Below are positions 1-64,000 of a stretch of 64,000 nucleotides of DNA, one piece after another. Below the pieces are notes generated by a model. The model was not told the origin of the DNA. It saw only the letters and a program-made list of their open reading frames with translations, and searched no databases. Each line of letters begins with the position of its first letter. Position 1 is the first letter of the stretch. The stretch is taken from positions 62,001-126,000 of the forward strand of contig NZ_CANMRQ010000003.1 in assembly GCF_947500325.1 (NCBI RefSeq), written 5' to 3'. Both the position numbers and the translations under genes were made by a program. This DNA is from an uncultured Lacinutrix sp. (GTDB lineage: Bacteria; Bacteroidota; Bacteroidia; Flavobacteriales; Flavobacteriaceae).

Positions 1-1
1 T

Positions 2-286
2 AATGAAAACTTAATTGCTGTTAAAACTTGGTTAGATCAATATGGTGATTTATTTGAATATACTGAACCAAAAGCTGGAGGAATGCTCTTTATAAAATAT
101 AATTTAGACATAAACTCTACTGAATTAGCAGAATGGTTAAGAACAGAAAAAAGTGTGTTTATCTTGGCAGGAGATTGTTATGGTATGGATTACCATTTTA
201 GAATTGGCATTGGAGAACGTAAAACATACATATTAGAAGGTTTAGAACGCGTAAAACAGGCGTTAAAAGAACGGTTTAATTTGTAA
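2..286 (+). CDS. C-terminal fragment of a PLP-dependent aminotransferase (class I/II)
   Basis: The open frame runs in from the left edge with no start codon and ends at 286, leaving about 94 residues. The visible part resembles the small C-terminal domain of fold-type I aminotransferases. It has a GGMLFIKY strand, then a stretch reading FILAGDCYGMDYHFRIGIGE, which matches the usual substrate-carboxylate arginine region (R in FRIGIG), and a final amphipathic helix. The large PLP domain lies outside the window, so substrate specificity cannot be judged. The family call is moderately secure; anything finer would be a guess. Confidence 0.6.
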   Translation, partial: NENLIAVKTWLDQYGDLFEYTEPKAGGMLFIKYNLDINSTELAEWLRTEKSVFILAGDCYGMDYHFRIGIGERKTYILEGLERVKQALKERFNL

Positions 287-341
287 TTTATACATGTAAT
301 TTACTATCTCAATAACAATTACCTTTTTATTCTGAAAATAG

Positions 342-370
342 CATCACGTAATTTTTAATATTATGTGATG
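342..370. repeat. imperfect hairpin in the intergenic region
   Basis: CATCACGTAAT (342-352) pairs with ATTATGTGATG (360-370) with one G-T wobble around a 7-nt loop. No T tract follows, so it is not a clear terminator. It lies 56 nt past the aminotransferase stop and could protect the 3' end of that mRNA. Confidence 0.4.
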
Positions 371-481
371 ATTAGGGATTAACCTTTTAATTTTATCGCA
401 TTAGTTATTAGCTTTTTTATTATTAATATTAGATAACTTAGCCAATAAAAAAGCGGCTATAGTCATAACTAAACCTCTTAA

Positions 482-652
482 TAAGACATCAACATAACTC
501 CAACTAAAATTAATGTAAGAGTGCGCTTTCACCGTTCTAAAGAAAAGCTAAAGAATATACTTTATAAAATATCTAATGATAAAGACATTTTTGAGTTTGG
601 ACTTGGTAGTTGTGACAGAGTAACTGAAACTGTTATGAAGCAGATAAAATAA
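482..652 (+). pseudogene. possible remnant of a coding region (about 55 codons, unrecognised)
   Basis: Between the stop at 482-484 and the stop at 650-652 the frame stays open and reads like real protein. It is rich in K, R, I and V and ends in FGLGSCDRVTETVMKQIK. The only candidate start is GTG at 521, which would give 43 residues with no upstream ribosome site. It could be the tail of a decayed gene or an unusually small gene. I do not recognise the family. The rest of the 287-665 gap holds only the hairpin at 342-370 and AT-rich sequence. Confidence 0.3.
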
Positions 653-665
653 CTTATCTTATAGA

Positions 666-1148
666 TTAATAAAAATTATATAATCTGGCCATACTTCTTC
701 TTCTCTTTCTCTCTCTTCTTAACGCTCGTCGTTTTTCTCTTTTTAACTTTCTTGCAGCTACTTTTTCCTCTGACGGTATAAAAATAGAAGCTACATATGT
801 AACTCCATTTACAATGGCAATGCTTAAATAATGTGGTATCGCAAAAAAACCTTCAAAAATATCACCAAAAGTATTACCATACTTATCTGTACAAGCTTGT
901 CCTATATATGATTTTTTCCACCAATGTCTTGTTGCTTTGCCTGCTATACCATCTTGAGCAACTTCTACTCCTGTTATATAAACACATTTTAAATGATGCC
1001 AAGGTGTGCATTTATTCACCTGTTTTATGCCTCGATTAAATGTATTAATCGTATCATTTTTCGCAATATTAACTAAAGGTTTTTGTCCAAATACTGAAAC
1101 AGTATTTAAAACATAAATCATAATTGAATATAGTATTATTCGTTTCAC
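666..1148 (-). CDS. hypothetical secreted protein with a basic tail
   Basis: This is a 160-residue protein starting at GTG (1146-1148). Residues 1-21 form a Sec signal peptide ending VSVFGQ. The mature part has four cysteines and several tryptophans and histidines (a PWHHLKC segment and a WWKKSYIGQAC segment). It ends with about 25 residues very rich in Lys and Arg. No known domain is recognised. Signal plus short cysteine-containing body plus cationic tail suggests a periplasmic or outer-surface protein that might touch anionic lipids or nucleic acid, but this is only inference. It is transcribed away from the plus-strand Lacal_2735 gene at 1246. Confidence 0.55.
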   Translation of the reverse strand: MKRIILYSIMIYVLNTVSVFGQKPLVNIAKNDTINTFNRGIKQVNKCTPWHHLKCVYITGVEVAQDGIAGKATRHWWKKSYIGQACTDKYGNTFGDIFEGFFAIPHYLSIAIVNGVTYVASIFIPSEEKVAARKLKREKRRALRRERKRRRSMARLYNFY

Positions 1149-1245
1149 AGGTTATCTCTTTGGTCTTAGTATAGTTAAAAGACTTACAATTAACAAAACC
1201 TTAAATAAATTATTCCTTATTCTAATATAATTTTGTAAAAAAAAG

Positions 1246-1419
1246 ATGATGTTTGGATTATTTAAAACAAAAAGTAAACTTGATAAGCTACATGAAGAGT
1301 ATAAAAAACTCTTAGAAGAATCATATAAACTGTCTACAAAAAATAGAACAGAAAGCGATATAAAGCAAGCTGAAGCTCAAGCAATTTTAGATCAAATAGA
1401 AGTTTTACAGCAAAGTTAA
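1246..1419 (+). CDS. Lacal_2735 family small protein
   Basis: The 57-residue protein starts MMFGLFKTKSKLDKLHEEYK and continues with KLLEESYKLSTKNRTESD. This is the pattern of the short Lacal_2735 family common in Flavobacteriia: an MFGLFK N-terminus and a charged amphipathic helix with a KLST-NR motif in the middle. Its function is unknown. The all-helical composition suggests a small coiled-coil protein. It ends 29 nt before the start of the SDR reductase gene at 1449, but that gene has its own -7 box in the gap. Confidence 0.75.
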   Translation: MMFGLFKTKSKLDKLHEEYKKLLEESYKLSTKNRTESDIKQAEAQAILDQIEVLQQS

Positions 1420-1422
1420 TTG

Positions 1423-1430
1423 TAACTTTG
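1423..1430 (+). promoter_or_regulatory. TAnnTTTG -7 box for the SDR reductase gene
   Basis: TAACTTTG matches the Bacteroidota housekeeping -7 consensus and lies 18 nt upstream of the ATG at 1449. The leader would be only about 15 nt. No convincing -33 TTG is present. Confidence 0.5.
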
Positions 1431-1448
1431 TCAAACAAAACTTAAACT

Positions 1449-2564
1449 ATGAATTGTTTACTTACTGGTGGTACTGGAATTGTAGGAAGTCACATTATAT
1501 TCGACTGGCTCAAAAAAGCTTTTATAGATAAAACAGTAAACCATTTGTTTGTACTCATTCGTGATAATGAAACAACGGCTCAAGAGCGTTTATTGTCTAT
1601 TTTAAAAGCGCCTTCACGTCCAGAATACCTTAATGCCTTTAGTATTGAAGATTGCCTAAAAAAAATCACGGTAATTACTGGAGATTTAATATCTGTTAGT
1701 AAAACAATTTTAAATAAGTATGACTTTGATACTGTTATACATTGTGCTGGTTCTACAAACCTATCTAATGCTAATAAAACAGAAGATAAAGTACAAGAAC
1801 AAAACGTAAAAGCAACTAAACAGTTATTAACTAATCTTCCTAAGCAAGTTAATCGATTTTTATATATAAGCACAGCTTATTCATTTGGAATTCAAGAACA
1901 TAAAGTAAAAGACACTATTGCAGAATATGATGTATCGTCTTTTAGAAACCCTTATGAGAAATCTAAATTTGAAGCTGAACAATTTGTAAAGAAAACATGC
2001 GAGAATCTTAATATTTCTGCTCAAATATTAAGACCTAGTATTATTTGTGGACGTTTAATTGATGCGCCTTTTTATGAAACACCAAAGTTTGATGTTTTTT
2101 ATTCTTGGCCTATATTCTTAGACAAATATGCTAAGAAATTTAAAGATGTTTTTAGAATTTGGATTGATAAGGATAGTGGACTTAATATAGTACCTGTAGA
2201 TTTTGTATCGAAAGCAATTTTATATGCTGCTGAACATCCAGAAATTAAAGAACTTAATATTGTAAATCCAAAACAAATACTTCATAAAGAATATGTAGGC
2301 AATGTTTTAGAATCTTTTGCAATTAAGGATTATCAATACATTACTAAAAAACCAAGTAATTTAAATTCTTTCGAACAATTGTACTATAAGACTATTGGCT
2401 CTGTTTTTGAAAAATACGTCTCAATTCCAGATTTACAATTTGATGCACAGTTAATACTAAAATTAATTAATCAATTAAAATTAGATACCACTTTAGGTGT
2501 ACATGACAATTTTATGAACTTGATAAATTTTTCGGTAGAGAAAAAATTTAGAAAGAGTTATTAA
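1449..2564 (+). CDS. SDR-family NAD(P)-dependent reductase (fatty acyl-CoA reductase-like, NAD_binding_4)
   Basis: This 371-residue protein has an extended SDR fold. The N-terminal TGGTGIVGSHI motif (residues 6-16) is the GxxGxxG Rossmann loop, and a VIHCAGSTN strand and an NVKAT segment follow. The catalytic pair is YEKSK, the YxxxK motif, about 50 residues further on. The layout matches the male-sterility/NAD_binding_4 group, which reduces acyl-thioesters, although 3-beta-HSD or thioester-reductase-like roles are also possible. Its stop codon interlocks with that of the convergent hydrolase gene (2561-2564). The substrate is unknown. Confidence 0.75.
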   Translation: MNCLLTGGTGIVGSHIIFDWLKKAFIDKTVNHLFVLIRDNETTAQERLLSILKAPSRPEYLNAFSIEDCLKKITVITGDLISVSKTILNKYDFDTVIHCAGSTNLSNANKTEDKVQEQNVKATKQLLTNLPKQVNRFLYISTAYSFGIQEHKVKDTIAEYDVSSFRNPYEKSKFEAEQFVKKTCENLNISAQILRPSIICGRLIDAPFYETPKFDVFYSWPIFLDKYAKKFKDVFRIWIDKDSGLNIVPVDFVSKAILYAAEHPEIKELNIVNPKQILHKEYVGNVLESFAIKDYQYITKKPSNLNSFEQLYYKTIGSVFEKYVSIPDLQFDAQLILKLINQLKLDTTLGVHDNFMNLINFSVEKKFRKSY

Positions 2565-3343
2565 GTAATTGCTTTAATAAACTTTATAGTTTCTGTATTA
2601 AATAAATCTGGCTGCTCTACATTAACAACATGACCGCAATTTTTGACTACAAATAGCTTAGATTCTATGTGTTTAGAAACAATGCTTTTTATAGATGGCA
2701 AAAATAAATGATCTTGTTCTCCCATAACATATAACGTAGGTATTTTAATGTCTTTAGCTCTAAAAAAACGTAACAACGGATTAATTTCAGATGTTAATTT
2801 AAACCAACGAACAAACTCCTTTTGATATAATTTCTTAGCCTCATTTACAAACAATAATCGTGACTTTTTATGGTTTTTCTTTGGCATTATAACAAATGCA
2901 AAAAACTTATATAATAGCATATATGGCACCACAGATTTAAAAATAACACCCAATTTCATTAATACTTGCGATCTAAAATTAAGTTTCATAATGGCACCAC
3001 CCATAATCATACTTTTTACTCTATTGGAATGTTTTTCTGCTAAGTTTCTAATTAGAATAGTACCCAAAGAAATACCAACAAAATGTGATTTTTCTATCTT
3101 TAAATGATTAATGACTTCTAAAATATCATTAGTAATCGAATCGAAAGTATATTTTGAATTAAAAGCATCTTTAAGAGCGGGTTTACTATTACCATGACCA
3201 CGCAAATCTAATACTAAGACATTAAATTGCGATCCAAAACTACGTATTTGTTTATACCAAATAGATGAACTTCCTCCTGCTCCATGAACAAAAGTAACCC
3301 ATTCTGTAGCTGTTTTATGTATATATGTTGTATAGTTTAACAC
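2561..3343 (-). CDS. alpha/beta hydrolase
   Basis: This is a 260-residue alpha/beta hydrolase starting at GTG. The oxyanion HGAGG loop is at residues 20-24. The LRGHGNS motif follows strand 4, the nucleophile elbow is GISLG (Ser), the acid is probably Asp in MGEQDHLF, and the catalytic His is in NCGHVVNVEQP near the C-terminus. It looks like a soluble carboxylesterase, lactonase or haloperoxidase-like enzyme. The substrate cannot be read from sequence. No operon partner is visible: the upstream kinase gene ends 57 nt away on the same strand and the downstream neighbour is convergent. Confidence 0.8.
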   Translation of the reverse strand: MLNYTTYIHKTATEWVTFVHGAGGSSSIWYKQIRSFGSQFNVLVLDLRGHGNSKPALKDAFNSKYTFDSITNDILEVINHLKIEKSHFVGISLGTILIRNLAEKHSNRVKSMIMGGAIMKLNFRSQVLMKLGVIFKSVVPYMLLYKFFAFVIMPKKNHKKSRLLFVNEAKKLYQKEFVRWFKLTSEINPLLRFFRAKDIKIPTLYVMGEQDHLFLPSIKSIVSKHIESKLFVVKNCGHVVNVEQPDLFNTETIKFIKAIT

Positions 3344-3399
3344 TATTTATTTTTTTAACGAAATTACTATATTATAATCATAAACTAACTAAGAAAACG

Positions 3400-6300
3400 T
3401 TAAACTGGAAATTGAAAAGTAATTGTAGTGCCTTTTCCAATTTTGCTATTTACATTAATTGCCCCATTAAGCTCTTCAGACAGTTCTTTACATAGTATTA
3501 ATCCTAATCCTGTACCTAATTCTCCAGATGTTCCTTCCTTCCATAAAACTGTATTATTAGAAAACAATGTTTTTTGTTGACTTTCATCCATACCAACACC
3601 AGAATCTATTACAGATATACTATACATTCCATTACTTATTTTATTTTCAACCTTAATTTCTCCATTTTCAGGTGTAAATTTAATAGCATTATATATTAGG
3701 TTTCTTAAGATAAATCTAATAATATTTTCATCATTTTTTAATTGACAATTATTATTAATCGCATTAACTAATTTAAGGTTTTTCTTTGCTGCTTTAGATT
3801 CAAATAAACTATATAATTCATCAACTATATTATTCAATGCAACATCTGCTTTCCCTATATTAACATTAGTTATTTGGTATTTAGCCCAAACCAATAAGTT
3901 ATCTAATAATGCTTGTACTTTGCTTAATTCTTTTTGTATTAATCCAGTATACTCAGACATTTCATCTTCTGTAATCGCTTCATTTGTGTCTTCAAAAATC
4001 ACCAATAAAGTTCCTAAATTTAATAAAGGAGATTTCATATCATGAGATACTATCGATAGAATTCTGTCTTTTAATTCATTTAGATCCTTTAATTTTTCAT
4101 TAGCTTCTATAGTTTTTTCGTTGGCCTCTGCTAATGCAATATTTTTTGTTTTAATTATTTTTGTACGTGCTTCTACTTTATGTTCTAATTCAATATTTCT
4201 TTTCTTAGCTGTATTTAATTTTATTTTATAGTAACTAAAAACGGAAAGTAGTATAAATAATAAAGTTCCAGCTCTAAAATACCAACTCATATACCATGGT
4301 CCTGTTACTTTAAATTTAAAACTCGAGTAATTATTATTCCATATAGCATTACTATTAGTAGATTTTATTCTTAACTCATAATTTTTAGGTTGTAAATTGG
4401 TGAATTCTAAATACCTAATTTCACCCATTTCTCGCCATTGATTATCTTGACCAACTAATTGGTAAGCATATTTAATATTGCTAACATTATTTGCATTAAT
4501 AACAGCGTAGTTTAGTAATAATCTATTTTTATATGGTACAATGACACTTTTAGAATTAAGATTATATATACTATCTTCTACCTTTATACGTGTAATTACA
4601 ACCTTAGGAAAGGTACTCTCTTTTTTTATATCCTTAGGATTAAAAAACGTGACCCCATTTTTACCTCCAAAATACATGGTACCATCATTAGTTTGTGTAT
4701 AGGCTTCTAGATTATAGTCATCACTTGCTAAACCATCTGCTGTGGTATAATTTTGAAACGTTTTATTTTTTGGATTAAATTGAGATATACCATTATTAGA
4801 ACTAATCCAATAATTATTTTTATAATCCTTAAGCATTCCCATTGTAGAATTATTTGAAAGTCCATCTTTTTCTGTATAGTTTTCAAACTTATCTGTCTTA
4901 TAAAAAAACTTATTTATGCCGCCTCCAAGTGTTGTTACCCAATAAAAACTACTATCTGGTTCTTTGTATATATGTAAAGGCTTATGATTATTTAAGCTAA
5001 AAGACTTCTTAGTGTCAGGAAGAAACCGTTTAAATGTTTTTGTATTTTTATCATAGGAATTTATGCCACCACCATAAGTACAAATCCAAATAAGACCATC
5101 TTCTCCCTGAAAAAAAGAGGTTATATGGTCGTCACTAATAGAATTTATATTGTCTTTTTCATGAACAATAGATATAAAATCATCGGTTTCTGGCCTGTAA
5201 ATATTAATTCCACCACCATAAGTACCAATCCATAGTTTTCCATCTTCATCTTCAAACAAAGCTGTTATAATATTATGATTAATACTATTAATGGTATTAG
5301 AATTAGGTAAGTAACGTCTAAACGTTTCTGTTGTTTTGTCAAATTTATTTAATCCGCCACCCCAAGTACCAACCCAAAGTGTATTATTACTGTCTTCAAA
5401 AATAATACGAACCCAATCATGGCTTATTGACGATGAATTATTCTCATTATGTCTATAGTGTTTAAAACGTTTTGTTTTAGGATTATACTTATTTAAACCA
5501 CCGCCAAAAGTTCCCATCCATAATATTTGATCCTTTGTTTTGTATATACAATAGACATTATTGTTACTTAATGTATTATCATCTTTTACATTATTTTTAA
5601 TTGCATAAAAAGGAGTTGTAATTAATTTATTAAAACCTTTAGTGTATAAACCAACATAAAGTTCATTACTATTTCCAAAAAAGAGGCTACTCACATCATT
5701 GTCAAATAATGAGTTAGAATCAAATGGATTCGTTTTGTAATGAAAAAAAACAGCGCTCGTTTTTGAATAATACGCTAAACCTTCAGTAGCACTACCTATC
5801 CATATTCTTCCATTCTTATCTTCTGCAATTGTTTTTATTTTATTTCCAGAATCATACAAGTATTTTTCTTTATTATTCTTAAAGTTTATCGTCGTTTTAG
5901 ATTTTGTATTATAAAGTAGTAAGCCATCTGTATCGGTACCAAGCCAAATATATCCTTTAGTATCACAAAGTAAACTCCATATTGTTTCACTTGGTATGAT
6001 ATTAGATTGTAATAAACTGTTGGAATTTAATCGATTACTATCTATAACGAAAACACCTAAATTCTCTGTAGCAATCCATAAGTTTTTCGTATTGTCCTCA
6101 GAAATCGCGCTTATTTTTGCGTTTTTTGGAATTAAGTCTACATTAGAAAAAGTTTTTGTTTCTTCATTAAATAAAAACAATCCTTCGCCTTCTGTACCAA
6201 CATAAAAACGTTTATTTGAATCTTCAAAAAGAGCTTTTATAGAAAGTGTTCCTAAAGATGCTGTTGTTTCTCTAATAAAATAATTCTTAAAATTATCTTG

Positions 6301-6606
6301 TTCTCTATTATATTTACTTAATCCTGCTTTAGTACCAAACCATAATGTTTTGTCTTTACGTTCATAAATAGACCAAACGGAATTATCTGGTATAGAATTA
6401 ATATTATCAAAATCATTTATATAAGATGTAAATTCATAACCATCAAATCTATTAATACCACCAAAATTTGCAATCCAGAGATAATTCTCCGAGTCTTGGA
6501 AAATAAAGTTAACACTACTCTGGTTTAGCCCATCTTGCTTACCATAATGAATAAATTTTTGAGATAATTGTTGCCCTGTTACTTTAATACTAAGTAACAG
6601 AAACAA
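3400..6606 (-). CDS. two-component regulator propeller sensor histidine kinase
   Basis: The protein has about 1068 residues. Its order is a hydrophobic signal region, some fourteen propeller blades (repeated DSN.LWIGT-GGGLN units, residues about 20-680), a Y_Y_Y domain (about 700-765), one transmembrane helix (about 780-800), a coiled linker, HisKA with the phospho-acceptor His in SHDMKSPLL (about residue 855) and HATPase_c (N box NLIYNAIKF near 973, then GVGMDE and GTGLGLI). It has no receiver or AraC domain, unlike the hybrid kinases that control glycan loci, and no response regulator lies beside it. Start: TTG at 6604-6606. An ATG at 6637-6639 is in frame but is followed four codons later by TAA, so the signal peptide start looks damaged or non-canonical. 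Confidence 0.85.
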   Translation of the reverse strand: MFLLLSIKVTGQQLSQKFIHYGKQDGLNQSSVNFIFQDSENYLWIANFGGINRFDGYEFTSYINDFDNINSIPDNSVWSIYERKDKTLWFGTKAGLSKYNREQDNFKNYFIRETTASLGTLSIKALFEDSNKRFYVGTEGEGLFLFNEETKTFSNVDLIPKNAKISAISEDNTKNLWIATENLGVFVIDSNRLNSNSLLQSNIIPSETIWSLLCDTKGYIWLGTDTDGLLLYNTKSKTTINFKNNKEKYLYDSGNKIKTIAEDKNGRIWIGSATEGLAYYSKTSAVFFHYKTNPFDSNSLFDNDVSSLFFGNSNELYVGLYTKGFNKLITTPFYAIKNNVKDDNTLSNNNVYCIYKTKDQILWMGTFGGGLNKYNPKTKRFKHYRHNENNSSSISHDWVRIIFEDSNNTLWVGTWGGGLNKFDKTTETFRRYLPNSNTINSINHNIITALFEDEDGKLWIGTYGGGINIYRPETDDFISIVHEKDNINSISDDHITSFFQGEDGLIWICTYGGGINSYDKNTKTFKRFLPDTKKSFSLNNHKPLHIYKEPDSSFYWVTTLGGGINKFFYKTDKFENYTEKDGLSNNSTMGMLKDYKNNYWISSNNGISQFNPKNKTFQNYTTADGLASDDYNLEAYTQTNDGTMYFGGKNGVTFFNPKDIKKESTFPKVVITRIKVEDSIYNLNSKSVIVPYKNRLLLNYAVINANNVSNIKYAYQLVGQDNQWREMGEIRYLEFTNLQPKNYELRIKSTNSNAIWNNNYSSFKFKVTGPWYMSWYFRAGTLLFILLSVFSYYKIKLNTAKKRNIELEHKVEARTKIIKTKNIALAEANEKTIEANEKLKDLNELKDRILSIVSHDMKSPLLNLGTLLVIFEDTNEAITEDEMSEYTGLIQKELSKVQALLDNLLVWAKYQITNVNIGKADVALNNIVDELYSLFESKAAKKNLKLVNAINNNCQLKNDENIIRFILRNLIYNAIKFTPENGEIKVENKISNGMYSISVIDSGVGMDESQQKTLFSNNTVLWKEGTSGELGTGLGLILCKELSEELNGAINVNSKIGKGTTITFQFPV

Positions 6607-6693
6607 ACCAATATAAGAGTGGTTTTAATGTATTAACATGTTTTGAAAAGGCTATCAATCTATATACAATTTACAATTTGTAAGAGACTTATA

Positions 6694-7833
6694 CTATAAA
6701 AATTCTTTTAATACTTCAATAACATAATCTATTTCTTCTTTCGTATTATACTTACTAAATGAAAATCGTATTGAAGGTTTTTTCATATTCTCTTCACTTA
6801 AAATTTCTGCTAAAACATGTGAGCCTTTTGTACTTCCGCTTTGACATGCACTTCCTTTAGAACAAGCGATACCTTTTAAATCTAATTGAAATAATAAAAT
6901 AGATGCTTTTTCTGGAGCAACAGGAAGACAAACGCTTAACACAGTATAACTACTTTTTTCTAAATCTGCACTACTGCCATTATAAGATACTCCTGGAAAA
7001 GTTTCTGATAATGATTTTATAAAATACTTTTTTAATTCTTTTATGTATGTGCTTTCTGTTTCTAAATTATCGAAAGATTGTTTTAATGCTTCTTCTAAAC
7101 CTACAATATTATGAATAGATTCTGTTCCTGCTCTATAACCACGTTCTTGTTCACCTCCATAAATTAATGGTTTTAGTCCTGAATTTTTTCTAATAAAAGA
7201 AAAACCAATTCCTTTTGGCCCATGAAATTTATGAGCACTTACTGCCATAAAATCAATATTTATATCCTGAAGATCAATTTCATAATGACCAAAAGATTGT
7301 ACAGTATCGCTATGAAATAAGCTTTTGTTTGCCTTACATAAGTCACCTACTCTTTTAATATCTAAAAGGTTTCCTATTTCGTTATTTACATGCATTAAAC
7401 TAACTAACTTCTTTTCAGGAGTCGATAATAAGTCTTCTAGATGTGTATAATTTACATGTCCTTCACTATCTAAATCTACATATTCAACAATAACATTATA
7501 TTCTTTTTCTAATTGTTCTACCGTATGTAGCACTGCATGGTGTTCAATACGTGACGTTATTATTTTTTTTACACCTAAATCTCTTACTGCACTTCTAAGT
7601 GCTAAATTATCTGCTTCGGTACCTCCAGATGTAAAAACGATTTCCCCAGATGAAACGTTTAAATATTTGGCAACTGTTTTTCTTGTATTTTCAATTAGCG
7701 ATTTAGCAGATCGTCCAAAACTATGTGTAGATGAAGGATTACCATAATATTCTCTCATTACGTCTGTCATACGCGTAACAACTTCTTCTCTTAATTGTGT
7801 AGTCGCAGCACTATCAAAATATATAGACTTCAT
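6694..7833 (-). CDS. cysteine desulfurase (NifS/IscS family)
   Basis: This 379-residue PLP enzyme removes sulfur from L-cysteine as a persulfide for Fe-S cluster or tRNA thiolation work. The PLP Schiff-base Lys is in AVSAHKFHGPKG (K202), the ATTQ entry motif is at residues 10-13 and EHHA at 97-100. The catalytic Cys sits in GSACQSGSTKGS (C330). The QSGST variant and short active-site loop put it nearer the NifS-like group than housekeeping SufS. No Fe-S scaffold gene is adjacent. The gene stands alone, with the lipoprotein gene divergent. Confidence 0.88.
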   Translation of the reverse strand: MKSIYFDSAATTQLREEVVTRMTDVMREYYGNPSSTHSFGRSAKSLIENTRKTVAKYLNVSSGEIVFTSGGTEADNLALRSAVRDLGVKKIITSRIEHHAVLHTVEQLEKEYNVIVEYVDLDSEGHVNYTHLEDLLSTPEKKLVSLMHVNNEIGNLLDIKRVGDLCKANKSLFHSDTVQSFGHYEIDLQDINIDFMAVSAHKFHGPKGIGFSFIRKNSGLKPLIYGGEQERGYRAGTESIHNIVGLEEALKQSFDNLETESTYIKELKKYFIKSLSETFPGVSYNGSSADLEKSSYTVLSVCLPVAPEKASILLFQLDLKGIACSKGSACQSGSTKGSHVLAEILSEENMKKPSIRFSFSKYNTKEEIDYVIEVLKEFL

Positions 7834-7942
7834 TATTTATAAATATTAATCAAAAAGCCTATTATATCTGGCTTTAAGGCAGTAAAAATAAGTGAAATAA
7901 AATTAATTCCTTTAAGCTACGTTATCATTTATACAATTCTAT

Positions 7943-7950
7943 TATTTTTG
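7943..7950 (+). promoter_or_regulatory. TATTTTTG -7 box for the TSP3-like lipoprotein gene
   Basis: TATTTTTG lies 19 nt before the ATG at 7970. With transcription starting about 7954-7957, the in-frame ATG at 7952 would be upstream of the mRNA start, which supports 7970 as the true start. Confidence 0.5.
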
Positions 7951-7969
7951 CTTGAAAATATACTATTCT

Positions 7970-8920
7970 ATGAAAAACATTTTGTCCCTTTTTGTTATAG
8001 GTTTAATTCTATTTTCATGTAATGATGGTGATATTATTACAGAAGAACTTGAATTTGATGCAACATTTGATACTTGTGGAGAATTATTAGTATTTAATAC
8101 TAAAACCGATCCTAATGAGTCTTTATCACTAGAAATCAACTCTCCAGTTACAACATTAGAAAGTTTATTTTTAACAGAAGTTGATGCTACTAATCCGCTT
8201 TTAGTAAATCTAGTTAATGTAGAAGAAAGTATTACTATAGGTACTATTAATAGATTTAATTACAGAACTTATGATGCCAATCCAGCTAATATTTTTTGTA
8301 ACGATGTACCGGCTTCTGGTATAAATATTACCCAAGATTATACCGCAAGTGGCGGAACTGCTACTTTTACAATTAATTTAATTGAAGATGATAATGATGG
8401 TATTCCTGCAGAACTTGAAGATATTAATGGAGATGGGAATTTAGATAATGATGATACAGATGGTGATGGTTTACCTAATTATCTAGATGATGATGATGAT
8501 GGTGATAATGTAAAAACAATAACCGAGCAACCAAACTATACTGAAGCTGACGGATTATCACTAGCTCAAAACTCTGATGCTACCTTGGCAAATCCTGATA
8601 ACATACCAGATTATTTAGATCCTGATGATGATGGTGATGGTATTCTTACTATAAAGGAAGTAAGTGCTATTGATGATTTAAATCCTACAGATGATATTAC
8701 AGATAACAATATTGGTCCAGATTATTTAAATGAAATGATAACAACTTCTTTTGAGGTTGTTACATATTCTAGCCATACTATCTCTCAAACTTTCGAATTA
8801 CAATTAGTAATTACAGATTTATCATTACCTGTATTAAATCAAGATTTTTTAAATTTTGGACTACTTGAAAATGCAACAGGCATTAATCAATTTACAAGGG
8901 AAGTAACGCCTACATTCTAA
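7970..8920 (+). CDS. lipoprotein with Asp-rich TSP3-like calcium-binding repeats
   Basis: From ATG 7970 the protein has about 316 residues. A short lipoprotein signal (MKNILSLFVIGLILFSC) puts Cys17 at the lipid anchor. The middle carries acidic repeats of the DxDGDG type (DNDDTDGDG, YLDDDDDGD, LDPDDDGDG), typical of thrombospondin type 3-like calcium-binding segments in Bacteroidota surface proteins. The N-terminal half is beta-rich and unrecognised. An upstream ATG at 7952 would add six residues but lies before the predicted transcript start. It is probably surface or periplasmic; the role is unknown. Its stop interlocks with the convergent Smr gene. Confidence 0.7.
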   Translation: MKNILSLFVIGLILFSCNDGDIITEELEFDATFDTCGELLVFNTKTDPNESLSLEINSPVTTLESLFLTEVDATNPLLVNLVNVEESITIGTINRFNYRTYDANPANIFCNDVPASGINITQDYTASGGTATFTINLIEDDNDGIPAELEDINGDGNLDNDDTDGDGLPNYLDDDDDGDNVKTITEQPNYTEADGLSLAQNSDATLANPDNIPDYLDPDDDGDGILTIKEVSAIDDLNPTDDITDNNIGPDYLNEMITTSFEVVTYSSHTISQTFELQLVITDLSLPVLNQDFLNFGLLENATGINQFTREVTPTF

Positions 8921-9480
8921 CCGTTAGGTTTTATACTTTGTAGTATATAAACTTCTGTAGCGCCTTGTCCATATTTTCTATAATCGGCATCGTAGAATTT
9001 AACATTGTTATAGCGACCAAAAAGGTATTGCAATTCTAATTTTAATGTGCCTTCGCCTACTCCATGAATAAATACAATTTTTTGTATTTTCTTTTTCATA
9101 GCAAACTCTAGCTTATGCCTTGCTGTATCTAACTGTAATGTTTTTTTATCGTGACTACTCATACCGCGTTCAGACTTTACCAGCTGATGGATATGCAAAT
9201 CGACTTCCATTGTTGGTTGATAACGTTCTTTGGGTTTAATTTTTGGTTGCGTTCTACGTTTTTCAGATGTTTTTTCTGAAACAACTTGATTTATACTTTT
9301 ATTAGAAAAGGCTTCCCGTTTCAAGGTATTATCTTCTTTCTTTACTATTTCTGAAGTACTAAAATGCAATTCGAAACCATTTGTATCTTCTATAGTAATA
9401 ATATCACCAGAAACTTTAATAATTTCCCCTGATAAATCTTCATCTAATACAAAAACGATATCTCCAATTTTAAAACTCAT
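8917..9480 (-). CDS. Smr/MutS2 C-terminal domain protein (DUF2027-like)
   Basis: This 187-residue protein combines an N-terminal SH3-like beta-barrel (residues 1-50) with a C-terminal Smr domain (about 95-187). The Smr hallmarks are VDLHIHQL, then IVFIHGVGEGTLK (the HGxG motif) and a YRKYGQGATEVYI ending. Stand-alone Smr proteins bind or nick branched DNA or cleave RNA at stalled ribosomes. Which applies here cannot be told. It overlaps the upstream small membrane gene by 4 nt (ATGA), so the two are translationally coupled. Confidence 0.8.
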   Translation of the reverse strand: MSFKIGDIVFVLDEDLSGEIIKVSGDIITIEDTNGFELHFSTSEIVKKEDNTLKREAFSNKSINQVVSEKTSEKRRTQPKIKPKERYQPTMEVDLHIHQLVKSERGMSSHDKKTLQLDTARHKLEFAMKKKIQKIVFIHGVGEGTLKLELQYLFGRYNNVKFYDADYRKYGQGATEVYILQSIKPNG

Positions 9481-9686
9481 TCTTCTTCTCCAGTAAAATA
9501 ATTCTCTTTTTCTGACTTAATTGTCTTACTTGGTATTTTAGCATTTAATCTAAAACCACCAAACATCAAAAATGCTATTCCAAGTATTAAAAGCCATACA
9601 TTTTGTTCTGTTTCTGCGTTAGCATATATAGCAATTGCTCCTCCAAAAATAATGGATAGATAACTTATAATATTCTTATTTTTCAT
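9477..9686 (-). CDS. small two-helix membrane protein
   Basis: Starting at ATG 9684-9686 this gives about 69 residues, MKNKNIISYLSIIFGG onward, with two hydrophobic helices (about 6-23 and 31-47) and a charged tail. A start at 9743 would prepend a third hydrophobic stretch lacking a start context, so the shorter form is preferred. It overlaps the Smr gene by 4 nt, so the two form an operon. No family is recognised with confidence. Confidence 0.6.
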   Translation of the reverse strand: MKNKNIISYLSIIFGGAIAIYANAETEQNVWLLILGIAFLMFGGFRLNAKIPSKTIKSEKENYFTGEEE

Positions 9687-9815
9687 TATAGCAAAATTAA
9701 TAAAGATTACTATTAATCTTGTTAAATAGACTTTTAAAATCATAATATTTAGTATTTATCATTTTTTTTTGAAAAACATAAAACATAATAGCGTAAAATG
9801 AGTATATATTTGTCA

Positions 9816-9846
9816 TTGTAAAACCGTAAATAAAATTATATATTTG
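9816..9846 (+). promoter_or_regulatory. Bacteroidota-type promoter (TTG, 20 nt, TATATTTG)
   Basis: A -33 TTG at 9816-9818 and a -7 TATATTTG at 9839-9846 are separated by 20 nt, which is the canonical arrangement. They precede the ATG at 9884 of the T9SS cargo gene, giving a leader of roughly 33 nt. This is the cleanest promoter in the window. Confidence 0.65.
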
Positions 9847-9883
9847 CTTAGCCCAACATTTTAATATTTAAACACTTAACCCT

Positions 9884-11686
9884 ATGAAAGCTTACTTCTC
9901 TCTCTTTGTCTTTCTTTTTTTATTAAATACTTCTTTCGCGCAATTAACAGTAAGAAATGATGCCTTCATTTATGCTACAAACGAAGTTGTTTATGTTGAA
10001 GATGAAGTAAATTTAGAAGAAGCAGATGCCTCTTTTTATTTAAGAGATGATGCTCAATTAATTCAAGGTAGTGGTACAACAGGAAACTCTGGGATAGGAA
10101 AATTAAGTGTTTTTCAAAGTGGAACTGTACATAATTGGGCATATAACTTTTGGGGATCACCTGTTGGAAATGTAGATATAAATAGTAATGGCAATAGTGA
10201 TTTTAGGCCAAATACCAATTTTTATGATTGGACTGGTAATGCAGATCCTGCATTGCATCAAATTACTAGTACTGCAGCTTCTTTTACTACTGGAAATAAT
10301 GGTACAACTAGCCCTTTAGTAATTTCTAGTAGATGGTTATATGCCTATAATGCTGGTGTTGATTATTATGATTGGGGACATATTGGTAACTCAGGAAATT
10401 TACCAACTGGTTATGGTTTTACTATGAAAGGTTCTACAGGCATAACAAATCAATTATATGATTTTAGAGGCAAGCCAAATTCAGGAACTATTTCTATTTC
10501 TGTTACGGCTTCTACAACAACATTAGCGGGTAATCCATATCCATCTGCTATTGACACAGCTGCTTTTATTCATGATACTAACAATAGTCCTTTAATGCAA
10601 GGTACTTTATTATTTTGGGATCATGATTTAAGTGTAAACTCACATGTTACTACAAATTATATTGGAGGTTATGCTCAATATACTATTAGTGCCGATGGAA
10701 TGACAGAATCGTTTACAGATGCAATATATTCTGCACCAGATGCTAATGCTTTTCCTTCTGGTATAGGTACAACATCTACATCTGGAAAAAGAGTATATAG
10801 ATACTTACCTATAGGTCAAGGTTTTTTTATTGAAGGTGTTACTGCTGGTAATGTACAGTTTAAAAACGCTCATAGAGTTTTTTATAAGCAGTCTGATTTA
10901 AATAGCGAGTTTTTTAGAACTGAAAATCAAAATAACTCTTCACAAAATAATAATAGCACTATTGTTGAATTTAATTATAATGAATTAGGATATCAAATTG
11001 TTGAAGCGCCATATAAACGCTTTAGGTTAAATATTAACTTTGATAATGCTTACACTAGACAATTATTACATAATTTTCATCCAGATGCTACAGATGATTT
11101 TGATTATGGTTTAGAGTCTAATAACTCTGAACCTGCTTCTAATGATGCATATTATATTTTAGGAGATATGCCTTATATTACTCAAGCTCATGATTTCGAT
11201 ATAGATTTAAAAATACCATTAGTAGTAAAAGTTGAACAAAATATGCCTATAGAAATGCATTTATTTGATGTTCAGAATTTTGGTGATCAAGATATTTACA
11301 TACATGATTTAACAACAGATCTTTATTATAATTTAATAGAACAAAATTTCCAAATATTATTGGACGCAGGAGTTCATGATAATAGATTTGAAATTACATT
11401 TAAAAATGGTAGTACATTAAGTATTTCTGAATTTGAAAATAGTGATTTCTCCATTTTTCAAAATAATACACTAGCCCAATTAGTTGTTTCTAATCCAAAT
11501 AAATTAGCTATTAAATCTATACAATTAATTGATGTTGCTGGAAAACAAATTATAAATAAAGTAGATCTAACTGAAGAAACTAGATATGAATTCTCAACTA
11601 AAAACTTAAGTGATGGTGTTTATATAGTTAGTGTTTCTTTAGAAAACAACGAAGTACAAAACAAAAAAATAATAGTATCTAACTAA
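9884..11686 (+). CDS. T9SS type A sorting domain-containing secreted protein
   Basis: This 600-residue exported protein has a Sec signal at residues 1-19 (ending NTSFA-Q). A long beta-rich body follows. The last 75 residues resemble a type IX secretion C-terminal sorting domain, with segments IKSIQLIDVAGKQI, LSDGVYIVSVSLENN and a final KKIIVSN. It is therefore predicted to cross the outer membrane by the T9SS and to be anchored or released at the surface. The body contains NPYPSAID and GQGFFIEG segments common in flavobacterial surface proteins of unknown role. It is monocistronic with its own promoter. Confidence 0.8.
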   Translation: MKAYFSLFVFLFLLNTSFAQLTVRNDAFIYATNEVVYVEDEVNLEEADASFYLRDDAQLIQGSGTTGNSGIGKLSVFQSGTVHNWAYNFWGSPVGNVDINSNGNSDFRPNTNFYDWTGNADPALHQITSTAASFTTGNNGTTSPLVISSRWLYAYNAGVDYYDWGHIGNSGNLPTGYGFTMKGSTGITNQLYDFRGKPNSGTISISVTASTTTLAGNPYPSAIDTAAFIHDTNNSPLMQGTLLFWDHDLSVNSHVTTNYIGGYAQYTISADGMTESFTDAIYSAPDANAFPSGIGTTSTSGKRVYRYLPIGQGFFIEGVTAGNVQFKNAHRVFYKQSDLNSEFFRTENQNNSSQNNNSTIVEFNYNELGYQIVEAPYKRFRLNINFDNAYTRQLLHNFHPDATDDFDYGLESNNSEPASNDAYYILGDMPYITQAHDFDIDLKIPLVVKVEQNMPIEMHLFDVQNFGDQDIYIHDLTTDLYYNLIEQNFQILLDAGVHDNRFEITFKNGSTLSISEFENSDFSIFQNNTLAQLVVSNPNKLAIKSIQLIDVAGKQIINKVDLTEETRYEFSTKNLSDGVYIVSVSLENNEVQNKKIIVSN

Positions 11687-11757
11687 CTACTAATAATTAT
11701 TACTTTTTAAAAAGCTTGCTATTGCTTAAAACTGCCTTTTTTTTGTATTCTATTTTA

Positions 11758-11765
11758 TACTTTTG
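11758..11765 (+). promoter_or_regulatory. TACTTTTG -7 box upstream of the DUF2752 gene
   Basis: TACTTTTG fits TAnnTTTG and ends 17 nt before the ATG at 11783, implying a leader of about 10-15 nt. A -33 TTG at the proper distance is not seen. Confidence 0.45.
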
Positions 11766-11782
11766 CTCATAAATTAATATAG

Positions 11783-12070
11783 ATGAGTTTATTTGAAAAT
11801 TACATGTTACCCTGTATAAACAAAACTCTTTTTGGGTTTGAATGTATGGGTTGTGGTTTACAAAGAAGTTTATATAGTTTATATCAAGGCCATTTTATTG
11901 AAGCATTTAAAATGTATCCCGCAATTTATACGCTCATTCCATTAGGTTTATTAGTATTACTATCTTTTTTTTACAAATTTAAAAACATGAATAAAATTAT
12001 AAATGGATTAGCAATAGCTTCTATATTAATAATTATTATTAGTTTTATAATCAAACAATTTATCTTATAG
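11783..12070 (+). CDS. DUF2752 family membrane protein
   Basis: This 95-residue protein carries the DUF2752 signature FECMGCGLQRSLYSL (residues about 19-33): the CxxCGxxR cysteine and arginine motif followed by a GHFIEAFKMYPA segment. Two further transmembrane helices (about 48-65 and 74-92) make it an integral inner-membrane protein. Its biochemical function is unknown. The CCC-motif membrane protein gene follows 11 nt later, so the pair is an operon ended by the hairpin at 12428-12457. Confidence 0.8.
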   Translation: MSLFENYMLPCINKTLFGFECMGCGLQRSLYSLYQGHFIEAFKMYPAIYTLIPLGLLVLLSFFYKFKNMNKIINGLAIASILIIIISFIIKQFIL

Positions 12071-12081
12071 AAACTAACAAA

Positions 12082-12411
12082 ATGAAAAAACAACTCAATC
12101 CAACTTTAGTTTATGTATTATCCATTTTAGGCTTTGTATGCTGCTGTTTAGGAGGTGCATTTTTATCTGTTCCTGCCTATTTTATAGCTGCAAATAAAGT
12201 TAAAGATGCTCAGCTTAATCCAGAGGATTATGAAGGGGATTTACAAGCCATGAAAACAGCAAAAACTGTTGCATTGATTTCTGCAATAATAGGCGTATTA
12301 GTATTAATTAGAATTATATATGTTCTAAGTACTAATGATTGGGATGAACTGCAAAAAGTATGGGAAGATGCCATGGAACAAGCAAGGCAACAGCAAGAAG
12401 CTCAGAATTAA
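12082..12411 (+). CDS. CCC motif membrane protein
   Basis: This is a 109-residue protein with two transmembrane helices (about 9-30 and 62-84). The first contains FVCCCLGG, the triple-cysteine motif that names this flavobacterial family. A polar loop (NKVKDAQLNPEDYEGDLQAM) and a Gln-rich tail follow. The family has no established function. It is co-transcribed with the DUF2752 gene. Confidence 0.75.
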   Translation: MKKQLNPTLVYVLSILGFVCCCLGGAFLSVPAYFIAANKVKDAQLNPEDYEGDLQAMKTAKTVALISAIIGVLVLIRIIYVLSTNDWDELQKVWEDAMEQARQQQEAQN

Positions 12412-12427
12412 TATAATATTACTATAT

Positions 12428-12457
12428 AAAAAGGCGACCAACATTGGTCGCCTTTTT
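12428..12457. terminator. bidirectional intrinsic terminator
   Basis: A 13-bp perfect stem, AAAAAGGCGACCA paired with TGGTCGCCTTTTT around the loop ACAT, is flanked by A and T runs, so it can stop transcription from both sides. It separates the CCC-motif gene from the convergent ornithine aminotransferase gene. Confidence 0.85.
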
Positions 12458-12504
12458 TGTTAATTATAGCTATCTAATAATTTGATAGTGTAATTCAAAA
12501 CGAT

Positions 12505-13746
12505 TTATTCAAATTGTTTCAATGTTTTTATAATAATAGAAACACAATCTAATAATTGTTCTTTAGTCATTACTAAAGGTGGCGCAAAACGAATAATATT
12601 TCCATGTGTTGGTTTAGCTAATAACCCGTTATCACGAAGCGCTAAACATATATTCCATGCAGTATCACTTTCTTCTGTATCATTTATTAAAATAGCATTT
12701 AAAAGACCTTTTCCTCTTACTGCATTAACAATAGATGTTGTTTCAATAAATTTAGATAATTCAGATCTAAATAATTCACCTAATACCTGAGCATTTTCGG
12801 CTAGGTTTTCATCTTTAATTACTTCTAAAGCAGCAATACCAACAGCAGCAGCTACTGGGTTTCCACCATAAGTACTTCCATGATTCCCTGGCTTAATAAC
12901 ATTCATGACATTATCGTTAGCTAATACTGCAGACACAGGATACGCACCTCCTGAAAGCGCTTTTCCTAAAATTAATATATCTGCTTTCACCTCTTCATGA
13001 TCAATAGCTAGCATACGTCCTGTTCTAGCTATTCCAGTTTGCACTTCATCTGCAATAAACAATACATTATGTTTTTCACATAATGCTTTAGCAGCAGTTA
13101 AATAACCTTCGCTTGGTACATAAACACCAGCTTCCCCTTGAATAGGTTCTACTAAAAAACCAGCAATATTTTTACTACTAGTTAAGGCATCTTCTAAAGC
13201 AGTTAAATTATCATATTCAATTTTAATAAATCCTTTAGTGTAAGGACCAAAGTTTTTACGAGCTATTGGATCATTTGAAAACGATATAATAGTTGTTGTT
13301 CTTCCGTGAAAGTTATTTTCACATACTATAATTTCTGCTTCATTCTCGTCTATTCCTTTTACTTCGTAAGCCCATTTTCTACATAATTTTAAAGCAGTCT
13401 CTACAGCTTCTGCACCAGTATTCATTGGTAATAACTTATCGAAATTGAAGGTTTCTGTTGCAAACTTTTCAAATTTCCCAAGCATATCATTATAAAATGC
13501 TCTAGAAGTTAATGTTAATGTTTGCGATTGATTTGTCATTGCCCCTACAATTTTTGGATGACAATGCCCTTGGTTTACAGCTGAGTAAGCTGATAGGAAA
13601 TCATAATATTGTTTTCCTTCTACGTCCCATACATGAACGCCTTCTCCTCTACTTAATACTACTGGTAACGGATGATAATTATGTGCTCCGTACTTGTTTT
13701 CTAAATCCATCGCTTCTTGCGATGTTAAATGTGTTAAAACAGCCAT
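12505..13746 (-). CDS. rocD: ornithine--oxo-acid transaminase
   Basis: The enzyme transfers the delta-amino group of ornithine to 2-oxoglutarate, giving glutamate semialdehyde for proline and glutamate metabolism. From ATG 13744-13746 it is 413 residues, the normal RocD length, with an N-terminus [21 protein letters not shown] typical of the family. Visible motifs are [12 protein letters not shown], the [15 protein letters not shown] loop, [13 protein letters not shown] (PLP-ring Asp) and the Schiff-base Lys in [11 protein letters not shown]. The frame stays open upstream for 36 more codons (to 13854) but those residues do not belong to the family. That stretch is treated as leader. Confidence 0.92.
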
Positions 13747-13860
13747 TTTAAATGTGTTTAATTGTGAATAAAAAAGCCATTCCTTCTCTACCTTTATCCT
13801 TTCGAAGACTCGAAAATTCAGCGTGGGAGAGAAATCATCCCTAAGAACTCGCAAATTACT
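13747..13860 (-). promoter_or_regulatory. structured leader of rocD
   Basis: About 110 nt upstream of rocD are more GC-rich than the surroundings and contain a short hairpin (TTTCGA-GTCT-TCGAAA) nested between complementary TTCTCT and AGAGAA stretches. This could be a 5' UTR structure or part of a dispersed repeat. No known riboswitch is recognised. Confidence 0.3.
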
Positions 13861-13884
13861 AAATATAAATGTTGATTTAAAATG

Positions 13885-14274
13885 TTAATCGGACATTTTT
13901 CCTGCCAATGACGAAACTTGTAATTCTAAACGTTTCATTTCTCTTAATATAGCATTCTTATCCATTTGCATCCATGCAAAAACTTTTAACATGCTTACAC
14001 CAATTAAAAACACTAGAGCTCCTAGTCCCCATTTAATTAATTCGTTAGTGATATCGGTATTAAAAAATTGCACTGTACAGTATATAAATAAGATAAAGAA
14101 TACCACAGTTACCAAATTCATTAAAATTAGCAGCCATTTATTTTTTCCTTTAAAAAGCCCAAAAATCATTCCTATTACTCCTTGTTCGTCTAGATTATCA
14201 TAAAACTTTGCTTCTTCTTGACTTAAAGTTTCTTTTATTAACTTGTCTATTTCTTCGATATTATTTTTCATCAT
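13885..14274 (-). CDS. DUF6768 family membrane protein, probable partner of the adjacent ECF sigma factor
   Basis: The 129-residue protein has a cytoplasmic N-terminal helix (EIDKLIKETLSQEEAKFYDNLDEQG), a linker LFKGKNKW and two transmembrane helices (about 48-68 and 80-99), followed by a helical tail KNAILREMKRLELQVSSLAGK. Genes of this family sit beside ECF sigma factors in Flavobacteriia, and here its first codons overlap the sigma factor gene by 14 nt. A role in membrane control of the sigma factor is therefore likely but inferred from position only. Confidence 0.7.
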   Translation of the reverse strand: MMKNNIEEIDKLIKETLSQEEAKFYDNLDEQGVIGMIFGLFKGKNKWLLILMNLVTVVFFILFIYCTVQFFNTDITNELIKWGLGALVFLIGVSMLKVFAWMQMDKNAILREMKRLELQVSSLAGKMSD

Positions 14275-14812
14275 TATAATTTTTTAATTGTTTTTTTAAT
14301 TCCTCTCTTGCATGAAATAATCTTGATTTTACTGTACCTAACGAAGTTTCCATTATTCTAGCAATTTCTTTTAAAGAATAGCTTTCTATATAAAAAAGCT
14401 TAATAGTATCTTTTTGCTGTTGTGATAATAAATTAATTGCATTTAATAACTTCTTTTTTATTTCTGTTTTGTCAGTATACGTTTCATTAAAACTGCTTTG
14501 GTTTCTTGCATACACGTTAAGCCTTTCTATTTCTTTATTTCTTGACTTTATACTATCTAATGCCTTATAATAAACAATACGTAACGCCCAGCTAGCAAAA
14601 CTATTTTCGTTATTTAAATCATTAATCTTTGTAATAATAGTCTTCCAACTATCTTGAGCGATATCTTTTGCTAAATCTGAATCTTTTACTATAAAATAAG
14701 CCTTTTCACAAAAAACTAAATGCCACCTTTTAATTAAAATTGTTAATGCTTTTTTGTTTCCTAGTTTATAGGACTCAATTAAATCTGCATCATTGTTTTT
14801 TTTTGTTTTCAA
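14261..14812 (-). CDS. RNA polymerase ECF-type sigma-70 factor
   Basis: This 183-residue sigma factor has region 2 at residues 26-95 (FIVKDSDLAKDIAQDSWKTI and FASWALRIVYYKALDSIKSR) and region 4 at about 125-178 (LLNAINLLSQQQKDTIKLFYIESYSLKEIARIMETSLGTVKSRLFHARE). Region 3 is absent, as in ECF factors. The only in-frame start near the family N-terminus is TTG at 14810-14812, which may keep expression low. It is translationally coupled to the DUF6768 membrane protein downstream, a layout typical of an ECF regulator and its membrane partner. Confidence 0.88.
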   Translation of the reverse strand: MKTKKNNDADLIESYKLGNKKALTILIKRWHLVFCEKAYFIVKDSDLAKDIAQDSWKTIITKINDLNNENSFASWALRIVYYKALDSIKSRNKEIERLNVYARNQSSFNETYTDKTEIKKKLLNAINLLSQQQKDTIKLFYIESYSLKEIARIMETSLGTVKSRLFHAREELKKQLKNYNDEK

Positions 14813-14848
14813 AGTATTATTTATAAGTTTAGTATATAACTATATTAT

Positions 14849-15325
14849 TCATTTATAAAGAAAACGCAGTACACGAACCCAAAGATTGTAAGGTGTTATT
14901 TTCTTTTCTAATGAATAATAGCTTTCAACCTTATCAAAAGCATCTTCAATTAAAGCATCATGTAACCATCTTATTACTATTAACCATAACAATGTTGCTT
15001 TTTTGTAGGTAGTCATTTTAATTTCATGTATTATCTCTGTTTTATTTTCATGAATTGAATTAATTGCTAGTTGGTGCGTTCCTACAAATCCTTCAGGGCT
15101 TATAAATTGAAATGTTATACCTTGATTATTGTTATCAATAATTTTATAACGTATTCTTCCATGGCCTCCTTTACTACCAACCTTAATTCCATCTTCAAAT
15201 CGTATCGCTGGCCATTGTTCATATGGCCAAATGGCATCATCTTTTGTAGATAGTGTTTTTAATAAACAGGATACTTTTTCTATTGGTTCATTAATTTTAC
15301 GCCTATGAATATTTACTACTCTCAT
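14849..15325 (-). CDS. SRPBCC (START-like) family protein
   Basis: This 158-residue protein shows the polyketide cyclase/SRPBCC pattern: an N-terminal strand RVVNIHRRKINEPIEKV, a middle beta-sheet (GHGRIRYKIIDNNNQGITFQF) and a long C-terminal helix (ATLLWLIVIRWLHDALIEDAFDKVESYY). The fold binds hydrophobic ligands. The ligand is unknown. It is 36 nt upstream of the sigma factor gene on the same strand and could share its transcript. Confidence 0.65.
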   Translation of the reverse strand: MRVVNIHRRKINEPIEKVSCLLKTLSTKDDAIWPYEQWPAIRFEDGIKVGSKGGHGRIRYKIIDNNNQGITFQFISPEGFVGTHQLAINSIHENKTEIIHEIKMTTYKKATLLWLIVIRWLHDALIEDAFDKVESYYSLEKKITPYNLWVRVLRFLYK

Positions 15326-15430
15326 ACTATAAAGACATAAAAAAGTAAAAAAGGTTCATTTTATTTCTATAAAAATGAAAATCTAATTAAAGATAATTCA
15401 AATTCCCTGTCTTTTATTTGATGCTATTAT

Positions 15431-15438
15431 TATTTTTG
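15431..15438 (+). promoter_or_regulatory. TATTTTTG -7 box directly before rlmD
   Basis: TATTTTTG ends only 5 nt before the ATG at 15444, so a transcript begun at the usual distance would be almost leaderless. Confidence 0.5.
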
Positions 15439-15443
15439 CACTT

Positions 15444-16856
15444 ATGTCGAGAAGTAAAAAAAGAAAACAATTATTTACTAATTTAGAAGTAATTGATGCA
15501 GCAGCTAAAGGAAAAACTGTTGCAAAAGCACCAGATGGGAAAGTCGTTTTTTTGCCAAATGCTGTTCCTGGTGATATTGTAGATGTACAGACCTTTAAAA
15601 AGCGAAAAGCGTATTATGAAGGTAAAGCTACTCAATTTCATAAATTATCTGATAAACGTACAACACCAGCTTGTGAACACTTTGGTACTTGTGGTGGTTG
15701 TAAATGGCAAAATATGGCTTACGAGCATCAGTTATTTTATAAACAAAAAGAAGTTACTAATAATTTAATTCGCATTGGCCATATAGAATTACCAGAAGTG
15801 ACTCCTATTTTAGCTTCTAGAGAGCACTATTTTTATAGAAACAAAATGGAGTTCTCTTTTAGTGATAGCCGCTGGCTTACTCTAGAAGAAATACAAAGTG
15901 ATAAAGATTTAGGTGATAAAAATGCATTAGGTTTTCATATACCTGGTATGTGGGATAAAATTTTAGACCTTAACAAATGTCATTTACAGGCAGATCCTTC
16001 TAATGCAATACGTAATAGTGTAAAACAATTTGCTATTACTAATGAATTGGAGTTTTTTAATACCAGAAATCAAACAGGTTTATTAAGAACTTTAATGATT
16101 AGAACATCTTCTACAGGAGATATTATGGTATTGATTCAGTTTTTTAAAGAGGACAAACAAAAACGTGAATTATTATTAGATTATATAGCTGAAACTTTTC
16201 CTGAAATTACGTCTTTACAATATGTTATTAATGGAAAAGCTAATGATACTATTTATGATCAAGAGGTGATTTGTTACAAAGGAAACGATCATATTTTTGA
16301 AGAAATGGAAGGCTTGAAATTTAAAATTAACGCAAAGTCATTTTATCAAACTAATTCTGAACAAGCTTACGAATTATATAAGTTAACACGAGAATTTGCA
16401 AACTTAAAAGGTAACGAATTAGTATACGATTTATATACTGGAACTGGAACAATAGCTCAATTTGTTGCAAAAAAAGCTAAAAAAGTTGTTGGTGTTGAAG
16501 CTGTTCCAGATGCAATAACTGCTGCTAAAGAAAATGCACAATTTAACGGTATTGAAAACGTTGAGTTCTTTGTTGGGGATATGAAAAACGTTTTTAATCA
16601 AGACTTTATTAATACTCATGGACAACCAGATGTTATTATTACAGATCCTCCAAGAGACGGTATGCACAAAGACGTTGTTAAACAAATATTAAACATTGCT
16701 CCAGAAAAAGTAGTTTACGTAAGTTGCAATAGTGCTACACAAGCTCGTGATTTAGAATTAATGGATAATATGTATAAAGTAACTAGAGTTCAAGCTGTAG
16801 ATATGTTCCCGCAAACATTTCACGTAGAGAATATTGTACTTTTAGAAAAACGTTAA
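15444..16856 (+). CDS. rlmD: 23S rRNA (uracil-C5)-methyltransferase RlmD
   Basis: The enzyme methylates C5 of U1939 in 23S rRNA using SAM. The protein has 470 residues. An N-terminal TRAM domain (about 10-70) precedes the 4Fe-4S cysteine cluster CEHFGTCGGC plus a later Cys in LNKCHLQ. The Rossmann motif is VYDLYTGTGTIAQF, the substrate loop DPPRDGMHKD and the catalytic Cys lies in VVYVSCNSATQARDL (C428). RlmD versus the related TrmA or RlmC is favoured by the TRAM domain and Fe-S cluster. It heads an operon with the DUF6452 and DUF6048 genes, a grouping typical of Flavobacteriaceae. Confidence 0.9.
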   Translation: MSRSKKRKQLFTNLEVIDAAAKGKTVAKAPDGKVVFLPNAVPGDIVDVQTFKKRKAYYEGKATQFHKLSDKRTTPACEHFGTCGGCKWQNMAYEHQLFYKQKEVTNNLIRIGHIELPEVTPILASREHYFYRNKMEFSFSDSRWLTLEEIQSDKDLGDKNALGFHIPGMWDKILDLNKCHLQADPSNAIRNSVKQFAITNELEFFNTRNQTGLLRTLMIRTSSTGDIMVLIQFFKEDKQKRELLLDYIAETFPEITSLQYVINGKANDTIYDQEVICYKGNDHIFEEMEGLKFKINAKSFYQTNSEQAYELYKLTREFANLKGNELVYDLYTGTGTIAQFVAKKAKKVVGVEAVPDAITAAKENAQFNGIENVEFFVGDMKNVFNQDFINTHGQPDVIITDPPRDGMHKDVVKQILNIAPEKVVYVSCNSATQARDLELMDNMYKVTRVQAVDMFPQTFHVENIVLLEKR

Positions 16857-16862
16857 TTAATT

Positions 16863-17378
16863 ATGAAGAAAAAACTAATCTTATTATTTGTTTTTTGCCT
16901 CACACTAAGTTGCGAACGTGACGATATCTGTGCAGAGAGCACTCCAACAACTCCTAGATTAATAATGGACTTTTTAGATTTATCAAATTCTGACAACCCA
17001 AAAAGTGTTGCAAATTTTAGAGTAGAAGACGCAGACGATTCTACAAGGTTTTTACCAGATTACTCTGGATCTGGTGCTGCTACTAGTGTTATTTTACCTC
17101 TAAAAACTAATGAAAATAGTACACAATTTGTTCTATATAATGGTTATACAACAGATAGTGATGGCAATGTTACTGGAGGAAACCCAGATACAATAACTAT
17201 TGAATATGGTACTGAAGAGGTTTATGTCTCAAGAGCTTGTGGGTTTAAAACCATATTTAAAAATGTAGAAGTCACTATAGAGACCGATAGTGATAATTGG
17301 ATACAACTTATTCAACCTGTTAATGCAAACCAATCTATTGAAGATGAAACAACAACACATTTTAACCTATTACATTAG
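16863..17378 (+). CDS. DUF6452 family lipoprotein
   Basis: This 171-residue protein starts 6 nt after rlmD. The signal MKKKLILLFVFCLTLSC places the lipidated Cys at residue 17, and C-E-R-D-D-I-C begins the mature protein. The body is beta-rich (PLKTNENSTQFVLY and GTEEVYVSRACGFKTIF), the pattern of the DUF6452 family. Its function is unknown but it is regularly coupled to a DUF6048 outer-membrane-like protein. The two genes overlap by 35 nt here. Confidence 0.8.
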   Translation: MKKKLILLFVFCLTLSCERDDICAESTPTTPRLIMDFLDLSNSDNPKSVANFRVEDADDSTRFLPDYSGSGAATSVILPLKTNENSTQFVLYNGYTTDSDGNVTGGNPDTITIEYGTEEVYVSRACGFKTIFKNVEVTIETDSDNWIQLIQPVNANQSIEDETTTHFNLLH

Positions 17379-18063
17379 TAGTATTTTTAGTCTATTACTA
17401 TGTTGTACTTCAATTTCTGCTCAAGAAGATACAACTGTTACAGATTCTACTAAAACAAAACAAAAATACGGTATTCGTATTGGTGTAGATGCTAGTAAAT
17501 TATTAAGATCTTTTATTGATGATGACTATCAAGGTTTTGAATTAAATGGAGATTATAGGCTAACTAAAAATTTATATTTAGCAGCAGAAATTGGTAATGA
17601 AGAAAAAACAACAACCAACGATTTTTTAAATGTTACAGCAAAAGGCTCTTATCTAAAAGCTGGAGTAGATTATAATTTATATGATAATTGGCTTGGCATG
17701 GAAAACATGATTTATAGTGGATTTAGAGTTGGTACTAGTACATTTTCTCAAACATTAAATAATTTTTCTGTTTATGCGCAAGATCAATTTTGGCAACCTC
17801 AATTTAGTTCTAATGAAATTATAGAAACTAAAGGCTTATCTTCTGTCTGGATAGAACTACAAATGGGTATTAAAGCAGAAGTTCTCAATAATTTATTTCT
17901 AGGCCTTAACTTTCAATTAAAAGGAAACATTTCACAAGATCAACCAGTAAATTACGAAAATCTTTATATCCCAGGTTTTAACAAAACATTTGATAGTGGA
18001 CGTATTGGAGTTGGATATGGTTACACAATTTCTTACCTTATTCCTATATTTAAAAAGGGATAA
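17344..18063 (+). CDS. DUF6048 family protein, probable outer-membrane beta-barrel
   Basis: From ATG 17344 the protein is about 239 residues with a signal peptide (ending TSISA-Q). A frame extension to 17290 exists but lacks signal character and is rejected. Alternating hydrophobic strands (YGIRIGVDASKLL, LYLAAEIGNE, YLKAGVDYNLYDNW, GYGYTISYLIPIF) suggest an 8-10 strand barrel. The start lies inside the DUF6452 lipoprotein gene, so the two are coupled and probably work together in the outer membrane. Biochemical role unknown. Confidence 0.75.
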   Translation: MKQQHILTYYISSIFSLLLCCTSISAQEDTTVTDSTKTKQKYGIRIGVDASKLLRSFIDDDYQGFELNGDYRLTKNLYLAAEIGNEEKTTTNDFLNVTAKGSYLKAGVDYNLYDNWLGMENMIYSGFRVGTSTFSQTLNNFSVYAQDQFWQPQFSSNEIIETKGLSSVWIELQMGIKAEVLNNLFLGLNFQLKGNISQDQPVNYENLYIPGFNKTFDSGRIGVGYGYTISYLIPIFKKG

Positions 18064-18065
18064 TA

Positions 18066-18593
18066 ATGCATAAAGAGGCTATAATTGAAAAATTAGAGAG
18101 CGTTCATAATGATTTAAGTCTGTGGTTAGAAAAACACGATGAAGAAAAATGGACTATTGGTCCGGAAGGAAAATGGACAACTGGTCAACATGTAATGCAT
18201 TTATTACAAAGCATAAAAATGCTTAATAATGCTATGAGTATGCCTAAATTTATATTAAGATATAAATTTGGCAAAGCTAATAGAGCTATTAGAGATTTCG
18301 ATACTGTCGTTTCAAGATACAATGAACGCTTATCTCAAGTTAGCAGTGATGCAATCTTCTCTCCTTCTAAAAATATGAAAGCACCAACTTTAAAAGATAA
18401 AGCTTACATCATAGATCGTATTATAGCAGAAAATAAAAAACTACAACATAAAACTAAAAAGTGGAGTGATAAACATTTAGACACTTATATACTACCACAT
18501 CCTTTAATGGGAAAAATGCCTGTAAGAGAAATAGTAATGTGGACATCACATCATGTAAATCATCATTTAAACACTCTTAAAGAAAAGTATTAA
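18066..18593 (+). CDS. DinB-like metal-binding protein (DinB_2)
   Basis: This 175-residue four-helix bundle protein carries the DinB pattern of three metal-ligand histidines: HVMHLL (about 46-49), and HHVNHHL at the C-terminus. The WTTGQHVMHL sequence is typical of the DinB_2 group. DinB-fold proteins are thiol-dependent transferases or metal-dependent enzymes, and the cofactor here is not readable. It starts 2 nt after the DUF6048 stop and probably belongs to the rlmD operon. Its stop interlocks with that of the convergent acyltransferase gene. Confidence 0.75.
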   Translation: MHKEAIIEKLESVHNDLSLWLEKHDEEKWTIGPEGKWTTGQHVMHLLQSIKMLNNAMSMPKFILRYKFGKANRAIRDFDTVVSRYNERLSQVSSDAIFSPSKNMKAPTLKDKAYIIDRIIAENKKLQHKTKKWSDKHLDTYILPHPLMGKMPVREIVMWTSHHVNHHLNTLKEKY

Positions 18594-19678
18594 CGCTTAT
18601 TTTTAATAAGTTTATATTTATTAACGATTTTAAAATAATACCGTTCTATTTCTCTAGTCAGCATAGCAATTAAATACGTTATTACTGTAAATATTAATAA
18701 ATAGATATAATGATAAATATCATGATCTGCTTTATTAGCCATACCAATCCATGGTGTTCTTAAAAAACCATGAACAGCAAAAATATAATAAGACAAACCT
18801 CCAGTAAATAGTAAAAACTGTTTAAAATACTTTGGGCTTTTATATTTTTTAAGAAAAGTGTACAGAGCTAAAACTATTATTATAAATGTCATATAAGACA
18901 AATACCAGAAATATAAATTATAAAGACCAAGTACAAAAAGCACGATAGATAAAGGTACAAGCCATACAAATTGTTTATTTATTATTGGAGCATATTGAGC
19001 GTATAACATACCAAAAATAAAAATTGGCAAATGCCCAACAAAAATAGAATACAGGCTAAAATTTTGATATGATAAATAATCATTTAAACAAAAGATTAAT
19101 ATAAGGGCTATAAATGCAACAAATAATAAATTATAAATACTTCTTTTAAATAAGTTTATAAGAATAGGAAAACAAAAGTATAACTGAACAATCAAAGAGT
19201 AAAACCAAAATGGTCCATTTAAAACAAACATTTTACCGGGAATAAAATTGGCCAACAACGTGAATCTTAAAAAGAAATCTATAGCTGTAGCTTGCGTAAA
19301 TTCTACCCTAAAAATTAAATACTTGTAAACAAATAAACCAATTAGAGCTATTGTAAAAACAGGATATAATCGTGATAGTCTTTTAACTATAAAACTTTTA
19401 AAATTAATCTCTTTGTTTATATAAGACTTCGTTAAACCATAACCGCTTAGAAATATAAAGAGATGTAATGCTATAAAAGGTGCTATATAAATAAATATAT
19501 ACCTAGGTGTGTTTAAAGGATCATTAATTAAACCAGAAATAAAGTTATTAGCTGGTTCTTCTCTATAATAAAATTCATTCTCTCCTAACATTGGAGCTAT
19601 CCAATGCAGAAAATTATGACAGAACACAAAAATTATAGCAATACCCTTTAATAATGTTGAATCTGTTTTAGATAACAT
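18590..19678 (-). CDS. acyltransferase family 3 membrane protein
   Basis: This is a 362-residue polytopic protein with about ten transmembrane helices. The N-terminal KGIAIIFVFCHNFLHW segment carries the catalytic-type His of the Acyltransf_3 family, and the RLSRLYPVF motif follows helix 3. Such enzymes acetylate or succinylate surface polysaccharides or lipids from the cytoplasmic side. Together with the phosphoethanolamine transferase encoded 26 nt upstream on the same strand it may form an envelope-modification operon, though the acceptor cannot be deduced. Confidence 0.8.
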   Translation of the reverse strand: MLSKTDSTLLKGIAIIFVFCHNFLHWIAPMLGENEFYYREEPANNFISGLINDPLNTPRYIFIYIAPFIALHLFIFLSGYGLTKSYINKEINFKSFIVKRLSRLYPVFTIALIGLFVYKYLIFRVEFTQATAIDFFLRFTLLANFIPGKMFVLNGPFWFYSLIVQLYFCFPILINLFKRSIYNLLFVAFIALILIFCLNDYLSYQNFSLYSIFVGHLPIFIFGMLYAQYAPIINKQFVWLVPLSIVLFVLGLYNLYFWYLSYMTFIIIVLALYTFLKKYKSPKYFKQFLLFTGGLSYYIFAVHGFLRTPWIGMANKADHDIYHYIYLLIFTVITYLIAMLTREIERYYFKIVNKYKLIKNKR

Positions 19679-19704
19679 ACTTAATATTTTTTATTTAATA
19701 AATG

Positions 19705-21342
19705 TTACTTCCATCTATCGTAATCTAGACTATCTTTAATCCAGCGTTTTCGTTCTTTAAAATTAATATTAAAGAGACTTCTTGATTTATCATTACCAAT
19801 AAAGTCAACATTGATAATATCTGAAAAACTATAGATAAAATCTTCTGCATTATATTTTCTATTAGAATAGTTTGTTAGTGTATCTATCCTAGAATTTTTA
19901 AGTTTATATTTATCAGAAAACCAAGCAATAAAAGGGATATCGAACATTGGTTTTGAGCCTTTATGTCTATGGTGTCCAACAAAATCTATAGTATCATAGA
20001 CTTCATCTCCATGATCTGAAAAATAAACAACAAAACTATTTTTATGTTGCTTTTTAACTAAATTAATAATTTCACTAATTACATAATCATTATAACGAAT
20101 GGCATTATCGTATTCGTTTACTAAACGTTTTGACTTATCTGTTTTAAATTTAGTTCGTTCATTTACCCCTTTAAAGTAATTATAAGACTCAGGATAACGT
20201 TTTTTATATGTTCTATGTGTTCCAATTAAGTGGACAAAAACTAGTTTTCTTTTGCCCTTAGAAGTAATTACCTTTTCAATTTCGGGAATAAGACTTTCGT
20301 CGTAAATAGTACTAAAATAATTATCTGTAGCTAGAAACTGTTGTTGTTTTGCAGCCGTAGCAATTATTGTAGGTGTACTTTCTGTAAAGCCTACAGGTTG
20401 CTGATTTGAAATCCAATACGTATCATAATTTGCCGCATTAGCTAATTGTACAACAGAGAAATTATTTTCTGCTTTTGGATTTTTATTATTAGACAGTGTT
20501 AATGCTTTTTCAAGAGATAAAATAGTCATAACGTCTGGAGCAATCACATCATTAAAAACATACAACTCCTCTTTCATTTTTGATAGTAACGGGTTTGTTT
20601 TTCTATTATAATTATACAATCCCATATGCCATCTAGACGTCGCTTCTCCAATAATTACAATACCTATTTGCTCTTCTTTGGTTTGAGATGTAATTTTTAT
20701 ATCATTATTTATAGATTGCGCTAAATGTTCTTTGTAATAGTCCTTTGCGATATTATAGTCCTTAATAGATTCAGAAAGTTTTAAAACTATACTTTGTTCA
20801 CTAAACGAGCGCCTTAGCATATAACCTGAAACTAAAATTAGGCCAATCAAACTAATTTGAAATGCTCTATTAGTAATACTAAAATCTAAAAAATTAAATG
20901 CTTTTTCTTTAAGTAAGGATTTAATTATTAGATAAATACATATAGAAAAACATAACATAAGAATAACTATAAAAGAGAAATTAAAATAACTCTTAAAAAA
21001 CTCTGAGCTTTCTGTGGCATTTGTTTCAAAAATCACAAAAATAGATGACGCTGTAGGTTTAGTATCAAAAGTGTAATAGAAAAACAGCTTAAATGCTATA
21101 AATAAAGCTAACAACCATTGGAAAAAAACTAATAATATAGACTTTAATTTATACGATTTAACCAGTAAAATAAAACTTATACAAATAACTGTTATACAAA
21201 AAATAGCACCTAACTCTCTATAAAACGAATCTGTTTCAGAAACTAAAAAATAGCCTAAAGTAAAAAATAATAGTAACGGAAAACTCATGATTAGAGTTAA
21301 ACGTAACAGCGACTTTATATGGTTTTTAATATCTTTAATCAA
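19705..21342 (-). CDS. phosphoethanolamine transferase-like sulfatase-fold membrane enzyme
   Basis: The 545-residue protein has five N-terminal transmembrane helices (to about residue 190) and a periplasmic sulfatase-fold domain. Metal and active-site segments are visible: GEATSRWHMGLYNYNRKTNP, a Thr in VMTILSLEKALT as likely nucleophile, and SDHGDEVYD with HRHKGSKPMFDIPF for metal binding. EptA/CptA relatives move phosphoethanolamine onto lipid A or core sugars. The start is a TTG. An ATG 18 codons downstream (21286-21288) would begin MSFPLLLFF and is an alternative. It runs 6 nt downstream of the THUMP methyltransferase gene. Confidence 0.82.
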   Translation of the reverse strand: MIKDIKNHIKSLLRLTLIMSFPLLLFFTLGYFLVSETDSFYRELGAIFCITVICISFILLVKSYKLKSILLVFFQWLLALFIAFKLFFYYTFDTKPTASSIFVIFETNATESSEFFKSYFNFSFIVILMLCFSICIYLIIKSLLKEKAFNFLDFSITNRAFQISLIGLILVSGYMLRRSFSEQSIVLKLSESIKDYNIAKDYYKEHLAQSINNDIKITSQTKEEQIGIVIIGEATSRWHMGLYNYNRKTNPLLSKMKEELYVFNDVIAPDVMTILSLEKALTLSNNKNPKAENNFSVVQLANAANYDTYWISNQQPVGFTESTPTIIATAAKQQQFLATDNYFSTIYDESLIPEIEKVITSKGKRKLVFVHLIGTHRTYKKRYPESYNYFKGVNERTKFKTDKSKRLVNEYDNAIRYNDYVISEIINLVKKQHKNSFVVYFSDHGDEVYDTIDFVGHHRHKGSKPMFDIPFIAWFSDKYKLKNSRIDTLTNYSNRKYNAEDFIYSFSDIINVDFIGNDKSRSLFNINFKERKRWIKDSLDYDRWK

Positions 21343-21348
21343 AAGCTT

Positions 21349-22509
21349 TTAATTATTCATATACTTCCCTTTTTTACTTCCTGCATACATTTCGTATTTA
21401 ACTAAACGTGATTCTAACTTAGCGTTCATTAGTTTTATTTTACGAGAAGGTCTTAAACCTACATGTTTTATTGCTTCTAGATTTGAAGTAATAAACCATG
21501 CATTAGTATTTGGGTAACCTTGTTTTAAAGTATCTCCAATAGCTTTATAAAAGCTTTCCATTTCTATATCCAAACGTTCTCCATATGGTGGATTAAAAAC
21601 CATATGTAACTTACTGTCACCTCCTTTTTGGGTTTTAAAGAAATCTTCATGTTTGATAGTTACAAACTCATCTAAATGTGCATTTTTTAAATTGTCTTTA
21701 GCTTTTGCTACTGCACTTGGTGATTTATCGAATCCTAATAATTTATGATGAAAATCTCTAGTTTTCTTTAACAGCGATTCTTCAATTTTTTCAAATAACT
21801 CAACATCCCAATCTGTCCAACGTTCAAAAGCAAACTCCTTTCTCATTAAATTTGGAGGTATATTACAGGCTATCATTGCTGCTTCAGCTAAAAGTGTTCC
21901 ACTACCACACATTGGATCCATAAAATCACTCTGCCCATCCCAACCAGACAGCATAATTAAACCTGCAGCTAAGACTTCATTTATTGGTGCGATATTAGTT
22001 GCAGTTTTGTAACCACGTCTATGCAAAGATTCTCCAGAAGTATCTAAAGAAATAGTACAAACAGAACGATCTATATGTACATTAATTTTTAAATCAGGAA
22101 AACGTAAATCTACATTTGGTCGTTCGCCAGTTTCATCTCTAAATTTATCGACAATAGCATCTTTTACCTTTAAAGCAGTATATTGAGAATGCGTAAAGAC
22201 TTTAGAATGTACTGTTGCATCAACAGCTAATGTCCCGGAAGACTTCATATATTTCTTCCAGTTCATTCTATAAACATTAGTGTACAAATCTTTTTCGCTA
22301 CTTACTCGAAAAGTCTTTATAGGTTTTAAAATTTTTATAGCTGTACGCAACCCTAAATTTGCTTTGTACATAAACCCTTTATCACCAACAAAACTAACAT
22401 TTCGCACACCTGTTTTTACATCTTGCGCACCTAATTGTGTAAGCTCTTTAGCTAACAACTCTTCAAAACCAAATAAGGTTTTGGCAACCATTTTGAAATT
22501 ATCTTCCAT
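21349..22509 (-). CDS. THUMP domain class I SAM-dependent RNA methyltransferase (RlmL N-terminal-like)
   Basis: This 386-residue protein begins with a THUMP domain (about 45-155) and continues with a Rossmann methyltransferase (UPF0020 type). Motif I is FMDPMCGSGTLLAEAA, and the catalytic N6/N2 motif is NPPYGERL. The length and order match the RlmL N-terminal half that makes N2-methylguanine in 23S rRNA. The fused RlmK part is absent, as is normal in Bacteroidota. Transcription starts from the minus half of the symmetric promoter at 22530-22548. Confidence 0.88.
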   Translation of the reverse strand: MEDNFKMVAKTLFGFEELLAKELTQLGAQDVKTGVRNVSFVGDKGFMYKANLGLRTAIKILKPIKTFRVSSEKDLYTNVYRMNWKKYMKSSGTLAVDATVHSKVFTHSQYTALKVKDAIVDKFRDETGERPNVDLRFPDLKINVHIDRSVCTISLDTSGESLHRRGYKTATNIAPINEVLAAGLIMLSGWDGQSDFMDPMCGSGTLLAEAAMIACNIPPNLMRKEFAFERWTDWDVELFEKIEESLLKKTRDFHHKLLGFDKSPSAVAKAKDNLKNAHLDEFVTIKHEDFFKTQKGGDSKLHMVFNPPYGERLDIEMESFYKAIGDTLKQGYPNTNAWFITSNLEAIKHVGLRPSRKIKLMNAKLESRLVKYEMYAGSKKGKYMNN

Positions 22510-22529
22510 TATTTTCGTCCAATAGAAAG

Positions 22530-22548
22530 CAAAAATACTCTATTTTTG
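22530..22548. promoter_or_regulatory. symmetric back-to-back divergent -7 boxes
   Basis: CAAAAATA (22530-22537) and TATTTTTG (22541-22548) form a perfect 8-bp palindrome around CTC. Each arm is a TAnnTTTG -7 box reading outward: the minus arm lies 20 nt from the THUMP methyltransferase ATG and the plus arm 51 nt from the ATG at 22600. Confidence 0.55.
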
Positions 22549-22599
22549 CTCTAATTCGATACTAACTAATTTGAGATTCTCATTTTCGTGAGAAAAATT

Positions 22600-23331
22600 A
22601 TGACAAAAGATAATACAACGTGGTATGCTTCGTGGTTTGATACCCCTTTTTACCATATTTTATATAAAGATAGAGATTATGCTGAAGCCGAAAACTTTAT
22701 GACTAATCTAACAAACTACTTAAACATTCCTGAGCACGGTAAAATTTTAGATTTAGCTTGTGGTAAAGGAAGACATTCTGTATACCTTAATACACTAGGC
22801 TATAATGTTACTGGTGTAGATCTTTCTGAAAATAGCATTACCCATGCTAAACAATTTGAGAACAACAATTTACACTTTAAAGTACATAACATGTGTAAAC
22901 CATTCCCAGATCAATTTGATGCAGTTTTTAATTTGTTTACAAGCTTTGGTTACTTTGATAATCTTGAAGATAATTTAAATACTATAAAAGCTATTAAAGC
23001 CGATTTAAATGATACTGGTTTTGGAGTTATAGACTTCATGAACAGCGAGTATATTATCGATAATTTAGTTGCCGAAGATATAAAAACTGTAGAAGGCATT
23101 AATTTTCACCAAAAGCGTCGTGTAGAAAATGGTTTTATAATAAAAGATATCTCTTTTGAAACTCAAGGTAAAACATATAATTTTCAAGAACGTGTTAGAG
23201 CATTTACATTACAAGATTTCGAAACACTTTTCGAACAAGCTGGAGTACATTTAATTGATGTGTTTGGTGACTATAAACTAAGTAAATACATAAAAAAACA
23301 GAGCGAACGTTTAATACTTATATTTAAATAA
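22600..23331 (+). CDS. class I SAM-dependent methyltransferase
   Basis: From ATG 22600 the protein has 243 residues (a GTG at 22588 is an alternative giving four more). The Methyltransf_25 motif I is ILDLACGKGRHSVYL, motif post-I VTGVDLSENSI and motif II FDAVFNLFTSFGYF. The start YASWFDTPFYHILYKDRDY is characteristic of a Bacteroidota subgroup. The substrate is unknown. It leads a three-gene operon with the ZIP transporter (1 nt gap) and the DUF4268 gene (1-nt overlap). Confidence 0.85.
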   Translation: MTKDNTTWYASWFDTPFYHILYKDRDYAEAENFMTNLTNYLNIPEHGKILDLACGKGRHSVYLNTLGYNVTGVDLSENSITHAKQFENNNLHFKVHNMCKPFPDQFDAVFNLFTSFGYFDNLEDNLNTIKAIKADLNDTGFGVIDFMNSEYIIDNLVAEDIKTVEGINFHQKRRVENGFIIKDISFETQGKTYNFQERVRAFTLQDFETLFEQAGVHLIDVFGDYKLSKYIKKQSERLILIFK

Positions 23332-23332
23332 T

Positions 23333-24004
23333 ATGCAAAATATAGTACTTCCAATACTATCTGTCGTTTTAGGTTATCTAGTTGTTTTAGTATTAAAACC
23401 AAAGCAAAATAAAAATTTAAAACTGCTCTTAGCCTTTAGTGGTGCCTTTTTATTATCTATAACTGTATTTAGCTTCTTACCAGAAGTTTATAGTACCGAT
23501 AATAATCATATTGGGATTTTTATTATGATGGGTATTTTATTACAAATCATTTTAGAATTCTTTTCTAAAGGTGCAGAACATGGACATGTACACATAGATA
23601 AAGAGGCAGTAGTTTTTCCTTGGTTATTATTTATAAGTTTAAGTATACATAGTGTTTTAGAAGGTGTTCCTATTCATGCTCACGATAGTTTAATTTATGG
23701 TATTATTATACATAAACTACCTGTAGCCATTATTTTAGCAACATTTTTTTCAGCCTCAAAAATGAGTAAAACCAAATCCCTACTGTTTCTTTTACTATTT
23801 GCTTTAATGACGCCTTTAGGCGTATTTTTATCTACAAATTTTTCTATAATAGAAACTTATTTCACAGAAATATCTGCAGTAGTTATTGGTATCTTTTTAC
23901 ATATTTCTACAACCATTTTATTTGAAAGTAATGAAGGTCATAAATTTAATATCACTAAACTATTAACTATAGTTATTGCTATAGTTTTAGCCTATTTTAT
24001 ATAA
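23333..24004 (+). CDS. ZIP family divalent metal transporter
   Basis: This 223-residue protein has about eight transmembrane helices. A His-rich loop (HGHVHID) precedes the core metal sites HSVLEGVPI on helix 4 and HKLPVAI on helix 5, the two conserved ZIP histidine motifs, while the last helices carry FLHISTTILFE. ZIP proteins bring zinc or other divalent metals into the cytoplasm. No Zur-type operator was recognised upstream. The stop codon overlaps the start of the DUF4268 gene (TAATG). Confidence 0.85.
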   Translation: MQNIVLPILSVVLGYLVVLVLKPKQNKNLKLLLAFSGAFLLSITVFSFLPEVYSTDNNHIGIFIMMGILLQIILEFFSKGAEHGHVHIDKEAVVFPWLLFISLSIHSVLEGVPIHAHDSLIYGIIIHKLPVAIILATFFSASKMSKTKSLLFLLLFALMTPLGVFLSTNFSIIETYFTEISAVVIGIFLHISTTILFESNEGHKFNITKLLTIVIAIVLAYFI

Positions 24005-24432
24005 TGTTTTCAAGAGAAGAATCTAAACAAATAAAACAACTATTCTGGACAAGTTTTGGCAAATCCTTTCCACGAAAATGGATTAAATATGATACCAAGA
24101 TAAAAGGCTTTAGTTTTAAATTTCATTTTGATAATAAAGTCGCTTTAGTGGCTTTAGATTTAGAAGACAGCTTGGAAAATCGTATTCGATACTGGGAAAA
24201 ATTACAATCACTTAAAACCATTTTAAAAGATGACTTTTTACCCGAAGCTATTTTTGAAGAAGAATACTTTTTAGACAATGGTAAAGAACTCTCAAGAATC
24301 TATGTCCAATTAGAAGAAAAAGTAAATATCCATAACAAAAACCATTGGCAACAAGTAATGGAGTTCTTTAATAAAAACATGAGTTTATTTGAAGCTTTTT
24401 TTACTGAATATGAAGATGTTATAAAATTATAA
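24004..24432 (+). CDS. DUF4268 domain-containing protein
   Basis: The 142-residue protein starts MFSREESKQIKQLFWTSFGK and has the DUF4268 features YDTKIKGFSFKFHFDNK and RIRYWEKLQSLK, plus a C-terminal helix. The domain occurs alone, as here, or at the end of putative nucleases. By itself its role is unknown. It is the third gene of an operon with a methyltransferase and a ZIP transporter, which gives no clear functional hint. 57 nt separate it from the convergent MocR gene. Confidence 0.75.
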   Translation: MFSREESKQIKQLFWTSFGKSFPRKWIKYDTKIKGFSFKFHFDNKVALVALDLEDSLENRIRYWEKLQSLKTILKDDFLPEAIFEEEYFLDNGKELSRIYVQLEEKVNIHNKNHWQQVMEFFNKNMSLFEAFFTEYEDVIKL

Positions 24433-24489
24433 CTATTAATTAAAAGCTGGCTAAAACAAATCTTAAACAGATTTACTCTCTTTATTTTA

Positions 24490-25980
24490 TTATAATATTT
24501 TCAGCATTTTAACATCATTAAAAGCTTTCTTAAATCTATTTATTAATTCATAAATTTCTTCATCATTATATGCTGCAAAACCAATTCTTATATAATTATG
24601 GTTAAGTTTAGCACTGTCATAGCGTTGCCAATCTCCAATTTCTAATTTATATTCTTTTGCAATTTCTGCTATAGTTTCCCAACAGTAATTTGAATTCAAT
24701 TTTACCCAAACTGCCATGCCTCCTTTTGGAATTTCAAATTGAAAAAAAGAACCTAATTCCGCTTTTAAAAGCTTACAAAATAAATCACGCCGTTGCTTGT
24801 AAATTTTTAACACTTTACGAATATGCCTATCCAAATCTCCAGATTTTATAAAACTTGCAAATGTTAATTCTAATAGCGCATCTCCTTGTCTATCTATAAA
24901 ACCCCTTAATTTAGATGCTTCATCTACAAACTCTGTAGAAGCAATTAAATATCCTATTCTATAAACTGGAGCAATAGTTTTGCAAATAGAGCCAATATAT
25001 ATTACGTTTCCATTTGTATCATGGCTTGCTAATGGCAAAATAGGTGCGTGATTATAATTAAAATCGTAATCGTAATCATCTTCAATAATTGCAAAATTAT
25101 ATTGTTTTGCAAGATTTAAAAGATGAATTCTTCTTTTAGCCGAAAGTGTTACAGTTGTAGGATGATGGTGGTGAGAAGTTACATATACTGCCTTAATTTG
25201 TTGGTGCTTACATAAGTTTTCAATATCATCTGTTACAATCCCATTTTTATCAACCATAACGCGTACTAATTTTGCGTGTTGATTTAAAAAAGTGGAATCT
25301 GCAGACTCATAATTAGTATTTCCTACAATAATAATATCATCTTTTTGAAGTAATAATTGAGCCGACAACCAAATCCCCATTTGACTCCCTCGAGTAATCA
25401 AAACATTGTCTTTACTAATATTCAAGCCTCTAGTTGAGTTTAAATAATTAGCTAAAACGTTTCGTAAAGTAGCATTTCCATATGTAGAACCATAAGATAA
25501 ATAATCAAATATGTTCTTTTTTGCTGAAATTCTTCTGTACGTTCTTGCTATTTCATTAATTGGTGTTAATCTACTATCTGAAACCCCATCGTTTAAATAT
25601 ATAAAGTCATCATTCTTTTTTGTGAGTTTTTTAGATAAAATACTATTCTTATAAAAAGAAAACCCAGTACTTTTCTTTAAACCAATAACTTTTGAAGAAT
25701 TTATTTTTTGTTGCTGCAGTATTGGTAAATTACGAAGTACAAAAGTTCCTTTCTTGGGAATACTTTCTACCCAACCTTGTAGTAATAATTCTTCATAACA
25801 AGCAACAATTGTTTTTCTGTGAACATTTAAATCCTTAGCTAAAATTCTACTACCTGGAAGTTTCGTATTTGGTGCTAAAGTTTGATTTTTAATACATTGA
25901 ATAATCTGGTTAGATAATTGTAAATACAATGCCTGATTGCTCTTTCTATCAAATTTAATACTAGTTTTAAACGGAAACAT
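24490..25980 (-). CDS. MocR family transcriptional regulator (GntR helix-turn-helix fused to aminotransferase domain)
   Basis: This 496-residue regulator has an N-terminal GntR winged helix (about 10-80; LYLQLSNQIIQCIKNQTLAPNTKLPGSR and DLNVHRKTIVACYEEL). A long linker and a fold-type I aminotransferase domain follow, with the PLP Lys in IGSICKTIAPVYR and the Asp in IIEDDYDYDFNY. Such proteins (PdxR, GabR) sense PLP or amino compounds. It faces the DinB/DUF1272 genes across an 80-nt gap holding repeated CTGGA(C/T)T sites. A PNPOx-fold gene lies 1 kb on, which fits a vitamin B6 or flavin-related regulon by inference. Confidence 0.85.
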   Translation of the reverse strand: MFPFKTSIKFDRKSNQALYLQLSNQIIQCIKNQTLAPNTKLPGSRILAKDLNVHRKTIVACYEELLLQGWVESIPKKGTFVLRNLPILQQQKINSSKVIGLKKSTGFSFYKNSILSKKLTKKNDDFIYLNDGVSDSRLTPINEIARTYRRISAKKNIFDYLSYGSTYGNATLRNVLANYLNSTRGLNISKDNVLITRGSQMGIWLSAQLLLQKDDIIIVGNTNYESADSTFLNQHAKLVRVMVDKNGIVTDDIENLCKHQQIKAVYVTSHHHHPTTVTLSAKRRIHLLNLAKQYNFAIIEDDYDYDFNYNHAPILPLASHDTNGNVIYIGSICKTIAPVYRIGYLIASTEFVDEASKLRGFIDRQGDALLELTFASFIKSGDLDRHIRKVLKIYKQRRDLFCKLLKAELGSFFQFEIPKGGMAVWVKLNSNYCWETIAEIAKEYKLEIGDWQRYDSAKLNHNYIRIGFAAYNDEEIYELINRFKKAFNDVKMLKIL

Positions 25981-26041
25981 CTGGACTACTTAATATATCT
26001 ATTCTGGATTATTATAACAGTCCATAAATATAGTATTTTTG
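25981..26041. promoter_or_regulatory. candidate MocR operator and divergent promoter
   Basis: CTGGACT (25981-25987) is repeated directly as CTGGATT (26004-26010), 23 nt apart start to start. An inverted copy, AGTCCA, lies at 26019-26024. A -7 box TATTTTTG follows at 26034-26041 for the plus-strand DinB gene. Direct repeats beside the promoter fit MocR-type binding. Confidence 0.45.
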
Positions 26042-26060
26042 AGTTATAAAAACAGGAGAA

Positions 26061-26579
26061 ATGACAAAATCGGACTTAAAATCATCGGAATTTGACGAGT
26101 ATTATTTAAGATATATTGACAAACTATCTAGTAAAACTGAGTTAAGAAAAGGCTTTGAATATGGAAAAAACACTACCATTAATTTCTTTAAATCAATCCC
26201 AAATGAGAAGTTAACATACCGCTATCAATCTAATAAATGGAGCATAAAAGAAGTACTTCAACATTTAATAGATACAGAACGTATTTTTATGTATCGTTGC
26301 TTTAGAATTGCTAGGAGAGATACAACTGCCTTGTCAGGATATAATCAAGACATATATATTAATCCTTCTAATGCAAATAATAAATCAATAGATAGTTTAT
26401 TGAGTGAGTTTACAATAAATCGCAATAATTCCATTTCGTTATTAAATAGCTTAACAGATGAAAATTTATCTTTTATAGGAAACTCTAATAATTCAAAGAT
26501 GTCTGCGAGAGCTGCCGCTTTTACTATTTTAGGTCATGATATTTGGCATATGGAAGTAATACAAAATAAATATTTATAA
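26061..26579 (+). CDS. DinB family protein
   Basis: This 172-residue DinB_2-fold protein has metal-ligand histidines in VLQHLIDTER and in GHDIWHMEVI near the C-terminus, with the typical YRYQSNKWSIKEVLQH start of helix 2. A good ribosome site (AGGAG) sits 6 nt before the ATG, unusual for this window. It runs into the DUF1272 gene with a 1-nt gap, and both face the MocR gene, so they may be the MocR target operon. Confidence 0.8.
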   Translation: MTKSDLKSSEFDEYYLRYIDKLSSKTELRKGFEYGKNTTINFFKSIPNEKLTYRYQSNKWSIKEVLQHLIDTERIFMYRCFRIARRDTTALSGYNQDIYINPSNANNKSIDSLLSEFTINRNNSISLLNSLTDENLSFIGNSNNSKMSARAAAFTILGHDIWHMEVIQNKYL

Positions 26580-26580
26580 T

Positions 26581-26871
26581 ATGTTAGACTTAAGACCCAA
26601 TTGCGAGCATTGTAATAAAGATTTGCCAAACACATCTACCGATGCAATGATTTGTTCTTTTGAATGTACTTATTGCAAAGTATGTGCTCTTGAAATCTTT
26701 GAAAATGTATGCCCAAGTTGTGCTGGAAATTTTGTTGAACGTCCCATTAGACCACAAAAAGAAATTGAAAAAAATCCAGCATCAACGAAGCAAATATTTA
26801 AACCAAAAAATTTAGAGAAAGCTAAATTACATTCAGATAAATTTAAAAATATTGCGCCAGAAAAAAGGTAA
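26581..26871 (+). CDS. DUF1272 domain protein (zinc-binding)
   Basis: The 96-residue protein starts MLDLRPNCEHCNKDLP and carries a cysteine-rich DUF1272 module: CEHC at about 8-11, CSFECTYCKVC and CPSCAGN, then VERPIRP. The spacing implies one or two zinc sites. The C-terminal 35 residues are basic and probably disordered. The function of DUF1272 is unknown. The preceding DinB gene is 1 nt away. Neither a terminator nor a clear promoter was found in the 134-nt gap after it. Confidence 0.85.
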   Translation: MLDLRPNCEHCNKDLPNTSTDAMICSFECTYCKVCALEIFENVCPSCAGNFVERPIRPQKEIEKNPASTKQIFKPKNLEKAKLHSDKFKNIAPEKR

Positions 26872-27005
26872 TTAGAATTCGTCGTTATAATAAGTTACAT
26901 CTATAAAAAAGATCTATAAGTTTAGATTGGCAAATGTTAGTGAATTAAATTCCTTAGTCAATATAAAAACATATGAAAATATAGTTTTCTCAAAAAAACA
27001 TAAAC

Positions 27006-27668
27006 ATGCAAGACTATTCAAAATCGAAATTAAACAGAATAAAACGTGGGCAAAACAGAGCGACTTACGATGTTGAAAAAATAAACACCATTTTAGATGC
27101 TGGTTTTATTGGTTACGTAAGCTATATATATCAAGATAGATCTATAACACTCCCAATGGCATATGGCAGGAAAGGCAATAAAATTTATTTACATGGTTCT
27201 CAAGCCAATAGAATGTTACTCGCTTTATTAAAAGTAAAAAAAATGAGTATGACTGTAATGCATTTAGACGCTTTAGTATTAGCGCGTTCTGGTTTACACC
27301 ATTCAGTAAATTATCGATCTGCAACTTTGTTTGGTTCTGTAAAGAAAATAGAAAACCCTAAAGCAAAAGACGCGGCTCTTCTCTGTTTTATGGAACATAT
27401 GATGAAAGGTCGTTGGGAAGGAATTAGACCAATGCATCAAAAGGAATTAGATAGAACTCTAGTTTTAGAAATGACTATTGAAACTGCTTCTGCAAAAATT
27501 AGAGATGTTGGTGTTGCAGACGAACCAGAAGATTACGATTTAAACGTTTGGGCTGGTATAGTTCCTATAAAGCAAATAGCAGAATACCCAATTTCGGATG
27601 AAGGCATACCTCAAAAAATGAAAATCCCAAAACATGTTTTAGATTATTACCAACAAAAAAAAGGATAA
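27006..27668 (+). CDS. pyridoxamine 5'-phosphate oxidase-fold flavin-binding protein
   Basis: This 220-residue protein belongs to the PNPOx-like split-barrel group that includes NimA-type nitroimidazole reductases and flavin-binding regulators. Family features are GYVSYIYQDRSITLPMAYG, then IYLHGSQANRMLLAL, VMHLDALVLARSGLHHSVNYRSATLFG and the WEGIRPMHQKELDRTLVLEM segment. It probably binds FMN. The real substrate is unknown. It is often a neighbour of MocR regulators, as here. Confidence 0.8.
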   Translation: MQDYSKSKLNRIKRGQNRATYDVEKINTILDAGFIGYVSYIYQDRSITLPMAYGRKGNKIYLHGSQANRMLLALLKVKKMSMTVMHLDALVLARSGLHHSVNYRSATLFGSVKKIENPKAKDAALLCFMEHMMKGRWEGIRPMHQKELDRTLVLEMTIETASAKIRDVGVADEPEDYDLNVWAGIVPIKQIAEYPISDEGIPQKMKIPKHVLDYYQQKKG

Positions 27669-27719
27669 AATTCAACTAAGTTCAAAAATTCACATCGTAA
27701 TAAATAGAAATTGCTACCT

Positions 27720-27752
27720 AAGCACAAGTCATTAGAACTTGTGCTTTTTTTA
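27720..27752 (+). terminator. intrinsic terminator after the PNPOx-like gene
   Basis: AAGCACAAGT pairs perfectly with ACTTGTGCTT around a 7-nt loop and is followed by a T tract. It closes the DinB/DUF1272/PNPOx group. Confidence 0.85.
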
Positions 27753-27786
27753 ATACATTTATACTCTATAAATGACAAAAATATTT

Positions 27787-29115
27787 ATGAAACAAACACT
27801 TATTATTTTCTTATACGCTATTTCTTTTTTTTCTTGTAAAGAAGAAAAGAATAAAATAGCAGAGCATCAATTAACAACAGAAAACTTAAAAGAAAATATA
27901 GATGATTATTTTTCTGCACTTAATACTATTGGTAAATTTAACGGAGTCATTTATGCTTCAAAAAATAATGCAAAAATCATTAGTAAGGCATATAATTTAA
28001 AGCCTAATAACAATAGTAGTACTTATGTTTCTACAGAAAGTCAATTTGACATTCATTCTGTTTCTAAATTAATGGCTCATTATTTAATAGAAAAATTTGA
28101 ACTTGAAGGCAAAGTTAAAAAGACTCAAACACTTAATGATTTTATTCCAAGTTTTCCAAATGGAGAAAAAATAACTATAGATATGTTGTTACATCATACT
28201 TCTGGTTTACCTAGAAGTTTTGATAACATTGAAGGTGATGAAATAAATTTAACCTCTAAACAAATCATTGCATATACAAAAAAGCAAAAACTAATATTTG
28301 CCCCAGGTACAGCTTCGCAATATTCTAATGTTGGCTATGAGCTTGTATATTATATTATTCAAGAGATTTCTAATAAAACCTTTGCTCAATGTTTAACCGA
28401 TGAGTTATTCAAACCATTAAAAATGAAAAATTCTGGAGCGCATTTTTATACTAAAGAAAAGAACATTAAACATTTGGCTAAAAATCATGAAAAACAAGAT
28501 ACATTAATTACACAGGTAGATAATATTTTAAAAGATGAATTAAAAACTGCTAGAATATTCTCTACAGTCAATGATTTAAATATATTCTTAAATCACATTA
28601 ATAAAGAACCTTATGCTTCATTACTAAAAACCAAAGACAATGTTATTGAAAAAAGTGGCGGTTCAGATGGCATTAGAGTTGAAATCTATACCAACCTTGA
28701 ATATAATTACAACTATATATTATTAGCTAATTATGAAGAAATACCTTTTCAACAAACGGTAATTGATTTCACTAAAATATTAGAAAATAAGCCATACGAT
28801 ATTCCTAAAGAATTAAATAGACAGCCAATAGACCTTCAATTAAATATAATAGAAAAGTATATAGGTAGTTATTCTTTTGCAGATATGGGCAATCTAGAAT
28901 TAACTTTTAAAGTTGAGGACGGGAATTTGGTTGTTTATCAAGATGGAGAAAACATTGCTATACTTAAAGCTGAAACAGAAAACACTTTTTTTGATGATCC
29001 AAAAGAACCAGAATCATTTGAATTTATTGATGATAAAAATGGGAGTTTTAATGTATTAATGGGTTGGAAAGGAGTAAAACTAAAAGGATTAAGAAATAAT
29101 ACTAAAAAGTTTTAA
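27787..29115 (+). CDS. serine beta-lactamase-like hydrolase, lipoprotein
   Basis: From ATG 27787 (an ATG at 27772 would add five residues) the protein has 442 residues. MKQTLIIFLYAISFFSC is a lipoprotein signal with Cys17. The beta-lactamase-family core shows SVSKLM (SxxK nucleophile), YSNVGYELV (YxN) and, further on, KSGGSDGIRVEI in the KTG position. A C-terminal beta-rich domain of about 100 residues follows. Such class C-like proteins are usually peptidases or esterases, not resistance enzymes. It is outer- or inner-membrane anchored. Confidence 0.8.
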   Translation: MKQTLIIFLYAISFFSCKEEKNKIAEHQLTTENLKENIDDYFSALNTIGKFNGVIYASKNNAKIISKAYNLKPNNNSSTYVSTESQFDIHSVSKLMAHYLIEKFELEGKVKKTQTLNDFIPSFPNGEKITIDMLLHHTSGLPRSFDNIEGDEINLTSKQIIAYTKKQKLIFAPGTASQYSNVGYELVYYIIQEISNKTFAQCLTDELFKPLKMKNSGAHFYTKEKNIKHLAKNHEKQDTLITQVDNILKDELKTARIFSTVNDLNIFLNHINKEPYASLLKTKDNVIEKSGGSDGIRVEIYTNLEYNYNYILLANYEEIPFQQTVIDFTKILENKPYDIPKELNRQPIDLQLNIIEKYIGSYSFADMGNLELTFKVEDGNLVVYQDGENIAILKAETENTFFDDPKEPESFEFIDDKNGSFNVLMGWKGVKLKGLRNNTKKF

Positions 29116-29738
29116 ACCACATAAAAGTAAACCATAAAAAAGTGGAATACGGCACCAGCTAAAACAAAAATATGCCAAATAACATGATTATAGGGTATTT
29201 TTTCAATAGCGTAAAAAACAACACCAAGTGTATAAGCTATACCTCCAGCCATTAATAACCAAATGCCTCCAGTTTCCATTACTGTATTTAAAGCAGTATA
29301 ATCTAAAATAACCAACCAACCCATAACTAAATAAAGTAGCACTGAGAGGAACTCAAATTTACCTGTAAAAAAAAGCTTTAATAAAATACCAAATAAAGCA
29401 ATACTCCATACGGCATAAAACAATGGCCAGCCCAAACTTTGCTCTAAAGTGATGAGTGTTATTGGTGAATAAGTACCTGCAATTAAAAAATAGATGTTTA
29501 TATGATCTGCAATACGAAAGTAATGTTTGTACTTTTCATTATCTACATAATGATATAAGGCAGAGGCCAGAAACAATAAAATAAAGGTAATACCATAAGT
29601 AACAACGCTAAAAAAACTCCATTCTGTTTTACTAGTATCTTTTAAAATAAGTAGTATTAGACCTATAATACCAAATACAGCTCCAAAAGCATGCGTTATT
29701 GCATTCCATTTTTCTTCAAATGCAGTTTGCTTACGCAT
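29112..29738 (-). CDS. hemolysin III family membrane protein (PAQR/TrhA)
   Basis: This 208-residue protein has seven transmembrane helices. Family motifs are EKWNAITHAFGAVFG, the SALYHYVD motif with the first His and the final HVIWHIFVLAGAVFHFF, whose histidines form the zinc site with an upstream Asp (RIADHINIYFLIAGTY). The HlyIII/TrhA group influences membrane lipid homeostasis in bacteria, though haemolysis itself is doubtful. Its stop interlocks with that of the beta-lactamase-like gene. It directly follows the DUF4294 gene with no gap. Confidence 0.85.
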   Translation of the reverse strand: MRKQTAFEEKWNAITHAFGAVFGIIGLILLILKDTSKTEWSFFSVVTYGITFILLFLASALYHYVDNEKYKHYFRIADHINIYFLIAGTYSPITLITLEQSLGWPLFYAVWSIALFGILLKLFFTGKFEFLSVLLYLVMGWLVILDYTALNTVMETGGIWLLMAGGIAYTLGVVFYAIEKIPYNHVIWHIFVLAGAVFHFFMVYFYVV

Positions 29739-30413
29739 TTATTCCTTCTTTTTATTAATCCACTTATTAGTAAGTTCATAAAAATCAAAGTCTACAACAG
29801 ATTTTTGGCGTTTTAATAAACCATCTTGAAAATTACGCTGTAAAATGTCTTCAATCAAGTAATCTTCTTTTACATTTTCAGGATCAAACTCACGTTTTAA
29901 ACTTATATTAAATAGTTTCGCTGTATTATTAAACCAAAAGGCTCGCCACCCATTTCGTAAGTTTTTAATTAACTCAAAAGTTGTTTTTCCAGTTTGACGA
30001 TGCACAAGCTTTACCAAAATCTGTCCTTCTGTTCTTGTTAGCTTTTTTAATTCAGCAGAAAACTCTTCTTCAATATACTTTTGTATTTTCTTAGCGTATT
30101 TCTTTTTCTTTCGTTTGCTATCTAAAGACTCTAATCTTTCGGTTAAAGATTCCAATCTTTCTGCAGCTAATTTAGCATAAGGGTATACTTTTAGTGTTTT
30201 TCGTCTTAAAATTAAATACGTCCTTCTGTCTTGTTTATTTGCAAACTTAAGTTTATGCATAACCATAACTTCTTCTAAATCTATCGCTTCACGAGGAATA
30301 GAATCTCCTTCAATAATCATATACTCTACATGAGTAGAGTCTTGTTCTATTTCTTGTGTCTGTCCGAAAACAAGCATCGGAAAAACGATTAAAAAAGATA
30401 ATATATACTTCAT
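29739..30413 (-). CDS. DUF4294 domain-containing secreted protein
   Basis: The 224-residue protein has a signal peptide (MKYILSFLIVFPMLVFG-Q). The DUF4294 domain fills residues about 45-210, with YLILRRKTLKVYPYAKLAAERLE, a Lys-rich helix (SKRKKKKYAKKIQKYIEEEF) and RTEGQILVKLVHRQTGKTTFELIK. Proteins of this family are exported in Bacteroidota and have no known function. The -7 box TAATTTTG (minus strand, 30461-30468) lies about 48 nt upstream. Confidence 0.82.
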   Translation of the reverse strand: MKYILSFLIVFPMLVFGQTQEIEQDSTHVEYMIIEGDSIPREAIDLEEVMVMHKLKFANKQDRRTYLILRRKTLKVYPYAKLAAERLESLTERLESLDSKRKKKKYAKKIQKYIEEEFSAELKKLTRTEGQILVKLVHRQTGKTTFELIKNLRNGWRAFWFNNTAKLFNISLKREFDPENVKEDYLIEDILQRNFQDGLLKRQKSVVDFDFYELTNKWINKKKE

Positions 30414-30460
30414 ATAAAAAGTTACGCTAAAATCGTTCCAAAAGTTTTGTATTATAATAA

Positions 30461-30487
30461 CAAAATTAGCAATTATGTTATTGCTAA
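30461..30487. promoter_or_regulatory. -7 box overlapping a perfect inverted repeat
   Basis: On the minus strand TAATTTTG (30468-30461) is a -7 box for the DUF4294 gene. TTAGCAAT (30466-30473) and ATTGCTAA (30480-30487) form a perfect 8-bp inverted repeat with a 6-nt spacer that overlaps it, a plausible repressor operator. Confidence 0.4.
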
Positions 30488-30535
30488 CTATTAAATAAGT
30501 GTGAATATTGTTATTTTAGTGAAAAAATATAAATA

Positions 30536-31624
30536 ATGGCAAAAAAAAGCATCTTAAACAAAAAGTCAATGGACTTTTTAGAAAAATACCTAAATAATGC
30601 ATCTCCAACTGGTTATGAATGGGACGGACAGAAAATATGGATGGATTACTTGAAACCATATGTTGATGAATTTATGACTGATACTTATGGCACTGCAGTT
30701 GGTGTTATTAATCCTAAAGCAAAATATAAAGTAGTCATTGAAGGGCATGCAGATGAAATTTCGTGGTATGTTAATTACATTAGTGATAAAGGCCTAATAT
30801 ATGTAGTAAGAAATGGTGGTAGTGACCATCAAATTGCACCAAGTAAAGTGGTTAATATTCACACTAAAAAAGGTATTGTTAAAGGTGTATTTGGATGGCC
30901 TGCAATACATACTAGAAATCGTGCTAAAGAAGAACCTCCAAAGCCAAATAACATATTTATTGACTGTGGTTGTAAAACTAAAGAAGAAGTAGAAAAACTT
31001 GGTGTACATATTGGATGTGTTATTACCTATCCAGATGAGTTCCATATACTAAACAAAAACAATTTTGTTTGTAGAGCATTGGATAACCGTATGGGTGGTT
31101 TTATGATTGCCGAAGTAGCGCGTTTACTAAAAGAAAATAAGAAGACATTACCATTTGGACTATATGTAACAAATGCAGTACAAGAGGAAATTGGATTACG
31201 TGGTGCAGAAATGATTACACATACTATACAGCCAAATGTGGCTATTGTAACAGATGTAACGCATGACACCACTACTCCAATGATTGATATGAAAGTACAA
31301 GGAGAAGCAGAAATTGGTAAAGGTCCTGTAATTGCATATGCACCAGCTGTACAACAAAAGTTACGTGATTTAATAACTGATACGGCCGAAGAAAAGAAAA
31401 TCCCGTTTCAACGTGCTGCACTATCTAGAGCTACTGGTACAGATACAGATGCGTTTGCATACAGTAATGGCGGTGTTGCTTCTGCATTAATCTCATTACC
31501 GCTTCGCTACATGCATACTACCGTAGAAACAGTACACAGAGAAGATGTAGAAAATGTTATTAAATTAATTTATGAAACATTATTGAAGATTGAAGACGGA
31601 GAAACGTTTTCTTATTTTAAATAA
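30536..31624 (+). CDS. M42 family metallopeptidase (glutamyl aminopeptidase/endoglucanase M fold)
   Basis: This 362-residue cytosolic di-zinc aminopeptidase has the metal and catalytic residues of family M42: His in VIEGHADEISW, Asp in CRALDNRMGG, the catalytic Glu pair in VQEEIGLRGAE, Asp in VTDVTHD and His in RYMHTTVETVHRED. Some residues match the tetrahedral TET peptidases that trim peptides released by proteases. It has its own upstream region and ends at the terminator at 31665, so it is monocistronic. Confidence 0.9.
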   Translation: MAKKSILNKKSMDFLEKYLNNASPTGYEWDGQKIWMDYLKPYVDEFMTDTYGTAVGVINPKAKYKVVIEGHADEISWYVNYISDKGLIYVVRNGGSDHQIAPSKVVNIHTKKGIVKGVFGWPAIHTRNRAKEEPPKPNNIFIDCGCKTKEEVEKLGVHIGCVITYPDEFHILNKNNFVCRALDNRMGGFMIAEVARLLKENKKTLPFGLYVTNAVQEEIGLRGAEMITHTIQPNVAIVTDVTHDTTTPMIDMKVQGEAEIGKGPVIAYAPAVQQKLRDLITDTAEEKKIPFQRAALSRATGTDTDAFAYSNGGVASALISLPLRYMHTTVETVHREDVENVIKLIYETLLKIEDGETFSYFK

Positions 31625-31664
31625 TTAATTAAGCTAAATTAGGCACAATACTGAATACTAATTT

Positions 31665-31690
31665 AAAGCCTCACTTTTGAGGCTTTTTTT
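31665..31690 (+). terminator. intrinsic terminator of the M42 peptidase gene
   Basis: AAAGCCTCA (31665-31673) pairs with TGAGGCTTT (31678-31686) around CTTT and continues into a run of Ts. Confidence 0.85.
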
Positions 31691-31707
31691 ATCTAAATAG
31701 CATAAAT

Positions 31708-32871
31708 ATGATTTTACAACATCAAAAAGATCTATTTGATCTCCCAGAAGACATAACATATTTAAATATTGCCAGTCAATCTCCCATTTTTAAAGCCATA
31801 TACGATGCAGGTATTAATGGATTAAAACAAAAAAGCAGGCCATATACTATTACTGGTTCAGATTATTTTGAACCAGTTACTGAGCTTAAAAAATTATTTG
31901 CAAAACTTATAGAAGTAGATGATTATAATCGTATTGCAACCATCCCATCTGTTTCTTACGGTATAGCTACAGTTGCAAATAATGTAACATTAAATTCTGG
32001 AGATGAAATTTTAGTTATTGATGAACAATTTCCAAGTAATTATTACTCATGGGAAAAACTAGCAAAAAAATATAATGCTACAATAAAAACTATTAGTGCT
32101 CCAAATATAGAAACCGATAGAGTAAAACAGTGGAATGAAAACATTTTAGAGGCCATAACAGATAAAACAGCCTTAGTTGCTATGGGAAATATCCATTGGT
32201 CTAATGGAAGCCTATTCAATTTAAAAAACATTAGAAAAAAAACGACACAACATAATGCTTTACTTGTTATAGATGGTAGCCAATCTGTTGGTGCCTTACC
32301 CTTTTCTGTAAAAGACATTGCACCAGATGCGCTTATATGTGCTGGTTACAAATGGTTATTTGGTCCTTATGGTTGTGCATATGCATATTTTGGTAGTTAT
32401 TTTGATAATGGAACGCCACTTGAAGAAAATTGGGGCAATAGATTGGATAGCGAGAATTTTACTGGTTTAACTAACTATCAACCTAAGTACAAACCTTTAG
32501 CAAATCGTTATTGCGTTGGAGAAAGTGGCAATTTTATTTATATAAAAATGCAAATTGAAGCCTTAAAACAAGTTATTGAATGGACACCAAAAGCCATTCA
32601 AGATTATTGTAAAAGTATTTCTGCAAAAGCAGTAGAAGAATTAAAAGTTTTAGGTTGTGAAATAGAAGATGAAAACTATAGAACGCATCATCTTTTTGGA
32701 ATTAAATTACCAGAAAATTTAAATATTGCTATTTTAAAATCTGCATTAACAGAGCAAAACATTTTTGTCTCGTTTAGAGGAAATTATATAAGAATTTCAT
32801 GTCATTTATATAATACTGCTGAAGATTTTAGCAAACTTGTAAAATGTATGACTTCTGTTTTAGCAAAATAG
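31708..32871 (+). CDS. class V aminotransferase (kynureninase/cysteine desulfurase-like)
   Basis: This 387-residue fold-type I PLP protein has the Schiff-base Lys in ICAGYKWLFGPYG, the Asp in LLVIDGSQSVG and the cofactor-binding region PSVSYGIATVANN. It lacks the catalytic Cys loop of desulfurases, so it is more likely an aminotransferase or a lyase of unknown substrate. It follows the terminator by 18 nt, with no recognisable -7 box in the gap. Its stop lies 6 nt from the convergent membrane protein gene. Confidence 0.8.
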   Translation: MILQHQKDLFDLPEDITYLNIASQSPIFKAIYDAGINGLKQKSRPYTITGSDYFEPVTELKKLFAKLIEVDDYNRIATIPSVSYGIATVANNVTLNSGDEILVIDEQFPSNYYSWEKLAKKYNATIKTISAPNIETDRVKQWNENILEAITDKTALVAMGNIHWSNGSLFNLKNIRKKTTQHNALLVIDGSQSVGALPFSVKDIAPDALICAGYKWLFGPYGCAYAYFGSYFDNGTPLEENWGNRLDSENFTGLTNYQPKYKPLANRYCVGESGNFIYIKMQIEALKQVIEWTPKAIQDYCKSISAKAVEELKVLGCEIEDENYRTHHLFGIKLPENLNIAILKSALTEQNIFVSFRGNYIRISCHLYNTAEDFSKLVKCMTSVLAK

Positions 32872-32877
32872 GTATTC

Positions 32878-33885
32878 CTAAACTGTTTTTTGTTTTCTTG
32901 AAAACAAGCTTCTAATTGTTATTATATTTAAAGGAAACTCTAACATAACGTGCGTGAGACTTAGAAATATTGACACTACAAACCCCAGCCTAAAATCATA
33001 GATATAAAAGCACAATATAGCAATCCAAATAATTAAAATAGTTACTGTTTTTTTTGTTGTTAATTGTTTGTGCCAGCCTATAATAGTCGTTTTAGAAAAC
33101 CAATTTAAATAATGATAGATATAAGCAAAAGCAATAAATATTTGAATTTTTAAATCAATTTTTTCATAAAAAAAGAACCTTAAATCATCATAAACACCAA
33201 AGAGTTTAGATAGGTTAGCATTTAATACATGAAAATTATTACCAATATATCTGTTTTTTACGTCTTGAGAAAACTGATAATTAAATATATCTGTATCTAA
33301 GAACACTAGGCATAATGGCAATATTAAGACAAGAACTATATTTATTATACCATAATTAGTCTTCTTGTTCCTTGCTCCATATAACATAAAAAGAATTGTA
33401 AATAAATAAACATGTATTATTGTTGGTAATAGGACTCCATTAATTAAAATATAAGTTTCAGATGTATAAGTCCATAGAGAAAGTAAAAATGCTATTAATA
33501 AGCTAATAGCAAATGCTTTATAAGTTTTATAAAACAGTACTAAAATAGCAGAGATAAGCACAAAGAACAGTACAAAATTAGTATATCTAACTACTGTATT
33601 TGTTAAAAAGATAATAATTGATTCATTTAAAAATTTAGAAAAAATAGGCAAGCTAAAAATATAAGGAACAGAATAAATAATAGCTGCACATAAAACTAAA
33701 TACTTCCAATTTTTATTAATTACAAAATAGTTTTTATCTGCTATCCAATTCGTTTCCGTTAAATAATGCAAAGGTCCTAAAAAAGCATATCCAAACAAGA
33801 ACAACTCAAAAGGCAAAAAGCAAGCTAAACTAAAACTTAAAAGTATTAATACAAGATTTAGTTTATCAATGTTTAATGAATTCAT
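32878..33885 (-). CDS. hypothetical polytopic membrane protein
   Basis: From ATG 33883-33885 the protein has 335 residues (a TTG three codons upstream is an alternative). About nine hydrophobic helices alternate with short loops. A conserved-looking FGYAFLGPLHYLTETNW motif near residue 35, a YHYLNWFSKTTIIGWHK motif near 270 and a THVMLEFPLN motif at the end place several His residues near the membrane. I do not recognise the family. The repeated His motifs could bind metal or haem, but this is a guess. Confidence 0.65.
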   Translation of the reverse strand: MNSLNIDKLNLVLILLSFSLACFLPFELFLFGYAFLGPLHYLTETNWIADKNYFVINKNWKYLVLCAAIIYSVPYIFSLPIFSKFLNESIIIFLTNTVVRYTNFVLFFVLISAILVLFYKTYKAFAISLLIAFLLSLWTYTSETYILINGVLLPTIIHVYLFTILFMLYGARNKKTNYGIINIVLVLILPLCLVFLDTDIFNYQFSQDVKNRYIGNNFHVLNANLSKLFGVYDDLRFFFYEKIDLKIQIFIAFAYIYHYLNWFSKTTIIGWHKQLTTKKTVTILIIWIAILCFYIYDFRLGFVVSIFLSLTHVMLEFPLNIITIRSLFSRKQKTV

Positions 33886-33926
33886 GCTCTTCAATTTTAT
33901 AACAATTAAGGAAAATTACATCAATA

Positions 33927-34065
33927 AAAAGAGGCTGTCTAAAAAATCATTATAATTTACTTTGTCAAGTTGAATCTGTCGAAACCACTATTGCTTAACA
34001 ATAAGATAAAATATTTCGACAAGCTCAATATGACATAGAACTATACTTTTTAGACAGCCTCTTTT
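33927..34065. repeat. long inverted-repeat element (19-bp perfect arms)
   Basis: The arms at 33927-33945 and 34047-34065 are perfectly complementary over 19 bp (AAAAGAGGCTGTCTAAAAA and its complement). Inside, a second imperfect palindrome carries the TGTCA...TTGTCGAAA motif. It fills most of the 198-nt gap between two genes on the minus strand. It has no ORF and looks like a miniature non-autonomous element or a dispersed palindrome. Confidence 0.7.
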
Positions 34066-34083
34066 AATATTAATTAATGAATA

Positions 34084-35952
34084 TTATCGCTTAGTGTTTA
34101 ATAATTTATTAACCATAGTCTTTAATTCTTTTACTTCTTTTTCCAACGCTTCAATTCTATCGTCTTTAGTACCTTCTCCAGATTTAGACGCAGATGCAGT
34201 ACCTACGTTTTCAGCATATTTAGCATGTATAGCATAAGGCACACTAACAAATGGAGAAGCACCTATAACCACATAATTACCACCACCAGAAGCATCTAAT
34301 TCTACTCTTAAATTGTTTACATGCGACCAATCTATATCAGAGAATACTCCAGTAATAACAATACCACCACCAATAGTAAAACTAACGGTACCATTTGATG
34401 ATGTGGTTACATTATGAATTTCTGTATATACAGTAGTATTACCAGCCGTAACATCCTGTATATTCATTCTAAAACTAACAGATTGATTTATAAGAGGATC
34501 ACCATTATTATCTCTAAGTGCACTCTGGTAATTTAGTAATTCTGGTACTGCACTTGTTGCCGGACCTGCATCATCTTTACCAACTTTACCCCATTCTGAG
34601 CCTTCCCAAATGTATAATGCTAGTTCTGTAGTATCGTAAACCATTAAACCAATATCACCAGAGCTTAATGCAATTCCAGAAGCAGGAGTTGTTGCCATAG
34701 CGATACGCTGTGTTGTAGTCAATCTATTTATTAATAGTCCCTTATTTGTATCGCCTAAAGTTAACGAGGCATCAGGATTTACAGAAGAAGTACCAATACC
34801 TACACTATATCTGTTTGCAGTTGTACTACCTCCTAATAATAATGAATTAGCAACATTGTTAGTAACATTAGGACCTATAACTGCTGCGTGATCTTGAAAC
34901 GTTTGGCTATTTGTCCCAATTACAATTTGTTGATCTCTATCTATAGAAGTACTCGTTCTAGCATTATATCCTAAAACTATATTATCGGTACCTCGTACTC
35001 TAGAGTTATTTCCAATAAATACATTTCTATCTGCACCTGATGTTAAAGAAAAATTTGCATCATGACCTAAACCAATATTATCGTTACCAGATCGGTTTAA
35101 AGATCCTGCAACGGCTCCTAAATACGTGTTTCTGTCTCCTCCTACTACACTAGTAGAAGACGTATCGTTGTTCCAACCAGAACCATATCCTACAAAGGTA
35201 TTTAAATTTCCCTGTTGGTTTCTTGATCCTGCATTGTAACCTAAAAAGGTATTCGCTGTACCTTCCAAATTAGAATGGCCAGAACCGCCTCCAAAAAAAG
35301 AATTTGCCTGACCTGTTGTATTACCATAACCACTACCGCGAACTGTAAATGTATCTAAATCGTATCGATTAGGATTACCAAAAAAAGCATCTATAGTAAC
35401 CTGTATGCCTGTATCTCCTCCTACAAAAGTATTTCCTGATGCTGTTGTATTAAATCGCCCTGCTCCAGAACCAATAAAAGTATTAGCGCCACCTGATGTA
35501 TTTGAAAACCCTGTATCTTCACCTACAAAAGTATTATTAGAACCAGAAATATTATTAGTTCCAGATTCCTCCCCTATAAAGGTATTATCTGTACCTGTGT
35601 CATTATTCTCTCCAGCTTCTGCTCCTACAAATGTATTATCGAATGTTGTTGTAAAACGGCCTGCTTCCGATCCTATAAATACATTATCACTGTCATCACT
35701 AGAATTGGCACCAGCCAAAGTACCTACCATAACATTTCTAGAACCATTAACAAGAGTGCCTCCAGCACCATCACCTATAAGTGTGTTAAAATCTCCAGTA
35801 GTTATAGAAGCACCAGTTGTATAGGTTTGTTGAGCCCCTCCAGAATCGAAAGAAATCACGCTGCCTCCTAAAATTTCGTTGGCTGTTTGCGCTTGAGATA
35901 ATGAATAAACTCCTAATAAACTTAAAAGGAGTAAAAATGTTAGTTTTTTCAT
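34084..35952 (-). CDS. secreted adhesin-like protein with Hep_Hag/YadA-head-type repeats and C-terminal coiled coil
   Basis: This 622-residue protein starts with a signal peptide (MKKLTFLLLLSLLGVYSLSQA-Q). Residues about 60-370 hold at least nine repeats of the NTFVG..(T/S)G..N type (NVFIGSEAG, NTFIGEESG, NTFVGGDTG and NTFLGYNAG), which resemble the left-handed parallel beta-roll of trimeric adhesin heads. A Gly-rich segment follows, then a beta domain (LRDNNGDPLINQSVSFRMNI). It ends in a short coiled coil (DRIEALEKEVKELKTMVNKLL). It lacks a membrane-anchor barrel and an S74 chaperone domain. A surface or matrix role is inferred from architecture only. Confidence 0.7.
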   Translation of the reverse strand: MKKLTFLLLLSLLGVYSLSQAQTANEILGGSVISFDSGGAQQTYTTGASITTGDFNTLIGDGAGGTLVNGSRNVMVGTLAGANSSDDSDNVFIGSEAGRFTTTFDNTFVGAEAGENNDTGTDNTFIGEESGTNNISGSNNTFVGEDTGFSNTSGGANTFIGSGAGRFNTTASGNTFVGGDTGIQVTIDAFFGNPNRYDLDTFTVRGSGYGNTTGQANSFFGGGSGHSNLEGTANTFLGYNAGSRNQQGNLNTFVGYGSGWNNDTSSTSVVGGDRNTYLGAVAGSLNRSGNDNIGLGHDANFSLTSGADRNVFIGNNSRVRGTDNIVLGYNARTSTSIDRDQQIVIGTNSQTFQDHAAVIGPNVTNNVANSLLLGGSTTANRYSVGIGTSSVNPDASLTLGDTNKGLLINRLTTTQRIAMATTPASGIALSSGDIGLMVYDTTELALYIWEGSEWGKVGKDDAGPATSAVPELLNYQSALRDNNGDPLINQSVSFRMNIQDVTAGNTTVYTEIHNVTTSSNGTVSFTIGGGIVITGVFSDIDWSHVNNLRVELDASGGGNYVVIGASPFVSVPYAIHAKYAENVGTASASKSGEGTKDDRIEALEKEVKELKTMVNKLLNTKR

Positions 35953-36041
35953 GGTTATAATAGCTTTATGTTAATTGTCTACAATTAACATAAAAAAGCA
36001 ATTGTTTTAGTTGGTAAATGTGTAGATGGACATAAACAAGC

Positions 36042-36049
36042 TATTTTTG
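36042..36049 (+). promoter_or_regulatory. TATTTTTG -7 box for the NUDIX gene
   Basis: TATTTTTG matches TAnnTTTG. With the ATG at 36129 the leader would be about 75 nt. A TTG start at 36060 is in frame but sits almost on the predicted transcript start. Confidence 0.4.
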
Positions 36050-36128
36050 GTATTATATTTTGTATAAATTGCAACATGACTTTTCTTACAATAAAGTTGG
36101 TTCATTAAAGGTTTATTTAACAACAAAT

Positions 36129-36680
36129 ATGAAAGAAGAATATATAGATATTGTTACTAGTAATGGAAGTTATACTGGAGAATCGGCACCAAAATCTGAA
36201 ATACACAGTAAAGGTCATTATCATAATACTGTACATATATGGTTTTACACCTTAAAAGGCGAGATTTTACTACAACAGCGTGCTGCATCAAAAGTAATTT
36301 GTCCTTTACTTTGGGATGTTTCGGTTGCTGGACATATAGATGCAGGAGAAACTTTAAAAAGTGGAGCTATTAGAGAAATTGAAGAGGAAATAGGTTTATC
36401 TATTCCTGAAGCTCATCTTAATAAAATAGGTATTTTTGAATGCTTTCAAAGTTATCCAAATGGCATTATTGACAATGAATTCCATCATACATTCATTGCA
36501 GAATTAAAAGTAAACGTAAACCAATTAACGCCTCAAAAAGAAGAGGTTGAAGCTTTAAAACTAGTTAGTATTGAAAATTTTAAAACATTACTAGATAATT
36601 CAGAAAGTAACGGTCATTTTGTGGCATCAAATAGAAAACATTATGAGTTTGTAGTTAATAGTATTCAAAAAACACTATAA
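36129..36680 (+). CDS. NUDIX hydrolase (isopentenyl-diphosphate isomerase-like group)
   Basis: From ATG 36129 this is 183 residues, beginning MKEEYIDIVTSNGSYTG, the usual start for this subgroup. The frame stays open to a TTG at 36060, but those residues are not family-like. The NUDIX box reads GHIDAGETLKSGAIREIEEEIG (residues about 69-90) with the REIEEE catalytic core. HNTVHIWFYTLKGEILLQQR precedes it. The fold resembles IPP isomerase type 1, but the key isomerase Cys context is not present. Diphosphate substrate unknown. Confidence 0.85.
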   Translation: MKEEYIDIVTSNGSYTGESAPKSEIHSKGHYHNTVHIWFYTLKGEILLQQRAASKVICPLLWDVSVAGHIDAGETLKSGAIREIEEEIGLSIPEAHLNKIGIFECFQSYPNGIIDNEFHHTFIAELKVNVNQLTPQKEEVEALKLVSIENFKTLLDNSESNGHFVASNRKHYEFVVNSIQKTL

Positions 36681-36698
36681 TTTTTCTACATTAGTTTC

Positions 36699-37397
36699 AT
36701 GGATTTAATTCTCTACGCACTAGCACCAATTTTTATTATCATCTTTTATATCTACTTAAAAGATAAATATGAAAAAGAGCCTAAAGGCTTACTATTAGTT
36801 TCCTTTTTATTAGGAGCAATTGTTAGTATTATTATAACAACTTTACTTTATAAAGTTTTTGATATTATAGTACCATTAACTAATAGTTTAAGTGTTTTAC
36901 AACAGTTTGTACAAGCTTTTTTTGTTGTTGGTTTTACCGAGGAGTTAAGCAAATATCTTATTGTTCTATTATTTGCGCAACGCAGAAAAGAATTTAATGA
37001 ACCCTTTGATGGTATTGTATACGCCGTTATGGTTTCTATGGGATTTGCTGCAACCGAAAATATTTTTTACGTTTTAGAGAATGGAGTACCTACAGCTATT
37101 TTAAGAGCATTTACTGCAGTTCCAGCACATGCAACTTTTGGTATTTTAATGGGTTATTTTATGGGGAAAGCTAAGTTTTCTAACAATAGAATAGTATTAA
37201 ATCTTACCGGTTTAGCATTAGCTATTTTATTTCATGGTGCTTACGATTTCTTCTTGTTTATCGATTTTATTCCAGGTATATGGATTGGTGCATTTGTTTC
37301 ACTTTTTATAGGTATATTTCTATCTCGAAAAGCAATAAAAAGACATCAAACTGCTTCACGTTTTAAAGATCTTGAAAATACAGATTCGTCCTCTTAA
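36699..37397 (+). CDS. PrsW family intramembrane metalloprotease
   Basis: This 232-residue protein has seven or eight transmembrane helices. The PrsW/CPBP-type active-site motifs are present: FTEELSKY (paired Glu, residues about 77-84), AATENIFYVLE and PAHATFGILMGY, with a final HGAYDFFLF. In Bacillus PrsW cuts an anti-sigma factor, and here no target is adjacent. It follows the NUDIX gene by 18 nt and probably shares its transcript. Confidence 0.85.
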   Translation: MDLILYALAPIFIIIFYIYLKDKYEKEPKGLLLVSFLLGAIVSIIITTLLYKVFDIIVPLTNSLSVLQQFVQAFFVVGFTEELSKYLIVLLFAQRRKEFNEPFDGIVYAVMVSMGFAATENIFYVLENGVPTAILRAFTAVPAHATFGILMGYFMGKAKFSNNRIVLNLTGLALAILFHGAYDFFLFIDFIPGIWIGAFVSLFIGIFLSRKAIKRHQTASRFKDLENTDSSS

Positions 37398-37436
37398 AGG
37401 TAATATTTTGTATCTTTAAATGTATAAACCTCCGTT

Positions 37437-38066
37437 ATGCAAAAGAGTATCAAATACATCTTATTCTTTTTTATTATACAATCGTGTGCAACAAAAAAAT
37501 ATATTGATAGAGAACAATTAAAAGGTCCTATTTCTAATATCACAGAAAAGACTTATAATGTTCAAGATGAAGGAAATGTATTAGTTACAAGAAAAGAAAT
37601 GCGTCTTACAAAAAATGGACGCATAAAATATTCTGAAACGTTTGATGCCAATAACAAGAAAATAGAAACGACAGAAAAAAAACTCTTCTTCGAAAAAAAA
37701 TCATTTCCAGATAAAGAAGCTTATTATTGTAAAACTAGATGGAAACCTGGATTGAGAGAGCGTATAAGCTGTTACTCACAAAAAAGGTATAAGCAAAATG
37801 AAATTATAGCACATTACTTAAAAGATGGTAGAATAGACTTTATTATAGATAATTTTACGACTTTTTATAAGCACTCTTATCAATACAATAAAAATAACAA
37901 ACTATTAAAAACAGTTACTATAACTAGTAATAATGCAAAACCAATAGAAGAGGTAATTATAAAATGCCTCACAAAAGACAATTATAACAATTGTACGCAA
38001 ATAGAAAAAAACTATTCTAAAGCTAAAACAAAAGAGCTTATAGAACGTACATATAACTATGACTAG
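37437..38066 (+). CDS. hypothetical lipoprotein
   Basis: The 209-residue protein has a lipoprotein signal (MQKSIKYILFFFIIQSC, Cys17). The body contains antiparallel strand repeats, with segments MRLTKNGRIKYSETFDANNKK, YLKDGRIDFIIDNFTTFYK and YQYNKNNKLLKTVTI. They recall the RHS/YD-like hairpin repeats common in Bacteroidota lipoproteins. No catalytic motif is seen. It is 39 nt downstream of the PrsW gene. Function unknown. Confidence 0.6.
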   Translation: MQKSIKYILFFFIIQSCATKKYIDREQLKGPISNITEKTYNVQDEGNVLVTRKEMRLTKNGRIKYSETFDANNKKIETTEKKLFFEKKSFPDKEAYYCKTRWKPGLRERISCYSQKRYKQNEIIAHYLKDGRIDFIIDNFTTFYKHSYQYNKNNKLLKTVTITSNNAKPIEEVIIKCLTKDNYNNCTQIEKNYSKAKTKELIERTYNYD

Positions 38067-38070
38067 TCTT

Positions 38071-38694
38071 TTATAAATTAAAAATAGATTTTACAGAGGC
38101 GATAATATACTCTACTCCGATAGCAATAACTATAAAGCCAATAATTCTAGACAACGCATTTATTCCAGAAGCGCCTAAAAACTTCACAATAAAATAGGCA
38201 CTTTTCAATACTAGATAAATAGTTAATGCTGTCAAAGTCATAGCTCCTACAATTATTAAAATATCTGTAGTGAATTTGTATTCTTGGTTATAAGTAATTA
38301 ATAGTGAAATGGTTCCAGGACCAGCCAACATTGGTATTGCTAAAGGTGTTAATGAAATCGCTTCACGGGAGTGGATATCATCCTGCACCTTTTGTCGTTT
38401 CATACCTTTATGTTCACGAAATTTCCCTGTTAGTAAAGCAAAACCGGAAGACGCTATAATCATACCACCTGCTATTTTTAAGGCATTTAAGCTAATCCCG
38501 AAAAAAGATAATATATACTTCCCAGCAAAGAATGATAATAATAGAATCGCTAAGACATCAATAGCGGTCCAAAATGCTGTAATAGCACGTTCTCTTTTAC
38601 TATGCTCTTGTGTTAATCCTACAAAAACTGGTACAGTTCCTAAAGGATTCATAATTGAAAATAATGCACCAAAAGCAACTAAAAATAATTCCAT
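38071..38694 (-). CDS. MarC family membrane protein (UPF0056)
   Basis: This 207-residue protein has six transmembrane helices in two three-helix halves typical of MarC/TerC-fold proteins. It starts with a motif (FSIMNPLGTVPVF) conserved in the family and repeats PLAIPMLAGPGTISLLI in the second half. MarC was once linked to multiple antibiotic resistance, but a transport function has not been shown. The upstream MsbA-like ABC gene lies on the same strand, separated by a 111-nt gap with a hairpin. Confidence 0.85.
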   Translation of the reverse strand: MELFLVAFGALFSIMNPLGTVPVFVGLTQEHSKRERAITAFWTAIDVLAILLLSFFAGKYILSFFGISLNALKIAGGMIIASSGFALLTGKFREHKGMKRQKVQDDIHSREAISLTPLAIPMLAGPGTISLLITYNQEYKFTTDILIIVGAMTLTALTIYLVLKSAYFIVKFLGASGINALSRIIGFIVIAIGVEYIIASVKSIFNL

Positions 38695-38773
38695 TGTTTT
38701 TGTTACAAAGAGACTCTTTTTACCGCTTCAAAAAGTTACTATAACTTTAAAGAACTATTATAGAATTGTAACC

Positions 38774-38803
38774 AAAACGCAATAATGTTAAATCAACATT
38801 GCG
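38774..38803 (-). terminator. weak intrinsic terminator for the ABC transporter gene
   Basis: Read on the minus strand, CGCAATGTT pairs with AACATTATTGCG (3-nt bulge) and is followed by TTTT, immediately after the ABC gene stop. Confidence 0.45.
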
Positions 38804-38805
38804 AA

Positions 38806-40581
38806 TTAAATCTTAGCTTGATAAGTATACAAGTCGAAATATCTGCCTTTAGTAGCAATTAACTCATCATGATTACCACGCTCAGCAATTTTACCATTTT
38901 CAATAACTAATATTTGATCTGCTTTTCGAATAGTACTTAGTCTGTGAGCAATAACAATAGTTGTTCTATTTTTAGTTAACTCGGCTAAACTTTTTTGAAT
39001 TAACGCTTCACTTTCTGTATCTAAATTAGAAGTTGCTTCATCTAGAATAATTATTTTAGGATCTGCTAGAATAGCTCTTGCTATAGCAATACGTTGTCTT
39101 TGTCCTCCAGATAACTTCACGCCTCTTTCTCCTATTAAAGTTTCTAAACCATCATCAAAACGATCTGTAAACTCATTAACATATGCTGCTTTTACTGCTG
39201 CTAACAATTGTGCTTCTGTAGCATTTGGTCTTGGGAACATAATGTTTTCACGAATGGTGCCTTCAAATAAGAATTCATCTTGTAAAACCACACCTAGATG
39301 CTTTCTGAAGCTCTTTAGTTTAACTTTCGATAAATCTTTACCATCTATAGTTATTTCACCAGACTCAGGATTTAAAAAGGTAGCAGATAATCCTGCTATA
39401 GTAGATTTTCCAGAACCAGAACTTCCAACTAAAGCAATTACAGAACCAGAAGGTGCATTAAAATCTATATTATGCAATACAGGCTTATCTTCTTCGTATG
39501 CAAAGGATACATCCTTAAAAGCGATATCTCCTTTTAAATCTTGAAGTTCTATTGTTCTATTCGTATCATCGTCTTCTGCTGCCATATTCATTAATTCTTC
39601 AGTACGATCTAAACCAGCTAATGCTTCCGTTAATTGGCTACCAATATTACTCATTTGTACAATTGGTGCGACCATGAATGCTAGTAGAAACATAAACTCT
39701 AAAAACTGACCTGAAGTAATTTCGTCTTGCATCATATAATAACCACCAATACCCATAATTCCAGCAGAAGCAAGTCCAATTAGAAAAGTTGAAGAACTCG
39801 TCATTATAGCTGTAGCTGTCATACTTTTCTTTACATTTTTAAAGATATTGTCTACACCTTTTTCAAAAACTATATTTTCTTGATCTTCAGCATTAAAAGC
39901 TTTTATAACACGTATACCTGCTAACGTTTCGGTTAAACGGCCTTTAACCTCAGCATTAATTTTTCCTCTAGCTCTAAAAATGGGGCGAATGTATTTAAAA
40001 GCCTTCAAGGCTACAAAACCAAAAACAGACAATGGAATAAATACAAATAAAGTCATCCAAAGATTGATATCAATTAGTAATTTAACAGAAATTATAGCTG
40101 TAACCGTTCCTCCAACTAATTGTACCAAACCTGTACCAATAAGATTTCTTACACCTTCAACGTCACTCATTATTCTTGATACTAATGCACCAGATTTAGT
40201 ATTATCAAAAAAACTAATAGGCAATGACAATACTTTTTTTTGCACTTGAGAACGCAATTCACTAATTAAATATTGAGCTTGAATACTTAAAACTTTAGTC
40301 AATAAAAAAGAAGTGATTGCTTGAATCAAAATTGATGCAATAACAATAATAATCAATGTATATAATTGATTGTAATCTTTACTTGGAACTACTTGATCAA
40401 GCAAGACTTTACTTTGCATTGGCAAAACCAAACCAGCTAAACTACGAATAACAATAAGAATTAAGCCTATAAACACTAATTTCCTTCTTGGCCAAATAAT
40501 AGTTTTAAAAGCCTGTTTTAAGGTTACTTTAGGTTTCTTCTTATTTTTTATATCTGAAGAATTGTCTTTCAGGTGCTGCAT
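38806..40581 (-). CDS. MsbA-like ABC transporter, fused permease and ATPase
   Basis: This 591-residue half-transporter has a six-helix type IV exporter permease (about 30-330) and an ATPase domain with Walker A GSSGSGKST, Q-loop LQDEFLFEG, signature LSGGQRQRIAIARA, Walker B IIILDEAT and H-switch IVIAHRLST. Such homodimers flip lipid A precursors or other lipids and drugs to the periplasm. Which is moved here is not known. An N-terminal Lys-rich extension (KNKKKPKV) is typical of Bacteroidota members. The DUF1572 gene ends 20 nt upstream. Confidence 0.9.
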   Translation of the reverse strand: MQHLKDNSSDIKNKKKPKVTLKQAFKTIIWPRRKLVFIGLILIVIRSLAGLVLPMQSKVLLDQVVPSKDYNQLYTLIIIVIASILIQAITSFLLTKVLSIQAQYLISELRSQVQKKVLSLPISFFDNTKSGALVSRIMSDVEGVRNLIGTGLVQLVGGTVTAIISVKLLIDINLWMTLFVFIPLSVFGFVALKAFKYIRPIFRARGKINAEVKGRLTETLAGIRVIKAFNAEDQENIVFEKGVDNIFKNVKKSMTATAIMTSSSTFLIGLASAGIMGIGGYYMMQDEITSGQFLEFMFLLAFMVAPIVQMSNIGSQLTEALAGLDRTEELMNMAAEDDDTNRTIELQDLKGDIAFKDVSFAYEEDKPVLHNIDFNAPSGSVIALVGSSGSGKSTIAGLSATFLNPESGEITIDGKDLSKVKLKSFRKHLGVVLQDEFLFEGTIRENIMFPRPNATEAQLLAAVKAAYVNEFTDRFDDGLETLIGERGVKLSGGQRQRIAIARAILADPKIIILDEATSNLDTESEALIQKSLAELTKNRTTIVIAHRLSTIRKADQILVIENGKIAERGNHDELIATKGRYFDLYTYQAKI

Positions 40582-40601
40582 GTATTTTTTGTGTAAAGGT
40601 A

Positions 40602-41045
40602 CTACTCTATTAAACGTCTATGATAATTTATTTGCCCTAAATGATACGCTAAATGCATCGTTAAATGCACTAAAAAATATTCTGTAGTCATCGTATCTTC
40701 ATTTACGCGACGCTTATACTCTTTTTGTAAATCGGTCGCAGTTAAAGTCTTTAAGGTATTCTCAATAATTATTATAACGGCATCTACTTGCTGTAGTAAT
40801 GCTTCCCTTGGAACATCTTTTAAAGAAAATTCTAAATCCCTTTGTCTTACATAACCTGTATTACCTATAGTCGCGCCAATAAAATGGTTAAGATTACCAA
40901 CAAGATGTAAGCATAAATTACCTGCAGAATTAGAAATATCTTTTGGGGTAACCCAAAGATTACTTTCATTTTTATAGAGACAAATTTCTGTTTTTAATCT
41001 CTCTAAATCTCTCTTAAATAATTTTATTAATGTCTCTATGAGCAT
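40602..41045 (-). CDS. DinB-like protein (DUF1572)
   Basis: From ATG 41043-41045 the protein has 147 residues and starts MLIETLIKLFKRDLERL, the usual start of the DUF1572 subset. An in-frame ATG at 41069 adds eight Lys- and Ile-rich residues and is less likely. Metal-ligand histidines are seen in CLHLVGNLNHFIGA and VHLTMHLAYHLGQINYHR. It is a four-helix-bundle protein, possibly a thiol transferase. It is 20 nt from the ABC transporter gene and may be co-transcribed with it. Confidence 0.8.
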   Translation of the reverse strand: MLIETLIKLFKRDLERLKTEICLYKNESNLWVTPKDISNSAGNLCLHLVGNLNHFIGATIGNTGYVRQRDLEFSLKDVPREALLQQVDAVIIIIENTLKTLTATDLQKEYKRRVNEDTMTTEYFLVHLTMHLAYHLGQINYHRRLIE

Positions 41046-41093
41046 ATTGATTTTTTTTATATTTTTCAATGTAAAAATAGGTAATAATTGGCT

Positions 41094-41101
41094 TATTTTT
41101 G
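41094..41101 (+). promoter_or_regulatory. TATTTTTG -7 box at the MFS start
   Basis: TATTTTTG ends 4 nt before the ATG at 41106. A transcript started at the usual spacing would begin at or next to the start codon, so this mRNA could be leaderless. It also rules out the TTG at 41088. Confidence 0.5.
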
Positions 41102-41105
41102 CCCA

Positions 41106-42308
41106 ATGCTAGACCGCCAACCTCTAAAAAAAGAATTTGTAGCATTAATGGCTGCATTAATGTCTTTAGTTGCTTTATCAATAGATGCTTTACTGCCTGC
41201 TTTACCTGAAATAGGTGCTACTTTAGGCGTTAAAAATCCCGCGAACAACCAATTATTAATCACCATGATCTTTTTAGGTTTAGGTTTTGGTCAATTAATT
41301 TTTGGACCATTATCAGATAGCTTTGGACGTAAATCTATGGTCTACTTTGGTTTTATCATTTTTGTTATTGCTAGTATTATTTGTGTAACCACGAAGAGTT
41401 TTGAAATGATGATTATTGGCCGTGTTTTACAAGGCATTGGATTATCGTCCCCAAGAACTATTGCCATAGCAATGATACGTGATACTTATAGTGGTGATTA
41501 TATGGCAAAAGTATTATCAATTGTTGTCATGTTTTTTATTTTGGTTCCTATAATTGCACCTACTTTTGGACAACTACTTTTAAATGTTTCAGACTGGACA
41601 GCAATTTTTAATAGTAACTTAATTATTGGTTTATTAATTATAATCTGGTTTTGGCAACGACAGCCTGAAACATTGTCTAATAAAAACCGAATCCCTTTTT
41701 CTTTTAAAATTTTTATCACAGGCACTAAGGAGTTTTTTAAATATAAGGCATCTGTTGCATTTACCTTAATCTCTGGATTTATTACAGGTTCTTTTATGGT
41801 GTATTTAAGTACCTCTCAACAAATATTTCAAGAGCAATATGGTTTAGGAGAATTATTTCCATACTTCTTTGCTAGTACAGCAATCGCTGTTGGTGCTTCT
41901 ACATTTTTAAATAGTCGTTTAGTAGTAAAATATGGTTCTATGCGTATTGCTTATATAGCTACAATAGCCTATGTTGTAATATCTTTACTTTACATTCTAT
42001 TATACTTTAATGGTAACCCAAGTATCTATATACTTATTAGCTTTTTTATGGTTCAGTTTTTTGCTGTGGGTTTACTTTTTGGAAATCTTCGTGCCTTAGC
42101 TATGGAACCGCTAGGTCATATTGCTGGTATTGGTGCTGCTATTAATGGCTTCATATCTACAATAATGGCTGTACCCATTGCTAATTATATTGGTAGTTTT
42201 GTAAAAACCTCTGTATTACCTTTATTTATTGGCTTTTCTTTATTTGGAGTATTATCCTTTGTTGTTTTTTTATATGTAAAACAAAAACGCACTTTAGTTA
42301 AAGCCTAA
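41106..42308 (+). CDS. MFS multidrug transporter (Bcr/CflA subfamily)
   Basis: From ATG 41106 the protein is 400 residues with twelve transmembrane helices. Motif A of the major facilitator family is clear (GFGQLIFGPLSDSFGRKSMV), and the subfamily signature SIDALLPALPEIGATLG opens helix 1. RVLQGIGLSSPRTIAIAMIRD is the motif-C-like segment of drug:H+ antiporters. It would export small toxic molecules, with specificity unknown. It stands alone, and its stop interlocks with that of the convergent tube gene. Confidence 0.88.
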   Translation: MLDRQPLKKEFVALMAALMSLVALSIDALLPALPEIGATLGVKNPANNQLLITMIFLGLGFGQLIFGPLSDSFGRKSMVYFGFIIFVIASIICVTTKSFEMMIIGRVLQGIGLSSPRTIAIAMIRDTYSGDYMAKVLSIVVMFFILVPIIAPTFGQLLLNVSDWTAIFNSNLIIGLLIIIWFWQRQPETLSNKNRIPFSFKIFITGTKEFFKYKASVAFTLISGFITGSFMVYLSTSQQIFQEQYGLGELFPYFFASTAIAVGASTFLNSRLVVKYGSMRIAYIATIAYVVISLLYILLYFNGNPSIYILISFFMVQFFAVGLLFGNLRALAMEPLGHIAGIGAAINGFISTIMAVPIANYIGSFVKTSVLPLFIGFSLFGVLSFVVFLYVKQKRTLVKA

Positions 42309-42766
42309 TTACCACCATTGCAAATAGTGAGTTTCTCATGAGCAATCTCTAGAGTATCGATAGCAACTTCATTGCCATCAGATTTTAAATCTGTACTGGT
42401 TATTTTTGTCGGCCAAGCATTATCTAATTGCCATTGTATAGTAACAGTACCGTTTTCATCTAATAGCTTAATAATAACAGTTTGTCTCTTAATTGTATTC
42501 ATAGAAATTTGAGCATGCCATTCCCAAAAAGTAGCATCATTTACAAAAACACCTCTTTTCATAGTAATATTACCATACTTTACAATACCTGGCATGTTTT
42601 CTACTGAAAATAAAGCGCTATTATTTTTACGGTATTCTATAATTTGATTTTCTACATCCATTCCAGAAACCTCTTGAAATGCTACATTTTTGAGAGTGTT
42701 TCCAAAATCTACTTCAAATCTAAACTTTGGCATTGGCCAAACAGCATTTTCATTATCTACAGGCAT
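42305..42766 (-). CDS. contractile tail tube protein (T4 gp19-like, eCIS/phage type)
   Basis: This 153-residue protein has the phage T4 gp19 / conserved tail-tube fold (TIGR02241-like pattern): PMPKFRFEVDFGNTLKNVAFQEVSGMDVE at the N-terminus, YRKNNSALFSVENMPGIVKYGNITMKRG, and TIQWQLDNAWPTKITSTDLKSDGNEVAIDTLEIAHEKL at the end. The GNITMKRG strand and the NAWPTK loop are hallmarks of inner-tube subunits that stack in hexameric rings inside a sheath. It follows the sheath gene by 15 nt. No capsid, tape measure, baseplate or spike gene accompanies it. Confidence 0.85.
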   Translation of the reverse strand: MPVDNENAVWPMPKFRFEVDFGNTLKNVAFQEVSGMDVENQIIEYRKNNSALFSVENMPGIVKYGNITMKRGVFVNDATFWEWHAQISMNTIKRQTVIIKLLDENGTVTIQWQLDNAWPTKITSTDLKSDGNEVAIDTLEIAHEKLTICNGGN

Positions 42767-42781
42767 ACTATATTTTTTTAA

Positions 42782-44353
42782 CTAACTTGATTTTGCCATT
42801 TCTTGTTGAAACGTGATAACTATAAATTCTGCTGGGCGTACTACAGCCACTTTTATAGTAACATTCATAAATCCATTTAAAAGGTCTTCAGAAGTCATTG
42901 TTGTACCTAATCCGCAGGCTACAGAAAAGGCATCTGCAGCTGTTGCTCCTTGTAATCCGCCTTCTTTCCATATAGTAGTTAAAAAACTACTTATCATTGC
43001 TTTAACGCCTTCCCAAGTGTTCTTATCATTAGGCTCAAAGACGTAAGCATGTGCGGCAAGTTTACAAGATTGCTCTATAAAAGTCATTGTTCTACGTACT
43101 GGTAAATATTTCCAATCTAAACTATTACCATCTAAAGTTCGTGCACCCCAAATTAAAATCCCTAAGCCATTAAAAAAACGAATGGCATTAATAGACTTAC
43201 CAGATACTGCATCGACATTTAAATCACCTTGTTGAGATTCTGATAACCTAATAGGTAAACTAACAGCTCCAACAATAGAAGTATTTGCTGGTGCTTGCCA
43301 AACACCTTCTTGATTATCTATAGTTGTCATAACACCTGCCATTGCACCACTAGGTGGTAATATATTAGCTTGTGCAAGTACCTGTTTAATAATTGCACTA
43401 TACGTTTTACTCGCATTTAATAAAGCGTTATGCCCTTGGCTAGTAGTTAACGTTTTCTTTTTAATAGTATCAATAATAGTAGCTACAGATGGATTTGGAT
43501 TGTTTTCAGGGCTTAATAACGACGCTAACAAATCAATATTACCTGCAAATAGATTGGTATAATCGATATCTGTATTTTGCATAATGCTTGTTCCAATAAA
43601 TGGATAATATGCCGTACCGTAATCTAAAGCATTACTTCCTGTATTATTTCTAAAAGTCTCAATATCTTTAGTATATAGTATTGGATCTGGAGTATTACCG
43701 CCTATAACATCAAAAATGCTAATAGCCGTTTGCATTTCAGTATTTTGAAGTAACATAGACTGCATTAATGTACCATTATTTTCTATTGACAGTAATGTTG
43801 CTTCTGGACAAATGTACATTGTAGGTTCTGTTTCATTTTTCAATAAAGCTAAACCAGCTTGTAACTCATTTAACTTCACATTTGGATTTACAATCTGTTC
43901 TCCAGCAGTTATAGGTTTTTTGGACGATTCTCCATACGTACCAACCGAAACAATATACGCGTCTCCGCCTCCATTTTCATAAAACAATCTAATACTGTTG
44001 TACAAATAATAAATGGTATTAGGGTCTGGAACGATACTATAATACTTACCATCAATAAGTATATAATTGCCCTTTTCTGGCTGATCCATTTGTTCTACTA
44101 AATAATATTCAGGACTGTATTGCTTTGTTGGACTTGCTGGTGCAGCTGGATCTGGATAACAATATATCGCTTGAAACTCTGCAAATGATGTGATTTTCAT
44201 TGCGACATTAGTATACGACTTCCCTTCAAATAAGGCTTGCGGCGTATACCCAATAAATGCAGGAACAGCTGTTGCCACTGGAACTACAGAATTAGGAAAA
44301 GCATTTGTTTCATTTATATATACACCTGGTGATTTAATATTAGATTCAATCAT
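42782..44353 (-). CDS. contractile tail sheath protein
   Basis: The 523-residue sheath subunit starts with the family motif KSPGVYINET, has a variable middle with a VYIVSVGTYG-like strand and ends with the conserved C-terminal part: VDAVSGKSINAIRFFNGLGILIWGARTLD, the EQSCKLAAHAYVFEPNDKNTW helix and FMNVTIKVAVVRPAEFIVITFQQEM. The C-terminal beta-strand is the arm that links sheath subunits in contractile systems. The pairing with a tube gene matches extracellular contractile injection systems (Afp/PVC-like) and myophage tails, but only these two structural genes are present. Confidence 0.88.
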   Translation of the reverse strand: MIESNIKSPGVYINETNAFPNSVVPVATAVPAFIGYTPQALFEGKSYTNVAMKITSFAEFQAIYCYPDPAAPASPTKQYSPEYYLVEQMDQPEKGNYILIDGKYYSIVPDPNTIYYLYNSIRLFYENGGGDAYIVSVGTYGESSKKPITAGEQIVNPNVKLNELQAGLALLKNETEPTMYICPEATLLSIENNGTLMQSMLLQNTEMQTAISIFDVIGGNTPDPILYTKDIETFRNNTGSNALDYGTAYYPFIGTSIMQNTDIDYTNLFAGNIDLLASLLSPENNPNPSVATIIDTIKKKTLTTSQGHNALLNASKTYSAIIKQVLAQANILPPSGAMAGVMTTIDNQEGVWQAPANTSIVGAVSLPIRLSESQQGDLNVDAVSGKSINAIRFFNGLGILIWGARTLDGNSLDWKYLPVRRTMTFIEQSCKLAAHAYVFEPNDKNTWEGVKAMISSFLTTIWKEGGLQGATAADAFSVACGLGTTMTSEDLLNGFMNVTIKVAVVRPAEFIVITFQQEMAKSS

Positions 44354-44466
44354 AATTATCCTTGTTGCTACAACACTTTATATTAATTATTTTAGATTTT
44401 CAAATTGCATATTATATTAATATAAAACAATAGGTATATCTACTTGTTTTTATAGTAAATGTATCA

Positions 44467-44994
44467 TCAAAAGATTCTACCATAATAGTTTAAATCTACT
44501 ACTTCTCCTTTAGTTGTTCTATAGTCTTTTCTAATAGTGCCTTCTAATTCAAAGCCATTTTTTAATGCAACATGAATACTTCCTATATTTTTACTGCCTA
44601 CTCTAGCTAAAAGCTTTCTAAAGCGATACGTCTCCATTAAATAATCGATAACTAAACCTGTGGCTCTAGTTATTATACCATTACCTTCATAAGCAGCATC
44701 TATAAAATAGCCTAATTCTGCTTTGGGAATATGCCAATCGATATTTTTAACATCTACCAAACCAACAAACTTGTTAGTCACCGTATTAATTATAATAAAT
44801 GGAAAGTAACTTTTTTCAATAATCCGTTCTTCTATTTCTTTGCAATACAATATTGTCTCTAACAGTGTTTCTGTTTTAGACACCGTACCTGCAAAAAAAT
44901 CTTCAAGTCTTCTGCGGTTAGCATCAATTAACTTAAAAAACGCTTCGCTTTCATTGGGTTTTAAAAGTTCTATTTTGTAATCGTCAAATTGCAT
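44467..44994 (-). CDS. GNAT family N-acetyltransferase (RimJ/RimL type)
   Basis: This 175-residue acetyltransferase has the GNAT acetyl-CoA loop in AELGYFIDAAYEGNGIITRATGLVIDYLM (Q/RxxGxG/A variant: EGNGII) and the ARVGSKNIGSIHVALKNGFELEGTIR segment typical of the Acetyltransf_3 group. RimJ/RimL enzymes acetylate protein N-termini, but many relatives use small amines. It has 113 nt of AT-rich sequence before the sheath gene. It could share transcription with the sheath genes, yet no functional link is visible. Confidence 0.82.
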   Translation of the reverse strand: MQFDDYKIELLKPNESEAFFKLIDANRRRLEDFFAGTVSKTETLLETILYCKEIEERIIEKSYFPFIIINTVTNKFVGLVDVKNIDWHIPKAELGYFIDAAYEGNGIITRATGLVIDYLMETYRFRKLLARVGSKNIGSIHVALKNGFELEGTIRKDYRTTKGEVVDLNYYGRIF

Positions 44995-45027
44995 TTATTT
45001 TAAAATTATAATATTACTATCATTCAT

Positions 45028-45060
45028 GAGATTGCCACGTCCTACGTCCTCGCAATGACG
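45028..45060. repeat. half-arm of a REP-like palindrome (remnant)
   Basis: It carries GAGATTGCCACGTCC and CTCGCAATGACG, the right half of the palindrome seen complete at 45611-45725. The left half is missing. Confidence 0.6.
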
Positions 45061-45097
45061 ATACATTTATGTTTTTTACTTCTAACTATCATGCTTA

Positions 45098-45268
45098 CGT
45101 CATTACGAGCTTTTCCTTAGAAAAGCGTGGTAATCTTTTGAGTTGAAATACGATTCAAACCATTACTACTATTCATGAGATTATTCACGTATACTATTTT
45201 ATTAAATCGGAATTTATGAATGCTACGCATGTGCCACGTCGTTCTTTCCATCACTCCTCGCAATGACA
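45098..45268. repeat. long imperfect palindrome downstream of GIY-YIG copy 1
   Basis: The ends CGTCATTACGAGC and CTCGCAATGACAT are inverted relative to each other (CGTCATTRCGAG). The element ends 5 nt from the nuclease stop codon and could form a transcript hairpin. Confidence 0.65.
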
Positions 45269-45273
45269 TAAAG

Positions 45274-45573
45274 TTAACTAAAGTAAAACAACCATCCATC
45301 CGATAAATCATTCCATTCAGAATTCATATATGCAATGAGCTTTTCTTTATTTTTTCTATTACCTTTTTTAATTTGTTTCTCTCTAACTATAGCTTCATCT
45401 ATTGAATTAAAAGCTTCAAAATAAACTAATTTATCACAGTTGTATTTAGATGTAAACCCTTTATATGTTTTATTTTTATGTTGGTATACTCTTTTTGTTA
45501 GATTAGAAGTAACACCAACATATATCACCGTATTATTTTTATTGGTCATGAAATACACATGAGATTCTTTCAT
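45274..45573 (-). CDS. GIY-YIG nuclease family protein, copy 1
   Basis: The 99-residue protein is a single GIY-YIG domain: VYFMTNKNNTVIYVGVTSNL holds the two GIY/YIG-equivalent strands, and RVYQHK (R28) and the metal-binding Glu in AIVREKQIKK (E65) complete the active site. The C-terminal FxSxWNDLSDGW tail is usual for the short UPF0213-like group. Stand-alone GIY-YIG proteins are candidate DNA nickases or repair nucleases. It is bracketed by palindromes at 45098-45268 and 45611-45725 and is nearly identical to copy 2. Confidence 0.85.
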   Translation of the reverse strand: MKESHVYFMTNKNNTVIYVGVTSNLTKRVYQHKNKTYKGFTSKYNCDKLVYFEAFNSIDEAIVREKQIKKGNRKNKEKLIAYMNSEWNDLSDGWLFYFS

Positions 45574-45610
45574 TGTTTATTCTCTTCTTTACTTCTTAAT
45601 ACTCAGGCTA

Positions 45611-45725
45611 ACGTCATTACGAGCTTTTCATTAGAAAAAAGCGTGGTAATCTGTTGATTTGAAATGCGGTTACAATTATTACTTCTATTCAATAGATTGC
45701 CACGTCCTACGTCCTCGCAATGACG
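45611..45725. repeat. long imperfect palindrome upstream of GIY-YIG copy 1
   Basis: Its ends are ACGTCATTACGAGC and CTCGCAATGACG, with inner arms GCGTGGTAATCT and AGATTGCCACG that also pair. It lies 38 nt before the nuclease start. Confidence 0.65.
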
Positions 45726-45761
45726 ATACATTTATATTTTTTACTTCTTACTATCATGCTT

Positions 45762-45936
45762 ACGTCATTACGAGCTTTTCCTTAGAAAAAAAGCGTGATA
45801 ATCTTTTGAGTTGAAATACGATTCAAACCATTACTACTACTCATGAGATTATTCACGTATACTATTTTATTAAATCGGAGTTCATGAATGCTATGCATAT
45901 GCCACGACGTTCTTTCCATAACTCCTCGCAATGACA
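45762..45936. repeat. long imperfect palindrome downstream of GIY-YIG copy 2
   Basis: It is the second copy of the 45098-45268 element with a few substitutions. It ends 6 nt from the nuclease stop codon. Confidence 0.65.
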
Positions 45937-45941
45937 TAAAG

Positions 45942-46241
45942 TTAACTAAAGTAAAACAACCATCCATCCGATAAATCATTCCATTCAGAATTCATATCTG
46001 CAATGAGTTTTTCTTTATTTTTTCTATTACCTTTTTTAATTTGTTTCTCTCTAACTATAGCTTCATCTATTGAATTAAAAGCTTCAAAATAAACTAATTT
46101 ATCACAGTTGTATTTAGATGTAAACCCTTTATATGTTTTATTTTTATGTTGGTATACTCTTTTTGTTAGATTAGAAGTAACACCAACATATATCACCGTG
46201 TTATTTTTATTGGTCATGAAATACACATTAGATTCTTTCAT
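45942..46241 (-). CDS. GIY-YIG nuclease family protein, copy 2
   Basis: It is 99 residues and identical to copy 1 except at residue 5 (Asn for His) and residue 82 (Asp for Tyr). The catalytic Arg28 and Glu65 are kept in both, so neither looks like a pseudogene. Having two intact copies argues that the protein is either recently duplicated by recombination between the flanking palindromes or spread by an active process. Function is as for copy 1. Confidence 0.85.
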   Translation of the reverse strand: MKESNVYFMTNKNNTVIYVGVTSNLTKRVYQHKNKTYKGFTSKYNCDKLVYFEAFNSIDEAIVREKQIKKGNRKNKEKLIADMNSEWNDLSDGWLFYFS

Positions 46242-46278
46242 TGTTTATTCTCTTCTTTACTTCTTAATACTCAGGCTA

Positions 46279-46393
46279 ACGTCATTACGAGCTTTTCATT
46301 AAAAAAAAGCGTGGTAATCTTTTGATTTGAAATGCGGTTACAATTATTACTTCTATTCAATAGATTGCCACGTCCTACGTCCTCGCAATGACG
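46279..46393. repeat. long imperfect palindrome upstream of GIY-YIG copy 2
   Basis: It is the second copy of the 45611-45725 element. A further short arm with TCCTCGCAATGACAT lies at 46435-46449, right at the end of the next gene. Confidence 0.65.
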
Positions 46394-46449
46394 ATGTATT
46401 TATGTTTTTAACCTAACTATTTCATATTTCCTGCGTCCTCGCAATGACA

Positions 46450-47520
46450 TTACTTGTTAAAACTTCCATCATCTACACTTTTAATAAAGTCTATCAAGCC
46501 TTTAAAGAATACTTTCTGGTCATCAAACTGTGATAAATGACTGCCGTTTGGGCATAATAAGAAGTCGCCGTTTTTCACTTCTTCACTAATCCATTTCATA
46601 TGCTCAGGATCCATGGTATCGTGAGTCGCTCCTATAGTTAATGTAGGTACTGTTATTTCTTTAAGTCTGTCTTTTACATCCCAATTTTTAAGTGTCGCAT
46701 CGCCTTTTATACCAAATTCACTTGGGCCTTGCATAGTAACATAAACCTCTGGATTAAGATGTTTAAAGGCTCTATTTATGGGTTCTGGCCATTGGTCTAC
46801 TGGCATTCTAATCACGTGTTCTGTATAGTAGTTTTGAACAATTAAATCTAAGTAACGTGGATTAGCATAATCTTCTTTCTCTTCGTAACTCATAATCTCT
46901 TTAAGTACTTCTGGATCTAGTTTTGGCGCTAATACTTTGTCACTATACTCTTGATATTCTGGTATAGACGCTACCATATTAGAAATGATTAAGCCTTTTA
47001 AGTTCTTTTGGTACTTTAAGGCATATTGCATGCCTAAAATGCCGCCCCAACTTTGTCCATACAAATAGAAATTATCTTTATCTAAACCTAAAGCTATTCT
47101 CACCTGCTCTACTTCTTCTACAAAACGGTCTAAATCCCATAGCGATAAGTCTTTGGGTTGGTCGCTGTAATACGAGCCTAATTGGTCGTAGTAATAGTAT
47201 TCTATATTTTCTTGCGGAAAATAGCCATCAAAACACTCGTAAATCTCATGTGTCATTCCTGGTCCACCATGTAACAACAACACTTTCATGGTTGGATTAT
47301 TACCCACACGTTTGGTCCAAACTTTAAATTCTCCTTTTGGTGTGGTGATTGGTATCATTTTAATACCGCCAAGAAATTGATCTTTATCTTGTGGTTGTAA
47401 GTAGTTTTCTACAGAAGCACTAATTGTTTCTATTTCGTGTTCGTGAGTGTGTTCGTGTTCTTGTTTGCAGCTAAAACTGATTGTTAGTATTAAACTGAGA
47501 ATTAAAATTTTGGTTTTCAT
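46450..47520 (-). CDS. proline iminopeptidase-family alpha/beta hydrolase, lipoprotein
   Basis: This 356-residue lipoprotein has the signal MKTKILILSLILTISFSC (Cys18). A short His-rich stretch (EHEHTHEHE) follows the lipid anchor and could bind metal. The peptidase S33 motifs are the HGGPGMTHE oxyanion loop, GQSWGGILGMQYAL (catalytic Ser), Asp in TIGATHDTMDPEH and His in CPNGSHLSQFDDQ. It would remove N-terminal proline or act on small peptides at the cell surface. It lies 43 nt past the end of the defence operon on the same strand. Confidence 0.82.
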   Translation of the reverse strand: MKTKILILSLILTISFSCKQEHEHTHEHEIETISASVENYLQPQDKDQFLGGIKMIPITTPKGEFKVWTKRVGNNPTMKVLLLHGGPGMTHEIYECFDGYFPQENIEYYYYDQLGSYYSDQPKDLSLWDLDRFVEEVEQVRIALGLDKDNFYLYGQSWGGILGMQYALKYQKNLKGLIISNMVASIPEYQEYSDKVLAPKLDPEVLKEIMSYEEKEDYANPRYLDLIVQNYYTEHVIRMPVDQWPEPINRAFKHLNPEVYVTMQGPSEFGIKGDATLKNWDVKDRLKEITVPTLTIGATHDTMDPEHMKWISEEVKNGDFLLCPNGSHLSQFDDQKVFFKGLIDFIKSVDDGSFNK

Positions 47521-47563
47521 ATTCTGGTAGGATTAGAATATAAAGTTAGGGAAAAACAAGTAA

Positions 47564-48556
47564 TCATTCTTGTAACATTATCCTTCTAGTGAATTCTTTA
47601 AAGCTAACACATCTATTTGGAGGCACAGATGCTGCTATCCAATTTTTACCTCTTCCTTTTTTAATTCCAGGATCTTTTCTTAATGGTTTATTTAATTTAA
47701 CAGGCTCATCCATAAAATAATAAGTATAAACTTTATTGTCTTTATCTAACTTGACACCTCTAATCCACAATTTTATCAATTCTTGATCTTTAGAGAATTT
47801 CGATAACTCAGTACTCGTATTTGTAATTTCATGAGGCTTCATTGTTAGAGTTCCAAGAACTTTAGATAAATAACTAATGCCTTCACCTTCTTCTTGTTTG
47901 GCTTTTCTGGTAAAGTGTGGTGCGAAGTAGAGAGGAATACCAAATGTTTCAAAGCGCCTGTATACTTTATAATTTTTATACCTATCCATTTCTGTAGGAT
48001 CTGAAACATCTTGTATTAATATTTCTTTTTGTTCATTCATATTGTACGTTCTTAATGCGAATTGAGAGAACTCTTTTATTAATAGGATTGCTAGGTGTTT
48101 TCTTGAGGTGTATAAATCAATAATTTCTAACCAACCTAAATAGGTTACCTCTACATTCTCAACTTTTTGTTTGGTTGAGTCTCGCTCTTGTGTGATAAAA
48201 CATAAAATATTTTGTGGACACTCTGGGTTAAAATCTCTTATGTATTGTGTGCGTTGTTCTGTGACTTTGCCTTTTCTAACTTTACATTCTATAATGATGT
48301 GAAACCTATTTGGATAACTTATTTCTATATCTGTGCGGTTTCTATCGCGTTTACGTTCTATTTCAACTTTAATCTTACTAAAGTTGTTTTCTGTATTTTT
48401 TAGTTTTATACCAAGATGTTTTAAAAACGAAAACATAGCTTCTCGCTCACTGCCTAATACAAACGCAAAACCTTTAGATAAAGCGACTTCATTTTTGCCT
48501 AAAAGCGAAAATCGGTTAAGGATAGAATGGTTTTGTCCTGTTTCTTTTATGATCAT
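47564..48556 (-). CDS. PD-(D/E)XK-like nuclease, last gene of the defence operon
   Basis: This 330-residue protein has a PD-(D/E)XK core near its N-terminus: RTDIEISYPN (D76), then FHIIIECKVRKG (E90-x-K92), then Gln in VTEQRTQY (Q101). This matches the restriction-endonuclease fold. The C-terminal 180 residues are unrecognised and could recognise DNA or a partner. It overlaps the HNH gene by 4 nt (ATGA), so it is translated with it. No known Septu or type I RM system is recalled to carry this gene, but relatives may exist. Confidence 0.7.
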   Translation of the reverse strand: MIIKETGQNHSILNRFSLLGKNEVALSKGFAFVLGSEREAMFSFLKHLGIKLKNTENNFSKIKVEIERKRDRNRTDIEISYPNRFHIIIECKVRKGKVTEQRTQYIRDFNPECPQNILCFITQERDSTKQKVENVEVTYLGWLEIIDLYTSRKHLAILLIKEFSQFALRTYNMNEQKEILIQDVSDPTEMDRYKNYKVYRRFETFGIPLYFAPHFTRKAKQEEGEGISYLSKVLGTLTMKPHEITNTSTELSKFSKDQELIKLWIRGVKLDKDNKVYTYYFMDEPVKLNKPLRKDPGIKKGRGKNWIAASVPPNRCVSFKEFTRRIMLQE

Positions 48557-49542
48557 TTTATCAATTTAAGTTGTCTAGCTATATCTTGAGTATATTTAGA
48601 CATTGGCCTTTTACTCAACTCTTCTGGTTTTGAATAATTACCTATTAATAATCTATCAATAATTGTAGCATCAGGGAAAATTTTTGAAAATTCTTTTTCA
48701 AGAATTCTTCTATAAGTTTGAGGGTTTGCTTTAGCTTTTAAAATAAGTTCTTCTGCTACATCTTTATGATTATCGTAAACTGAATCTATTTGAAAAAGCT
48801 CATTGTGATTTTCGAGTAAATCTACATCTCCAGAATTTGACTCTAAATTTACTTTTAGACGATGAAGCTCAAACTTTACCCAATAAGCTAATACAGATTT
48901 ATCCTCAATTTTAAAATTAAACAAATCAAGTTCGTCTGATGTTGTGTATAATTCAAATAAAGCTTCTTTATTTCCTTTTGCTAAGTTACAGTTTGCACAA
49001 GTTGGATATAAGTTAAAGAAAGTAGTGCATAAAAAAGGATATTTGGATTTTGGATAATAATGATCTAATTGTAGCTTTGCCAAAATCTTCTTAACTCTAC
49101 GTTTTTTTTTATCATAAAACCTTTTCTCAATTGCTAACGTAGATTGAGCATTACAATACACACAAGATTTTAAATTAGAACCTGAAAGATATTCGGGAAA
49201 CTCTTTTTCTCGTAAATCTTCATAACGCATAGCTTTGACAATCTCCTCATGAAACGTATATTTAGAATTTCCGAACTTCTTATTTATTTTACTAACTGCT
49301 AAAACTTTATTAAACTCTATAATGAAATCTTTCATTTCATCAGGATTTGCATTTAATATATTCTCATAATTATCAATAATTTTTCCTATATACAATTTGT
49401 AGTTATGGCTTCTTTTTCGCTTGAGCTTTTTTAATCGTTCAATAGGCAACTCAAAAGAACTCTTTCGTGTTTTTACAAATAGATTACTGTTGAATTTTTT
49501 CACAGTGTATGCCAACTCATCCGTTACTTTAATCCGCCTCAT
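48553..49542 (-). CDS. HNH endonuclease with zinc ribbon (PtuB-like)
   Basis: This 329-residue protein has a central HNH module. A CVYC pair (127, 130) comes first, then LDHYYPKSKYPF (catalytic H161), FFNLYPTCANCNLAKGNK (N177, C182 and C185). The two CxxC pairs form the zinc ribbon that frames the ββα-Me active site. The N-terminal 110 residues and the C-terminal 130 are helical. Such HNH proteins pair with SMC-like ATPases in Septu and in retron effector modules. It overlaps the ATPase gene and the next nuclease gene by 4 nt each. Confidence 0.8.
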   Translation of the reverse strand: MRRIKVTDELAYTVKKFNSNLFVKTRKSSFELPIERLKKLKRKRSHNYKLYIGKIIDNYENILNANPDEMKDFIIEFNKVLAVSKINKKFGNSKYTFHEEIVKAMRYEDLREKEFPEYLSGSNLKSCVYCNAQSTLAIEKRFYDKKKRRVKKILAKLQLDHYYPKSKYPFLCTTFFNLYPTCANCNLAKGNKEALFELYTTSDELDLFNFKIEDKSVLAYWVKFELHRLKVNLESNSGDVDLLENHNELFQIDSVYDNHKDVAEELILKAKANPQTYRRILEKEFSKIFPDATIIDRLLIGNYSKPEELSKRPMSKYTQDIARQLKLIK

Positions 49543-51476
49543 TTATTTAACTTTGCTAGTTGAACCTCCATCTCTCTGATTTTTTGAGCCAAAAGCTCCT
49601 TGTCCTTAAATAAAAACTTTTTATTATGCAAAGACTGAATCCTTTCTTGAATTAATGGTTCATCTATTATATCTATAACTTTTTGTGCTCTTGCAGGATT
49701 CCAATCTTTTAAATGTTTAATATTTTCTTCTGATTCTTCTTTCTTTTCATTGAAGGTTAAAAAGTTTATTAAATCAGTAATTAACTCCTGTGCAAACTCG
49801 CCCATAAAACCATCTTCTAAAAAGAAACTATGAGCTAGTAAATCGTGTACATTTGCACCAAATGATTTTACAGGTTTCTCTTCCTGATTAAGAATTATAT
49901 TTTTCCCTTCTTTTTTATTAAGGTAGATAATTTGATTATTAGGTAAATCAGATAAGGTAATTGGGTCGTGTGTAGTAAATATAATCTGAATTTCAGATCG
50001 CAAATCTTTAAAAAAATAAGGCAAAAATGTAGTTATAGATTTAACAAAAGATTTTCTCCATTTTGGATGAAATCCCATATCTGCTTCATCTAGCAACAAA
50101 ACGTAGAAATCTTTTTTTGAAATACTATTTATATCTAAATACTGTTTTTTGAAGTAATAATAAATTCTTGAATAAAAGTTTAATAAAGCAGTTTCACCTG
50201 AGCTTAAATCTCTTTCAGATGGCTCATAGCTTATTAAACCTTCAATCCTTTCTCTTTTACTAAATATTACTTCGCCTTTTTCTTTAATTCCACCATAGTA
50301 TTGATCGACCTTGTTTAAAAAGGAAGTATGATACTCAATTAATTGAATAGCCTGATCATTATTTAAATAAATTGATTTTGAATTCCAATCAAAATTTCTT
50401 GTATCTCTATCATTTTCAGCTTCTAATCCATCAATTACATCAAACAAATAATTAATCATTTGTTTTGTCTCGTCAACAGGTAGTAAAGCTATTTTTTGAG
50501 AGCCAACTTGAAAATAATGCAACTCTAATAACTTAAAAAGAGCTTCTTTTGGATCTAAGTCATTTATTAATTCTGTATATTCTTTATTCGTTATTTCAAG
50601 ATGACCTTCTTGCAAATACTGATTTTTTTTCTCCATTTGAATTATAAACAAGCTCAGTAAATCTTCTAACAAGTAATTTTTTAAAAGATTTTTTTGAAGA
50701 ATCACATGGCTATAACCTTTAGGCCTATTTTTGTTTATCTCTCTTCCTTCGTCACTAATTAATTTATATAATGTATGAATTGCATATTGCAAATCAAATG
50801 GAGTATTATGAAAATTTATTCTATCCTTATCGTAATCGATATCTAATTTATACCTAATAAAAGAAAACCTTGCTCTTTCAAATTTAGGAAAATCAAATAC
50901 TGTTTGTAATTGTATGGCGTATTTTGAAATTTGAAACTCAAATATTCGGATAGAATTTTTTGCCTTCAACCAGCGTGATAAATTCACATCCTCATTCGCA
51001 ACAAATTTATTTTTAGAAGCTTCAATGTCTTCTTCCAGAATTGTGTCAAAACTTAAATCAACACCATCTAAAGGCTCTTTAAAATCTAAATATGGTGAAT
51101 AATAAAGTGTTTCAATTAGATTTATATCAAGTTTCCTTTCAGTAAAATCATAACCAGCTCCCAAAGAAGGACATAATGTGTAAGTAATATTATTATCTTC
51201 TACTATGAGTATATAATCACTCCCATACCCTTTTCCTTTTAAAAAACTAATGATATATCTTAATAAAGTTGTTTTACCAGAACCATTTTTTCCAACAATT
51301 GCCGATACTAAACTCAAATTAATTTGGTCATAAAGATTTTCAACCAAACCATGATTTTCTACTCTTGTTATTCCACGAATATCTGTAAAATCATATATAA
51401 ATTTACCACCAAAATTTATAGTTTGAGGCTCTTCAAAAAGGAAATTATCTTCAATATATATTGCAGCTAACCTCAT
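49539..51476 (-). CDS. AAA/ABC-type ATPase with SMC-like signature (PtuA-like)
   Basis: The 645-residue ATPase has Walker A GKNGSGKT at 62-69, a long helical insert (about 110-420), the ABC signature LSSGE at 424-428, Walker B VLLLDEADMGFHP at 459-471 and the H-loop TTHDP at 501-505. The layout is that of the SMC/OLD-like ATPases found in defence, with the C-terminal part (510-645) possibly an effector or partner-binding domain. There is no TOPRIM. It is read after hsdS with a 4-nt overlap and before the HNH gene with a 4-nt overlap, the order ATPase then HNH being that of Septu. Confidence 0.8.
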   Translation of the reverse strand: MRLAAIYIEDNFLFEEPQTINFGGKFIYDFTDIRGITRVENHGLVENLYDQINLSLVSAIVGKNGSGKTTLLRYIISFLKGKGYGSDYILIVEDNNITYTLCPSLGAGYDFTERKLDINLIETLYYSPYLDFKEPLDGVDLSFDTILEEDIEASKNKFVANEDVNLSRWLKAKNSIRIFEFQISKYAIQLQTVFDFPKFERARFSFIRYKLDIDYDKDRINFHNTPFDLQYAIHTLYKLISDEGREINKNRPKGYSHVILQKNLLKNYLLEDLLSLFIIQMEKKNQYLQEGHLEITNKEYTELINDLDPKEALFKLLELHYFQVGSQKIALLPVDETKQMINYLFDVIDGLEAENDRDTRNFDWNSKSIYLNNDQAIQLIEYHTSFLNKVDQYYGGIKEKGEVIFSKRERIEGLISYEPSERDLSSGETALLNFYSRIYYYFKKQYLDINSISKKDFYVLLLDEADMGFHPKWRKSFVKSITTFLPYFFKDLRSEIQIIFTTHDPITLSDLPNNQIIYLNKKEGKNIILNQEEKPVKSFGANVHDLLAHSFFLEDGFMGEFAQELITDLINFLTFNEKKEESEENIKHLKDWNPARAQKVIDIIDEPLIQERIQSLHNKKFLFKDKELLAQKIREMEVQLAKLNK

Positions 51477-52795
51477 ACCTCAACATATTTTGCATTCTCC
51501 TCCGCAACCATACCCAACTCTTCTTTAGCCTCACCAACAGTAACCTGCCCATTCATAAGCATAGGCAACAACCAATCGCGTAACTCGGCGAGTTTTTGGT
51601 TTTCTTCTAAGTTTAACGCGACTTTATCATTGTATTGACAAAAAATAGAAGTTGCTTTATTAATTAATTCATCATTCAAAGGAAGCGCAATTTTCAATTC
51701 CATAATATCGTTATGAGATATTGAGGGATAAGCAGAAACAGATCCTACTGCAATTTGTTGAAGCCTTGCACTCACATAATCTTGTGATAAAATTTGAAAT
51801 ATAAAATCATTAGTAATCTTAGAATCATTACTTCTAATCTGAGCAAAACCAGTAGATGCAATTAAATTTTCAATAGGTCTTTTTATAATTCCGTAATGTA
51901 ATTGATTAGGACGAACTGTAGAATATAAAATATCGTTTTTAGACACAATTCTTTGTGCTCTACTTGGAATTTTATCTCTATCAAAATCTAATTTCTGAAA
52001 AGAATCGATAACATTTTCAGTTAAACTACTTGTATCTAAATAATTGATTTTATCATATCGACTTTCTTTTGTTATATTCCATTTATTACAATCTGCAAAA
52101 CCGGAAACACTCCTAACTTCCCAACCCTCCGGAATCTCGCGTTTCAATGCCTCATTATAAACCATTTTACCACCAGACGCTTTATAAGGTTTACCATTAG
52201 CATCAGGAAAATCAAACTGTACAAACCAATAATCGTAAATGGTTTTTGCAATCTCTTCTAACTCTTGGTTTATTTTGTTGTTGACTTCTATTTTGGCATC
52301 TAAATCGGATAAGACTTTAACAAGAAAATCTTGCTGTTTTCTGGAAGGAATAGGAATTGGGCAATTCCCAAACGAATTAGCATTCAAATTCCCTCGAGTA
52401 CTTCCCAAGGAAAAATTTTCAACCCATTGTTTATAATGCTTTGTAATTGTATAATATCTTAAATACTTTGGATTCACTTTTTCAGGATCTAAAGAAAACT
52501 TAATCAAGAAGCCAGCAAAAGCTAATTCACCATTTTTTATTTCGTGAAAGTAACTTTTACCTGTTGAATTTCCTGTTCTTGCAAAAACTATATCACCTTC
52601 CTCTAATAGATACTTTTCAATTTGAGAATCACTAACACTTTTTTTATCTGAATCTAATAATTTTCCATCTTCTGAAATATCAGTGATTCTTAAATAACGT
52701 ATTTTAGTTTCATCAAAATCTTCAGCAGATGCAGGAATACCATAAATTCCGCATTTATTTGGAAAGCATAATTCTTTTAAGGCCTTACTTTTCAT
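51473..52795 (-). CDS. hsdS: type I restriction-modification specificity subunit HsdS
   Basis: This 440-residue protein contains two target-recognition domains joined by conserved helices. The first ends in the motif SRKQQDFLVKVLSDLDAKIEVNNKINQELEEIAKTIYDYWFVQFDFPDANGKPY, the second in LNDELINKATSIFCQYNDKVALNLEENQKLAELRDWLLPMLMNGQVTVGEAKE. The repeated helix spacers are the typical HsdS dimer framework. The target sequence cannot be read. It overlaps hsdM by 11 nt and the downstream ATPase gene by 4 nt, so the added genes are coupled to the RM operon. Confidence 0.9.
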   Translation of the reverse strand: MKSKALKELCFPNKCGIYGIPASAEDFDETKIRYLRITDISEDGKLLDSDKKSVSDSQIEKYLLEEGDIVFARTGNSTGKSYFHEIKNGELAFAGFLIKFSLDPEKVNPKYLRYYTITKHYKQWVENFSLGSTRGNLNANSFGNCPIPIPSRKQQDFLVKVLSDLDAKIEVNNKINQELEEIAKTIYDYWFVQFDFPDANGKPYKASGGKMVYNEALKREIPEGWEVRSVSGFADCNKWNITKESRYDKINYLDTSSLTENVIDSFQKLDFDRDKIPSRAQRIVSKNDILYSTVRPNQLHYGIIKRPIENLIASTGFAQIRSNDSKITNDFIFQILSQDYVSARLQQIAVGSVSAYPSISHNDIMELKIALPLNDELINKATSIFCQYNDKVALNLEENQKLAELRDWLLPMLMNGQVTVGEAKEELGMVAEENAKYVEV

Positions 52796-54416
52796 AATTC
52801 AAATTTTTCAAATTATCTTGAATTTCTTTTTCCAACCTGCCGCTTTCAGCAAATAACTTTTCCAAATTGGTTCCAAAACCTTTAAGTTTTGTATTAAACT
52901 CTTCCGCAGTAATATCAACATATTCAATCTTGACTTCAAAATATTGCCCTGCACTCAACGAATAGTTTTTGGCTTCAATGTCTTCGTAGCTTACCACTAC
53001 AGAAAAATCCTCTTGTGTTTCTTTAGCATTAAAAACATCTATGATTTGTTGTTCTTCAGCATCGCTTAACAAGGTCTTTTGGTTGCCATTACTGTCTTTA
53101 ACTTTGCTTCCTAAATTAGAGGCATCTACCAACACAACATCTTTGGTATTGGTCTTATCTAAAAACAAAATACTCACATTGGTTCCTGTGGTTGCAAAAA
53201 TGTTGGATGGCATACTTACTACGCCTGCTAGCATTTTGCTTTCTACGAGCTTTTTTCTAATCTTTTTATCAATACCAGATTGAGCTGTAATAAAACCTGT
53301 GGGTACGACAATAGCGGCTTTACCTTTTGCTGTTAAACTGTGCATGATATGCTGAATAAACAATAGATAAATGGCCATAGAATCCTTTTTCTTGGCTGGC
53401 ACTTTAGGAATGCCAGCAAAAAATCGCTCCTTATTGGCTTTGCTGTCTAAATCTGCACTGTAATCGCTAAAATCTAACTTAAATGGTGGATTGGATACGA
53501 TATAATCAAACTGTTCTAATTGCCCATCATCTTGTTTATGATACGGACTTAAAATGGTATTACCTTGTATAATGTTTTGTATAGAATGTACTAGATTATT
53601 TAAAATCAAGTTTAAACGCAACAAGGCAGATGACTTCTGCGAAATGTCTTGTGAGTAAATGGTACATTTATCTTCACCTATGGCATGTGCTAGATTCATT
53701 AGTAAGGTTCCAGAACCAGCACTAGGATCGTAACAGGTTACGTTGTTTACATTATCATCAGTTACTAAACATGCAGCCATAATTTTGGCTACTGCATGCG
53801 GCGTGAAATACTCTGCATATTTTCCGCCACTATTAGAATTGTAATCTTTTATTAAATATTCAAAAATGGTTGCAAAAAAATCGAACTTCTGCGTGAAGAT
53901 ATGTTCAAAACTAAAATTAACGAGTTTATTTACAATGGCTTTGCAAAAGGCGTCTTTATTATCTGTGACGTATTTACTTAAGTTTTCAAACAACACTACT
54001 TTTTCGCCTCCTTGTGTGAGCACCGAAAAAATATCAATATTGTCTTTCGCGACATTTAGTAAGGTCTGATCAAAAATGTCTGCAAACTTATCCTTGTTTT
54101 GTTGCACAAATAATCGTGATAATAGATTTTTAGGCGCAATACGTGCTGTATTCTCACTAATCTGCATCGTGAGTAACTCTAAATCATCATCTGAATATTT
54201 CTTAAGTGCTTTATCAAAATCATCTGCTTTGGCTAAAGTAGGTTCTAATTGTTTTAACTCATAAACATATTTGTCGTTTAAGAATTTATATAAAAATACT
54301 TGGGTGATGATTTTAAATTCGTTTCCATCATTTCCTAAACCATAATTGGCACAGACGCTTTTTAAATTGTCTATGAGTTTCTTGGTTTCCGCTTCAAATT
54401 GTACTGTAGTTGTCAT
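52785..54416 (-). CDS. hsdM: type I restriction-modification methyltransferase HsdM
   Basis: This 543-residue N6-adenine methyltransferase has motif I DPSAGSGTLL at 230-239 and catalytic motif IV NPPF at 309-312, with an N-terminal HsdM_N domain and a C-terminal helical arm. It methylates the host target to block cutting by HsdR and also sits in the complex. It is 7 nt after hsdR and overlaps hsdS by 11 nt. Confidence 0.92.
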   Translation of the reverse strand: MTTTVQFEAETKKLIDNLKSVCANYGLGNDGNEFKIITQVFLYKFLNDKYVYELKQLEPTLAKADDFDKALKKYSDDDLELLTMQISENTARIAPKNLLSRLFVQQNKDKFADIFDQTLLNVAKDNIDIFSVLTQGGEKVVLFENLSKYVTDNKDAFCKAIVNKLVNFSFEHIFTQKFDFFATIFEYLIKDYNSNSGGKYAEYFTPHAVAKIMAACLVTDDNVNNVTCYDPSAGSGTLLMNLAHAIGEDKCTIYSQDISQKSSALLRLNLILNNLVHSIQNIIQGNTILSPYHKQDDGQLEQFDYIVSNPPFKLDFSDYSADLDSKANKERFFAGIPKVPAKKKDSMAIYLLFIQHIMHSLTAKGKAAIVVPTGFITAQSGIDKKIRKKLVESKMLAGVVSMPSNIFATTGTNVSILFLDKTNTKDVVLVDASNLGSKVKDSNGNQKTLLSDAEEQQIIDVFNAKETQEDFSVVVSYEDIEAKNYSLSAGQYFEVKIEYVDITAEEFNTKLKGFGTNLEKLFAESGRLEKEIQDNLKNLNYEK

Positions 54417-54423
54417 ATATTAG

Positions 54424-57400
54424 TTAAGCAACGTTGCCGTTGTATTCGTTCATGTATTCTTTTACTATGATGCTATTAATGCGTTTTACGTCTCTTGCCG
54501 TGACATCAATTTTATGTTCACGCTTAAATTGATTCACAACCAAACGCATGACCATTTTTTCTACATAGCTCTCATTTTCTAGTAATTTTGAGTTCTGTAA
54601 AATTTCGGTATCAATAGCATCTTTTAATCCTTTAAGTGCTTCAAAGAGTTTACGTTCGGTATCAGTTAAAGGATCTGTTTCCATTAAGCGTTTATGAATA
54701 CGAGCGTATTTAGCATCGTAATCGTATTTAGCTCTTAATAGTTGATTTTCACGTTCTAGTTTTTTGGCTTTATCGTAAATGGCGTTTAAGGCTTTAATAT
54801 TAGCTTCCATATCTTCTTTAGACACTTCGCTTAAGTTTTTCTTTTTAAATAAACGTTCCAGTTCTTCTTTTAAGGATACAAAAATAGGATCTTTTTGATC
54901 GAAGTTGCCTGCAAGCATTTCACGTGTTCTACCCAAAGTATTTTTTAGCTCATCGGCCAAAATCATTTCTTCTTCCTTCACTTTGGTAAAGGCAAAAATG
55001 ACATCTTCTAACGCTGTATTTAGAATATTGTCGGTTTCAACATTATTCTCTAAAGCAATTCTGGTATTAATAAGTCCTAATCTATCGTTAGTTAATCGTG
55101 ATAAAATGGTGAGCTTTCTAAAATCTAACTTTTCAAGTAATTCAAAATTACCTGATAAGCGAATCAGATTATAGAGGTCTTTGGAATTGTTGAGTGCTTT
55201 GGCAATTTTACGAATCTCTGTACGATCATTTATTTCTGAAATTTGATCTCCGAAAATTGTTGCATTGTCTGTGTCGAATCTAAAAAGAATATCTTTTATT
55301 TCCTCGATTTCTTCCTGAATCTCTTGAGGTGTTTTAAAGAGATTGGTATAATGTTGCATTTCGTCACCAAGTTCAGACTGCAGCTCGTTAAAATAATCTT
55401 GATTGGTTTTATCAAACTCTTTCTGAATATCTGCAAAGTCTACTACATAACCATACTTATGCATTTTGTAAGTTCTGTTAACTCTGGTTAAAGTCTGTAA
55501 TAAGTTATGAGACTTTATCTTTCTCCCAATGTAAAGTTTCTTTAATCGTTTGGCATCAAAACCAGTCAGTAACATATTGTAAACGAAAAGTAAGTCTAGC
55601 TTACCAGCTTTAAAATCACTTACCCAATCACGACGGTCTTGTTTAGTACCAATATCATGTAAAATGACTTGTGCAGTTTTTACTTTACTTTCAGTTCTAT
55701 TCTTGTCTCCATATGATGCTGATGGTTCAGCAGCTTGATCTAAAACCGCATTGGTTTGTTCAGTATATGTGTTCTGAAAGATTTCATACATCATTTTGGC
55801 TTGCTCTGAAGAATCGCAAACTACCATACCACCAATGCTATTGTCGTTCATGGAAATACGAGCTTGTTCCATATCCTTTACGATATAATCTAGCATAGGT
55901 TCTACAAAACGATGATCTGCAAACAATTTCTTCTTTTCAATATTACCTTGTAATACTTTGATGCTTTCCAAAGCTTCTTGTAGAACTAACTTGTAATTGG
56001 TTTCAATCTCTTCACGAATTAAACGTAACGTATAACCATCTTTAATCGATAGATTGTAGTAATATTTATGAATGTAGTCACCAAATAAGCTTCTTGAATT
56101 ATATTCCGAGCCTAATAATGGTGTTCCTGTTAAACCGATCTTTATAGAATGCTTATCTGCCAATTCTAGATTTGCTAAAAAGCTTCCTTTTGGATTATAA
56201 CTACGATGCACCTCATCCAAAAAGAAAATACGTTGTACACTTAAATTGTAATCGTTGTTTTTAATAACATCAGGATCATCTTTAAACTTTTGAATATTCA
56301 CAACTGTTATTTCGGCCTTGCCTGAACTGTTATGAATAACTTCAGTCGATTTAATATCTTTACTGAATTCTTCTCGACTATTGACTTTATGAACTACCAA
56401 ACCTCTAGCATTAAATTCTCTAGCCGCTTGGGTTAATAAATCCAACCGATCTACAATGAAGTAGAACTTTGGAATGATATTTTTCTTTTGGTAATAATCT
56501 GTCAAGTGTTTAACATTAAAAAATGCCAAAGCTGTTTTTCCAGAGCCTTGTGTATGCCATATGATGCCTTTTTTTACATCATTCTCTAGTTTATTCTCAA
56601 TCGCCTTAGTCGCGAACAATTGCGGATAGCGCATCACATGTTTCTCTAATCCTTTTTCTTCTTCAACATATGCAAAGGCATATCGCAAAATAAATTTTAA
56701 ACGCTCTCTTTGAAAAATTGAGGTTGTAATAGAATTTGTTGCTGTTTTCGGATTCTTATTTGATTGATACTCTTTGTTAGTTTTAATACTTAATAAATTG
56801 GTATCTTTTAGCACAAAGGTTTCCGTTTCATCAGAAATCGGTTGAAGTAGTTTTTCTAAATCAAAGGTTTCTTCCTCCCTAAAGAAATTGAATATTGGTT
56901 TTTTGTAATTGGTAGTGCTGTAAAAGGCACCTTCTAACATTTGTGTATCTTCATCACTATACTTCATGTTATTAGAAAACACCATGAGTTGCGTGATGTT
57001 AATGAACTTTCGGAACTTTATGTTTTGGAAGCGACGTTGCATTCTATTATGTTCGTCTTTAACTCCATTACGATTATTTGGTTTTTTGACTTCTATAAAA
57101 ACTAACGGCATTCCATTGATGAGCAGAATAATATCAGGTCTAAAACTTTCATCGTCTTTCTGATAGGTCAATTCCGTAACAACATGGAATGAGTTATTAT
57201 CAAAATTTTCAAAATCAATGAGTTTTGTTCCTGACTGATCAATTAATCTTTTGTAAAACGCACGACCTAGATCTTCATTTTCTAGTAACAACGAAACATC
57301 ATCAAATACTTTTTGAACATCATTATCTAATAGTCCTGGATTAATTTTCTGGATTTGCTTATCAAAAATACCTCGAAATATATTCGTGCTTTCGTCCCAT

Positions 57401-57492
57401 GAGTTATCCTTCAATGATAGGTATATGTAACCTAATTGAATTAAATGGAGTATAGAAGGTATTTTGACTCTTGAGTCTTCGTTAAATATCAT
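54424..57492 (-). CDS. hsdR: type I restriction enzyme HsdR (endonuclease and translocase subunit)
   Basis: The 1022-residue subunit has an N-terminal PD-(D/E)XK nuclease (D120 in FRPDIILL, E134-V-K136 in FIEVKKP) and an SF2 helicase/translocase with Walker A TQGSGKT (314-320) and DEVH (426-429), plus motif III-like IGLTGTPLLGS and the C-terminal helicase half with QTLTRVNRTYK. A long helical C-terminal region ties it to HsdM. It leads the operon, and its intact motifs indicate a working nuclease. The ATG at 57490-57492 is well placed; no -7 box was recognised in the 307-nt gap upstream. Confidence 0.92.
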   Translation of the reverse strand: MIFNEDSRVKIPSILHLIQLGYIYLSLKDNSWDESTNIFRGIFDKQIQKINPGLLDNDVQKVFDDVSLLLENEDLGRAFYKRLIDQSGTKLIDFENFDNNSFHVVTELTYQKDDESFRPDIILLINGMPLVFIEVKKPNNRNGVKDEHNRMQRRFQNIKFRKFINITQLMVFSNNMKYSDEDTQMLEGAFYSTTNYKKPIFNFFREEETFDLEKLLQPISDETETFVLKDTNLLSIKTNKEYQSNKNPKTATNSITTSIFQRERLKFILRYAFAYVEEEKGLEKHVMRYPQLFATKAIENKLENDVKKGIIWHTQGSGKTALAFFNVKHLTDYYQKKNIIPKFYFIVDRLDLLTQAAREFNARGLVVHKVNSREEFSKDIKSTEVIHNSSGKAEITVVNIQKFKDDPDVIKNNDYNLSVQRIFFLDEVHRSYNPKGSFLANLELADKHSIKIGLTGTPLLGSEYNSRSLFGDYIHKYYYNLSIKDGYTLRLIREEIETNYKLVLQEALESIKVLQGNIEKKKLFADHRFVEPMLDYIVKDMEQARISMNDNSIGGMVVCDSSEQAKMMYEIFQNTYTEQTNAVLDQAAEPSASYGDKNRTESKVKTAQVILHDIGTKQDRRDWVSDFKAGKLDLLFVYNMLLTGFDAKRLKKLYIGRKIKSHNLLQTLTRVNRTYKMHKYGYVVDFADIQKEFDKTNQDYFNELQSELGDEMQHYTNLFKTPQEIQEEIEEIKDILFRFDTDNATIFGDQISEINDRTEIRKIAKALNNSKDLYNLIRLSGNFELLEKLDFRKLTILSRLTNDRLGLINTRIALENNVETDNILNTALEDVIFAFTKVKEEEMILADELKNTLGRTREMLAGNFDQKDPIFVSLKEELERLFKKKNLSEVSKEDMEANIKALNAIYDKAKKLERENQLLRAKYDYDAKYARIHKRLMETDPLTDTERKLFEALKGLKDAIDTEILQNSKLLENESYVEKMVMRLVVNQFKREHKIDVTARDVKRINSIIVKEYMNEYNGNVA

Positions 57493-57620
57493 GTATTATA
57501 TTTAGCAAATCATATTTTTGTAAATTCAAAAAAGGTAGAGTTTAAATATAACACCTTTATTAAAACTAGTTGTTGTAATACGTCGAAAAGTTTTGGTATT
57601 TTTTTGAGTTTTTGGTAGTA

Positions 57621-57713
57621 TTATGAGGTTACTCACGCATACTATTTCATTAAATTCGGAGTTCATAAATGCTACACGTGCCATGTCGCTAAAAAAGCTC
57701 CTCGCAATCACGT
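57621..57713. repeat. degenerate copy of the palindrome from the GIY-YIG region
   Basis: The segment resembles the right half of the 45762-45936 element (ACTCACGCATACTATT, ATTCGGAGTTCATAAATGC, then CTCCTCGCAATCACGT) with several changes. It is the main content of the 307-nt gap between hsdR and msrB. No gene is supported in that gap. Confidence 0.6.
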
Positions 57714-57799
57714 AAGCATTATACCGTTGTAATGTATCCCATAAAATTACGACAAAGCATAAAAGCATATACTAATTTAACAAAGAAAGGAACTATAGT

Positions 57800-58264
57800 A
57801 TGCTTACTTGGAGAAATGTGATTAATTTCACAGTAAAAGGAAACCCAAAGCCTGACAGAACAGTCGAAAAAACGGAAGTCGAATGGAGAGCACTACTTAC
57901 TCCAGAACAATTTAGAATTACCAGACAGAAAGGAACAGAAGCTGCACATAGCGGAGCACTTTGTAGTATTTATGATCAAGGACAGTACAATTGCGTATGT
58001 TGTAACACCGCTTTGTTTGATTCTACCATAAAATTTAGCTCTGGTACTGGTTGGCCTAGTTTTACACAACCTATTAAACCCAATGCTATAAAGTATATAA
58101 AAGATACTGCATTTGGTATGGTTCGCGTAGAGGTATTATGCAATACTTGCGAGGCACATTTAGGACATGTATTTCCCGATGGTCCAGAACCTAGTGGTTT
58201 ACGTTATTGTATTAATTCTGAATCTATGCGCTTAGCAAAAAAGGAGAACACAAATGACAACTAA
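57800..58264 (+). CDS. msrB: peptide-methionine (R)-S-oxide reductase MsrB
   Basis: The 154-residue enzyme reduces methionine-R-sulfoxide in proteins. Zinc-binding CxxC pairs are CVCC and CNTCEAHLGH, the substrate motif is SSGTGWPSF and the catalytic Cys lies in GLRYCINSESM near the C-terminus (RxCxNS). It lacks a signal peptide, so it works in the cytoplasm. It starts with a good ribosome site (GAAAGGA, about 10 nt upstream) and overlaps msrA by 11 nt. Confidence 0.92.
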   Translation: MLTWRNVINFTVKGNPKPDRTVEKTEVEWRALLTPEQFRITRQKGTEAAHSGALCSIYDQGQYNCVCCNTALFDSTIKFSSGTGWPSFTQPIKPNAIKYIKDTAFGMVRVEVLCNTCEAHLGHVFPDGPEPSGLRYCINSESMRLAKKENTNDN

Positions 58265-58793
58265 AAATTTACAATTAGCCACTTTAGGTAGTGGCTGTTT
58301 TTGGTGTACAGAAGCTGTATTCCAGGAAGTAAAAGGTGTTGAAAAAGTAGTCTCTGGTTATTCTGGCGGCAATGTTCCAGGACATCCAACCTATCGTGAA
58401 ATTTGTTCTGGATTAACAGGGCATGCCGAAGTAATACAAATTACGTTTGATGCAAATGTGATTTCTTATGAAGAGTTGCTTATTATCTTCATGACAACAC
58501 ACGACCCAACGACTTTAAACCGTCAAGGTGCAGATCGTGGTACACAATACCGTTCTGTTATTTTTTATCATGACGATAAACAAAAAGAAATTGCAGAAGT
58601 GGTAACTAAAGCAGTGGCTGTATACTATGATGATCCTGTTGTAACAGAGATAAGCGCGTTAACTGTTTTTTATGAAGCAGAAACAGCCCATCAAGATTAC
58701 TACAAGAATAATCAAGGACAAGGCTATTGCAGTTTTGTAATTACACCAAAATTAACAAAGCTGAGACAACTACATGCTGAAAAATTAAAATAA
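58254..58793 (+). CDS. msrA: peptide-methionine (S)-S-oxide reductase MsrA
   Basis: This 179-residue enzyme reduces methionine-S-sulfoxide. The active-site signature GSGCFWCTEAVFQ has the catalytic Cys, and GYSGGNVPG, GHAEVIQI, THDPTTLNRQGADRGTQYRS and YYKNNQGQGYCSFV (likely resolving Cys near the end) complete the canonical set. It overlaps msrB by 11 nt, so MsrB and MsrA are co-translated. A palindromic repeat then separates it from the thioredoxin-like gene. Confidence 0.93.
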   Translation: MTTKNLQLATLGSGCFWCTEAVFQEVKGVEKVVSGYSGGNVPGHPTYREICSGLTGHAEVIQITFDANVISYEELLIIFMTTHDPTTLNRQGADRGTQYRSVIFYHDDKQKEIAEVVTKAVAVYYDDPVVTEISALTVFYEAETAHQDYYKNNQGQGYCSFVITPKLTKLRQLHAEKLK

Positions 58794-58801
58794 CTTAACA
58801 C

Positions 58802-58879
58802 CATTGCGAGCACAGTGAAGCAATCTCATGAATTGAAGCACTAACACTAAACAGATTGCTTCGTTCCTCGCAATGACAT
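58802..58879. repeat. compact REP-like palindrome between msrA and the thioredoxin-like gene
   Basis: CATTGCGAG (58802-58810) pairs with CTCGCAATG (58867-58875), and GAAGCAATCT (58817-58826) pairs with AGATTGCTTC (58853-58862). Both inner and outer arms are perfect, which gives a stable stem of the same family as the GIY-YIG-linked palindromes. Confidence 0.75.
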
Positions 58880-58898
58880 AAAAAGAAAGAGTATAGAA

Positions 58899-59387
58899 AT
58901 GTCAAATACAAAAGAACAAGCCCAAGTATTTAAGGCTCCTGAATTTAATGTGAACCATTGGATAGATGCGAATGGAAACAAAACAGAACCAATAAAACTA
59001 TCCGATTTTAAAGGGCAATTTAAAATAGTATATTGTTTTCAAAGTTGGTGTCCTGGATGCCATAGTAAAGGATTACCAGATTTAAAGACAATGGTAGATG
59101 CTTTGCATGATAATAAAAACATTCAGTTTTTAGCAGTGCAAACTGTTTTTGAAGGTCATGAAAGTAATACTTACAAGAAAATGGTAGAGACACAAAAACA
59201 ATATGATTTGCAAATACCGTTTGGGCACGATGCTGGAGACGATGGAAAATCACATTCTAATATCATGAAAAACTATAAAACTGGTGGTACGCCTTGGTTT
59301 ATTTTTATAGATAAGCACGACAATGTTGTATTTAGTGATTTTCATTTAAACCCAGATGCAGCTATTCAGTTTTTAAAAACATTATAA
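58899..59387 (+). CDS. thioredoxin-like (AhpC/TSA-type) protein with CPGC motif
   Basis: This 162-residue protein has a thioredoxin fold with the active-site pair in QSWCPGCHSKGLP (CxxC). The N-terminal FKAPEFNVNHWID segment is typical of peroxiredoxin/TlpA relatives, and the cis-Pro loop is TGGTPWFIFI. No signal peptide is present, so it is cytoplasmic. It would reduce disulfides or a peroxide, probably in the same repair task as the Msr enzymes beside it. It is 3 nt upstream of the Grx-GNAT fusion gene. Confidence 0.8.
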   Translation: MSNTKEQAQVFKAPEFNVNHWIDANGNKTEPIKLSDFKGQFKIVYCFQSWCPGCHSKGLPDLKTMVDALHDNKNIQFLAVQTVFEGHESNTYKKMVETQKQYDLQIPFGHDAGDDGKSHSNIMKNYKTGGTPWFIFIDKHDNVVFSDFHLNPDAAIQFLKTL

Positions 59388-59390
59388 TAA

Positions 59391-59918
59391 ATGAGTACAA
59401 CTATTAAACTTTATGGCACCGAAAGGTGCCATAAAACTAAGTATTATCAATCCTTTTTTAAAGATAATAATTTACCTTTCACTTTTTTAGATGTAGAACA
59501 AAACGAAATTTATGCTGAAGAACTACGTGGTCTTTATGAAAACAGGAAACTTAATTTCCCAACCATAACAATAGGGCAAAAAAAATTAAGAAACCCCAAT
59601 AAGGATGAATTAGAAAAATGGCTAAACAAATTAATACCAAGTAGATTGAATATAGTTCACGAGAAAGACAATAAGCGGTTTATATTAGATATTAATGGAG
59701 ACATTGCTAAAATAGATTACCAATTACGTGATAATAAAATGTACCTTATTCACTCTGAAGTGCCTTATAATTTAAGAGGTCAAGGTATTGGCAAAATTTT
59801 AGTAAAAAAAACGTTTGAACAACTAACTAAAGAAGGTTACAAAGCTATCGCTGTCTGTAGTTATATAAAAGCTGTGGCTTCACGAAGTGAAAAATGGAGG
59901 GATATTATAGAACATTAA
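59391..59918 (+). CDS. glutaredoxin-like domain fused to a GNAT-like acetyltransferase domain
   Basis: The 175-residue protein has two parts. Residues 1-80 form a glutaredoxin-type domain: IKLYGTERCHKTKYYQSFF with a single-Cys CHKT centre, then PFTFLDVEQNE and the FPTITIGQKKL cis-Pro loop. Residues about 85-170 match the small GNAT (YjdJ-like, PF14542 type) fold, with ILDINGDIAKIDYQLRDNKMYLIHSEVPYNLRGQGIGKILVKKTFEQL containing the acetyl-CoA QGIGK loop. The fusion is uncommon. It is 15 nt upstream of SelO. Confidence 0.75.
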   Translation: MSTTIKLYGTERCHKTKYYQSFFKDNNLPFTFLDVEQNEIYAEELRGLYENRKLNFPTITIGQKKLRNPNKDELEKWLNKLIPSRLNIVHEKDNKRFILDINGDIAKIDYQLRDNKMYLIHSEVPYNLRGQGIGKILVKKTFEQLTKEGYKAIAVCSYIKAVASRSEKWRDIIEH

Positions 59919-59933
59919 GTAGAAAGTAAAATA

Positions 59934-61496
59934 ATGCAACTTAAAATAAAAGATAGATTTAATAAAGAATTACCCGCAGATCCAATTCTTGTAAACACGA
60001 GACGTCAGGTTGAAAACGCTTGCTTTTCTTATGCTGCGCCAAAGACTACAGCACAGCCGGTATTGCTACACGTTTCTCCAGAAATGCTTTTAGAATTAGG
60101 ATTAAAAGAAGACGACACCAAAACCGAGACTTTTCTAAATGTATTTACTGGCAATAGCATATTACCAAATACTAAGCCATATGCTATGTGTTATGGAGGG
60201 CATCAATTTGGAAATTGGGCTGGACAATTAGGAGATGGTCGTGCTATTAATTTAGCAGAAATAGAGCATAAAAATAAGCATTGGGCAATACAATTAAAAG
60301 GCGCTGGCGAAACACCATATTCTCGTACTGCAGATGGTTTGGCAGTATTACGTTCCTCTGTACGTGAGTATTTATGTAGCGAAGCCATGCACCATTTAGG
60401 CGTGCCAACTACAAGGGCTTTATCGTTAGCTTTATCTGGCGATGATGTAATAAGAGATATGCTTTACGATGGTAATGCTGCATACGAAAAAGGAGCTATT
60501 GTTTGCCGTGTGGCTCCAACCTTCGTACGCTTTGGGAATTTCCAGATATTAGCTGCCAGAAATGATAAAGAGACATTAAAAACATTAGTAGATTATACCA
60601 TAAGACATCATTTTTCTCATTTAGGATCACCTTCTAAAAAGACCTATTTACGGTTTTTTGAAACCGTACTAGATAGCACTTTAGAAATGATTATTCATTG
60701 GCAACGTGTTGGTTTTGTTCATGGTGTAATGAATACAGATAACATGTCTATTCTAGGACAAACTATAGATTACGGACCGTATGGCTGGTTGGAAGGTTAC
60801 GACCATAATTGGACGCCAAATACAACAGATAGCCAGTTTAAACGCTATCGTTTTGGGGCACAATTAGAAATTGGCCATTGGAACTTGTACCAATTAGCAA
60901 ATGCTTTATATCCTTTAATTGAAGAAGCTGAAGGATTAGAAAACATTTTGAAATCTTACAATGAAAAGGCTAAAACACAATATCTAACTATGATGCGAAG
61001 TAAATTAGGCTTGTTTTCTGAAGAAGCCAGTGATATTGAATTAATTTTTAGTTTAGAAGACCTCTTGCAATTAACCGAAACAGACATGACTATCTTTTTC
61101 AGGAATTTAAGTGATTTCTCTATAGAAAAACAATCTGAAGGATTAGACATTATTAAAGATGCTTTTTATGTTATTAATGACGTCTCTGATACTATTAGAT
61201 TAAAATGGAAGTCTTGGTTTGAAAGCTATACAGAACGTTTAAAAAAAGAAACTGTTTCTTTTGAAGACCGTAAGAAAAAAATGAATCTAATTAATCCGAA
61301 ATATGTATTGCGAAATTATATGGCGCAATTAGCGATAGATGATGCTAATAAAGGAGATTACAAATTAATAGACGAGCTATTTCAGTTACTTAGAAAACCG
61401 TATAATGAACAACCAGAAAACGAAAAATGGTTTGCAAAACGCCCAGATTGGGCAAGACATAAAGTTGGGTGTTCTATGCTATCCTGCAGTTCGTAA
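59934..61496 (+). CDS. selO: protein adenylyltransferase SelO (pseudokinase AMPylator)
   Basis: This 520-residue protein belongs to the YdiU/UPF0061 family. SelO uses ATP to attach AMP to Ser, Thr or Tyr of redox proteins. Family motifs are GGHQFGNWAGQLGDGRAINLAE, IQLKGAGETPYSRTADGLAVLRSSVREYLCSEAMH and the metal site HGVMNTDNMSILGQTIDYGPYG. The C-terminus ends CSMLSCSS. The Cys at position 518, third from the end, matches the Sec site of animal SELENOO, here encoded as Cys. It lies among Msr and glutaredoxin genes, consistent with its redox role. Confidence 0.92.
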   Translation: MQLKIKDRFNKELPADPILVNTRRQVENACFSYAAPKTTAQPVLLHVSPEMLLELGLKEDDTKTETFLNVFTGNSILPNTKPYAMCYGGHQFGNWAGQLGDGRAINLAEIEHKNKHWAIQLKGAGETPYSRTADGLAVLRSSVREYLCSEAMHHLGVPTTRALSLALSGDDVIRDMLYDGNAAYEKGAIVCRVAPTFVRFGNFQILAARNDKETLKTLVDYTIRHHFSHLGSPSKKTYLRFFETVLDSTLEMIIHWQRVGFVHGVMNTDNMSILGQTIDYGPYGWLEGYDHNWTPNTTDSQFKRYRFGAQLEIGHWNLYQLANALYPLIEEAEGLENILKSYNEKAKTQYLTMMRSKLGLFSEEASDIELIFSLEDLLQLTETDMTIFFRNLSDFSIEKQSEGLDIIKDAFYVINDVSDTIRLKWKSWFESYTERLKKETVSFEDRKKKMNLINPKYVLRNYMAQLAIDDANKGDYKLIDELFQLLRKPYNEQPENEKWFAKRPDWARHKVGCSMLSCSS

Positions 61497-61987
61497 TGTT
61501 TGAATTAACTAAAATAGCCTTTGGAGGCGGTTGCCATTGGTGTACAGAAGCTGTTTTTCAGTCTTTAAAAGGTGCTATAAAAGTAGAACAAGGTTTTGTC
61601 GCTTCTGTAGATGTCAATAATAGTTTCTCTGAAGCTGTAATAGTACATTTTCAAGCAAAAGATATTAGCTTAAAAACGTTAATAGAAGTACACTTATTAA
61701 CTCATAAAAGTACTAGTAATCACTCTATGCGAGAAAAATACCGTTCGGCAATTTATACTTTTTCAGCAGCACAAGAAAAGCAGGCTTTAGATTTGCTTGA
61801 TTATTTTCAAACAGAATTTTCTAATCAGATTATAACGCAAGTGCTTCCGTTTTCAGAATTTAAAGCCTCCAATGATGCTTTTCAAAACTACTATTTAAAA
61901 GATCCAGAAAAGCCATTTTGCAAACAATTTATAAATCCGAAATTAGATGTTCTTAAGAAAAAATTCTCTGAGCATATTAACATATAA
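61496..61987 (+). CDS. diverged MsrA-like protein (second copy)
   Basis: From ATG 61496-61498, which overlaps the selO stop codon, the protein has 163 residues; a start at 61469 would lie inside selO. The active-site motif reads GGGCHWCTEAVF (His for the usual Phe), so the catalytic Cys is kept. The later HDPTTxNRQGxDxGxQYRS segment of true MsrA is replaced by a divergent THKSTSNHSMREKYRS, and GYSGG is missing. It could be a specialised or weakened Msr. It is coupled to selO, so it forms a redox partner. Confidence 0.75.
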   Translation: MFELTKIAFGGGCHWCTEAVFQSLKGAIKVEQGFVASVDVNNSFSEAVIVHFQAKDISLKTLIEVHLLTHKSTSNHSMREKYRSAIYTFSAAQEKQALDLLDYFQTEFSNQIITQVLPFSEFKASNDAFQNYYLKDPEKPFCKQFINPKLDVLKKKFSEHINI

Positions 61988-61997
61988 AACAACAACT

Positions 61998-62264
61998 ATG
62001 AGTCTTATAAATAACATTAAAAATTACTTCAGCAAAAAAGAAAACAATCAAGAAACTGGTATAGCTCCAGAAGGAATTTGTCCTAACTGTTGGGGAAAAC
62101 AAGAATGGGATGGACAATATTATAAATTCATAAAAGGAGAAAATGGAAATCCTAGTACTGAAACCTATAATTCTTTTGTACAAGATGTAGCCAGAAAACT
62201 TGATAAAATTAGTATCCATAAGGATACTTATACTTGCGAAACTTGTAATGTAAAATATAAATAG
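61998..62264 (+). CDS. small zinc-ribbon-like protein
   Basis: From ATG 61998 (about 88 residues) the protein has a Lys-rich N-terminus, then CPNCWGKQEWDGQYY and CETCNVKYK at the C-terminus. The two CxxC pairs would bind zinc. A frame extension to 61947 lies inside the msrA-like gene and is not needed. It is the last gene of the cassette, followed by a hairpin at 62304. The family is recognisable in flavobacteria but has no function assigned. Confidence 0.7.
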   Translation: MSLINNIKNYFSKKENNQETGIAPEGICPNCWGKQEWDGQYYKFIKGENGNPSTETYNSFVQDVARKLDKISIHKDTYTCETCNVKYK

Positions 62265-62303
62265 CATTAAATATATTTTCAAGTCATTTTATAAAGTTTA
62301 ATA

Positions 62304-62336
62304 AAAAAGCACAACCTAAAATAAGTTGTACTTTTT
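62304..62336. terminator. intrinsic terminator between convergent genes
   Basis: AAAAAGCACAAC pairs with GTTGTACTTTTT (one mismatch) around CTAAAATAA, with A and T runs on either side. It closes the SelO cassette and probably also the patatin-like gene. Confidence 0.75.
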
Positions 62337-62361
62337 ATTTATAACCTAAGACAACTTAACA

Positions 62362-64000
62362 TCATTTTTTCGGAATCAAACGATTCAAATCGTTAGTTAC
62401 TTCTTCTTTTTCTAGCCTAGCTTCCAAAGATCGGACAGCAATACGAGATAAATAACGTCCTAATGGAATAATAGGCTCTACTTCTCCTTCTGTTATGCTA
62501 ATCATTGCTTTATGTTCGTTTATTTCTGTACGTTTAGATTGTACATTACATAAATTACTAAAGCTTTTCTCCATTTCTTTTGGATGTGCAAATGTTGCTT
62601 TAGCTATCATACCAGCTGGAGCAGTTAATTGGCTACTATATTTTATTGCTGTTGCATCCCATGGTGCTTCGTAATTAGAGATTAGTAAATGTTTTATTTC
62701 ATATTTACCAGTTAAACTAGTATCCTTTTCTATTTCTTTTACTAAAGCAGCTGTTAATCGCCTTGTAACAGTTCCACCAATATTATCGTAATAACCTGCA
62801 TCTCCAAACTGTCCTGCGCCTTTAATTCTAGCTACAGGACTTAGATAAGGAAAACGTGCATTCATAGACATTGCTGTAGAACGTTTTATCATTTTATCTG
62901 GTTTGTGGTATTGCCCTAAAAGATCTACAAAAACTGCCATGTTATTAGTATCTCTATCTGTTTTGACAGGACTTATTATAAAACGTTGGCCAGACTGCAA
63001 ATGGGTTGTATTTGTAATAATTAATGGTTTTATATAAGTATTTGATTGTATTGCAGGCATCATCTCTAAATAGGCTTCTCCTAAAGGATTAGTATTTTCG
63101 TATTTAAATACTTTTTTAAACTGATTTTCCCATTCTTGATCTAACAAAGCACCACGATCTTTAAACACACCTATATCGGTAATATTTTTAAATAAATCTC
63201 TGCCCATAATACTAGCAACTGAGGTTGATAAATAATCTTGATTATAGATATCGCTAGCACGATATTGTACATTGTTAGTTATAGAATCGAATTTTAATTT
63301 AACAGTACTCTTACCTTCTTGTAAGTTATAGGCTTGTGTATAAAACATATTATTACCTACACCGCCACCAGATGCTCCTGTCATAGAGAATAAATACTTT
63401 TTAAAATAGTCTGGATTACGATCATACAAATAACTTTGCACTAAAAAAGACCATAAACCTGCTCTAGAACCGCCACCTTCGGCTGCTACTAGTATTATTG
63501 GAAACCGTTCTCCTGATTTTTGATTTAATATGTCGGTTTTTCGGTCGCTAATCCATTGTTTAACATAGGTATTTAATTCTAAACGGTTATCTGGAGAAAT
63601 ATTACTTGGTACTGTACCTGCATCATAGTGTGAAAAATCGACTTTATTCGCCGTCCAAACCGAAAGAACAACACTTACTATTAATACTAAACCTAATAAC
63701 GGTATATCATTTCTATGGCCAATAAGCTTAATAAGGTTTAAAACAGTATAAATTCCAATAATACATACCATAACGATAGATAATGGTGTGATTATTTTTA
63801 AAGCTTGTGGATTAAAAAACAGTATAACATAAGCGATAAATGCGCACACTACCAATACAATAATTAAGTAAACACCAATGTACTTTTTAAATTTTAAAAT
63901 GTATTTATTATAAGATATTGAAACAATTAAGAAAAAGGTAGCTAACAATAATAAAGAACAGAAAAAGTATTTTGTATCTATCTTCGCACCTCCATTATTT
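62362..64000 (-). CDS. patatin-like phospholipase-fold membrane protein, cut at the window edge
   Basis: The reading frame is still open at 64000, so the N-terminus is missing. The visible part has about 545 residues: at least four transmembrane helices (to about residue 120 here), then a patatin-like domain. The nucleophile region reads FSMTGASGGGVGNNMF (GxSGG), the oxyanion loop AAEGGGSRAG, and the catalytic Asp fits FGDAGYYDNIGG (DGG/A-like). It is predicted to be an inner-membrane lipid acyl hydrolase. Substrate unknown. Confidence 0.75.
   Translation of the reverse strand, partial: NNGGAKIDTKYFFCSLLLLATFFLIVSISYNKYILKFKKYIGVYLIIVLVVCAFIAYVILFFNPQALKIITPLSIVMVCIIGIYTVLNLIKLIGHRNDIPLLGLVLIVSVVLSVWTANKVDFSHYDAGTVPSNISPDNRLELNTYVKQWISDRKTDILNQKSGERFPIILVAAEGGGSRAGLWSFLVQSYLYDRNPDYFKKYLFSMTGASGGGVGNNMFYTQAYNLQEGKSTVKLKFDSITNNVQYRASDIYNQDYLSTSVASIMGRDLFKNITDIGVFKDRGALLDQEWENQFKKVFKYENTNPLGEAYLEMMPAIQSNTYIKPLIITNTTHLQSGQRFIISPVKTDRDTNNMAVFVDLLGQYHKPDKMIKRSTAMSMNARFPYLSPVARIKGAGQFGDAGYYDNIGGTVTRRLTAALVKEIEKDTSLTGKYEIKHLLISNYEAPWDATAIKYSSQLTAPAGMIAKATFAHPKEMEKSFSNLCNVQSKRTEINEHKAMISITEGEVEPIIPLGRYLSRIAVRSLEARLEKEEVTNDLNRLIPKK

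Follow-up and report, generated by a model that had tools for sequence, protein, structure and literature searches.

The window, which is the whole 64,000-nucleotide stretch of DNA that was analyzed, contains six open reading frames between positions 47564 and 57492 that lie on the minus strand and begin with ATG. They encode the three subunits of a type I restriction-modification (RM) enzyme, an ABC-type ATPase, an HNH nuclease, and a PD-(D/E)XK nuclease (Table 1). A 7-nt gap separates hsdR from hsdM, hsdM and hsdS overlap by 11 nt, and the remaining three junctions are 4-nt overlaps; the ORF list agrees exactly with the unidirectional layout described in the initial annotation. The 4-nt overlaps suggest co-translation, and we infer that a single transcript likely spans the six genes. 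Promoter scans returned 52 sites, compared with 55.9 in shuffled sequences, and terminator scans returned 4, compared with 4.3; being no richer than the shuffles, these scans do not locate either end of the transcript. The order hsdR, hsdM, hsdS, ATPase, HNH is repeated in 12 other loci, some with intervening genes and one (L051) with split genes, which argues that the order did not arise by chance.

Table 1 Features of the locus, with positions and strands as in the window.
Feature	Position	Strand	Evidence or remark
hsdR, type I restriction subunit, 1022 aa	54424..57492	-	ORF; REase_I, HSDR_N, SWI2_SNF2
hsdM, type I N6-adenine methyltransferase, 543 aa	52785..54416	-	PADLOC PDLC03033 E=1.5e-276, residues 4-542
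hsdS, specificity subunit, 440 aa	51473..52795	-	Specificity_I, Methylase_S
ABC-type ATPase, PDC-M62A (PtuA-like), 645 aa	49539..51476	-	PDLC04735 E=9.3e-61, residues 1-645
HNH nuclease, two CxxC, PDC-M62B (PtuB-like), 329 aa	48553..49542	-	PDLC04743 E=2.6e-43, residues 1-327
PD-(D/E)XK nuclease, PDDEXK_4 family, 330 aa	47564..48556	-	PF14281
Segment missing at same site in congener G003	47411..57742		466 bp between flanking alignments
Flanking alpha/beta-hydrolase gene, regarded as chromosomal flank outside system	46450..47520	-	43 nt past operon
Other flank: msrB-like + msrA-like genes	57800..58793	+	ORF; flank kept in G002, G003

The hsdR product matched the SWI2_SNF2, HSDR_N, T1R_D3-like, and REase_I profiles, with TIGR00348 below its cut-off, and the products of hsdM and hsdS matched N6_Mtase and Methylase_S, respectively (Pfam/PADLOC). 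HsdR contains the strings RPDI...FIEVKK, GSGKT, and DEVH, and HsdM contains DPSAGSG and NPPF. We take these strings, together with those given below for the ATPase, the HNH protein, and the PD-(D/E)XK protein, to be functional or catalytic motifs. HsdR, HsdM, and HsdS are encoded with their catalytic motifs in one operon and, judged by sequence, constitute an ordinary type I RM enzyme.

The ATPase matched AAA_21 in Pfam and, across its full length, PDC-M62A in PADLOC; it contains GKNGSGKT, LSSGE, LLLDEAD, and TTHDP. It had been annotated as SMC-like. The assignment to ABC-type ATPases holds, whereas the SMC label is loose, given that SMC_N fell below its cut-off and PtuA is closer. The HNH protein matched PDC-M62B over residues 1–327, and the Pfam HNH profile reached E=0.0043, which is under its cut-off. 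Its strings are CVYC, LDHYYPKS, and NLYPTCANCN, and residues C127, C130, D160, H161, N177, C182, C185, and K189 show no variation across 26 aligned M62B sequences. The last protein contains RTDIEI...IIIECK, and D76, E90, and K92 (D76...E90-C-K92) are invariant in three homologues. Its sole Pfam match over cut-off was PDDEXK_4 (PF14281; E=1.1e-7), its PADLOC match to PDC-S26 was weak (E=0.0032), and it had no NCBIfam match and no credible match among PDB sequences. These profiles and strings bear out the earlier assignments of type I RM, HNH, and PD-(D/E)XK proteins. A search of open-licence PMC returned no paper under the Pfam accession or short name of the last nuclease.

A profile built from 22 M62A proteins placed PtuA of retron Ec78 and other PtuA chains at the top of its PDB matches, followed by OLD, ABC-F proteins, and AriA. 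The profile built from 26 M62B proteins found only 9n69_F, a TIGR02646-family chain, at a weak E=0.015; the PDB entry of this chain also contains a PtuA-like AAA ATPase. The structure model of M62B reached a mean pLDDT of 49.5 and a pTM of 0.26, insufficient for comparing folds, and the assignment of a PtuB-like fold therefore comes from sequence profiles. The initial annotation recognized in the ATPase and HNH genes the order of Septu. Indeed, the pair follows this order and carries the Walker and HNH motifs, and the Septu-like reading agrees with its PADLOC relatives and with the PtuA chains that lead the PDB list. Plain membership in Septu was rejected, however, because PADLOC scores the PtuA and PtuB models far under the M62 models for the window proteins. 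The best PtuA model reached 2.2e-15 and covered only residues 459–591 of M62A, and the best PtuB model reached 5.6e-7 compared with 2.6e-43 for M62B. M62 models also lead the PADLOC tallies across all 22 M62A and 26 M62B members.

The two adjacent genes, each with a full-length profile match (9.3e-61 and 2.6e-43), are already catalogued as the PADLOC candidate PDC-M62, a relative of Septu PtuAB; this bears against the initial annotation, by its own test of whether the genes fall into a catalogued subtype. The locus shares with PDC-M62 its two genes in the order ATPase then HNH and differs only by the added third nuclease gene. PtuAB of Septu and retron I-A resembles the pair in gene order, in the combination of ABC-ATPase and HNH, and as the top PDB profile match; unlike in retron I-A, no reverse transcriptase is encoded by the six genes (complete Pfam list; PADLOC matches listed). 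M62AB therefore most likely acts in the manner of Septu, although PADLOC files it beside Septu and not within it. The HNH gene is present in all 35 ATPase-bearing loci among 57 bacterial-genome loci examined. M62B was found in at least 19 of 397 family genomes (one query, E≤1e-8), a lower bound because the single query missed pairs that were found by profile (L108, L109). In the B. cereus group, 244 Septu duplicates are reported to comprise 203 with PDC-M62 and 41 with PDC-M01 (PMC11811056). Septu EcB88 is reported to require its Walker and HNH motifs and to cleave tRNA-Tyr (PMC13096335), and for PtuAB of retron-Eco7 the outcome is abortive infection with degradation of tRNA-Tyr (PMC11555353). 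According to a review table, the phage genome is degraded and PtuA and PtuB form a complex at 6:2 (PMC12948488). PDCs in general are described as products of a guilt-by-embedding search, in a passage that does not name M62 (PMC12988326).

The operon lies at a chromosomal site whose contents differ among congeners. Positions 46450–47410 and 57743–58798 of the window align to positions 2711–3671 and 4138–5189 of locus L206 in G003. Between these alignments lie 10.3 kb in the window (47411–57742) and 466 bp in G003, where the site is empty; in G002, a different 13-kb stretch occupies the same site. Counting the genome of the window itself, the hydrolase flank is present in 10 of 13 genus genomes and the msrB-like flank in 4 of 13, at E≤1e-60, a cut-off that is strict for the 154-aa msrB-like protein. 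The names of the msrB-like and msrA-like genes at 57800..58793 are presumptive. GC content is about 27–30% in the M62 stretch, compared with about 32–35% in hsdR and hsdM.

A survey with hsdM only (E≤1e-150) showed that 24 of 397 family genomes carry this RM subtype, at 26 loci including that of the window. In the 25 other operons, some of which are cut by contig ends (e.g., L117 and L118), M62AB lies behind hsdS eight times, five directly and three after one gene. The cargo behind hsdS, part of which was scanned, alternatively consists of Avs2-like, PDC-M33A, TIR-like, or Schlafen-AlbA genes or another PDDEXK_4 gene. McrBC occupies the slot in 5 of the 25 operons, two of these together with M62; a special partnership between McrBC and M62 was rejected, as McrBC is found too in RM operons that lack M62 (L110, L112, and L117). 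The repeated pairing of M62AB with this RM type could reflect function and not a hotspot alone. Defense genes also adjoin hsdS in the RptR-RM-DarTG2 (RRDM) island, where toxin-antitoxin cargo lies between hsdS and hsdR, whereas hsdR leads the present operon and the cargo differs (PMC12255303). The same RptR study terms the neighborhood of hsdS a potential recombination hotspot (PMC12255303).

The RM genes and the ATPase-HNH pair appear to have separate histories. Across 13 loci with RM and M62AB, divergence of HsdR tracked that of HsdM (r=0.98) and divergence of the ATPase tracked that of the HNH protein (r=0.50, p=0.0004). We detected no correlation of HsdM with the ATPase (r=0.10, p=0.24) or with the HNH protein (r=0.12, p=0.13) in one-sided Mantel tests, which cover these two of the three added proteins and which, with n=13, are compatible with a weak correlation. 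HsdM and HsdS were uncorrelated (r=-0.02) in the same 13 loci, as expected because specificity domains are exchanged. The L132 locus illustrates the pattern: its HsdR and HsdM are 96% and 97% identical to those of the window, and its M62A and M62B are 29–35% and 23–28% identical. These ranges reflect multiple and pairwise alignments, which differ by a few points, and the best fragment was used for hsdR of L051 and hsdM of L132, which are split in their genomes.

The M62A tree has 39 rows and was built by a quick method without bootstrap; it leaves out split, partial, and near-copy ATPases and, like the Mantel set, mixes loci found through RM and through M62 searches; 11 of 25 non-self places of one search were fetched at length. 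On this tree, the label for this RM operon requires 11 changes, at least nine of them imposed by starred branches, and its clustering does not exceed that of shuffled labels, which averaged 11.0 changes and were as low in 312 of 500 cases. When the label is any type I RM operon versus none, clustering is weak: it requires 10 changes, compared with a shuffled mean of 12.9, and 31 of 500 shuffles were as low. L047 and L048, near-sister pairs from one genus, each belong to a different type I RM operon. In IMG/VR contigs with M62AB, which are probably prophages, none of the three genes printed on each side matches hsd or a nuclease; some viral contigs contain a related ATPase with no adjoining HNH match (L183, L186, near locus end; L188–L191, weak matches). 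We rejected the operon as one co-evolved six-gene system because the RM genes and the pair lack detectable co-divergence in the 13 loci. The initial proposal that six genes form one joined system is thus not supported, for two reasons: HsdM does not detectably track the pair, and the pair occurs in viral contigs whose printed neighboring genes include no RM gene. M62AB looks like a module that moves in and out of a favored slot behind hsdS.

It is probable, in our judgment, that the locus is a chromosomal defense island of separate modules on one likely transcript, in which HsdRMS is followed by a cargo slot behind hsdS, here filled with M62AB and the PD-(D/E)XK nuclease. Under the biochemical steps and trigger that we infer, the RM enzyme would cut unmodified phage DNA first. 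M62A, the ABC-type ATPase, is expected to restrain M62B until infection and then to release or activate it; activated M62B would cut tRNA or DNA, leading to aborted infection. The PD-(D/E)XK nuclease probably adds further cleavage of foreign DNA. The earlier suggestion that the added genes form a second layer of defense within the RM operon is plausible.

The last nuclease raises the alternative that M62A, M62B, and PD-(D/E)XK form a three-gene, two-nuclease variant of Septu that lies behind RM by habit only. We consider this unlikely. Counting the window, the nuclease occurs in two of the 397 family genomes, each time behind the M62 pair in this RM operon. The second locus, L128, belongs to another genus (that of G410, represented by one genome only); it has the same RM subtype and the same gene order, except that an additional gene separates hsdS from M62A, and its nuclease lies 10 nt behind M62B. 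Direct succession to M62B in both loci, with a 4-nt overlap in the window, favors a three-gene variant, as does the placement of both M62A proteins in one starred five-row set of the tree; the other members of that set (L010, L137, and L141) lack the nuclease, which argues against it. Between the window and L128, identity is 78% for the nuclease, 66% for HsdM, 35–37% for M62A, and just 24–30% for M62B, so low a value for a partner again counting against a fixed trio. At fourfold sites, 24% of 71 agree for the nuclease, compared with 39% for hsdM and 41% for hsdR; such saturation of silent sites at 78% protein identity indicates that the nuclease is old and strongly constrained at the protein level, as a three-gene variant would have it. 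The fourfold sites also led us to reject a recent hop of the nuclease, which its sharp DNA match in L128 had suggested. Only one of the eight M62AB pairs in the hsdM survey is followed by the nuclease (L128), in addition to that of the window. In overlapping samples, it was found in 5 of 295 genomes of the class (the window, G135 at 51%, and three matches that were weaker or partial), in 1 of 12 of the family of G135 (G135 itself), and in 1 of 114 of the phylum (the window); viral contigs, plasmids, and phages contained no relatives. The relative in G135 follows an Mrr-type restriction gene, with no M62 within the 19-kb stretch fetched, a further point against the three-gene variant. In favor of the initial annotation, the trio recurs once, in another genus, and both family hits of the nuclease occupy that position. 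Against it, by the test that the annotation had itself set, the trio is missing in close relatives with the same RM: L010, L047, L051, and L132 have the RM genes and M62 pair and no such nuclease. A three-gene unit with losses and a nuclease prone to join restriction operons would both fit these sequences.

By analogy with PrrC (EcoprrI) and PARIS, M62AB might instead guard the RM enzyme, remaining silent while RM works and firing once a phage anti-restriction protein blocks it; we regard this as quite improbable. In PrrC, a single chain contains both the ATPase and the anticodon nuclease, whereas the present operon encodes the ATPase and the HNH protein separately. No PrrC-type match was found for the six proteins in the complete Pfam list or among the PADLOC and NCBIfam matches listed, and the separate HNH gene speaks against PrrC identity in this comparison, which was made by family lists. 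EcoprrI-PrrC is alike in that nuclease cargo lies in a type I RM operon, and it offers a precedent with a known trigger: PrrC is a latent tRNA nuclease that is released by T4 Stp (PMC3874165). PARIS, which senses the anti-restriction protein Ocr (PMC12948488), offers another. The repeated placement of M62AB behind hsdS and the profile kinship of M62A with AriA (PADLOC E=4.8e-15, compared with 9.3e-61 for M62A; PDB 8ux9 and 8v45) also favor a guard. However, the best PtuA models equal AriA in PADLOC score, PtuA chains beat AriA in the PDB, and the six proteins contain no Toprim domain such as that of AriB, the partner of AriA in PARIS (complete Pfam lists, E up to 0.1). Moreover, M62AB is present in viral contigs where none of the printed neighbors is an RM gene, and the very different pairs behind near-identical RMs, as in L132, make a conserved contact with HsdM or HsdR unlikely. 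Very unlikely is a combined reading in which type I RM operons have repeatedly recruited a three-gene, two-nuclease Septu-type module because its ATPase senses blocked or exhausted RM, with the PD-(D/E)XK nuclease finishing phage DNA. Such a module would be a PrrC/PARIS-like guard on a PtuAB-type engine. The least probable explanation is mere clustering: the genes would occupy one hotspot, and perhaps depend on one promoter, without ever acting together in an infection. Slot contents are highly variable and the GC content of the M62 stretch is lower, as mere clustering would predict; against it, the 4-nt overlaps point to co-translation, and M62 in 8 of 25 slots seems, judged by eye, above a random pick of cargo.

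The RM enzyme, the M62 pair, and defense genes beside hsdS are already known; the M62 pair and a PDDEXK_4 gene as one tail of an RM operon were not found in print in open-licence PMC. The genes look like layered, modular restriction with Septu-like cargo, the parts of which would be interchangeable rather than components of one new machine. As the L132 locus demonstrates, one type I RM lineage retains hsdR and hsdM but exchanges the module that follows hsdS, which makes the 3' end of hsdS a natural laboratory for cooperation between restriction and abortive modules. The PD-(D/E)XK nuclease that accompanies the pair, rare and under strong constraint, is a candidate for an accessory effector.

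Operons of this type I RM subtype appear to have a second slot for cargo, in the interval separating hsdR from hsdM: relatives of a RhuM/Fic-type gene recur in the surveyed operons (8 of 25). Six of the eight relatives lie clearly between hsdR and hsdM; at locus L117 the relative precedes hsdM at a contig end, and at L118 it is placed elsewhere than in the gap.

Behind hsdS, near-sister M62AB pairs from one genus (L047 and L048) are hosted by two different type I RM families. Two comparison loci, L010 and L047, share a pair of genes encoding 525 and 897 amino acids behind M62 pairs that are themselves very different. The L010 copies match ZacA/ZacB weakly and contain a PLD-like domain.

A repeated stretch of the window holds two near-identical ORFs, at 45274-45573 and 45942-46241, and short repeats resembling it are also present in L051, upstream of hsdR. 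Elsewhere in the window, a contractile-tail tube gene adjoins a tail-sheath gene; the two are flanked by a gene for an MFS transporter that runs in the other direction.

In three viral contigs (L161-L163), 233 nt separate the ATPase from the start of the M62B ORF, and in L051 hsdR, hsdS, and M62B are each split into two ORFs; some copies may therefore be decaying.

Features of the window and comparison loci
Feature	Location	Strand	Annotation or position
RhuM/Fic-type gene	L010 6078-7067		hsdR-hsdM gap
Relatives of the RhuM/Fic-type gene	L108, L109, L112, L113, L115, L116, L117, L118		
525/897-aa pair	L010 12933-17197		ZacA/ZacB (weak), PLD-like domain
525/897-aa pair	L047 12877-17144		same pair as in L010
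Near-identical ORFs in repeat	window 45274-45573; 45942-46241	-	second: GIY-YIG (family scan)
Tube and tail-sheath genes	window 42305-44353	-	PF06841; PF17482/PF04984
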